Shown: positions 1 through 31,775 of the stretch, piece after piece
How the letters are laid out: each line of letters opens with the position of its first letter
Position numbering within the stretch: the stretch's first letter is position 1
Source: a virus
Strand: one strand, 5' to 3'
DNA: 31,775 bases
Virus record (IMG/VR): IMGVR_UViG_3300013102_000055
Location: 1 to 31,775 of that record
Notes under the pieces: generated by a model
The model's database searches: none
Told to the model about the DNA's origin: nothing
What the model saw: the letters and a program-made list of their open reading frames with translations, nothing else
Program-made: the position numbers and the translations under genes

Positions 1-255
1 AGAAACTGTTCTTCGAACTGGCTATCCACTTGGGAATGTGAGGAAATAAAAATTATTACCGATGTTGAAGTAAAGGTGCTGGAGCTTAAGCGACCGGAAA
101 CGGTTGAGGAGATTCGGCAGAAGGTATCGACCACGCTGTTCAACCTCGGTTTCCAGCGACTGCTTGATCCGAATGAACTGCACCTTGAGGGCGCGGAGTA
201 CGTTCTGGAAAAGCTGCTAGGCTGGATTGACGGGGAGTGGTATGAAGTTGAGTAG
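1..255 (+). CDS. Hypothetical protein, 5' end outside the window
   Basis: The first forward frame is open from the window edge to a TAG at 253-255, giving 84 visible residues with no convincing start, so the gene begins upstream. The visible part is acidic and mostly helical-looking, with a segment rich in E, V and K (about residues 21-40) and the end LLGWIDGEWYEVE. No family is recognised. It is the last gene before an 87-base gap that holds a promoter, so the downstream HNH gene need not be cotranscribed with it. The function is unknown. The coding call rests on the open frame and codon use like that of the neighbours. Confidence 0.6.
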   Translation, partial: RNCSSNWLSTWECEEIKIITDVEVKVLELKRPETVEEIRQKVSTTLFNLGFQRLLDPNELHLEGAEYVLEKLLGWIDGEWYEVE

Positions 256-304
256 TAGGCCCATGCGGGAATATCTCAGCGAAATTTTTTGAGCGCTAGG
301 AAAT

Positions 305-333
305 TTGACAAGCGCCTGTCTCGCTGATAATCT
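305..333 (+). promoter_or_regulatory. Sigma70-type promoter upstream of the HNH gene
   Basis: A perfect -35 box TTGACA (305-310) is followed by 17 bases and the -10 box TAATCT (328-333). The predicted start of transcription is about 340, only a few bases before the ATG at 343, so the mRNA would be leaderless or nearly so. No Shine-Dalgarno-like sequence precedes that ATG, which agrees. The same architecture occurs at 5848-5876. Confidence 0.75.
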
Positions 334-342
334 TTAATCGAC

Positions 343-786
343 ATGAAGTGTAAGGTTAAGTCGTGTGAAACGACAAAGATTATGGCAAGAGGCTGGTGCA
401 GCGTACATTACAAACGCTGGTATCGGTACGGCGACCCAGAGCGCCCGAACAATAATGCGGTTGGCCTGTCCCCAGAGGATAAGCTGAAACATTTTGGCTG
501 GGTCGTCACCGATACCGGGTGCTGGGAGTGGCAAGGCTACTTCAGCACTGGTGGATACGGTCAACTAAAAATTAATAGCAGAGAAACCAATGCACATATT
601 GTGTCGTATTCTGTATGGGTGGGGCCAACAAACGGTCTTCATGTCTTGCACACATGCGACAACAGGAAGTGCATTAACCCAGAGCATTTATTTCTGGGTA
701 CCAACAAAGACAACGTAGATGATAGACAGGCCAAAGGCCGCACCCGCAACGGTGTAAGTGGAAAGATTGTAGGTGATGCCAAATGA
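343..786 (+). CDS. HNH homing endonuclease (free-standing)
   Basis: This 147-residue protein has two recognisable parts. The N-terminus holds a small cysteine/histidine cluster (C3, C8, C19, H22) followed by YRYGDPERP, a module often found before phage HNH domains. The C-terminal half is an HNH domain: H85 in NAHIVSY, then VLHTCDNRKCINPEHLFLGT with H103, C105, C110, N112 and H115. Such enzymes cut DNA at a specific site and spread their own gene. The gene has its own near-leaderless promoter (305-333) and looks more A+T-rich than its neighbours, as expected for a mobile gene. Its stop overlaps the helicase ATG (ATGA), and its 3' end supplies the helicase ribosome binding site, so it is not flanked by an obvious intron. 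The target is not known from sequence; the helicase P-loop 90 bp downstream is an attractive candidate. Confidence 0.85.
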   Translation: MKCKVKSCETTKIMARGWCSVHYKRWYRYGDPERPNNNAVGLSPEDKLKHFGWVVTDTGCWEWQGYFSTGGYGQLKINSRETNAHIVSYSVWVGPTNGLHVLHTCDNRKCINPEHLFLGTNKDNVDDRQAKGRTRNGVSGKIVGDAK

Positions 787-2138
787 TTACCCTGTTCGAC
801 TATCAGGAACTCGATGTCTCCCGCGCTATTGCGGAAGGTCACAAGTCCATCTTCCTAGCCTACGAACAGGCTCTTTAGCTCGGCAAGACCATCGCTGCTG
901 TTGAGTTCGCACGGCGGACGGGTGTTGAGACAATCGTGGTAATCGCGCCTCTCGGCACCCGTCGCTCGTGGGAAAAGACGGTGCGTGACATGATCCCCGA
1001 CGCACCGTTCTACTACTTGGAGAACACCAAGAAGGCACACCAGAACTACACGTTCACGCGGCTGGCCGACAAGGAACCCGGCTGGTACTTCATCGGCTGG
1101 GAAATGATGCGCTCCGGTGCGATCACCGGCAAGTACGCCGACATGGTTATTGCGGACGAGGTTCACCGCATCCAGAACTACGGCAAGTCGCTGACGAGCC
1201 AGACAATTCGCTGGATCGACAGCGAGTACAAGGTCGCACTGTCCGGTACACCGGCTGCTAACCGACCGGAGGGGCTGTTCTCCCCGATGAACTGGCTGTG
1301 GCCCGAGCGGTACAAGTCGTACCACAAGTGGATCGAGAAGTTCTGGCGCACGATCCGCGACGGTTCGATCATTAAGCTGGTGCGCGAGCTTACGCCGGGT
1401 GGCGTGACCGCAGACATGCCGTTCTTTGTGCGGCGACGGAAGGCCGATCACCGAGGCGACTTGCCCCCTGTGCTGCCGCCCATCGAAGTCATTTGCGAAA
1501 TGACTCCGAAGCAGCGTAAGATTTACCAGCAGTGGGACGACCTTGCGGGGGCGTGGCTGGGCGACAGCTTTGTTGCTACGTCTAACTCACTCGTGAACGA
1601 TCTACGCCTGCGACAGATCACGTTGGGTGTTCCCATCGTGAACGAGGATGGTGAGGTTACCTTCGCGGAGAACACCAAGTCCTCCAAGCTGGACGCATTA
1701 ATCTCACTGATTAAAGACGGTGGCGACGAAGAGACATGGTTCGTTCTCTGCCCGAGCAAGCCCTTCGTGGACATCGTAGTCTCTAGACTTAACAAGGCGG
1801 GTATCAAGTCTGCTGGCTTCACCGGCGAGACGAAGCAGGCTGAACGTGACCGCCTTGTGCTGGAGCTGGGGCAGAAGGAGCGCGTCATCGTGGCGACGAT
1901 CCCGACCGTGGCAGAAGGACTCGACGGACTCCAGCATGTGTGCAGCAACGGCGTGTGGCTTTCGAAGCACTCGAACGCTATGCTGAATTCACAGGCAGGG
2001 GAGCGACTGGACCGACCGGGACAGACCCAGCCGGTGCAGTGGTGGAACTTCATTTCACCCGACACGCGAGACGAGCGCAACGAGGAACGACTTGACGAGA
2101 TTGCTGACGATCTTGCCGAGCTGTACGACCGATACTGA
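783..2138 (+). CDS. SNF2-like superfamily 2 DNA helicase interrupted by an in-frame TAG
   Basis: The frame starts at ATG 783, overlapping the HNH stop, with AGGTG at 771-775 as ribosome binding site. It reads 31 residues ending LAYEQAL, meets TAG at 876-878, then continues LGKTIAAVEFARR to a TGA at 2136-2138 with no other stop. Downstream motifs are intact: DEVH (1155-1166, motif II), VALSGTPAANRP (motif III), and a C-terminal helicase domain ending ERLDRPGQTQPVQWW (motif VI, near 2001-2045). The domain order matches SNF2/DEAD-like phage helicases, ATP-driven DNA translocases probably used in replication or recombination. The stop lies inside Walker A, so termination would remove ATPase function; a restart at ATG 936 would give a 400-residue product without motif I. 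Intact motifs after the stop argue that a full-length product is made or that the mutation is recent. Skipping TAG-CTC restores EQALGKT. A sequencing error or natural amber mutant is the plain alternative. Confidence 0.8.
870..881 (+). other. Candidate recoding site: GCT CTT TAG CTC in the helicase P-loop
   Basis: The reading frame is GAA CAG GCT CTT TAG CTC GGC AAG ACC. The stop is flanked by two leucine codons, CTT and CTC, that one tRNA-Leu (anticodon GAG) can read. If the peptidyl-tRNA on CTT hops to CTC, six bases are skipped and the product reads EQALGKT, a good SF2 motif I. Deleting the same six bases from the DNA gives the same protein. Readthrough would instead give two extra residues in the P-loop. 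That the stop and alignment exist is observed; recoding is inference. Confidence 0.4.
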
Positions 2139-2153
2139 AAGGGAGGTAGCACA

Positions 2154-2327
2154 ATGAACATCGATAAAATGAACGAGCAGACCCTTCGCACAGAGCTGGA
2201 GGATGCTCTGGAGAAGCTGACTCTGGTACGTAAGCGTGCTATGGAGATTGGCCCGAGCGACCTCCCGTTCGCGCTCGATATCATCGCCATCGTGGACGAG
2301 GGCAGGGAGCAGGACTATCTTGACTGA
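2154..2327 (+). CDS. Small hypothetical protein (57 aa)
   Basis: The start is ATG 2154, chosen because GGGAGG sits at 2141-2146 with good spacing. The 57-residue product is acidic; residues about 8-30 (EQTLRTELEDALEKLTLVRK) look like an amphipathic helix, possibly a short coiled coil, and the end is REQDYLD. It is separated from the helicase by 15 bases and overlaps the next start (TTG 2320) by eight. No family is recognised. Its place in a chain of tightly overlapped short genes suggests co-translation with them. Confidence 0.7.
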   Translation: MNIDKMNEQTLRTELEDALEKLTLVRKRAMEIGPSDLPFALDIIAIVDEGREQDYLD

Positions 2328-2559
2328 CGCGTTCACGCCGACGACGGAGCAGGTGCGCGATGCCCTGCGCATCTATCGAGTGCGACCCGAAGAGTTCGAC
2401 CGCTGGCTATCCCAGGTGAAGGCCGAGGCGAAAGCGGAGCAGCGCGAAGCTGACGCGCAGATCGCGCTGGGCGAGAGCGAGCACCTGAGGGACGCGGCAA
2501 CCTGCCGTGACATTGCCGCCGCCATCCGGGCAGCATCCGAGACCGAGGGGAAGAAGTGA
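2320..2559 (+). CDS. Small hypothetical protein (79 aa), TTG start
   Basis: An upstream extension of this frame is possible, but it would run back across the 57-residue gene; TTG 2320 overlapping that gene's stop is the better start. The 79-residue product begins MTDAFTPTTEQVRDALRIYR. It has a long charged, alanine-rich helix (about residues 36-55, KAEAKAEQREADAQIALGES) and ends RAASETEGKK. The N-terminal TEQVRDALR segment could be a helix-turn-helix-like start, but nothing diagnostic is present. The stop overlaps the GTG of the next gene (GTGA). The function is unknown. Confidence 0.65.
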   Translation: MTDAFTPTTEQVRDALRIYRVRPEEFDRWLSQVKAEAKAEQREADAQIALGESEHLRDAATCRDIAAAIRAASETEGKK

Positions 2560-2675
2560 ACTACACGGAGGAAGACCTGCTGGCGTTCATCGACCGGCAC
2601 GACGAGCACGAGGACTACTACCGGCGCAAGCTTGCCGAGCTTCAGGCCGAGACCAAGGGGAGCGACCGTGCCTAG
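2556..2675 (+). CDS. Very small hypothetical protein (39 aa), GTG start
   Basis: GTG 2556 overlaps the preceding TGA as GTGA and has GAGGGGAAG just upstream (2545-2553). The 39-residue product starts MNYTEEDLLAFIDRHDEHED and continues as a charged, probably all-helical segment rich in R, K and E. The gene is too short for any domain call. Support comes from the coupled overlap at its 5' end, the purine-rich ribosome binding site and the 8-base overlap with the next gene. Confidence 0.55.
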   Translation: MNYTEEDLLAFIDRHDEHEDYYRRKLAELQAETKGSDRA

Positions 2676-2859
2676 CGAATCGGTTCTGGCCGAGGGGCTG
2701 ATGCCGAGCGGCCGCGGGCGACTCATGTTCATTCGGAAGGGCGCGCTTCAAGCGCGGTTCCACGGTGAGCTTTTCGAGCGCTCCGGGGAAACCCTGCGCG
2801 ACAAGACCGCCGTGTTTCGACGAGTGACGGAAACAACCGAGGAGATCACTCATGACTGA
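2668..2859 (+). CDS. Small hypothetical protein (63 aa), GTG start
   Basis: The start is GTG 2668, preceded by AAGGGG at 2655-2660. The product begins MPSESVLAEGLMPSGRGRLM, is basic in its middle (FIRKGALQARFHGELFERSG) and ends VTETTEEITHD. The C-terminal ETTEE codons contain GAGGAG, which serves as the ribosome binding site for the next gene at 2852. The sequence encoding ETTE recurs twice in the next gene. No family is recognised. Confidence 0.6.
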   Translation: MPSESVLAEGLMPSGRGRLMFIRKGALQARFHGELFERSGETLRDKTAVFRRVTETTEEITHD

Positions 2860-3358
2860 ATCATTCGACCGTGCCGCCATCAAGGCGCTGATTGGTCAAG
2901 CCCGCAACCCATTGCGCCACGGTGACGAATCAGATCACTGTTCGGTGTGTTTCGGCTCGTGCGGCGCATGGCCCGGTGACCGTGTGGGCGATGAGGAAGA
3001 ACTGATTGCCGAGCTTGCCGACACCGCGCTTGCCCTGCTCACCGCCTTGGATGAGGCAGAGCGCCGGATCGCGGCGGTGGTTGCTGATGGAGAAGCCATT
3101 CGCGCCGCCTACCTCTCGTTCTGGGGCGCGCACAGTTCATCGGATATTGCCCGTGTCGGTAGGGAGCCGGGAATGCCTGACACTCCCGCACTCGACCGCG
3201 AACGCGCCGCTCTCCACCCCGCAACCGAGACAACGGAGGAACCGCGCTGTATCGAGTGTGCCGGTGAACTCCAGCAAGTGTCACTGACTGGGTATACCTG
3301 TCGCGTCTGCGGACTGATGGATGCCGCCCCCGTAGCCGAGACAACCGAGAGCAACTAA
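2852..3358 (+). CDS. Hypothetical protein with C-terminal zinc ribbon (168 aa)
   Basis: ATG 2852 overlaps the previous stop by eight bases. The N-terminal part holds HCSVCFGSCGAW (about residues 29-40), a possible metal site. A helical alanine- and glutamate-rich middle follows (residues 47-85). Near residue 125 the sequence ETTEEPRCIECAGE begins a zinc-ribbon-like module with CxxC at 132-135 and CRVC about 20 residues later, ending AETTESN. The internal ETTEE looks like the gene end seen at 2830-2844, so the protein may be a fusion of a small protein with a separate zinc-ribbon protein. The function is unknown; nucleic-acid or protein binding through zinc is possible. Confidence 0.7.
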   Translation: MTESFDRAAIKALIGQARNPLRHGDESDHCSVCFGSCGAWPGDRVGDEEELIAELADTALALLTALDEAERRIAAVVADGEAIRAAYLSFWGAHSSSDIARVGREPGMPDTPALDRERAALHPATETTEEPRCIECAGELQQVSLTGYTCRVCGLMDAAPVAETTESN

Positions 3359-3450
3359 TGACAACGTTTTTTAGGGACCACGAGGCAGCAATTAAAAAGC
3401 TGGCTGACGAGGAAGAGGAGGTAAGCAATGACACTGAAGTTCATGGCTAA
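3358..3450 (+). CDS. Very small hypothetical protein (30 aa)
   Basis: ATG 3358 overlaps the preceding stop (TAATG) and the frame ends at 3450, inside the start of the PRPP synthetase-like gene. The 30-residue product is MTTFFRDHEA followed by a helix with four glutamates in a row and a polar tail. Its 3' half contains GAGGAGG, the ribosome binding site of the next gene, so it may act mainly as a leader that couples translation. It could also be chance; support is only the coupled start and position. Confidence 0.4.
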   Translation: MTTFFRDHEAAIKKLADEEEEVSNDTEVHG

Positions 3451-4297
3451 GACGTTCGAAGGCTGGACCGTGACGAGTCCACTGGAGGCGTTCACGTTCC
3501 CCGCTGGGGAGGCACACATCAAGGGTGCCGAGGGTGAGCAGAGGTTCGCATATCAGATCGCTGATCTTCGTGGGGCTGACTCTCACGACTTGTTCCTACT
3601 GGCAATGTGGGTAGAAGCTTGCAAGGATCGCGGCGAGAAGACTGTCATCATCCTGCCATACCTCCCAGCAGCACGCGCTGACCGTGGAGTTCCATTCGGG
3701 GCGGCTGTCTACGCTGACTTCCTTAACGCACTGGGTGTGAACCAAATCATCACGCTTGACCCGCACTCTGAGGTTATGCCGAGGATGCTGGGGGCTACTG
3801 GGCGTACCGAACTGACCGTGTTCCCATTCGAGCGCATCATCAAGCGGGAGCTTGGCAACAGGGGCGACTACTACGATCACCCCTATGTCGGTGTCATTGC
3901 ACCCGACAAGGGAGCAGTGGATCGGGCCACTCGCGCGGCAAAAAAGCTGCACGTCCCGGTGTTCAAGGCTGAGAAGACACGAGACTTCGAGACTGGTCAA
4001 CTGAACGGCTTCACTTGCGAGGAACTTCCCGCCGTGGGTAAGCTGCTTCTCGTGGACGACATATGCGACGGTGGAGGTACGTTCATCGGACTGGCTGAGG
4101 CAACGGGTCTTCCCAAGGAACGGCTCGACTTGTGGGTGACGCATGGCATCTTCTCTAAAGGTATTAAGTCATTGTGCGAAAGGTTCGACAGCATCTACAC
4201 GACCGACTCATACCCCTCGATTGCCACTGAGGTATTCCCAGATCGAATTAAAGTTATCCCCGTGCTTCCCTACTTGATTGGAGAAATTAATGTATGA
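3428..4297 (+). CDS. prs: Ribose-phosphate pyrophosphokinase-like protein (PRPP synthetase)
   Basis: The 289-residue protein has the PRPP synthetase layout: FPAGEAHIK near residue 24, PYLPAARADR at 77-86 (the PYARQDR-like element), TLDPHS at 109-114, VIAPDKGAVDRA at 157-168, a K180-x-x-K183-x-R185 catalytic loop and the PRPP-binding loop LLLVDDICDGGGTF at 206-219. It would make PRPP from ribose 5-phosphate and ATP in the cytoplasm. The start ATG 3428 follows GAGGAGGTAAGC. Its stop overlaps the start of a nicotinamide phosphoribosyltransferase that consumes PRPP, so the two form a translationally coupled NAD+ salvage unit. It is a little shorter than cellular Prs (about 310-320), as phage versions often are. 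Confidence 0.9.
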   Translation: MTLKFMAKTFEGWTVTSPLEAFTFPAGEAHIKGAEGEQRFAYQIADLRGADSHDLFLLAMWVEACKDRGEKTVIILPYLPAARADRGVPFGAAVYADFLNALGVNQIITLDPHSEVMPRMLGATGRTELTVFPFERIIKRELGNRGDYYDHPYVGVIAPDKGAVDRATRAAKKLHVPVFKAEKTRDFETGQLNGFTCEELPAVGKLLLVDDICDGGGTFIGLAEATGLPKERLDLWVTHGIFSKGIKSLCERFDSIYTTDSYPSIATEVFPDRIKVIPVLPYLIGEINV

Positions 4298-5834
4298 CAA
4301 ATTTGCGCCCATCGCGCCACTCATGGACACCGACGCTTACAAGCTCGACCACCGCCGCCAGTACCCTGTCGGCACAACGGGGGTGCTGTCCAACTACACC
4401 AACCGGGGCAGCCGGGTAGCTCGCATCGATCACGTCGTTCACTTCGGACTTCAGGCGTTCCTCGCATCGTGGGCAATGGACGCATGGGTTCCGTTCTTCG
4501 AGGCCGACGAGGACGAAGTAGCCGAACTGTACGAGGAGTTCGTCACGTCGGTTCTCGGGCCGAACGACGTTGGCTCCGACCACATCCGCGCCCTGCACAG
4601 GCTGGGCTACCTCCCCCTGCGGTTCTGTGGTCTGCCGGAAGGTACACTGGTCCCACTCCGTGTGCCGAGCTTCACGGTAGAGAACACGCTGCCTGAGTTC
4701 TATTGGCTCGTGAACTACATCGAGACTGTGATGAGCGCGAGCATCTGGCAGGCCAGTACGTCTGCTACCACTGCGTATTATTTCCGTAAGCTCATCAACG
4801 AGTGGGCGCTGAAGACCACCGGATCAATCGAGGGAACGGAGTGGCAGGGACATGACTTCTCTTTCCGTGGCATGGCTGGTCGAGAGGCTGCCGCCGCATC
4901 GGGTGCTGGACACCTTCTCTCTTTCACTGGTTCAGACAACCTCAATGTCGCCCGGTTCGTTGAAGAGAATTACGATGGAGACAACGGACTCATTCTCGGC
5001 TCTGTTCCTGCCACCGAGCACTCCGTGATGTGCGCTGGCGGTTCCGACGAGGGCAACGAGCAGGCCACCTACGAGCGACTGCTGAGCCTGTACCCGGCCG
5101 GGATTGTCTCGGTAGTCTCTGATACTTGGGACTTGTGGAACGTCCTCACGGTCATCCTGCCGAACCTCAAGGATCAGATCATGGGACGTGATGGCAAGCT
5201 GGTTGTTCGGCCCGACTCCGGCGACCCCGTAGACATCCTGACCGGCACATTCGGTGACCCCGAGGATGGTGTGCATAACGGCACTCGTTACGCTGCCGCA
5301 CGGGAACTGTACGAGAAGACAAAGCAACCCCTTCGACCGGAACAGAAGGGTGTCATCGAACTGCTGTGGGACACCTTCGGCGGCACGATTAACGAGCAGG
5401 GTTACAAGGTTCTGGACCCGCACATCGGAGCTATCTACGGTGACTCGATTACCTACGAGCGCGCCGAGGCTATTTTTAAGCGGCTTGAGGCCAAGGGCTT
5501 TGCGTCCACGAACATCGTGCTTGGTGTGGGTAGCTACACCTATCAGTACGTCACCCGTGACACGTTCGCCAGCGCTGTCAAGGCTACGTGGGTGGAGATT
5601 GATGGTGTCGGACGAGACATTGCCAAAGACCCGATCACGGACAACGGTACGAAGAAGTCTGCCAAGGGCAGGCTTGCCGTTATCGGCGGCGCTGGCGGCC
5701 TTCAGTTGCTTGACGGGCATGACGGTAAGTTCGCGGAGGAGGCTGGGCTTAGCCTCCTTGAGCCTGTCTGGGAGAATGGTAAGTTCATCCGCTACCAGTC
5801 GTTCGATAACGTCCGTAAAGTTCTTGCAAATTAG
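4290..5834 (+). CDS. nadV: Nicotinamide phosphoribosyltransferase (NAMPT)
   Basis: This enzyme joins nicotinamide to PRPP to form NMN, the first step of NAD+ salvage. Diagnostic motifs are present: DTDAYKLDHRRQYP near residue 13, FTGSDN at 212-217, SVPATEHS with the catalytic histidine H244, SVVSDTWDLWN (D278) and VVRPDSGDP (R307, D309). The length of 514 residues is near the family norm of about 490. ATG 4290 is preferred over TTG 4278 because GGAGA at 4280-4284 is well placed for it. The first eight bases overlap the PRPP synthetase gene. No NMN adenylyltransferase is visible in the window, so the host or another phage gene would have to finish NAD+. A role against NAD+-depleting defences is plausible but not shown by sequence. 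Confidence 0.95.
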   Translation: MYDKFAPIAPLMDTDAYKLDHRRQYPVGTTGVLSNYTNRGSRVARIDHVVHFGLQAFLASWAMDAWVPFFEADEDEVAELYEEFVTSVLGPNDVGSDHIRALHRLGYLPLRFCGLPEGTLVPLRVPSFTVENTLPEFYWLVNYIETVMSASIWQASTSATTAYYFRKLINEWALKTTGSIEGTEWQGHDFSFRGMAGREAAAASGAGHLLSFTGSDNLNVARFVEENYDGDNGLILGSVPATEHSVMCAGGSDEGNEQATYERLLSLYPAGIVSVVSDTWDLWNVLTVILPNLKDQIMGRDGKLVVRPDSGDPVDILTGTFGDPEDGVHNGTRYAAARELYEKTKQPLRPEQKGVIELLWDTFGGTINEQGYKVLDPHIGAIYGDSITYERAEAIFKRLEAKGFASTNIVLGVGSYTYQYVTRDTFASAVKATWVEIDGVGRDIAKDPITDNGTKKSAKGRLAVIGGAGGLQLLDGHDGKFAEEAGLSLLEPVWENGKFIRYQSFDNVRKVLAN

Positions 5835-5847
5835 TTTGCGAAATAGC

Positions 5848-5876
5848 TTGACAAACGGTGCGTGAGGCACTAGGTT
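5848..5876 (+). promoter_or_regulatory. Sigma70-type promoter for the second early gene block
   Basis: TTGACA (5848-5853) is followed by 17 bases and TAGGTT (5871-5876), placing the start of transcription near 5883. A purine-rich ribosome binding site, AGAGGAG (5891-5897), and TTG 5905 follow. The -35 box and spacer match the promoter at 305-333. It lies in the only clear gap between the NAD+ genes and the following run of small genes. Confidence 0.75.
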
Positions 5877-5904
5877 AGTACCAAGAGGAAAGAGGAGCAA
5901 GACT

Positions 5905-6144
5905 TTGAGTGTTGTAAAAGACGCGATGGATGCGTGGGGGCGTTCGTTTCTGCGGGAACGCGACAACGAGGTAGCTGATGACGCAGACATCAGTTTCAAG
6001 GACGACATCGAATACAGCGGCTACTGTGAAACCTGCTACTACGAGGAGTACGTTGTCAGGGTGTCGGATGGCAAGGTCACCGAAACTTACTATGGCAGTA
6101 TGACAGAACTGTTGGATGCAATGCAGCGAGGGGTTTTCTACTAA
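5905..6144 (+). CDS. Hypothetical protein (79 aa), TTG start
   Basis: TTG 5905 has AGAGGAG seven bases upstream and is the first start after the 5848-5876 promoter. The acidic 79-residue product contains CETCYY near residue 41, a lone CxxC, and ends ELLDAMQRGVFY. There are no transmembrane or signal segments. The stop TAA overlaps the next ATG (TAATG). As the first gene after an early promoter it is a candidate host-takeover or anti-defence protein, but that is position only; no family is recognised. Confidence 0.75.
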   Translation: MSVVKDAMDAWGRSFLRERDNEVADDADISFKDDIEYSGYCETCYYEEYVVRVSDGKVTETYYGSMTELLDAMQRGVFY

Positions 6145-6476
6145 TGGGGTACTACATTAAAGATGTTGCGAACAACCCAGAACACTTCGGGCTGGAGAGT
6201 ATCGGCAGCATCGAACTGCGTAATGCAGCTTACGAGTTCGATATCCTCGCTGTGCTGTACAGCCCTGAGCGTAAGAACTTCTACACCGTAGAAGATTCCG
6301 GTTGCTCCTGCCCCGTTCCATTTGAGGGGCACACCACATTCGAATCGCTGGGCCGAGCGCTTACCGCACACGAGGCGGTGGCTTATGTTCAGCGGCGGGT
6401 TGCGGAAGCTAGCGAGTCGAGCTACGGTTACCCTGACGACCCGAGCAACTTGGTTGCTGCAATTATGAGGAAGTAA
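6144..6476 (+). CDS. Conserved phage protein of the SCSCP(x)PFE type (110 aa)
   Basis: The 110-residue product contains YSPERKNFYTVEDSGCSCP followed by VPFEG (about residues 39-61). This signature recurs in small unknown proteins of many actinobacteriophages (the DUF7574-like family, from memory). The cysteine pair in CSC and the aromatic residues around it suggest a compact fold, but no activity is known. The C-terminal half, ALTAHEAVAYVQRRVAEASE, is helical. It begins at ATG 6144, coupled to the previous stop, and is followed after one base by the next ATG. Confidence 0.8.
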   Translation: MGYYIKDVANNPEHFGLESIGSIELRNAAYEFDILAVLYSPERKNFYTVEDSGCSCPVPFEGHTTFESLGRALTAHEAVAYVQRRVAEASESSYGYPDDPSNLVAAIMRK

Positions 6477-6477
6477 G

Positions 6478-6630
6478 ATGGCTACCAAGGCACAGCTTGT
6501 GCGGCGGCTGTTCGAGAATGACTGCACGGATGATACCGAAATCGTGGGGACTATCTTGCATAGTATTGTCGAAGACGGTACGCTAGACTTTACAGCAGAA
6601 GAGTTGCTGGATATCATTGCAGACAGTTAA
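6478..6630 (+). CDS. Small hypothetical protein (50 aa)
   Basis: ATG 6478 follows the previous stop by one base and has GAGGAAG at 6467-6473. The 50-residue product starts MATKAQLVRRLFENDCTDDT and ends TAEELLDIIADS, acidic and probably all-helical, like a mini adaptor or inhibitor in shape. No family is recognised. Intact coupling and a good ribosome binding site support it as a real gene. Confidence 0.65.
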   Translation: MATKAQLVRRLFENDCTDDTEIVGTILHSIVEDGTLDFTAEELLDIIADS

Positions 6631-6651
6631 CGATGGAGAGGGGAAATAATT

Positions 6652-7032
6652 ATGACTGACAAAATTGAGCAGGCACAGCGAGCGGCTGCCGCAGCACGAA
6701 AGATCAAGGAGCTTCAGGCACAGATCGCTGAGCTGGAGGAGGCGGTCGAGAACCTGAAGGCCAAGGAGGTCGAATACTTCCACGAGGAGCCTGGTGACTA
6801 CATCGTTGGCGACAACGAGAACGGGTTCCTCAAGGTCATGGTCTACCAGTCCAAGCGGTTCGATGAGAACTACGGCAAGAAGCTCCACCCCGAGCTGTGG
6901 GCAGAATACGCTGAGGCTAAGCTGGTTCTCACGTCGGCTCGCGCCAAGGACAAGCTGAGCGAGGATGAGTACGAGGACTTCCAGAAGCCGAGCGCCAAGC
7001 TTTCGGTCAAGGTGGAGGTCATCAATGACTGA
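6652..7032 (+). CDS. Coiled-coil hypothetical protein (126 aa)
   Basis: ATG 6652 follows GGAGAGGGG (6634-6642). Residues 5-45 form a clear coiled coil (AQRAAAAARKIKELQAQIAE and on), followed by a globular part with GDYIVGDNENGFLKVMVYQS and KRFDENYGKKLHPELWAEYA, ending SAKLSVKVEVIND. Similar short proteins with an N-terminal coiled coil occur near recombination genes in actinobacteriophages and some are compared to nuclease inhibitors of the Gam type, but there is no decisive motif here. The gene overlaps the next start by eight bases. Confidence 0.75.
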   Translation: MTDKIEQAQRAAAAARKIKELQAQIAELEEAVENLKAKEVEYFHEEPGDYIVGDNENGFLKVMVYQSKRFDENYGKKLHPELWAEYAEAKLVLTSARAKDKLSEDEYEDFQKPSAKLSVKVEVIND

Positions 7033-7225
7033 CGAGAAGGCCACCGTCTTTGTGCGGATCGCAAGCGGTGCCCTTCTCGAACGGCGCAACGTGATCGACC
7101 TCGGGGCAGGCGTAATTGAGGGGTCGTTCTTCGTGGAGCAGGAGACACCGCAAGGCAATACGATTGAGGTCTGGGCCGCTGGAGAATGGCGCAGCTTCGC
7201 TGCAACGGAGAGGGTTGACCGATAG
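7025..7225 (+). CDS. Small hypothetical protein (66 aa)
   Basis: ATG 7025 overlaps the previous gene by eight bases (ATGACTGA); an upstream extension of the frame would lie inside the coiled-coil gene and is rejected. The product begins MTDEKATVFVRIASGALLER and looks like a small beta-barrel, alternating hydrophobic strands with turns, ending FAATERVDR. The C-terminal codons contain GGAGAGGG (7207-7214), the only ribosome binding site for the next gene. The function is unknown. Confidence 0.7.
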   Translation: MTDEKATVFVRIASGALLERRNVIDLGAGVIEGSFFVEQETPQGNTIEVWAAGEWRSFAATERVDR

Positions 7226-7452
7226 ACAAGCCAAACCTACCAGACCCCGGCAAGGGCCGGTTCTGGCGCATCACAGAAGATTGGGCCGACGACTTTGTTC
7301 TCAGTTTGGTTGAGCCGAATGGAACTGTCGCAGATTCTCGTGTACTGTATCGCAGCAGTGAGGTTACTGCTGGTGACTTTGAGGACGCGGCAGAACATAT
7401 TCTTCAGACAGTTATTGTCAGCGAGTCGTTCGTTGGTACCTACAAATTCTAA
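7222..7452 (+). CDS. Small phage protein with an apparent ATA start (76 aa)
   Basis: The frame is open from a TGA at 7216-7218 to TAA 7450-7452. Its only codon in a start position is ATA 7222, which overlaps the preceding TAG as ATAG and lies seven bases after GGAGAGGG. The next possible start, a TTG at codon 29, would remove the conserved-looking opening DKPNLPDPGKGRFWRITEDW. The rest reads as a compact protein ending ESFVGTYKF. ATA as an initiator is very rare (ATT in infC is the familiar near-cognate case). A mutation of ATG to ATA with residual expression, or a -1 frameshift from the previous gene, are alternatives; no good slippery run exists after 7218. Confidence 0.6.
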   Translation: MDKPNLPDPGKGRFWRITEDWADDFVLSLVEPNGTVADSRVLYRSSEVTAGDFEDAAEHILQTVIVSESFVGTYKF

Positions 7453-7470
7453 CAAGGAAACAAAAGTAAA

Positions 7471-7680
7471 TTGACTAAGCATTACACAGCAGAAGACGTG
7501 CAGAACATCCTCACCGGATTCGCAGAGGAGTTCATCGTGGACATCCCCGCGCTGCACAACGACAAGGGTTACTTCATCGAACACAACCAGCTTGCGGGGA
7601 GTCTGATCCTTGCGGATCAGGAGTGGTTCGCCACCGTCGCGGGCTATGTGAACGAGAAGCTCGCCGTTGGCGACGAGTAA
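7471..7680 (+). CDS. Small hypothetical protein (69 aa), TTG start
   Basis: TTG 7471 is preceded by AAGGA (7454-7458), somewhat far. The 69-residue acidic product begins MTKHYTAEDVQNILTGFAEE and ends VAGYVNEKLAVGDE. No motif is recognised. It overlaps the Cas4-like nuclease start (TTG 7667) by 14 bases, so it is probably cotranslated with the recombination genes. Confidence 0.65.
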   Translation: MTKHYTAEDVQNILTGFAEEFIVDIPALHNDKGYFIEHNQLAGSLILADQEWFATVAGYVNEKLAVGDE

Positions 7681-8320
7681 ACTCAAGGCCAAGGTACTCG
7701 CAGAAATCACCAAGGGCACAGAGCGCGACAAGCAGCGCCGTGCTGGTCCTTCCAACATCGCCAACCCCTGTCCTAAGTGCGTGGGCAAGTCGCTGGCTGG
7801 TGTGGACGATGACCGAGATTTCAGCCTGTACCCGTTCATCGGTACGGCGGTACACGCCTACCTCGAACACAACACCTTCCCAGATGCACAGCACGAACTT
7901 AAACTTTATGTCGGGGATGTCCCCGGCTACGGTCCCATCAAGGGTACGACCGACCTTTACATCATCGTGGAGATTGATGGCCAGCAGGTTGCCGTTGTGC
8001 TGGACTGGAAGATCGTCGGCATCAAGAAGATTAAAAGTTACATCGTCAATGGACCGCCTGAGCAGTACCGCTATCAGGCAAACATCTACGGACGAGGGCT
8101 TCAACTTGCGGGTGAGCCAGTGGATCGGATTGCGATTTGCTTTATCCCCCGTGACTCTGGTAACGTGAACGACATCTTCATTCATGAGGAAGAGTACCAG
8201 CCGGAAATGGCAGAAGCGGCACTTGAACGGGCTGGCCGCATCTACGAAATTGTTCAGGCTGAGGGCTGGGAGAACCTGCCCGAAGATGATGACTGCTACC
8301 AGTGCAACGGCATCTGGTAA
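7667..8320 (+). CDS. Cas4/RecB-like PD-(D/E)XK exonuclease
   Basis: The 217-residue protein carries a RecB-type nuclease core: H63 in IGTAVHAYLE, D96 in GTTDLYI, D113-W-K115 in VVLDWKIVG and Q137 in YRYQANIYG. Two cysteine pairs, C35/C38 (CPKC) near the N-terminus and C210/C213 (CYQC) at the end, could bind an iron-sulphur cluster as in Cas4 and AddB, although Cas4 itself splits its cysteines 1+3. It probably resects DNA ends to give single strands for the Sak4-like annealing ATPase and the ssDNA-binding protein encoded next. The TTG 7667 start gives MATSKLKAKVL and overlaps the preceding gene. There are no nearby CRISPR genes, so an adaptation role is unlikely. Confidence 0.85.
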   Translation: MATSKLKAKVLAEITKGTERDKQRRAGPSNIANPCPKCVGKSLAGVDDDRDFSLYPFIGTAVHAYLEHNTFPDAQHELKLYVGDVPGYGPIKGTTDLYIIVEIDGQQVAVVLDWKIVGIKKIKSYIVNGPPEQYRYQANIYGRGLQLAGEPVDRIAICFIPRDSGNVNDIFIHEEEYQPEMAEAALERAGRIYEIVQAEGWENLPEDDDCYQCNGIW

Positions 8321-8338
8321 CAAAGAGGAGAAGAGAAT

Positions 8339-8488
8339 ATGCCCACTTACCGAGTACGTTACGACTACACCGTCAGTGAAACGGGTTACATTGATGTCGA
8401 GGCTGAGGATGAGAGTAGCGCTGAGGATGCAGCCTTCGCTAACGTCTGGGAAGACGACATTAATATTTACGACGTGGAGGAAATTTAA
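8339..8488 (+). CDS. Small acidic hypothetical protein (49 aa)
   Basis: ATG 8339 lies four bases after AGAGGAGAAGAG, a strong ribosome binding site. The 49-residue product starts MPTYRVRYDYTVSETGYIDV and continues as a very acidic region ending INIYDVEEI. The alternating strand-helix pattern resembles a small beta-alpha-beta unit found in phage unknowns. It sits between the nuclease and the Sak4-like ATPase and may be an accessory factor, but no family is recognised. Confidence 0.7.
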   Translation: MPTYRVRYDYTVSETGYIDVEAEDESSAEDAAFANVWEDDINIYDVEEI

Positions 8489-8491
8489 TAC

Positions 8492-9313
8492 TTGGCTGAC
8501 ACCAAAGAGGCAGTGAAGCTGCCGAAGTTCGCAATTAAAAAGGCAGCACAGATGGGCAGCCCGAAGAGCATCCTGCTCTACGGCCCGCCGAAGAAGGGCA
8601 AGACCGTCTTCGCATCGAGCATCAGCGCCGTTCCCGGCTACGAGCGTGTGCTGCTGATCGACGTGGAGGGCGGTTCGTCATCCGTCAATGCGTGGTACCC
8701 CAACATCGACGTGATCGAAACCCCGACCGCACGAGAGTTCAGCAAGGTTGTTGAGGCGCTTCTCAACAACGAGATTGTTGAAGCAGAGAGTGGCCTGCCG
8801 TATCAGGTTGTCATCATCGACACTCTGGATAAGGCACAGGAACGACAGCTTGAGCTTTACGCTGCTGATCCTAAGTCCGAGAAGGACGGTTACTTTAAGT
8901 GGGCCGCGCTGAAGACGTGGACGAGCAAGATGGCTGACTACCTACACATGGCTCCGTTCCTCACGATCTTCGTGGCTCATCAGGACGACGAGAAGGACGA
9001 TAAGACTGGCGTGGTGACCACCACCGTCATGCTTTCCGGTAAGTCCCGCTTTACTTTCCCGTCAACTCCTGATATCATTGGACACTTCACGGTTATCACC
9101 GTAGAAGAGGACGGCAAGAAGGGTCCACGACGTGCAGTGGACTTTACTGTATCTGACAAGCTGATTAGCGGACAGCGTTATGCAGATAAACTTAATGGAA
9201 AGTTCCTCGATCCCACGATGGAGAAAATCTTCCAGAAGATTGAGCCTGAGCGCTTTGCTAAGGCCGAGACTAGCACGAACACATCAGACACATCAACCAA
9301 GAAGGACAAATAA
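8492..9313 (+). CDS. Sak4-like RecA-fold ATPase (single-strand annealing)
   Basis: The 273-residue protein opens with a RecA-like ATPase: Walker A GPPKKGKT at 31-38, LLIDVEGG at 54-61 and Walker B VVIID at 106-110. Then come TIFVAHQDDEKDD (sensor-like) and SGKSRFTFPSTPDIIGHFTV. This order is that of phage Sak4/AAA_24 proteins that help recombination mediated by ssDNA-binding protein. The tail (about 258-273) is a polar linker rich in S, T and K. TTG 8492 is the start; the gene before ends at 8488. It lies between a nuclease and an ssDNA-binding protein, the usual recombination module. Confidence 0.88.
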   Translation: MADTKEAVKLPKFAIKKAAQMGSPKSILLYGPPKKGKTVFASSISAVPGYERVLLIDVEGGSSSVNAWYPNIDVIETPTAREFSKVVEALLNNEIVEAESGLPYQVVIIDTLDKAQERQLELYAADPKSEKDGYFKWAALKTWTSKMADYLHMAPFLTIFVAHQDDEKDDKTGVVTTTVMLSGKSRFTFPSTPDIIGHFTVITVEEDGKKGPRRAVDFTVSDKLISGQRYADKLNGKFLDPTMEKIFQKIEPERFAKAETSTNTSDTSTKKDK

Positions 9314-9316
9314 CAT

Positions 9317-9805
9317 ATGGGCATCAAGCTTAACCTCACCAACGATGAGATTAAGAGCGCACAGGGAGGATTCCCGGTGCTTCCTGCCGGTGTCTACGGC
9401 GCTACCATTTACTCCAGCGAACTGAAGCAGTCCAAGGCTGGAAACCCCATGTACGTGATCGACTTCAAGATCACCGAGGGACAGGCCGGTATCGGTCGCA
9501 AGCAGCGTAGCTGGTTTGTGCTGGCTCCGAACGCTCTGTTCGGCGTGATCGGCCTGAACAAGGCTGTCGGCTTCCCGTACCCCACCAAGGACACCCCTGC
9601 TGGTGAGTTCGAGTTCAACGACGCTGACGACTATGTGGGCCAGCAGGTCAACATCGTCCTTGAGGTCGAGGATTACGAGTCCGTGGACGACGACGACAAC
9701 GATGTTACCAAGCAGCGCAACGTTGTCAAGCGCGTCAACGCCTACGACACCGACAAGGTGACCGGCGCTGAGGTCGAGGATGCCAAGAGCGGCCTCTTCC
9801 TCTAA
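9317..9805 (+). CDS. ssDNA-binding protein, DUF669-like
   Basis: This 162-residue protein shows the DUF669-type pattern of phage ssDNA-binding proteins: VLPAGVYGATIYSSELKQSK, then GNPMYVIDFKITEG, a strand KQRSWFVLAP, and DYVGQQVNIVLEVEDYE. An acidic stretch (SVDDDDNDV) is followed by TKQRNVVKRV. It would coat single strands during replication and partner the Sak4-like ATPase, three bases upstream. The C-terminus KSGLFL is hydrophobic rather than the acidic tip of bacterial SSB. ATG 9317 is the start. It is the last gene before the structured region at 9816-9885. Confidence 0.8.
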   Translation: MGIKLNLTNDEIKSAQGGFPVLPAGVYGATIYSSELKQSKAGNPMYVIDFKITEGQAGIGRKQRSWFVLAPNALFGVIGLNKAVGFPYPTKDTPAGEFEFNDADDYVGQQVNIVLEVEDYESVDDDDNDVTKQRNVVKRVNAYDTDKVTGAEVEDAKSGLFL

Positions 9806-9815
9806 GCAATAACTC

Positions 9816-9885
9816 GGGGTGGTCTTAAGTTGTGGACGAGACTTAAGGGCAACTGCTAGACTCAGTGGATACTAGCAGCCACCCC
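9816..9885 (+). ncRNA. Three-way-junction-like dyad region, possible structured RNA
   Basis: Three nested inverted repeats fit a junction: outer GGGGTGG (9816-9822) with CCACCCC (9879-9885); arm 1 TCTTAAGT (9823-9830) with ACTTAAGG (9841-9848), loop TGTGGACGAG; arm 2 CTGCTAG (9853-9859) with CTAGCAG (9872-9878), loop of 12. The stems total 22 pairs, one of them G-T, in 70 bases. It follows the ssDNA-binding gene stop by 10 bases and precedes a tRNA-like element. It may be an RNA, a replication origin structure or a promoter with operator dyads (CTTAAG occurs twice). There is no U-run, so a simple terminator is unlikely. Confidence 0.5.
9833..9862 (+). promoter_or_regulatory. Weak candidate promoter inside the dyad region
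   Basis: TGGACG (9833-9838) and TAGACT (9857-9862) are 18 bases apart, and TGC directly before TAGACT makes an extended -10. Transcription would start near 9869 and cover the tRNA-like element and the primase gene. The -35 match is only partial. This reading competes with the RNA-structure reading of the same bases. Confidence 0.35.
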
Positions 9886-9890
9886 CTCCC

Positions 9891-9964
9891 GACCGGTTGC
9901 GGCTAACGGAATGCCGCTCTGCAAGAAACAGCAGAGGATGCAGGTTCGAATCCTGCCCCGGTTG
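9891..9964 (+). tRNA. tRNA-like element without a normal anticodon loop
   Basis: The 3' part is a canonical T arm, GCAGG-TTCGAAT-CCTGC (9940-9956). The D stem CGGC/GCCG (9900-9903, 9913-9916) encloses a loop with GG. The anticodon stem TCTGC/GCAGA (9918-9922, 9931-9935) pairs fully. The acceptor GACCGGT/CCCGGTT pairs at six of seven positions, one as G-T. The anticodon loop is eight bases, AAGAAACA, with no U33; GAA sits centrally, so a Phe tRNA ancestry is possible. No CCA is encoded. It may be a decayed tRNA, a non-decoding mimic or an old attachment-site remnant. Perfect stems argue against long neglect. Confidence 0.5.
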
Positions 9965-9998
9965 CGTAGTAACATCAGCATTAGGAGGGAACATTGGC

Positions 9999-12224
9999 TT
10001 GAAAACCACAGATTTTCTGTCTTCGTTGTTCAGAGACAGCGAGGGTTACGTCTTCATTTCTAGCTATGACGACGATGGGGAACTGACACAGCATAAGCCG
10101 TTCCAGTACCCCGCACAACTTAAACAAATTAGTGCATACGCGGCTGTTCGTGAAGACGAGCAGCTTTATTTTTCTCCGTTCCTGTACTCCGTGCCCCGGC
10201 GCAGGAAGGGTTCTGTCTCTGTCACGCCTGTTCTCTACGCCGACACCGACACCTTCCCGATTGACCAGTACCTCGTACCCCCGTCGATCAACGTTCGCAC
10301 GTCGGAGAATAAGCACCACAGTTATTGGCTCCTCGATGACGTGTACACCCCCGAACAGGTGGCGAATGCGTCTCGGGCAATCGCGCTCACGCACGCGAGC
10401 AAGGTTGACGGCAAGCAGGCTGGCACCGACACAAGCGGCTGGGACTTGGCGCAGCTTCTGCGTCTGCCCAACAGCGTCAACCTCAAGTACGGCGAAGCCT
10501 ACCCTGTGCATGTCGCCGAGGGCAGCGGTGAGATTTATTCTCTTGCTGAAATCATGGACGTGTACGGCAACATCAAGACCAAGGAACACACCCTTGAACT
10601 GAGCGAGGACATCCCTGACAACCTGCCGGAAGCGAAGGACGTTCTTCGTCGGGTGGTTGCCAGCCCTCACCTGAGCGAACTGTACTCCACAACACCGCGA
10701 GGCACACAGGACTGGTCGGACACCCTCTACCGCTTCGTGTGCGAGCTTTTCCGCGCCGGGTTCACCGCTGAGGAAGCACTGGTGGTGGCGTGGAACGCAT
10801 CGAGCAACAAGTACAAGCGTGACGGTCGCCCGATGTCGGACCTTTGGCAGTACGATATCCGCAAGGCACAGGCTGACCCGAGCAACCGCCCGATGACGCA
10901 CACCGAGCGGGTGGCTCTGGACGACACTCCACGCCCCAAGGACGAGGGACTGTCCAAGGAGCTTGAGCTAGCGCTGCTGACCGAGGACGAACGCAAGATG
11001 CTGACGGAGACATTCGTGGACGAGTACGTGGAGTGGGCAGTCACCAAGACTGACGCTCCCGCACCCTACCACGTAGCCGGTGCGCTGACCGCGATGAGCC
11101 TTGTGCTGGGGGAGTGGGCCGTGGCCTACCCACAGTTCGGTGATCTGCGGCTGGGGCTGTTCTTCGTCATCATGGGTGAGACTACGGATACCCGTAAGAC
11201 TACCTCGCGTAACATGATGAAGCGGTTGGTGCGTGGTTGTCAGAGTGGTGACTACGACTACATCCTCACGTCGGACACCACGCCGGAAAGCCTGCTCGAC
11301 AACCTAGCTGAGCGACCGGACCAGTCATCACTGTATGACCGGGACGAGGCGCAGCAGTTGGTGGCCGACATCAAGGGTGGCAAGGGGTACATGAAGGGCT
11401 TCTTCGAGGCGCTGAACGAATTGTATGACGGCTGGGCACATGGTCGTTTGCGACAGGGCAGAGCAACGAAGGACACTCCGGTTAACTTCGTGCAGTATCT
11501 CATGGGTATTCGGTCGCAGCTTCAGGAAAACCTTGAGCTTAGCGACTTCGCTTCTGGTTGGGGACCGCGTAACATCTTCGTTCGTGGTGAGGCTCCTCCC
11601 CGCACAAGGGAGAACAGCCGACTTCAGCAGGGCGTACCCGGCCAGACCGGAATTCAGGATCAGGAACTGTTCAATCTCACGTCGAAGCTCTCCCGTGTGC
11701 GTGACCACTGGGCACGTAGGCCGGGGGCGAGCCGTGAAGAACCGTTCCAGATGTTGTTCGAGAACGACGCATGGATCAGGCAGACGGACTTGGAGTGGGA
11801 CTTGAAGGAATACTTCAAGGACCACCCGCGTTACTCGGTACTGAAGCCTTGCTTTGAGCGCCTGTCGATCAACGTTCTGAAGGTGGCTGTCCTGTTCGCA
11901 ATGATGGAAAAGCGCGAGAAGGTGTCGCTGGTGGACGTTCTGAACGCTCGCTACTACGCAGCACAGTGGGTCGAAGACCTTGTTATTGTGGTGGAGGGCG
12001 TGAACGAAACGATGTACCGGCGCGACATCGATGCACTGGAGAAGTTCATCATCGAGAACGAGGGCTTTGTCACCTACGCCAAAGCGCTCCGCTGGGCAAC
12101 GACGAACGGCAAGCGTAAGAAGGACTTCATTGAACTTGTTGAGGTATTGGTGGAGACAGATGTAATTCAGATCGTGGAAGACGGCAGAAACAAGAAGAGT
12201 CTGGAGCTTATCGAGCATGGATAA
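9999..12224 (+). CDS. Primase-polymerase/helicase (AEP domain plus P-loop helicase)
   Basis: The frame can be extended to TTG 9897, but that part translates the tRNA-like element (RGCRFESCPG is a familiar tRNA artefact); TTG 9999, eight bases after AGGAGGGA, is the better start, giving 741 residues. The N-terminal part has primase-polymerase motifs: LYADTD at 79-84 (catalytic D82, D84), HHSYW near 106 and TDTSGWDLAQLLRLPNSVN at 143-161. A helical linker follows. From about residue 358 an ATPase domain begins, with a P-loop-like GETTDTRKT at 394-402, where the usual glycine before K is R, then LYDRDEA as probable Walker B. It would prime and unwind DNA at the fork. An 8-base overlap couples it to the HTH gene. 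Confidence 0.85.
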   Translation: MKTTDFLSSLFRDSEGYVFISSYDDDGELTQHKPFQYPAQLKQISAYAAVREDEQLYFSPFLYSVPRRRKGSVSVTPVLYADTDTFPIDQYLVPPSINVRTSENKHHSYWLLDDVYTPEQVANASRAIALTHASKVDGKQAGTDTSGWDLAQLLRLPNSVNLKYGEAYPVHVAEGSGEIYSLAEIMDVYGNIKTKEHTLELSEDIPDNLPEAKDVLRRVVASPHLSELYSTTPRGTQDWSDTLYRFVCELFRAGFTAEEALVVAWNASSNKYKRDGRPMSDLWQYDIRKAQADPSNRPMTHTERVALDDTPRPKDEGLSKELELALLTEDERKMLTETFVDEYVEWAVTKTDAPAPYHVAGALTAMSLVLGEWAVAYPQFGDLRLGLFFVIMGETTDTRKTTSRNMMKRLVRGCQSGDYDYILTSDTTPESLLDNLAERPDQSSLYDRDEAQQLVADIKGGKGYMKGFFEALNELYDGWAHGRLRQGRATKDTPVNFVQYLMGIRSQLQENLELSDFASGWGPRNIFVRGEAPPRTRENSRLQQGVPGQTGIQDQELFNLTSKLSRVRDHWARRPGASREEPFQMLFENDAWIRQTDLEWDLKEYFKDHPRYSVLKPCFERLSINVLKVAVLFAMMEKREKVSLVDVLNARYYAAQWVEDLVIVVEGVNETMYRRDIDALEKFIIENEGFVTYAKALRWATTNGKRKKDFIELVEVLVETDVIQIVEDGRNKKSLELIEHG

Positions 12225-12603
12225 GAATGAGCTTGCCTCATTCTTGGCTTGGCTCAACGGTATCTATCAGAGGAGAGATACCACCGGACTCAACTCAGCA
12301 GTACGGGGAGAGCGGTGCCGTGAGATTAATCGTCACGGCATCCTCTCCCTGCAAGCTATCGGGGCCATCACTGGCTCCTCGGTCTGGCAGGTAGAGCAGG
12401 CCATCGTGGGGATGAAGCGCCCGAAGGCGCGAGGGAAACTCAACCCACAGCATCTGTCGATGCTGGCCTATGTGCTAAGCACCGGCAAAATTAAAACGGA
12501 GTGGCTGGGTATCTTCTTGGAGGAGGGGACCAGCCTGAGTACGGTAGCTGACTTGACGGGGATCGCTGAGTCAACACTACATAGACATCGGAGAAAGCTT
12601 TGA
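12217..12603 (+). CDS. Helix-turn-helix DNA-binding protein (128 aa)
   Basis: Two helix-turn-helix-like segments are visible: residues about 40-64 (HGILSLQAIGAITGSSVWQV and on) and 103-127 (GTSLSTVADLTGIAESTLHR and on). The lysine- and arginine-rich linker KRPKARGKL lies between them. The second ends RHRRKL, a basic tail fitting DNA contact. The gene is embedded between the primase-helicase (8-base overlap) and DNA polymerase (stop overlaps TTG 12600). It may act in replication initiation, as an origin binder or loader, or as a regulator of this operon. The structured region 9816-9885 is a natural candidate target, which is inference. Confidence 0.75.
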   Translation: MDKNELASFLAWLNGIYQRRDTTGLNSAVRGERCREINRHGILSLQAIGAITGSSVWQVEQAIVGMKRPKARGKLNPQHLSMLAYVLSTGKIKTEWLGIFLEEGTSLSTVADLTGIAESTLHRHRRKL

Positions 12604-14675
12604 CAGAGATTGCAGTCTACACAGACTCGAAGTTCCTGCCCCCTGTGCAGGACATTCTCGGGGGCGTGTTGGGCGACTTCCCTGCCGTGACAGGCGTGGA
12701 GTTGTGGAACCAGTTCACCACTGACCCGACCCTCCCTGTTCTGGTGCTGGGCAATATGCCGCCCATTACCCCAGTAACTTATATCAAGACCATGAGCCAG
12801 AAACAGTTGCTGTCGTCCGGCTCTGGGTTGACCGAGCTGCACGCAGCGGTGACCCGGCTGCTCACCCCGCCGACCTACGCGCCGATGGAGTACATGGTCA
12901 TTGACGGCCCTGAGACTCGGTTCAGCGCGGCCTACCTCGCACGCAACCTCGGCAAGATCGTCGTGGTGGACATCGAGACGGGTGGCGACATCACCACAAT
13001 GCTGCCAGAGGAGCTGTGGCTGCTCAGTGTGGCGCTGACTTCGGGCGGCAGGGTCATCGTCCTTGGGGAAGAGGCTCTGAAGCGCGAGGACAACCGCGCA
13101 GAGCTTATCAAGTTCTTAACTTCTGGCGTTAAGCTGATCGCGCACAACATGAAGTTCGACTTCCGTACCCTGTCGGCAGTGCTGGGGACACAGATTCGCG
13201 GGCACCTTGACACGATGCTCATGTCCCACGTTCTCAACCCCGGCGCTCGCTCTGAGGATCACGGTCTGAAGAAGATCGCCAAGAAGTACCTCGGGGCAGA
13301 CGACTGGGAGCAGGACACCAAGCTCTACGTCAAGGGCAAGGTGGGCTACGAGGCTATCCCGCGACACATCCTGTACCTGTACAACGCCTACGACGTGTAC
13401 TGGACGTGGCACCTGTACGAATACTTCGCGCGGGCGGCAGAGGGTGACCCTCGTGTTGCCAAGCTCGCCAAGTTCGAGGCGCGAATGAGCAATCTGTTTC
13501 AGGACGTGGAGCGTAACGGCGTGGCCGTGGACCTCGACTACCTTGATGAGCTGCACGCGCAGTTGAGGGCCGAAGAAGAAGCCAACCTCACGGTCATCCG
13601 CGAAATGGCTGGGGCCAAGTTCAACCCTAACTCACCCAAGCAGGTCAAGGAATTCTACCAGAGCATCGGAGTCAAGCTCGCCAGTACAGCCGTTGGCAAG
13701 CTGGAGGAGTTGGACTTCGAGGAAGGCTCCCTCGGTCAGCGGTTCACCGACTCGCTGCTGGAGGCACGAAAAATTACCAAACTGAAAGGTACGTATGTCC
13801 AAGGTATTCAGAAGCGTGTGCATGACGGTCTTGTTTATCCTGACTTCCTTGTGCATGGTACAAGCACTGGTCGGCTGTCCAGCCGTGATCCGAACATCCA
13901 GAACATCCCGCGAGACGAAGATGGAAAGATCAGTCTCCGACGTATCTTTGTCCCCCGAGACGTGGGTACCCGATCACTGGTATCGGTAGACTATTCGCAG
14001 GCTGAGCTTCGAGTGATGGCCTGCATGTCGGATGACGAGTACCTTATCTCGCTGTTCCAGCCGGGAATGCCCGACTTCTTCGACTCGCTGATGCCGGTCG
14101 CATTCCCGCGTGTTGATCTTGACTCGCTCGACAAGGCGACCAAGAAGAATATGCGAGCCAAACTCAAGGGTGTCATCTACGGTCTGTCGTATGGCAGACG
14201 GGCTAATGCTATTGCCAAGGCGCTTGACATGCCGCCGAAGGAAGCACAGGCCATCATCACGAACTACTTCCGGGCAGCGCCGCAGTTCTACGAGTGGCGG
14301 CAGTGGATCGAGGAGACGGCAATCTCGCCGGAACACACCCTTGTCTCGCCGTTCGGACGGTACTACCAAGCAGAAATTGTTACGGGTAAGAACCGGCAGA
14401 ACGTCATCAACTCGGGGCTGGCCTTCCTCCCGCAGTCCACCGCATCCGATCTGTGCGTGGTCGCGGCGATGGAGGTCAACGAGTGGCTGCCACAGTACGA
14501 CGCAGTGATCGTCGCCACGGTACACGACGCTATTCTGGTAGACTGTCCTGACGAACACATTGAGGTAGTCGCGGAGCGTGTGCAGGATGCCATGCGAGCC
14601 AGTGGACGAGCTGTGTTCGGTCAGGTTCCGTTCGACACAGATGCGACGTGGGGCAAATCTTGGATGGGAATTTAA
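12600..14675 (+). CDS. polA: DNA polymerase I (family A) with 3'-5' exonuclease
   Basis: The 691-residue enzyme has a proofreading exonuclease (VVDIETG at 122-128, AHNMKFD at 181-187, YNAYD at 261-265) and a family A polymerase domain: TSTGRLSSRDPNIQNIP near 421, motif A VDYSQAELR at 463-471, motif B RAKLKGVIYGLSYG at 519-532 and motif C VATVHDA at 638-644. There is no 5'-3' exonuclease domain, as usual in phages. In motif C the usual glutamate after HD is alanine. It replicates the phage genome with the primase-helicase upstream. TTG 12600 overlaps the preceding TGA. Several hundred residues match the family order, so the call is firm. Confidence 0.96.
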   Translation: MTEIAVYTDSKFLPPVQDILGGVLGDFPAVTGVELWNQFTTDPTLPVLVLGNMPPITPVTYIKTMSQKQLLSSGSGLTELHAAVTRLLTPPTYAPMEYMVIDGPETRFSAAYLARNLGKIVVVDIETGGDITTMLPEELWLLSVALTSGGRVIVLGEEALKREDNRAELIKFLTSGVKLIAHNMKFDFRTLSAVLGTQIRGHLDTMLMSHVLNPGARSEDHGLKKIAKKYLGADDWEQDTKLYVKGKVGYEAIPRHILYLYNAYDVYWTWHLYEYFARAAEGDPRVAKLAKFEARMSNLFQDVERNGVAVDLDYLDELHAQLRAEEEANLTVIREMAGAKFNPNSPKQVKEFYQSIGVKLASTAVGKLEELDFEEGSLGQRFTDSLLEARKITKLKGTYVQGIQKRVHDGLVYPDFLVHGTSTGRLSSRDPNIQNIPRDEDGKISLRRIFVPRDVGTRSLVSVDYSQAELRVMACMSDDEYLISLFQPGMPDFFDSLMPVAFPRVDLDSLDKATKKNMRAKLKGVIYGLSYGRRANAIAKALDMPPKEAQAIITNYFRAAPQFYEWRQWIEETAISPEHTLVSPFGRYYQAEIVTGKNRQNVINSGLAFLPQSTASDLCVVAAMEVNEWLPQYDAVIVATVHDAILVDCPDEHIEVVAERVQDAMRASGRAVFGQVPFDTDATWGKSWMGI

Positions 14676-14686
14676 TTACTACAGTT

Positions 14687-14974
14687 ATGTGGAAACACGG
14701 CACTACAACAGGTTACACAAAGCATAAATGTCGATGCGCCGACTGCAAGCGCGCACAGAGCGAGTCGCGGAAGCGGCTCCGTGCGTCGGCTGGCGCAAAC
14801 CTATCAGAACATGGTACACTGTATGGTTACCAAGGGGCAGGTTGTCGTTGCGATCCTTGCACAGAGGCAGCGAGTCAGTATTCTCGCATCCGCAATGGTG
14901 GCTCTGCCCCCAAGCTGGCCACACCGCGCTACGGGGTGGGCCGCTCTCTGAACAACCGTAGCAGACAGGATTAG
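14687..14974 (+). CDS. Small protein with two tandem cysteine motifs (95 aa)
   Basis: The protein contains a duplicated motif: HGTTTGYTKHKCRCADCKRA and HGTLYGYQGAGCRCDPCTEA, each of the form HGTxxGYxxxxCRCxxC. The first is followed by a basic stretch SESRKRLR, the second by SQYSRIRN. Small proteins with this CRCxxC module are frequent in actinobacteriophages and probably bind zinc and nucleic acid. ATG 14687 is chosen; the frame is open back to GTG 14648 inside polA, and TTG 14660 is another option, since no start has a strong ribosome binding site. It lies between polA and the resolvase. Confidence 0.7.
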   Translation: MWKHGTTTGYTKHKCRCADCKRAQSESRKRLRASAGANLSEHGTLYGYQGAGCRCDPCTEAASQYSRIRNGGSAPKLATPRYGVGRSLNNRSRQD

Positions 14975-14976
14975 GA

Positions 14977-15492
14977 ATGACCACCCCACAACGAAAACTC
15001 CCTGTGATCGTTGTCGCAGTCGATCCCGGTATAACTACCGGGATCGCGGTGTTTAAATTTAGCGACGACGATGCGGAATACCTTGAGCATCACCAGTGGG
15101 AAGACCCTGACACAGCGTGGCGTGTGATCCACAACCTCGTGCATTACTGGCAGGCTGGTTACGACACCATTCTGGTTGTCGAGCAGTTTGACAAGCGCCC
15201 CGGCATCATCAACCCGGACTTCACGCCTAAGTACATCGGGCGCGACATCGCTAACAACATCGATGACGTGGAGATTGTCTGGCAGATTCCCGGTGCGGCG
15301 ATGAACCTCGTGAAGCCTGTGAGTGCCAAGGGTAACAAGGGCGGCGACCATCTGAAACGCTTCGGCTGGTATCTCCGCAGTAACGTCCACGCGAATGATG
15401 CCGCCCGACACGCCATCGTGTACGCGGTTGACGTTCTCCACCACATGCCGACCATCCTCAGAGGGTGGCCCAAACCGAAAGATGACGATTAA
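14977..15492 (+). CDS. ruvC: RuvC-like Holliday junction resolvase
   Basis: The 171-residue protein has an RNase H-like fold: VVAVDPGITTGIAVF at 12-26 (D16), LVVEQF at 66-71 (E69), and NDAARHAIVYA at 140-150 with D141 and H145 completing the acidic centre. RuvC-type nucleases cut four-way junctions symmetrically; in phages this clears branched DNA made by recombination and replication. ATG 14977 lies two bases after the previous stop. The gene's TAA overlaps the ATG of the next gene. The identity is well supported by motif order, though some phage members have relaxed specificity. Confidence 0.85.
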   Translation: MTTPQRKLPVIVVAVDPGITTGIAVFKFSDDDAEYLEHHQWEDPDTAWRVIHNLVHYWQAGYDTILVVEQFDKRPGIINPDFTPKYIGRDIANNIDDVEIVWQIPGAAMNLVKPVSAKGNKGGDHLKRFGWYLRSNVHANDAARHAIVYAVDVLHHMPTILRGWPKPKDDD

Positions 15493-16772
15493 TGGCTGCA
15501 CTTACACAGGCAGACTTGGATAGTGTGGCTGGCGTGTCCAGCCGCAAGGCGGCAGAGATTCTGGGCTGTGGCAAGTCCACGATCAACGACGCTCGTGAAG
15601 CCGCACGACAGAACGGCGGTGTGCTTCCCAATGAGGAGGTAGCCGTGAGCGCCGTTGTAACAGGCTCAGCGGTACCACAGAGCGCCGATGAGGTCGAGCA
15701 GCTACTGGCTACTATGGGGATCGACCGCGAGCGTTACGACGTATCCTTGGGCTTCTCCGTGTACGATCAGGGCGAGACTGCGAAGCGCTCTCTCCGTGTG
15801 ACCACCAAGGAAAAGAAGGTGGTCGAGCCTGAAGAGGACACCTACGCCGCCATCGACCCCCTCGGTGTGCTGGCGCAGCTTCGCGCACAGAATGCAACGC
15901 AGCGGATTGACTGGACCGATTATCTTTTCCGAGAAGAGGACGAACCGGAGGCCGCATTTGTCCTGTCTATCAACGACATTCAGCTTGGACAGTCCTACAA
16001 TGGCGGCTCCGCTGCCACCACTGCTCAATTCTACACCTTCATTGAAGCGGCTCAACGACGTATTAATGATCTATTCTCACTTGGAAGAAATCTCACAACC
16101 CTCGTTATCGTCGGTGGTGGAGACTTGGTTGAGGGATGCGTTATCTACGGAAATCAGGCATTCAACCTTGACTTGGACCGAAAGCAGCAGATAGAGGGAG
16201 TAATTGCCCTCATCCTCCATACTATCGACACGCTGGCTCCCATGTTCGACAAGGTGATTGTCCTTGCCGCACGCGGTAACCACGGCGAGAACCGTATCGA
16301 CGGCAAGTACACCACGCTCCATGACAACGATGACACACACGCCTTCGAAATGGCTAAGCTCGCGCTCTCCCGTGATCCTAGCATGGATCACATCGAATGG
16401 GTTATCGCACAGAGCGAGGCTGGTGTCGCGGTCAAGGTCTTCGACTGGGTGCTGGCTACCACACACGGCGACGTGTATGCCAAGGGTGTGACTGGTGCGA
16501 CCATCGACAAGAAGGCGCACAACTGGCTCAAGAACATGGCGCTTGGCCGGGAACGCTTCGGCCTTCTCGGACAGGCAAATGTGCTGGTCACGCACCACTT
16601 CCACCACGACAAGATGAGCGACTGGGGTTCGTGCCTCTGGCGGCAGACCCCCTCACAGGACCGTGGCTCACCTTACTTCGAGCAGGCGACCGGCGAATAC
16701 TCCGAGCCGGGTATGCTCACGTTCGTAATGACTGAGACTAACAGGTATCAGGACGAAGCGGTTCTCCGCTAA
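15492..16772 (+). CDS. HTH-metallophosphoesterase (calcineurin-like)
   Basis: The 426-residue protein begins with a helix-turn-helix (residues 13-36, ASRKAAEILGCGKST-like) and a long polar linker rich in E. The phosphoesterase domain follows: LSINDIQLGQ at 159-168, VGGGDLVEG at 207-215, ARGNHGEN at 260-267, TTHGD at 323-327 and VTHHFHHDK at 366-374, all metal-binding motifs in the right order. Enzymes of this type hydrolyse phosphodiesters; in phages they often close the replication operon and may act on DNA ends or nucleotides. The HTH suggests it is directed to DNA. It is the last gene before the terminator at 16779-16816. Confidence 0.85.
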   Translation: MAALTQADLDSVAGVSSRKAAEILGCGKSTINDAREAARQNGGVLPNEEVAVSAVVTGSAVPQSADEVEQLLATMGIDRERYDVSLGFSVYDQGETAKRSLRVTTKEKKVVEPEEDTYAAIDPLGVLAQLRAQNATQRIDWTDYLFREEDEPEAAFVLSINDIQLGQSYNGGSAATTAQFYTFIEAAQRRINDLFSLGRNLTTLVIVGGGDLVEGCVIYGNQAFNLDLDRKQQIEGVIALILHTIDTLAPMFDKVIVLAARGNHGENRIDGKYTTLHDNDDTHAFEMAKLALSRDPSMDHIEWVIAQSEAGVAVKVFDWVLATTHGDVYAKGVTGATIDKKAHNWLKNMALGRERFGLLGQANVLVTHHFHHDKMSDWGSCLWRQTPSQDRGSPYFEQATGEYSEPGMLTFVMTETNRYQDEAVLR

Positions 16773-16778
16773 ATACAC

Positions 16779-16816
16779 AAAAGGCCCGAGTGGATTAATT
16801 TCCACTCGGGCCTTTT
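16779..16816. terminator. Bidirectional rho-independent terminator
   Basis: A 16-bp perfect stem, AAAAGGCCCGAGTGGA (16779-16794) with TCCACTCGGGCCTTTT (16801-16816), encloses the loop TTAATT. Its A-run and T-run give a U-tract in both directions. It separates the rightward replication operon, ending at 16772, from the leftward lysis and tail operon, ending at 16835. Confidence 0.95.
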
Positions 16817-16834
16817 CCAGATTAGGATCACCCC

Positions 16835-16894
16835 CTAGTTCTGGCACTCCTCACGGGTGCAGCAGCCACAGGTACAGTTACAGCAGTCAGCCAT
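16835..16894 (-). CDS. Cysteine-rich micro-peptide (19 aa)
   Basis: The product MADCCNCTCGCCTREECQN has seven cysteines (4, 5, 7, 9, 11, 12, 17) in 19 residues. The start is supported by AGGAG six bases upstream on the minus strand. It lies 14 bases after the membrane protein gene and 18 bases before the terminator, the last gene of the lysis/tail operon. The dense C-C and C-x-C pattern is metallothionein-like and could bind zinc or copper, or form disulphides. No signal or membrane segment is present. It may belong to an unrecognised class of phage micro-proteins. A chance ORF of this composition behind a good ribosome binding site seems unlikely but is possible. Confidence 0.65.
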   Translation of the reverse strand: MADCCNCTCGCCTREECQN

Positions 16895-16908
16895 ATTACT
16901 CCTAAAAA

Positions 16909-17268
16909 TTAAAGCGGGACGTGAGTGACAATGAGGTTAATGATGAACACAAAGGCCGTGACGATGGCTCCGACACCGGCAATACCGGCGATCACGGAGT
17001 ACCACGGGGTCTTCGGGGCGGGCTTGGTAGCCTGAATTGTGGTCTGAATAATTTCTACCGTGGCCTCAAGGTTTCGGATGCGGCCCTCGTCGGGCTGCTG
17101 TGCCACGGCAGTCTCCACTACGCGGAGTCGAGCATCGATTTCTTTCATTCCGGCAGAGAGTTCCTTAACAGAGCCGAAGACGTTCCCGAGGTTAGCCTCG
17201 ATACGACCGAGAATACCGGCTAGCGCAATGGCATCACCGGGATTCTGCGGTTCGATGGACGTAGCCAT
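16909..17268 (-). CDS. Membrane protein of the lysis cassette (119 aa), possible second holin
   Basis: Residues 13-75 are charged and helical, probably coiled coil. A single hydrophobic segment near the C-terminus (about 91-112, SVIAGIAGVGAIVTAFVFII) is followed by NLIVTHVPL. This single-span, coiled-coil arrangement is common in small proteins next to phage holins. It is encoded directly after the r1t-type holin, whose TAA overlaps this ATG. It may tune lysis timing as an antiholin or act as a second holin. No signal peptide is seen. The role rests on context and topology. Confidence 0.7.
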   Translation of the reverse strand: MATSIEPQNPGDAIALAGILGRIEANLGNVFGSVKELSAGMKEIDARLRVVETAVAQQPDEGRIRNLEATVEIIQTTIQATKPAPKTPWYSVIAGIAGVGAIVTAFVFIINLIVTHVPL

Positions 17269-17498
17269 TATGCTACGTGCTTCCCGCCAGCAGCAGCTTC
17301 GTCCTCAGAGTAGGTGGTCACGGAAGTCAGCACAGAGAGGATGCCAGCGAGTGCGACAGCGGAGGCAACGCCGATCCACACCACGTCAAGAACACCGGTC
17401 ACGCTGCTGACACTGAGGAGTGCGATAGCAGTCTGCGCGATGGTCTTGATGGCACGCTCGCCAGCGTACTTCCAGAATGCGCGAGTAAAAATAGTCAT
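17268..17498 (-). CDS. Holin, r1t type
   Basis: The 76-residue protein starts MTIFTRAFWKYAGERAIKTI, the amphipathic N-terminus typical of r1t-like holins of actinobacteriophages. Two hydrophobic segments follow (about 21-40 and 43-62, VWIGVASAVALAGILSVLTS). The tail EDEAAAGGKHVA is charged. It would form membrane lesions that let the endolysin reach the wall. AAGGA precedes the ATG on the minus strand with the same AAGGATTTAA context as the endolysin gene, 15 bases upstream, so the two have matching translation signals. Confidence 0.88.
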   Translation of the reverse strand: MTIFTRAFWKYAGERAIKTIAQTAIALLSVSSVTGVLDVVWIGVASAVALAGILSVLTSVTTYSEDEAAAGGKHVA

Positions 17499-17513
17499 TG
17501 TTAAATCCTTTTG

Positions 17514-18575
17514 TTAACGGTGGGTGTTAAGCTCATGAGCCGTGATCCGGTTCTCAGCCGCGTAGGTAAGGGGACCGGGCTTGCCGTCCACCAGACCCGT
17601 GTAACCGAACTTTGCCTTACCAACTGCCTGTACAGCAGTCCAGTAGTTCACACCCGGCTTGCCGTCCTCATCAGACGTGGTGTGCGGGCCATAGACCCAG
17701 CCGTTCAGTGCCTGTGCGGTGAGCTTCACGCGGGCAATCTCAGTGGCGGGGCCAGTGAGTCCGTCGATACGGTACGTCGCGGGGTAAACGTGGCGCTGCT
17801 TGCCGAGTGTCTGCACACGGGCATAGAAAATCTTGCCGCGCTCGCCATCTTCCTCGGTGGAAGTGTAGCGGTACTCACCCTTGGGCTTGGCAACCGGCTT
17901 CGGCTTGGCGACAACAGCCGGGACGCTGTATGCGGCACCGCCGAACAGTTCCTCAACCGGGATCGGCGTGTAGTTGCCGTCGATGGTCTTGCGGTCAGCG
18001 ACGGGAACGACGCTCGAATACTGGTGGATGTCCCAGCGGTCGATCTTGCCCTCAAGAGCGGGGGTGTGATCCGGCTCATGGCCGGTTGGGTAGCTGCCGT
18101 AAGCGCTCCACCAGATGCGGTAACCCGCGTCAGTGATCTTGTCCCACGGGGCGTTGAGCCGGGTGCGACCAGCAGGGCAGTAAAGCCAGATTCGATTAGC
18201 CGGGATGCCGGTCAGTGCCTGCACACGGGACAGGAACTCGTAAGCCTTGTCCTGCGTCCAGAAGGTAGCGTTGTCATCCAGCGGCTCATTGTCGAGCGCG
18301 AGGATGTCGTGATCCTTGTCGAAGTCGTGCAGGTGCTTGACAAAGTAGTCAGCCTGCGTGGTAGGGTTACCCTTACCAACAACGTAGTAGTGACCGACAC
18401 CAGTGATGCCCGCCTCACGCACTGCATCGACGTTCTCAGCGTAGCCATCCGCCACGTAGAGGCTGCCGGTGTTGTAACCGGCAGCCTTAACGATGACGAA
18501 CTCCACGCCCTCACGTCGTGCCTGTGCATAGTCCATGCCGACCTGATAGCCGGAAACGTCAATGCCGAAAGTCAT
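17514..18575 (-). CDS. Endolysin: GH25 lysozyme with two C-terminal binding repeats
   Basis: The 353-residue protein begins with GH25 features: FGIDVSGYQ (D6), EFVIVKA at 25-31, and ILALDNEP with D95 and E97 as the catalytic acids, then IWWSAYGSYP and WDIHQYSSV. This muramidase would cut peptidoglycan at the end of infection. The C-terminus (from about 255) holds two copies of a 45-residue unit with the pattern VQxxGK...DGxxGPxT...LN, likely wall-binding and similar to peptidoglycan-binding modules. No signal peptide is visible, so export depends on the holin encoded next. The start ATG follows AAGGATTTAAACT. Confidence 0.92.
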   Translation of the reverse strand: MTFGIDVSGYQVGMDYAQARREGVEFVIVKAAGYNTGSLYVADGYAENVDAVREAGITGVGHYYVVGKGNPTTQADYFVKHLHDFDKDHDILALDNEPLDDNATFWTQDKAYEFLSRVQALTGIPANRIWLYCPAGRTRLNAPWDKITDAGYRIWWSAYGSYPTGHEPDHTPALEGKIDRWDIHQYSSVVPVADRKTIDGNYTPIPVEELFGGAAYSVPAVVAKPKPVAKPKGEYRYTSTEEDGERGKIFYARVQTLGKQRHVYPATYRIDGLTGPATEIARVKLTAQALNGWVYGPHTTSDEDGKPGVNYWTAVQAVGKAKFGYTGLVDGKPGPLTYAAENRITAHELNTHR

Positions 18576-18591
18576 AGTTTAAATCCTTAAG

Positions 18592-19323
18592 TTAGGCGAT
18601 GGGGAGGAAAATGCCGTCCCACGAGAACCAGCTAGGGTTCTTGTTCATAATGCCGTAGATGATGCCACGACCATCCGAGCCAATTTCCACGTTGGCAAGC
18701 GACCAAGTGCTGCCGCAGACGGTGGTTCGCATAGACGCAGCGGGGCGGGCCTCATCGGGAAGCCACAGAATGCAGTGGCCGCTACGGAAGGTACCAGACG
18801 ACTTCTGCACAGAGCCACGGAGCATCACACCACCTGCGACCAGCTTGTAGGAGAGTCGGTAGCCGAAGTTAGGCTGCTTGGTGCCAGTCGGGTACGTGCA
18901 TGGAATCCACGAACTGTCCACGATGGGGCGGTACCCGCCAGCCGCGTCAATCCACATACCAAACGTGCCTGTCGAAGAGTCGTAGAACGAGCCACCAGCC
19001 CAAGTGTTGATGCTGGTGTAGTTCTTGACAGCCGCAACGAAGGTGGCAAGGTTGGTGACCTTGAGGCCAGAGACGCTGACCCAGATACCGGTCGTGCGAA
19101 GGAAGAGACTTCCCCGGTCGAGGCCATCGCTCAGCGCATTGATGCTGACCAACGTGCCATCGGGATAGGCCGAGCCGGTCCAGCCGTTAAGCTGGGCCAG
19201 CGAGGTTGCGACCTTGACCATCTGGGCGTTGTTGATGCTGGTCGCCATCGTAGCGAAGGTGCCGTGAAGGTTGTCAACCGGATCGTTGATGTCCGGTACG
19301 GCGATCTTTCCAACCATTCCCAT
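18592..19323 (-). CDS. Minor tail protein, probable receptor-binding or tip protein (243 aa)
   Basis: The N-terminus MGMVGKIAVPDINDPVDNLH suits docking to a tail partner. Glycine- and serine-rich strands follow, with segments such as TWAGGSFYDSSTGTFGMW and WSLANVEIGSDGRGIIYGIM, ending WDGIFLPIA. This looks like a beta-rich C-terminal adhesin; the ending LPIA also occurs near the end of the large fibre protein at 19510-22533 (IYLPIAGD), hinting at a shared head fold. It lies between a 42-residue peptide and the endolysin, a usual place for host-recognition genes. A GAGGAGGG lies before the ATG, inside the preceding gene. Confidence 0.7.
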   Translation of the reverse strand: MGMVGKIAVPDINDPVDNLHGTFATMATSINNAQMVKVATSLAQLNGWTGSAYPDGTLVSINALSDGLDRGSLFLRTTGIWVSVSGLKVTNLATFVAAVKNYTSINTWAGGSFYDSSTGTFGMWIDAAGGYRPIVDSSWIPCTYPTGTKQPNFGYRLSYKLVAGGVMLRGSVQKSSGTFRSGHCILWLPDEARPAASMRTTVCGSTWSLANVEIGSDGRGIIYGIMNKNPSWFSWDGIFLPIA

Positions 19324-19451
19324 TATTCGCCGCCCTCCTCAGCCGCCGCCTGAAGGTGCGCTTCTAGTTGGGCCTCCGCAATAACTGCTCGCAGCGTTGC
19401 TTGAGCCAGTTCCTGCTGCAACTTATTCACTACAGTCTGTGCAATATCCAT
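19323..19451 (-). CDS. Small helical peptide among tail-tip genes (42 aa)
   Basis: The product starts MDIAQTVVNKLQQELAQATL and continues as one alanine- and glutamate-rich helix ending AAAEEGGE. AAGGGA lies before the ATG on the minus strand. The stop overlaps the next ATG (TAATG). It is the first gene after a probable extended -10 promoter (19484-19492). Tiny helical proteins of this kind often sit between tail-fibre genes in actinobacteriophages; it may be a chaperone or structural part, but its function is unknown. Confidence 0.65.
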   Translation of the reverse strand: MDIAQTVVNKLQQELAQATLRAVIAEAQLEAHLQAAAEEGGE

Positions 19452-19483
19452 TGATTAATTTCCCTTAAAGTCTACAGTTATCC

Positions 19484-19492
19484 AGTATAGCA
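19484..19492 (-). promoter_or_regulatory. Candidate extended -10 promoter for the lysis genes
   Basis: On the minus strand the sequence is TGCTATACT, an extended -10 with the near-consensus TATACT. No clear -35 is present at 16-18 bases. It lies in the 58-base gap after the large fibre gene, the only sizeable gap between the fibre and lysis genes, and would drive the genes from 19451 leftward. Confidence 0.5.
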
Positions 19493-19509
19493 TAAACAAT
19501 TAGTTATCG

Positions 19510-22500
19510 TTAGTTCAGTCGGTAGTTCGTTGACAGCCCCAGCCAAGCACAAGCAGTGAAGGCGCGCACACGCACAGAGCCGGTGTCGAGAATCTGCAAC
19601 TGCGCGGCACCAACGTCGCCAGCAATCGGGAGGTAAATCCACTCGTTGCCGCAGAAGCTAGTAGGAATGGTACCCACTACATATGTGACGTTTGCTGAGA
19701 AGTTAGCACTGATCTTATCGATAAGGCCGCGCACATAAATAATGTCGCCGATGCGTCGGAAGGCTACCGCCGTACCGCCCTGAGTCTGGTAGTCACTGGC
19801 GTAGGTCATGTTAACCCAGCCGGTGTCGTTGCTCTGGTAAATCTTGTCTACCCACAGCATACCGATCTCAGCGCCGTCAGTCTGGAGGGATGACGAACCG
19901 GATGTATACATATTCTTGTGGCCGACAGTCACACTAGCGCTGCCGCCCTCAAGGACCAACTGACCATTGCCAGTGTTCGGGGACGCGCTATAGGCGTAAA
20001 TCTCAGCCTCAGAGCCGAACTCACCGGTAGTGCCATTTTCATAGAACTTGGCAGACGATCCAGAGATTTCAACGCGGCGACCGGAGGATGCACTGAGGTA
20101 CTTACCACCAGTCATCGAACCAGTAACGGCAAGGTCACCGGAAATGGTACCGGCTGTCGCATTGACAGTGCCGGTGAACGTACCGCTCGAAGCAGTGAGC
20201 GCGCCAGTGAGCGCGTCCAGCTTGAACTTCTGTGCGCCGCTAGCGTCGTAGCCGAAGATACCAGCCGAAGTAAACTTAACACCAGTGTTGGCCGCTGGAC
20301 TGCTCTGCATGGTGGTACCTGTGATGGTCACACCGCTCACGGCAGTCGCGGTGACGATGGCAGCCTGCAAGCTACCCACGTTAATGTCGTTAGCGGTGAT
20401 CTTACCGGCAGCAATAATCTTGGCACGCACATCGGCACCATTGAGGCGATCAACGTTCAGGGTGCCCACGTCGATCTTAGCTGCGTCAAGGTTAGCGATC
20501 TTGGCATTGTTCACAGCAAGGTCAGCGATCTTAGCAGTGGTCACCACCGCATCATCAAGGATACCGGAGGCAGCGGTGATGGTCCCGGCAATCAGCTTAG
20601 ATGCAGCGATAGAGTTACCGGCAAGGCGGTCCACGCTGATCGTGCCCGCCGTGAGCTTGCCCGCGTCGAGGTTGGCGATGACTGCGTTGTCGATGGTACG
20701 CTTAGCCCATGCGCCAGAGACGAACTCCCACTGCCCGATGATGAGCGACCCGGACTTCTTGAACCAAGTGTCGCCCGACACATAGGCGACACCATTAGCA
20801 TCTGCGGTGCCCGTCGCGTCGGACGTGGAAAAGATGATGCGGTTCTTGCCGTTGGCAGCGGTGAGCGCCGTGTTCATTTTCGTGGTCGCATCGGTAGCAG
20901 CCGCAGAGATTGCAGCCGCCTTAGCCGCATCCGCCTTAGTGGTTGCATCGGTTGCAGCGGCGCTAATAGCAGCCGACTTTGCAGCATCCGCCTTAGCTTG
21001 TGCTGTCAGCGCCGCCGCATCAATCGCAGCCTGCTTCGCGGCATCGGCCTTGCTCTGAGCCGTGATAGCAGCCGCGTCGATGGCAGCCTGCTCAGCACCG
21101 TCAGCCTTCAACTGCGCGGTCGTAGCCGCAGCATCGATAGCAGCGGCCTGAGCAGCGTCTGCCTTAGCCTGCGCGTCAGCAGCAGCAGCGGTAGTGGCCG
21201 CAGCCTTAGCTGCATCAGCCTTCGCCTGAGCGGTGATGGCAGCAGCATCGATTGCTGCCTGCTGTGCGGCATCAGCTTTCGCCTGAGCGTCGGCAGCGGC
21301 TACATCGATAGCTTCCTGCTTAGCGTTCGCGGCATCGAGCAGTGCCTGAGCAGCCTTTGCGTCAGCCGAGTCCGCAGCACTCTGCGCCGTTGCCGCAGCC
21401 TCCTGACCAGCAGTACCAGCAGCCTGTGCGCTGTCAATCGCCTCAGTCACAGCAGCTTCGAGGTCGCCAAGGTCAACGCCCACAACCACAACAGAGACGG
21501 CGGCGGAAGGCGTAGTAACCTGATTGAGCCGGTCGATTCCAACCAGATGCACCCAATAAGTATTACCCTTAACCAGACCGGGGATAACAGACTTGCCAGC
21601 AATGAGCAGATTCTGCCCAGCCGACGTGTAGATACCCGTCTCGCTGTCGCTGATCTGTGCGAATACACCGGAGAACTGCACAGGGGGCTGGCCGTCCGAC
21701 ATGAGACCGTCCCACTCTACCGACACCACGCCCAGTTCAGACGTAACAATCGGGGTCGTCGGAGCAGCCATCACGGGGAGGTTAGCCGGGGTGGTCACGT
21801 CAAGCTCGTCGGAGAACGGGCCGGAAACCTCACTCGTAGCGATGGCGCGCACGATGAACGTGTAGTCCGTGCCCATTTCGAGGCCCAGCACAGTTGCGCT
21901 AGCGGTCTGGCTGGTGGTCAGTCGGAGGAAGGCCGGTTCCTCATCAAGCAGGGAGTCCTCAGCGAGAGGTACGGTGATGTCATCCACCGGGTCTTCGCTC
22001 ACGTCAGCATCGGGAAGCTCAGGGGCAATATAGGTCTTGCGGCCCCAAACCTCGTACCGAATAATAGTGATGGGCAGGCCCGCCTCAGCGTCGTACTGCG
22101 GAGCCTCGTCCACCGGCTCGGGGTCGATAACAGCCGTGTCCTCGCCATCAAGGTCGCCCACGTTGTCATCGATAACCTCGGCCTCCTCGAAGATCACGAC
22201 GGGTGCCTCAAGCGCCTGCGCGAATTCGACCGCATCCCACGTAAGGTCCACAGACCCAACGGCAGCGCCGTCCGTGTTCCAGTAGCTACCCGGAGTGGCG
22301 ATCACGTTGACAACCTGTGCTGGCTCGGGATCGATGGTGTTGACCACTCCATCGACAGCATCCTGCACAGTGGCTGTGGTAGCCGCAACATCAGCCACCA
22401 TGCGTCGGGTAGCCTGAACGCTGTTGCTTGTCTTTTCGCTGTGTACCTCAACGTCCTCAAGGCGCTGGGTTACTGCCCGCGCCCACTCCATAGCCGAAGC

Positions 22501-22533
22501 CGGGAGGACAGGGGTAGGAAGCTTTTCACTCAT
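19510..22533 (-). CDS. Large minor tail protein / tail fibre with FN3-like domains and adhesin tip (1007 aa)
   Basis: From N to C: a helical start (residues 1-60) with EKLPTPVLPASAMEWARAVT; fibronectin-III-like regions in 70-350 (ITIIRYEVWGRKTYI, LEMGTDYTFIVRAIATSEVS); an alanine-rich stalk with eight 19-residue repeats (20860-21315); a region of ANLDAGKLTAGTISVDRL-type repeats (about 615-700); then a glycine/serine-rich beta domain and a C-terminal tip ending STNYRLN. This order is typical of siphophage central fibres that contact the host. ATG 22533 overlaps the preceding stop. It faces a long antisense ORF that is a shadow of the repeats. Its exact role (central fibre or receptor-binding protein) is inference from order and composition. 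Confidence 0.85.
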   Translation of the reverse strand: MSEKLPTPVLPASAMEWARAVTQRLEDVEVHSEKTSNSVQATRRMVADVAATTATVQDAVDGVVNTIDPEPAQVVNVIATPGSYWNTDGAAVGSVDLTWDAVEFAQALEAPVVIFEEAEVIDDNVGDLDGEDTAVIDPEPVDEAPQYDAEAGLPITIIRYEVWGRKTYIAPELPDADVSEDPVDDITVPLAEDSLLDEEPAFLRLTTSQTASATVLGLEMGTDYTFIVRAIATSEVSGPFSDELDVTTPANLPVMAAPTTPIVTSELGVVSVEWDGLMSDGQPPVQFSGVFAQISDSETGIYTSAGQNLLIAGKSVIPGLVKGNTYWVHLVGIDRLNQVTTPSAAVSVVVVGVDLGDLEAAVTEAIDSAQAAGTAGQEAAATAQSAADSADAKAAQALLDAANAKQEAIDVAAADAQAKADAAQQAAIDAAAITAQAKADAAKAAATTAAAADAQAKADAAQAAAIDAAATTAQLKADGAEQAAIDAAAITAQSKADAAKQAAIDAAALTAQAKADAAKSAAISAAATDATTKADAAKAAAISAAATDATTKMNTALTAANGKNRIIFSTSDATGTADANGVAYVSGDTWFKKSGSLIIGQWEFVSGAWAKRTIDNAVIANLDAGKLTAGTISVDRLAGNSIAASKLIAGTITAASGILDDAVVTTAKIADLAVNNAKIANLDAAKIDVGTLNVDRLNGADVRAKIIAAGKITANDINVGSLQAAIVTATAVSGVTITGTTMQSSPAANTGVKFTSAGIFGYDASGAQKFKLDALTGALTASSGTFTGTVNATAGTISGDLAVTGSMTGGKYLSASSGRRVEISGSSAKFYENGTTGEFGSEAEIYAYSASPNTGNGQLVLEGGSASVTVGHKNMYTSGSSSLQTDGAEIGMLWVDKIYQSNDTGWVNMTYASDYQTQGGTAVAFRRIGDIIYVRGLIDKISANFSANVTYVVGTIPTSFCGNEWIYLPIAGDVGAAQLQILDTGSVRVRAFTACAWLGLSTNYRLN
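20860..21315 (-). repeat. Eight tandem 57-bp (19-codon) repeats in the tail-fibre stalk
   Basis: Eight consecutive 19-codon units encode variants of AAIDAAAITAQAKADAAKQ. The first begins EAIDVAAADAQ and the last ends KMNTALT. The DNA copies differ at many third positions, so the repeat is old or kept at the protein level. A 19-residue period is neither heptad nor hendecad, suggesting an unusual helical stalk. Confidence 0.9.
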
Positions 22534-23993
22534 TAATTAATCCGTTTCAGAGGAGCGATTGTGTGGTCAAGGAAGGTTTGACCCGCATGTTCTGTGTTGA
22601 AATCACCGAAGGTTTTGCCTGCCCACGCCGTGTTGTGGTCAGAGAATTGGTTGTCGGACTCAGCCGTGTAGGAAATCTGATCTGGACCAGTCTCGACGGT
22701 GCGGATACGGTATTCGTTATCACCGTCTCGGAGTCGTGCCCCGGCCATACTGCCGAAGTCCAGCCCCATGTCAGCAACCGACCCGCTCACAGTCTTGACA
22801 AGCCCCGAATACTGCCCCAGTGTGCGACGTGCTACGCTGTATGCCTTGTCCAAGCTGGAGACGAACTCGTTATCGACGGACACGCCAATCTCAGTCGAAG
22901 TCTCATTAACTGTAAGTCCGGTCGGGAAGGTGAGCTTCTGCTTCTGCGTGAACACACCAGTACCGACGATACGGAGGGACGAAACAATGTCACCACCCCA
23001 CGGCATACCGATGGAGTATGGGGCGTTCCGTGGGGAATTACCACCAGAGGAGATTCGCACCGTTAGGGTATTAGGCGCATTCTTCTTCTGCGTCACCTTG
23101 ACGTAGCCGCCGTTCTTGTTCCACGTTGCGGGGTTCATTGGAGCCTTGGCGTTGTTAGCCATCACCGTGTAGGCGCTGCCATACTTGTAGTACAAGTCCA
23201 TGCGCGACACACACCTAGGCTGCTGGATGGCGGTCAGCGTGGCGTTAATTTCAATATCAAACTCAAGAATCTCACCGTAGTCCACCATGTAAACCTGCGC
23301 GCTGCTATTCCAGCCATCGTTAGCCGTACCATTGGCTTCCTCGATCCACTCACCGGCAGGATAAACAATACGGTTAGTACCATAGCTGGTGTTGTACTGG
23401 AAGACTTCTATGCTCTGCGCGAGCTGTGTGGTGTCGAACGACCAGCTCGAAGAGATAAGATTGCTGCTGTCGGCACGCGAGGCGCGGGGGAGACGAAGGG
23501 TGATGATGCCGTCGATTACGGCAACCTCGACCCGCTCAGCAATACACATCTTCTTGATCTGCGTCCAAGCTTCCTCGCGCCAGCCGGGATAGATCACGGC
23601 ACGCGAGGCAATCAGTGGATCAACGAAGATGTTCTTGGTGATCCCGCACAGAGCGAGGTAGTAGGTAAAGGCAGCACCAAGTGTGGTCTTCTGGGGCTGT
23701 GCGGTGACAACCGAGACAAGCTGGCCCAGCGGGGAGTCAGCCGTGAAGTGTGCAGCACCGTCGTTGTTTTCAACAGTTGTAATTATACCAGAGATAGTTC
23801 CACGGTCAGAGTCGGTGACCGTCAGCGTCGTGCCGAGGGTGCTGGCGCTGGCATCAGTGGTGTCGGCACTGGCGTTGATCTGGCCGATGCCACCCGACGT
23901 ATCACCACCGATAAGCGGGGTGGAGTCCTCGCTGACAGAGTAGTCGGAGAGCGAGGGGTCAACCTCGCCATTAATAGTAAGTGTTATTTCCAT
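22533..23993 (-). CDS. Minor tail protein, baseplate/hub-like (486 aa)
   Basis: The protein begins MEITLTINGEVDPSLSDYSV and has a mixed beta-rich N-terminal region, then AFTYYLALCGITKNIFVDPL, YPGWREEAWTQIKKMCIAER and a long beta-rich C-terminal half ending HTIAPLKRIN. This layout fits the tail-hub or tip proteins usually encoded after the distal tail protein. GGAGG lies seven bases before the ATG on the minus strand, inside the preceding gene. No hydrolase motif is seen. The assignment is by position and length. Confidence 0.75.
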   Translation of the reverse strand: MEITLTINGEVDPSLSDYSVSEDSTPLIGGDTSGGIGQINASADTTDASASTLGTTLTVTDSDRGTISGIITTVENNDGAAHFTADSPLGQLVSVVTAQPQKTTLGAAFTYYLALCGITKNIFVDPLIASRAVIYPGWREEAWTQIKKMCIAERVEVAVIDGIITLRLPRASRADSSNLISSSWSFDTTQLAQSIEVFQYNTSYGTNRIVYPAGEWIEEANGTANDGWNSSAQVYMVDYGEILEFDIEINATLTAIQQPRCVSRMDLYYKYGSAYTVMANNAKAPMNPATWNKNGGYVKVTQKKNAPNTLTVRISSGGNSPRNAPYSIGMPWGGDIVSSLRIVGTGVFTQKQKLTFPTGLTVNETSTEIGVSVDNEFVSSLDKAYSVARRTLGQYSGLVKTVSGSVADMGLDFGSMAGARLRDGDNEYRIRTVETGPDQISYTAESDNQFSDHNTAWAGKTFGDFNTEHAGQTFLDHTIAPLKRIN

Positions 23994-24838
23994 ATGCCAA
24001 CCTCCACGAGAGTTGCAGTCATTCCTACTTTGTCAAGAGCGGCGCTGTACGCCGTCTGGGAGGGCTGGGAAGCGAAGGCGCAACCCGAGTGACCCTGACC
24101 CGAAATAAAGCCGCCACCGCTCGGCGTAGCCCCGATGGGCAGCACCTGAACAATGATCCCGGCAATGGTGAGCGTCCCAGCACCAGTGAGGCTCAATTCG
24201 AACCCGCTGCCAGCGACGGTAGTGTTGACCCGGTTAGGGGTATCCACCGGCAAGAGAGCGACAGGCCCGCCTGTACCGGTGTTGGGGGTGACCAGCACAG
24301 AGGGGGCGTTGATCGGTGCGCCTGTGTTGGGATCGGTCGCTGCCGCGACGGATGTACCATGCACTCCAACCCACGCCGTGTAGCCGGGTGGGATCGGAAT
24401 GTAGATACTCTTGCTGACGCTCGTAGCGCTCAACGTATACACCGCACTCTTGCTCGGGTAACCCTGAGAATTAACCTCGGTGTCCACGATGGTAGGCTTG
24501 GCTTTTGAGAGCAGCGACGGTGCCCCCGGCTGAGCGGGGAAGGCCCAGCCTTGCGGCAGAACGTTCTTGTCCATCGTCATTGCATCGAGGAAGTAGATCA
24601 GGCCATCGCCGTAGACCCCTTCCGCATAGTCAGTGATCGGACGCAGCGTGTCACGGCTCGCAAGGTTCCACGCCATGTTGTAGACCTTGTGCGCTCCAGC
24701 AGAGCGGCGCACAGAGGCACCGCCGTTCAGGAACTGCGAACCGGCATCCCAGCCAGCCTTCGAATAGTCTGCATTGAAGGCTGGCTGGGGGACGTACTGC
24801 ATGTAGGCTCGGGTACCGAACCACAGGCCGTTAGCCAT
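23984..24838 (-). CDS. Minor tail protein, distal-tail-like (284 aa)
   Basis: The protein follows the tape measure and starts MANGLWFGTRAYMQYVPQPA, a form common in actinobacteriophage minor tail proteins. It has a motif SRDTLRPITDYAEGVYGDG, a glycine/proline-rich middle and a long beta-rich tail, including PPGYTAWVGVHGTS and GSGFELSLTGAGTLTIAGII. A role as distal tail (Dit-like) is likely from position. Its stop overlaps the next gene by ten bases, and its ATG overlaps the tape-measure stop. Confidence 0.78.
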   Translation of the reverse strand: MANGLWFGTRAYMQYVPQPAFNADYSKAGWDAGSQFLNGGASVRRSAGAHKVYNMAWNLASRDTLRPITDYAEGVYGDGLIYFLDAMTMDKNVLPQGWAFPAQPGAPSLLSKAKPTIVDTEVNSQGYPSKSAVYTLSATSVSKSIYIPIPPGYTAWVGVHGTSVAAATDPNTGAPINAPSVLVTPNTGTGGPVALLPVDTPNRVNTTVAGSGFELSLTGAGTLTIAGIIVQVLPIGATPSGGGFISGQGHSGCAFASQPSQTAYSAALDKVGMTATLVEVGIWK

Positions 24839-27800
24839 TAGTTACTTCCTCTTTTCTTAGCGACCACGTTGGCCGCGTTAGCCGCCTGAGCGACCACCTT
24901 GTTTCCGATGCGAAGCTGGACGTTGCCAGCCTGTGCGAGAAGCTGACGGTCGTAAGCGCTAAGCTCGACAATCGTGACACCAGCCGTAGAACCACTTCGG
25001 CTACCACTGGAGCCGCCGTAGGATGGCACGTAGCTGTTGCTAGATGCCGCGACATAACCGCCAGTGGCGAACCCGCGCTGAGCCTGACGCATCAGGTCGT
25101 AAAGGTTATTCACGCCGATGTTCCGCACAGCAGCAGCCGTGAACACAAACTCACCATTGGAGAGTCGCGCCGGGATGGAGTCGGAGGTACCGGTGCCGGG
25201 ACCGCTGATGTAACCACCAGTTGCGTGCCCGTCACCAAGACCGAAGCCAATGTTGGGGTTAGTAGCGTTAACCTGAATGTGGACGACACGCCAGTTATTG
25301 TTGGCAATCCAGCGGTCCAAGTCTCGCGCCGCGTCGTATGTGCTGAGCGCAGCTTCCAGATCGACCTTACCGCCGCTCTGTCGAGCCTTGAAATCGGCAA
25401 TGTCCTTAGCGGCCTTGCTCGTGTCAGTGTTGAGTCGGATAGGCTTACCGGCGTTGTCCTTGCGAAGATCGTCAAGAATCTGATCGACAGTACGGGTACC
25501 CTCGGAGAGTGCCTTAATGAGTTCGTCGCGTGATCCACCACCGAGACGCTTAAAGTCAGCAACAACGGTTGGAGTCAGACCCGCGATGTTGGCCTCAACG
25601 AGCGAACGCGCATCCTTGCTCATCAGGTCGAGGTTGTCGAGCCAGTGCTGGAAACCTTCGTCGCTACCGTTGGCAATCGTATCGATAATCTCGGGCGAAT
25701 ACTTGGCCGCTTCCGCCGCCGCATCCTGACCGCCGCGCAAAGCAATCTTAGCGAGGTTGCCGAAGCGCTTCTGCGCGGTGACAATCTGGCCGTCCATCGT
25801 GGTCAGGAAGTCGTCAAGGCTAACCGTGGCAATGTCGGTGTAGTCTGAGACATCGTTACCAGCCTTGACCCACGCATCCTTGCCCTTCTGGTTAACGCGG
25901 TCAAGCGTACTCTGGTAAGCAGCGTTCATGTCATAGATAGACTCGGTGCCCTGATCGATGGAGTCCATAAACTGCAAGGCCGCATCGCTACTGCCGCCGA
26001 AGTTCGCGGTAACAGCATCCTTGGAAACACCAGCCATTTCAACCAGAGCATCGGTCATTTCCGACACACCGCCGCGAGCCGCCTTGCGGAGATTTTCGTC
26101 GGTGGCATCCATTTCGTGCCCATTAAGCGTGTTGGTCAATTCGCGCTTATAGTTCGGCATCCGCTCGATCAGCACAGAGAGCTGGTCGTCTGTCAGGTGG
26201 GCCGACGAGACGAGCTGCTGCATCTGGTCCTTGGCGACCTTGACGTTGCCAGCACCGACAAGCTGCTCGAACCCGGCATCCATCTTGCTCAGACCGGTGG
26301 TGATGTTGGCGAAGCTGTCTTCCTTGCCGACACGCCCAAGGTCTTTGAACGTCTCGCCAAAGTCGTTCCACATGCCGCCCTTGCCGATGTGGTCCAGACC
26401 CTTGCCAAGATTGTCGATGTCCGTGATGAAGGGCTTCAAGTCCTCATTTCCCCACGCACCGCCCTGATTGACCTTGATGCCCTTGAGCAGACTGAGGGAG
26501 TCCTTAGCAGCGATAAACTTGTTAGCCATCTGGTCTGCGCCGGTACCAGCTTCACGCGACTGCTTATCAAGCTGGAGCAGATAGTCGGCACCAGCGAATG
26601 CAGCCACGACAGCAAGCTCGGGGCCGATCTTCGACAGCGCAGAGTGCAGACCCTTGGATGCGGAGTTCCACACACCAGTAGCCTTGCTCGCAAGGCTCAT
26701 GCGACCGGCCAAGCCGCCTACGTTCCCCTTGAGGTACGAGATATTCGTAGCCAGCCCGCTCGCAGTGGTGCTAGTCTTGGAGAATGAACCGCGCATCACG
26801 CCCATCACGTCGCGCATAGCCAGTGTGCTAGCCGCAACCCGACCAATGCCCGCGACAAGCAGGCCCAGTGCGCCAACGACACCAGCAATCACCACACCCA
26901 TGCCAGCCAGTTCACCGTTTGTGATGTCCAGATTCCACATATCGAAGAGACGCACAGGCTCGTTGAGAGAGTCGCTGAAGTCGCGGACGCTGGTGGTGAC
27001 GTTCGTGATAAGGTCGTTGAGCAGCCCGAAGTTGCTAGAGCCGATCTTGTCGAGCGTGGAAAGAATGTTCTGGAGCAGCACCTGAAGCTTAGCCCCAGTG
27101 GTGCCAGAGATAATAGCGTACTGCTTCTGAAGCTCGCCAGTAGCATCAGCCGCCTGCTCCAGCGAAGTCTTGAGCAGAGTGCCAGACTTGCCCGTGTTAT
27201 CGGCAGCGCCAGCCAGCTTCTTCAGCAGTGGCACGTCGCGCACAGAGGTGATGCCGAGTTCCTTGAGAACAGCGTCAGCCCCGACACCGGCTTCATTAAT
27301 CTTGCCCATGAACTTAGTGAAGACACCAGAGGCATCATCGTTCCACTGGGTGCGGAACTCATCGGCGGACATGCCGGAAGCCTTAGCCCACTTGTCAAGC
27401 TCGATACCGCCGTCAGAAACAGCAGCGCCGATCTTGCCGAATGCACGCTGGATCGTACCACGCGAAAGCTCGGGCGGGGCACCAACGGACGCAAGCGCAC
27501 CCGACAGACCGATGATCTGGTCGTAGGAGTACCCGGCAGGGCCAGCAATAGACGCAAGCTGACCGGTAATATTAATGATGTCGCCTTCGGTCGCAACCGA
27601 GTTAGTGCCGACCTTAAGGATGGACTCAGCAAGTCCCTGATAGTTGCCATCGACGGATGGAATAAGCGCGTCAAGACGGCCAAATGCCGTAGCGGTGTCC
27701 TCCACCGAAACGCCAGTGGTCGCGGAGAACATAGCGGTAACCTTGGTGAAGTCAGCAACCTCGCTCTTAACAATACCAAGCTGACCAGCGAGGGTACCAA

Positions 27801-28719
27801 TCTCGGTGAGCTTTTCCCAGCTAACCGGCAGCGTGTCAACAAGGTTGACGAACTGCGCCTTGAGGTACCCGACATCATCGCTGGATACCTTGGAAGTACG
27901 CGCTACCTCAGCGAAGGACTTCTCCCACGCAACAGCGATTTTGGTAATCCCCACGGCAGCGCCGACACCAGCGAGTCCGACTGCGGCAGCCGCACCAGCA
28001 ACGTCGTAGAGCGCATACCGCATACCGCTAATGTTCTGCTGCTTGCGGTCCTGTGCCCGGGCAGCCGCTTCTTGCTCACGGAAAACCTGCCGACGCAACG
28101 CAATCTGGTTCCGAATGGCAGCGCTTTCCTTACGGTTAGCGGCATCCTGAATAAGAATCTGCTGGCGCAGTTCCTCGGTGATCTGCTTGCTCTTGGTCAG
28201 TTGCTGACGCGAGCCAGACTCAGCAGCCCGACCCTCAGCAGTCATAAGGATGGCCTGCTGGCGAATCTCTTCCGTGTGCTGCTTCTCAAGAGTCAGCGCT
28301 TCACGAGCGGCAGACTCCTTGAGAACACCCTGCTTACGGACTTCCTCGGTCTGCTGCTTCAGAACCGTAAGCTCAGTCTTAGCCTCGGTACCAGCGACAC
28401 GCGCAGCAGACTCAGCCGAACCGTCGTTGGCCTTCTGGCGAGAAATCTTGCGGTCGTTCTGTGCGTTAAGATCGAGCCGACGAATTTTCGCAAGAGTCTC
28501 GCGGTAATTGGCAACCGTCTTGTCACGAGCAGCGCGAATCTTTGCTTCGTTGGCAATGACTGCATTTGCTGCCGCCCGCTGGTCAGCGGTCATCTTCTTG
28601 GTGGTATCCGTGGTAGCATTGCTCAGGTCACGGAATGCCTTCTTTGCAGCGCTAAGCGCACGCACAGCAGGGGTAGCATCAAGATCGATGCTACCCCTAA
28701 TGTCGTTGTTATTCGACAC
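24838..28719 (-). CDS. Tape measure protein (1293 aa)
   Basis: The largest gene in the window. Residues 20-230 are mostly coiled coil with three related units starting LTVLKQQTEE, LTLEKQHTEE and LTKSKQITEE (117, 142, 174). A hydrophobic stretch is at about 240-263. Then comes a TP901-type tape-measure core (AVAWEKSFAEVARTSKVSSD, LGITSVRDVPLLKKLAGAAD), a second hydrophobic region near 610-630 and a long helical part. The C-terminal ELSAYDRQLLAQAGNVQLRI and ANAANVVAKKRGSN match the usual end of actinobacteriophage tape measures. At about 0.15 nm per residue the tail would be near 190 nm. The start is GTG 28719; the preceding gene ends at 28735. Confidence 0.95.
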   Translation of the reverse strand: MSNNNDIRGSIDLDATPAVRALSAAKKAFRDLSNATTDTTKKMTADQRAAANAVIANEAKIRAARDKTVANYRETLAKIRRLDLNAQNDRKISRQKANDGSAESAARVAGTEAKTELTVLKQQTEEVRKQGVLKESAAREALTLEKQHTEEIRQQAILMTAEGRAAESGSRQQLTKSKQITEELRQQILIQDAANRKESAAIRNQIALRRQVFREQEAAARAQDRKQQNISGMRYALYDVAGAAAAVGLAGVGAAVGITKIAVAWEKSFAEVARTSKVSSDDVGYLKAQFVNLVDTLPVSWEKLTEIGTLAGQLGIVKSEVADFTKVTAMFSATTGVSVEDTATAFGRLDALIPSVDGNYQGLAESILKVGTNSVATEGDIINITGQLASIAGPAGYSYDQIIGLSGALASVGAPPELSRGTIQRAFGKIGAAVSDGGIELDKWAKASGMSADEFRTQWNDDASGVFTKFMGKINEAGVGADAVLKELGITSVRDVPLLKKLAGAADNTGKSGTLLKTSLEQAADATGELQKQYAIISGTTGAKLQVLLQNILSTLDKIGSSNFGLLNDLITNVTTSVRDFSDSLNEPVRLFDMWNLDITNGELAGMGVVIAGVVGALGLLVAGIGRVAASTLAMRDVMGVMRGSFSKTSTTASGLATNISYLKGNVGGLAGRMSLASKATGVWNSASKGLHSALSKIGPELAVVAAFAGADYLLQLDKQSREAGTGADQMANKFIAAKDSLSLLKGIKVNQGGAWGNEDLKPFITDIDNLGKGLDHIGKGGMWNDFGETFKDLGRVGKEDSFANITTGLSKMDAGFEQLVGAGNVKVAKDQMQQLVSSAHLTDDQLSVLIERMPNYKRELTNTLNGHEMDATDENLRKAARGGVSEMTDALVEMAGVSKDAVTANFGGSSDAALQFMDSIDQGTESIYDMNAAYQSTLDRVNQKGKDAWVKAGNDVSDYTDIATVSLDDFLTTMDGQIVTAQKRFGNLAKIALRGGQDAAAEAAKYSPEIIDTIANGSDEGFQHWLDNLDLMSKDARSLVEANIAGLTPTVVADFKRLGGGSRDELIKALSEGTRTVDQILDDLRKDNAGKPIRLNTDTSKAAKDIADFKARQSGGKVDLEAALSTYDAARDLDRWIANNNWRVVHIQVNATNPNIGFGLGDGHATGGYISGPGTGTSDSIPARLSNGEFVFTAAAVRNIGVNNLYDLMRQAQRGFATGGYVAASSNSYVPSYGGSSGSRSGSTAGVTIVELSAYDRQLLAQAGNVQLRIGNKVVAQAANAANVVAKKRGSN

Positions 28720-28734
28720 GCGAACTACTTTCTG

Positions 28735-29738
28735 TTATACGGTGGAGGCCAACGCTTCCCGACGTGAGGGGAGCGGGTCATACGTGCCGTCTTCGTTTTT
28801 AATTCCGACAGCTACTGCGTAGTGGTACTCGCCAGCGCTTAGGCGCTCAGCACCGGGTTTCTCCTCGTAGTCCTTAATTTCCGCGTCGGCATAGCACGCA
28901 CCGGTTTTAACTTCAAAGTCAATCGCGTTGTTCGTACTGTGGCACAGCCAGACAGGGTTGCCGCATGTCTTGCAGACTTCCTTCTCCAAGATGTATCCTG
29001 CTTCTTGGAGGCGGTAATCGTGAGAAGTCCAACCCGTCATCGGATCGGACTCCTCAAGTAGAGCCGCAGTGGGGCGTTGCCCTCTAGCAAGCGCAGACTG
29101 AATTCGCGTCAGATACGGCAAATTCTGCGGCCAAGTCAGCGCTTCTACGAGAAATCCGCGCTGACCGCACGATCAAAGATCGCGCCAATGTAGGTAAGTT
29201 CTGCTGCCCCGTCGAAAATCTTGTTAGCCTCGGAGACATACAGCGAATCGAGCAGGTCGGACACCTTCTCGGCAGTCCACTTGTCGGTGTTCTTGGCACC
29301 AGCCGCGTTCTCCACCGACAGAATGCTCTTGGCAATCAGGGTGTTGTTGAACGCCTCGGTGTACTCGGGGTTTTCCCCGCCATCGACATACGGGTGAGTG
29401 GCCTTAAGCTTATTGTGCAGTGCGCGGGTAGCGCTCGGGGCAAGTCCCTGCATGTGGAAGACCAGACGGCTAGCCACCAGTCGGTCGTGCAGTTCGGTAA
29501 TCTCGTCCTCGTCCACAGCCTCGTCGTCGTCGGCAAGGCTCACGCCCTCAAGCTGCCTACGCTGCTCGCGCTCATCCTCAGCGATGAGGATACGGGCCAT
29601 ACGGAGTGCTGCATCACCATCCGTGTAGACAGTCACATCATGGGTAGGCAGGTTACTGCCCTGAACAAAGGCGAGGACATCGAAGTTCTCCTTGCTCGTC
29701 GCTTCCTCAACCGCAGCGTCAACATCGATATTTGCCAT
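28735..29738 (-). CDS. Tail assembly chaperone gpG-T fusion (by -1 frameshift)
   Basis: The gpT frame has no good start of its own; it opens after a TGA at 29173-29175 and reads LVEALTWPQNLPYLTRIQSA and on to a stop at 28735, so it is reached by slipping back one base near the end of gpG. The best site is GGATTTC (29157-29151, minus strand), codons GAT TTC, five codons after the -1-frame TGA and just before gpG's TCG TAG. The fusion is about 334 residues. The T part has CKTCG and two further cysteines (LCHS, GACYAD), usual in this family. Together with gpG it helps the tape measure fold and tail assembly. The shift frame is certain from the frames; the exact heptamer is inference. Confidence 0.75.
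29145..29738 (-). CDS. Tail assembly chaperone gpG (197 aa)
   Basis: ATG 29738 follows CTGGAGGAAA on the minus strand. The product begins MANIDVDAAVEEATSKENFD and is acidic and helical: residues 50-90 rich in R, E and D (EDEREQRRQLEGVSLADDDE) and later SLYVSEANKIFDGAAELTYI. It ends VSADFS, two codons after the GAT TTC slip site. It lies directly before the tape measure, between the major tail protein terminator and gpT, the standard place for the chaperone pair. It is made in excess of the fusion product. Confidence 0.85.
   Translation of the reverse strand: MANIDVDAAVEEATSKENFDVLAFVQGSNLPTHDVTVYTDGDAALRMARILIAEDEREQRRQLEGVSLADDDEAVDEDEITELHDRLVASRLVFHMQGLAPSATRALHNKLKATHPYVDGGENPEYTEAFNNTLIAKSILSVENAAGAKNTDKWTAEKVSDLLDSLYVSEANKIFDGAAELTYIGAIFDRAVSADFS
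29151..29157 (-). promoter_or_regulatory. Probable -1 ribosomal frameshift site GGATTTC
   Basis: In the gpG frame this is G-GAT-TTC. Slippage changes TTC to TTT and GAT to GGA; the first is easy, the second weak. The window for the shift is only 29148-29172, since the -1 frame has TGA at 29173-29175 and gpG ends at 29145. No other run in this interval looks slippery. Confidence 0.5.
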
Positions 29739-29764
29739 GTGCTTTTCCTCCAGAAAAGTATAAA

Positions 29765-29794
29765 GGGGAGAGAGTCATTTTAGACTCTCTCCCC
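29765..29794 (-). terminator. Rho-independent terminator after the major tail protein gene
   Basis: A perfect 12-bp stem, GGGGAGAGAGTC (29765-29776) with GACTCTCTCCCC (29783-29794), encloses six bases. On the minus strand it is followed by TTTATACTTTT. It lies between the major tail protein (ends 29833) and gpG (starts 29738), so it would reduce, but not need to stop, downstream transcription. Confidence 0.9.
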
Positions 29795-29832
29795 ATTATA
29801 GCAAGAAATTAATCTTTGTCAAACCTTAACTA

Positions 29833-30354
29833 TTACGGCGCAGCAGCGGCAGCAACCTCAACGTAACCGGTGTAGGTACCCTGCGAAAGCAGCGGGACGG
29901 TGAACTGCACAGGGCCGTTGTCGCCACCATCGACGCTCCGGGTGCGGTCGTTCGAGAACAGGAAGCCCTCAACCGTGTCAGCCGCAGCGACCGCAACGCT
30001 GGACTTTTTGCCCAGACGACGGTACACGAAGAAGCGCTGGTCAGGCTCCTTGAAATATTCGAACGCCACGTTGTAGACAGAGGTAGTGTCCGTCTCGTCA
30101 GCGTCACGGAACATGGTCAGTTCGCCCTCGTAGTTGTCGAGGAGGCGGGTCTGCACGTTGCCGGTGTCCACGATGCTCGCGGTGTCGTCGGTGTCCGAGT
30201 CGGTCGGGTTCAGGGTGTAGCCACGGGTGACGGCCTGCGAAATGTTGATCGCGCCGACAGCGGTAAGCTCAGCGGCGGTCGGGTTGTACGGGTCAGCCAC
30301 ACCAGCTTCGGGCACTACGATGAGAGTAGTGTTAGGGTTAAGCATCTTCTTCAT
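29833..30354 (-). CDS. Major tail protein (173 aa)
   Basis: The protein begins MKKMLNPNTTLIVVPEAGVA and is beta-rich, with NISQAVTRGYTLNPTDSDTD, TRLLDNYEGELTMFRDADET and FFVYRRLGKKSSVAVAAADT, ending YVEVAAAAAP. Its size and order suit the subunit that forms the tail tube. A strong AGGAGGGG lies before the ATG on the minus strand. It is followed by a terminator (29765-29794) and preceded, through a small gene, by a candidate promoter (30557-30586), an arrangement fitting very high expression. Confidence 0.85.
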   Translation of the reverse strand: MKKMLNPNTTLIVVPEAGVADPYNPTAAELTAVGAINISQAVTRGYTLNPTDSDTDDTASIVDTGNVQTRLLDNYEGELTMFRDADETDTTSVYNVAFEYFKEPDQRFFVYRRLGKKSSVAVAAADTVEGFLFSNDRTRSVDGGDNGPVQFTVPLLSQGTYTGYVEVAAAAAP

Positions 30355-30357
30355 TTG

Positions 30358-30543
30358 TTACTTCCCCTCCTTTGAGGAATTAGTCTTAGTTGTCTTAGCA
30401 CGGGCCTTGACGGTTGATTGTGAGGCGCTAGTGACAACAGCATCCTCGGCCACGAGAGTCATACCGCCGAACTTAGCGGCGAACTCAGGGGTGACGCTTA
30501 CGGTACGATCCGTTCCGTTAATTCGATAAAGTGAACGTGACAT
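30358..30543 (-). CDS. Small hypothetical protein before the major tail protein (61 aa)
   Basis: Two ATGs lie two codons apart; the second, at 30543, has AAGGA at the right distance and is preferred. The product starts MSRSLYRINGTDRTVSVTPE and has a basic, lysine- and serine-rich C-terminus (KARAKTTKTNSSKEGK). Its TAA is three bases from the major tail protein's ATG, whose ribosome binding site lies inside this gene. It may be a minor tail component or an assembly factor. The function is unknown. Confidence 0.65.
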   Translation of the reverse strand: MSRSLYRINGTDRTVSVTPEFAAKFGGMTLVAEDAVVTSASQSTVKARAKTTKTNSSKEGK

Positions 30544-30556
30544 ATCCATTCCTTCA

Positions 30557-30586
30557 ATTTTACCATATAAATTACTCGTTTGTCTA
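30557..30586 (-). promoter_or_regulatory. Candidate promoter for the major tail protein genes
   Basis: On the minus strand, TAGACA (30586-30581) and TAAAAT (30562-30557) are 18 bases apart. Five of six -35 bases and five of six -10 bases match consensus. Transcription would start near 30550, very close to the ATG at 30543. It lies in the 48-base gap after the tail terminator gene. Confidence 0.5.
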
Positions 30587-30591
30587 TTTGT

Positions 30592-31032
30592 TTAACTTGC
30601 GGCGTTAGTGTAGGCGCTGTAGTGGATGCCGGTGGCATACCGCACAGGCCACAGTTCGTAGTCGGGCTGGTACATGGTGTAATCGCCAGCGAGCAGTTCG
30701 CTCAGTTCGCCCCAACTGTCGTCCACGATGTAGCCTTCCAGCAAATCACGGACAATCTCGGTCACTCGCCGCACATCCCGAGGGCTGTCACCGATGCACT
30801 CGACAGTTACCGTCGTGCGCTTCAGGTGGTCGCGGCTGGATGTGATGCCCTGATTGCTCAGCGCCACCGGGGACTTGCCGCCGAAGCTGATGCAGACATA
30901 AGGAAGGTGAGCGTTGTTCTCGGACGGCAGGACGAAGCCGGGTGGCACCGCGCCCTCGAACACGTTAGGGATCGGGGAGGCAGCAAGCCGATCCATGATC
31001 GCCTGCTGTGCCTCAGCAAATGTCATCGTCAT
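30592..31032 (-). CDS. Tail terminator protein (146 aa)
   Basis: ATG 31032 is chosen over TTG 31050 because AGGAAG lies seven bases upstream of it. The product begins MTMTFAEAQQAIMDRLAASP and continues with strands HLPYVCISFGGKSPVALSNQ and RTTVTVECIGDSPRDVRRVT, then VRDLLEGYIVDDSWGE, the pattern of tail terminator proteins that cap the tail tube and join it to the head. It comes after the gp10-like gene and before the major tail protein genes, the usual order. Confidence 0.75.
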   Translation of the reverse strand: MTMTFAEAQQAIMDRLAASPIPNVFEGAVPPGFVLPSENNAHLPYVCISFGGKSPVALSNQGITSSRDHLKRTTVTVECIGDSPRDVRRVTEIVRDLLEGYIVDDSWGELSELLAGDYTMYQPDYELWPVRYATGIHYSAYTNAAS

Positions 31033-31033
31033 A

Positions 31034-31531
31034 TTAATTCTTCCTGTCAATCATGGAAAGCTGTGAGAAGGATGCCCACTGCACAGAGTCAACGCGGTTC
31101 TGGAAATCTACAATGGCCTCACCCAGTGCTGTTGCGTAGGCGAGCATTGGTGCAATCCCACCGTCCCCGCCGCTACCACGATTACGCATGGGGCCAAGTG
31201 CGCGGGTTCCTCGCTCTTGAAAGCGTGTCCAGATGGGTGCATCGTTGATGAACCCGAAGGATGCCTGCACACGGGCCTTGCCGTTGCCGGTAAGGGTGCT
31301 GCCGACACTGTTAATCATGTCGCGCGAATCAATACGTGGCCCGCCCTTGATGGTCTTGTTGATACCGCCGTCATTGATGATGCCCTCCATGCGTTTGACC
31401 GCACGATCCAGCACGGCGGAAACAACCTCTTCAGCGAGTCCGTCCAGTGCCTCAGCCGCCAGTGACAGGTACTGCTCGAATTCATTGGGGCTGTTCTTCG
31501 TAAAGAAGTAGATGCCGGTACGCTTGGACAT
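31034..31531 (-). CDS. HK97 gp10-like head-tail connector / tail protein (165 aa)
   Basis: The protein has the HK97-gp10-like pattern: an N-terminal helix, then AVKRMEGIINDGGINKTIKG, RIDSRDMINSV, ASFGFINDAPIWTRFQERGT and a C-terminal APMLAYATALGEAIVDFQNR. Such proteins join the head-tail interface or help tail completion. ATG 31531 overlaps the preceding stop by one base. The gene ends at 31034, one base before the tail terminator ATG. The motif EGG/ERGT with FxxFQE-like spacing supports the call. Confidence 0.8.
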   Translation of the reverse strand: MSKRTGIYFFTKNSPNEFEQYLSLAAEALDGLAEEVVSAVLDRAVKRMEGIINDGGINKTIKGGPRIDSRDMINSVGSTLTGNGKARVQASFGFINDAPIWTRFQERGTRALGPMRNRGSGGDGGIAPMLAYATALGEAIVDFQNRVDSVQWASFSQLSMIDRKN

Positions 31532-31775
31532 TACTTCGTCCCAGTGTCACACAGAAGGTTGTACTGCCACGTCGTGTCGTTGGTCAACGCATTACGCACT
31601 ACGAATGCCTTGTTCAGCAGCCCCTCAGTGCCGCTCACAGGCGCTTCTACAACGCGAACAACAAAGTCCTTAGCGAACAGCGGATCGTCGCCGTAGGCTG
31701 TGACCTTGCCGTTCTCATCACGCACAGCGCCAAGAAGGTTCTTGCCGATGCCGAGCTGGATACGAACCGCATGGG
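31531..31775 (-). CDS. Head-to-tail connector (stopper-like), 5' end outside the window
   Basis: The frame is open from the right edge of the window, with no start needed inside; the visible 80 residues begin HAVRIQLGIGKNLLGAVRDE and end NALTNDTTWQYNLLCDTGTK. Beta-rich content and position before an HK97-gp10-like protein fit a head-tail stopper. A GTG at 31725 could be taken as a start but lies inside the conserved-looking open frame. The family call is from gene order. Confidence 0.55.
   Translation of the reverse strand, partial: HAVRIQLGIGKNLLGAVRDENGKVTAYGDDPLFAKDFVVRVVEAPVSGTEGLLNKAFVVRNALTNDTTWQYNLLCDTGTK

Follow-up and report, generated by a model that had tools for sequence, protein, structure and literature searches.

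A stop codon inside the Walker A motif of a phage SNF2-like helicase gene as a candidate site of short translational bypassing

A helicase gene in the IMG/VR virus record IMGVR_UViG_3300013102_000055 carries a stop codon inside its Walker A motif, which raises the question of whether, and how, the ribosome passes it. The window is the whole stretch of DNA that was analysed (31,775 nucleotides), and the features of the helicase locus described below lie on its plus strand. Frame reading, Pfam and relatives identify an SNF2-like (SF2) helicase gene at 783-2138 with a single internal in-frame TAG: the frame reads MITLFDYQELDVSRAIAEGHKSIFLAYEQAL, the stop, then LGKT, and stays open until the TGA at 2136-2138. 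The product belongs to the SNF2-like SF2 helicases by its SNF2-related domain (Pfam SNF2-rel_dom, PF00176, E=1.5e-18) together with helicase C motifs, for which the PF00271 score is slightly under the gathering threshold. The codons around the stop are GCT (870-872), CTT (873-875), TAG (876-878), CTC (879-881) and GGC AAG ACC (882-890), the last three of which encode the G-K-T of Walker A. A sequence-only reading of this DNA had placed a TAG in the P-loop between the leucine codons CTT and CTC and had held the helicase motifs downstream to be intact; the exact coordinates confirm the former, and the downstream motifs are indeed intact.

A comparison with relatives reveals that the window has six extra bases, TAGCTC at 876-881, although this placement is ambiguous by a few bases (CTTTAG, TTAGCT or TAGCTC all fit). 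The motif is two residues shorter in phage Yappy (AWE--MSLGKT), in Jojan60 (SE--MGQGKT) and in the IMG/VR relatives L010, L091, L092 and L094 (AWE--MGLGKT), so the window locus differs by an insertion of six bases rather than by a point mutation. The search of relatives for an absence of these six bases, which had been suggested from the sequence, finds all relatives with a readable motif to be without them. An allele of the window gene itself lacking the six bases was not found among viral contigs, and no helicase relatives were found in genome contigs when queried from the window. A sibling phage from the same dataset as the second contig described below (L090, IMGVR 3300013100_000041) shares about 77% DNA identity with most of window positions 3400-17200, and its contig ends shortly before the helicase.

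Because the contig is metagenomic, the stop might be a sequencing or assembly error, as the earlier reading had allowed. A second contig, IMG/VR 3300013100_000039, matches window positions 1-17257 with zero differences over 17,257 bases and continues for 1,612 bases beyond the window's upstream end, where it enters an RNA ligase-like gene that is intact; this disfavours a random assembly error, with the proviso that the two assemblies may share reads. Analogous insertions also occur in isolate genomes, such as those of Fonticella tunisiensis DSM 24455 and Thermotalea metallivorans, and an error is accordingly weakened to an exceedingly improbable explanation.

We consider it quite likely, from comparison with related sequences, that the window TAG is bypassed by a ribosome hop. 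The ribosome would read 31 codons and stall with peptidyl-tRNA-Leu on the putative take-off codon CTT (873-875) while TAG occupies the A site; the tRNA-Leu would then release CTT and re-pair six bases on, at the putative landing codon CTC (879-881), and decoding would resume at GGC (882-890) to yield AYEQALGKT and a full-length helicase. Such a hop from CTT to CTC, already put forward in the sequence-only reading, would skip exactly the six bases and restore the spacing of every readable relative. A tRNA-Leu with the anticodon GAG could read both CTT and CTC, and the window landing codon both matches the take-off codon and directly precedes the resume codon. The hop itself and its efficiency are what we infer from these features; leucine stop-hops in the E. 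coli reporters of Weiss in 1987 were reportedly inefficient, which counts against a bypass in the window.

Several other ways past the stop were considered. Readthrough, by amber suppression or TAG reassignment, would keep the frame across a six-base insert and might be favoured by the C after the stop, generally a weak termination context, but its product (ALXLGKT) would retain two extra residues in the P-loop. No tRNA genes were found in the window, so that a suppressor tRNA is absent from it, and TAG is the ordinary terminator of other window genes, which dismisses a genome-wide sense reading of TAG. In light of the gap lengths of related insertions given below, several of which readthrough cannot repair, we regard this explanation as barely credible. 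A prfB-like +1 frameshift at CTT TAG C leads into a frame of about 22 codons that ends at TAA and does not encode helicase, and six bases are too few for an intron or intein.

Listing the Walker A motif in all related viral loci reveals that the insertion has counterparts. The SNF2 helicases of Firmicutes phages and prophages (LLMEMGTGKT) are a distant group, 24% identical to the window, in which many similar lesions occur, for example ATG[TAGCTG]GGG in L042, GGT[TAGC]ACC in L033, GGC[TGACAAGGC]ACA in L034, ATG[TAGCCATA]GGA in L057, GAG[TGAG]ATG in L069, GAA[TAGAG]ATG in L026 and GGT[TGAGC]AAG in L074. GTDB genomes were also searched with a pattern blind to stops, in which the flanks MEMG and TGKT were fixed and 2-24 bases were left free between them. 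The pattern occurs at 58 places, 26 of which are true helicase homologues by our reading, with inserts of 4, 5, 7, 8, 9 or 10 nt that begin with TAG, TGA or TAA in 26/26; the remaining 32 places are chance matches in unrelated genes, and 1 of these 32 is stop-first. Of the 20 matching genes in evenly drawn Firmicutes samples, about half carry an insertion (11, each of them stop-first, against 9 without), and the reversed-pattern control yielded none. As similar insertions, again stop-first and in Walker A, turn up repeatedly among related viral helicases, the window case goes beyond chance.

Some individual loci and named phages merit description. One genome (G005) carries two prophage copies, which differ by one base in gap length, with gaps of 9 nt (L200/L236) and 10 nt (L203/L230), which form a natural test pair for bypassing. 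Among the named phages nearest the Firmicutes group, THSA-485A carries an uninterrupted motif, and the annotation of FP_Epona shows a single CDS. The split annotation of Streptomyces phage JustBecause proved to be just a start overlap. In L084, the Walker A segment (FEMGCGK) lies inverted at about 70-116, upstream of an otherwise normal helicase, through either an inversion or an assembly join.

The insertions follow a common rule. Across 27 distinct insertions (the window included), whose carrier sequences are related so that the stop-first rule, the landing match and the hairpin are not fully independent evidence, the stop directly follows a sense codon in 27/27, and the triplet before the resume codon shares the middle base of the take-off codon in 27/27 (permutation p<5e-6), with at least two bases shared in 23/27. 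This limit of kinship is eased by a tree on which the presence of the insertion requires at least 8 changes and by the take-off position, which varies among carriers (E, M, G, L or the second G); the insertions have apparently evolved repeatedly at the same spot, as judged from the sequences. The landing triplets are GGN or NGY after Gly, GAG for Glu, CTG or ATA for Met, and CTC for Leu. The base after the stop is C in 17/27 insertions and T in 0/27, and a C after UGA or UAG generally makes for weak termination. The statement of the sequence-only reading that the stop lies immediately 3' of the take-off codon, as in T4 gene 60, thus extends to the 26 other distinct insertions.

The region next to the take-off codon was also inspected for RNA structure, with helices taken per sequence; a sequence-based alignment misplaced arms in several rows. 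In the Firmicutes carriers (n=18), a hairpin whose MEMG arm adjoins the take-off codon has a longest helix of 7.9 bp on average, compared with 5.5 bp in intact relatives (n=26; p=1.8e-5), and the combined shuffle p is 2e-9 for carriers versus 1.0 for intact genes. The 3' arm consists of the MEM codons and the 5' arm is typically ATTTCC (Ile-Ser); in L181, the arm GGAGAT is paired with a 5' arm ATCTCC. In the window, RNAfold predicts a first hairpin upstream of the take-off codon (833-855, 7-bp stem) and a 5-bp hairpin that abuts it (857-872, AGCCT-acgaac-AGGCT); a comparable abutting hairpin occurs at 15/436 codon positions of the window helicase gene, and the z-scores of the window-region fold against shuffles are not significant.

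Selection downstream of the stop bears on whether these genes are still translated. In related carriers, dN/dS downstream of the stop is 0.03-0.2, which indicates strong purifying selection. The close relatives L236, L230 and L240, with gaps of 9, 10 and 5 nt, have a downstream dN/dS of about 0.05, and a clade with 8-nt gaps has a median of 0.046 (36 pairs), compared with a median of 0.109 in intact control genes. As the gaps fall in all frames and dN/dS is low, neither readthrough, which cannot repair gaps of 4, 5, 7, 8 or 10 nt, nor single-base frameshifting explains the class. Additionally, carriers preserve the Walker A sequence both before and after the stop, and downstream initiation would lose the part before it. 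Bypassing is very probably the best explanation for the Firmicutes class, as far as sequence comparison can tell.

For the window itself, the main competing possibility is a natural null allele, in which a recently inserted stop disabled a helicase that one phage population can do without, and nothing is bypassed. The insertion is confined to one lineage of the clade to which the window belongs, broken accessory genes are common in phages, and the window relatives are all too distant for dN/dS, all of which suit this explanation. However, the remainder of the ORF is intact, and the stop-first layout with a matched landing codon follows that of the 26 other distinct insertions, whose genes are under purifying selection. 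The amber mutation offered earlier as the simple alternative is thereby weakened, by recurrence at the motif and by downstream selection in related carriers; for the window lineage we judge a null allele unlikely. The window bypass is nevertheless rated below that of the class, because of this single lineage and of relatives (L010, L091/L092) that have an HNH gene and an intact motif.

The window gene of this kind is a homing-type HNH endonuclease gene (343-786; Pfam HNH_3, 3.1e-7; PHROG endonuclease, 6.8e-30), the TGA of which overlaps the helicase ATG (ATGA), so that a homing endonuclease gene directly adjoins the putatively bypassed gene. In L010, L091 and L092, too, an HNH gene occupies this place directly upstream of the helicase, and Walker A is intact; HNH adjacency is therefore no predictor of the insertion in the window clade. 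Elsewhere in the window, PRPP synthetase-like and nicotinamide phosphoribosyltransferase genes are adjacent at 3428-5834 and form a phage NAD salvage pair.

In many carriers of the Firmicutes group, an N-terminal helicase piece is followed by HNH and then by MxISxSxGAALLMEMG[stop]TGKT, with the HNH just before the Walker A strand. After dereplication, HNH lies within the helicase gene in 9/23 carriers versus 1/23 intact genes (p=0.0098), and in L229 seemingly the HNH tail alone remains. In L022 an HNH gene likewise lies within the helicase gene, but Walker A is intact and the hairpin is missing; this locus may represent a cassette that precedes, or does without, the micro-insertion. L020 (IMGVR 2945303667) contains an apparent helicase intein at GK|T (C-terminal ...IVTHN|T), which marks Walker A as a homing target in this group. 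In T4, the topoisomerase gene was divided in two by mobA, an HNH endonuclease from which the 50-nt bypass insert may offer protection (PMC2988022, PMC5009743); the mobA-type bypass has been called a mobile DNA cassette (Bonocora 2011, as cited in PMC4592705). By analogy with the proposal for T4 mobA and gene 60, the insert may be a protection scar or a remnant of homing-endonuclease invasion.

Given this T4 precedent and the frequent HNH in the same gene, the insert might confer resistance and nothing else, spoiling the cleavage site while the helicase is given up or produced as separate pieces, with no hop. Pure resistance would need neither the stop-first layout nor a matched landing codon, no start codon yields GKT along with the preceding strand, and Walker A is kept on both sides of the stop with the downstream ORF constrained, which leaves this alternative very unlikely. 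With the bypass preferred, the window site would be a divergent member of a class of 4-10 nt bypass elements in the Walker A of phage SNF2-like helicases, probably gained independently of the other members.

To our knowledge, natural bypassing in bacteria and their viruses comprises essentially one proven case, T4 gene 60. By comparison with that case, the class features are hallmarks of bypassing of the gene-60 type: the stop sits immediately 3' of the take-off codon, the take-off and landing codons match, a stem-loop lies on the 5' side, and the host gene is split by an HNH homing endonuclease (PMC5009743, PMC2988022). The matched codons encode Gly in T4, as they do for most of the Firmicutes members. 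The stem-loop beside the take-off codon is required in T4 (PMC5009743). Unlike T4, the gap here is 4-10 nt instead of 50 nt, the site is the Walker A of a helicase and recurs in many lineages, the window uses Leu, the landing match in the class is sometimes two or one of three bases, and there is no known nascent-peptide signal.

Synthetic stop hops in E. coli (Weiss et al. 1987), as they are described in PMC5009743, share matched codons around a stop, with six bases skipped and nine bases decoded as one amino acid, but are artificial constructs; for natural in-frame stop hopping, the same 2016 review states that 'no occurences are known' (PMC5009743). The byp elements of Magnusiomyces capitatus mitochondria are likewise many short inserts skipped by the ribosome with an often imperfect match (PMC5009743), whereas they are organellar, hold an unused codon and not a stop in the A site, and occur in most genes, apparently independently of context. 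Possible bypasses in the terminase of Streptomyces phage Hau3 and the tmp of mycobacteriophage Corndog share the actinophage context, and Corndog tmp also an HNH gene inserted nearby (PMC4351075); the former is UUA-dependent, the latter may instead use ACG initiation, and neither is a Walker A stop-hop. No prior report of a Walker A stop-hop class was found in the literature outside subscription papers, which makes the novelty provisional.

Taken more broadly, it is reasonably likely that minimal stop-hop elements of 4-10 nt, assisted by a hairpin, settle again and again in the Walker A of phage SNF2-like helicases, being gained and lost repeatedly alongside HNH homing endonucleases. The class supplies natural short elements by the dozen, many of them from cultured bacteria, that vary in gap length and take-off tRNA, and the matched intact relatives make it a natural experiment on the minimum requirements for ribosome hopping. 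It links bypassing once more to homing endonucleases, and automatic annotation may label functional phage helicases as broken genes. If the bypass is real, natural bypassing would be a widespread phage decoding mode, with Gly, Glu, Met or Leu take-off tRNAs, and not a curiosity of T4.
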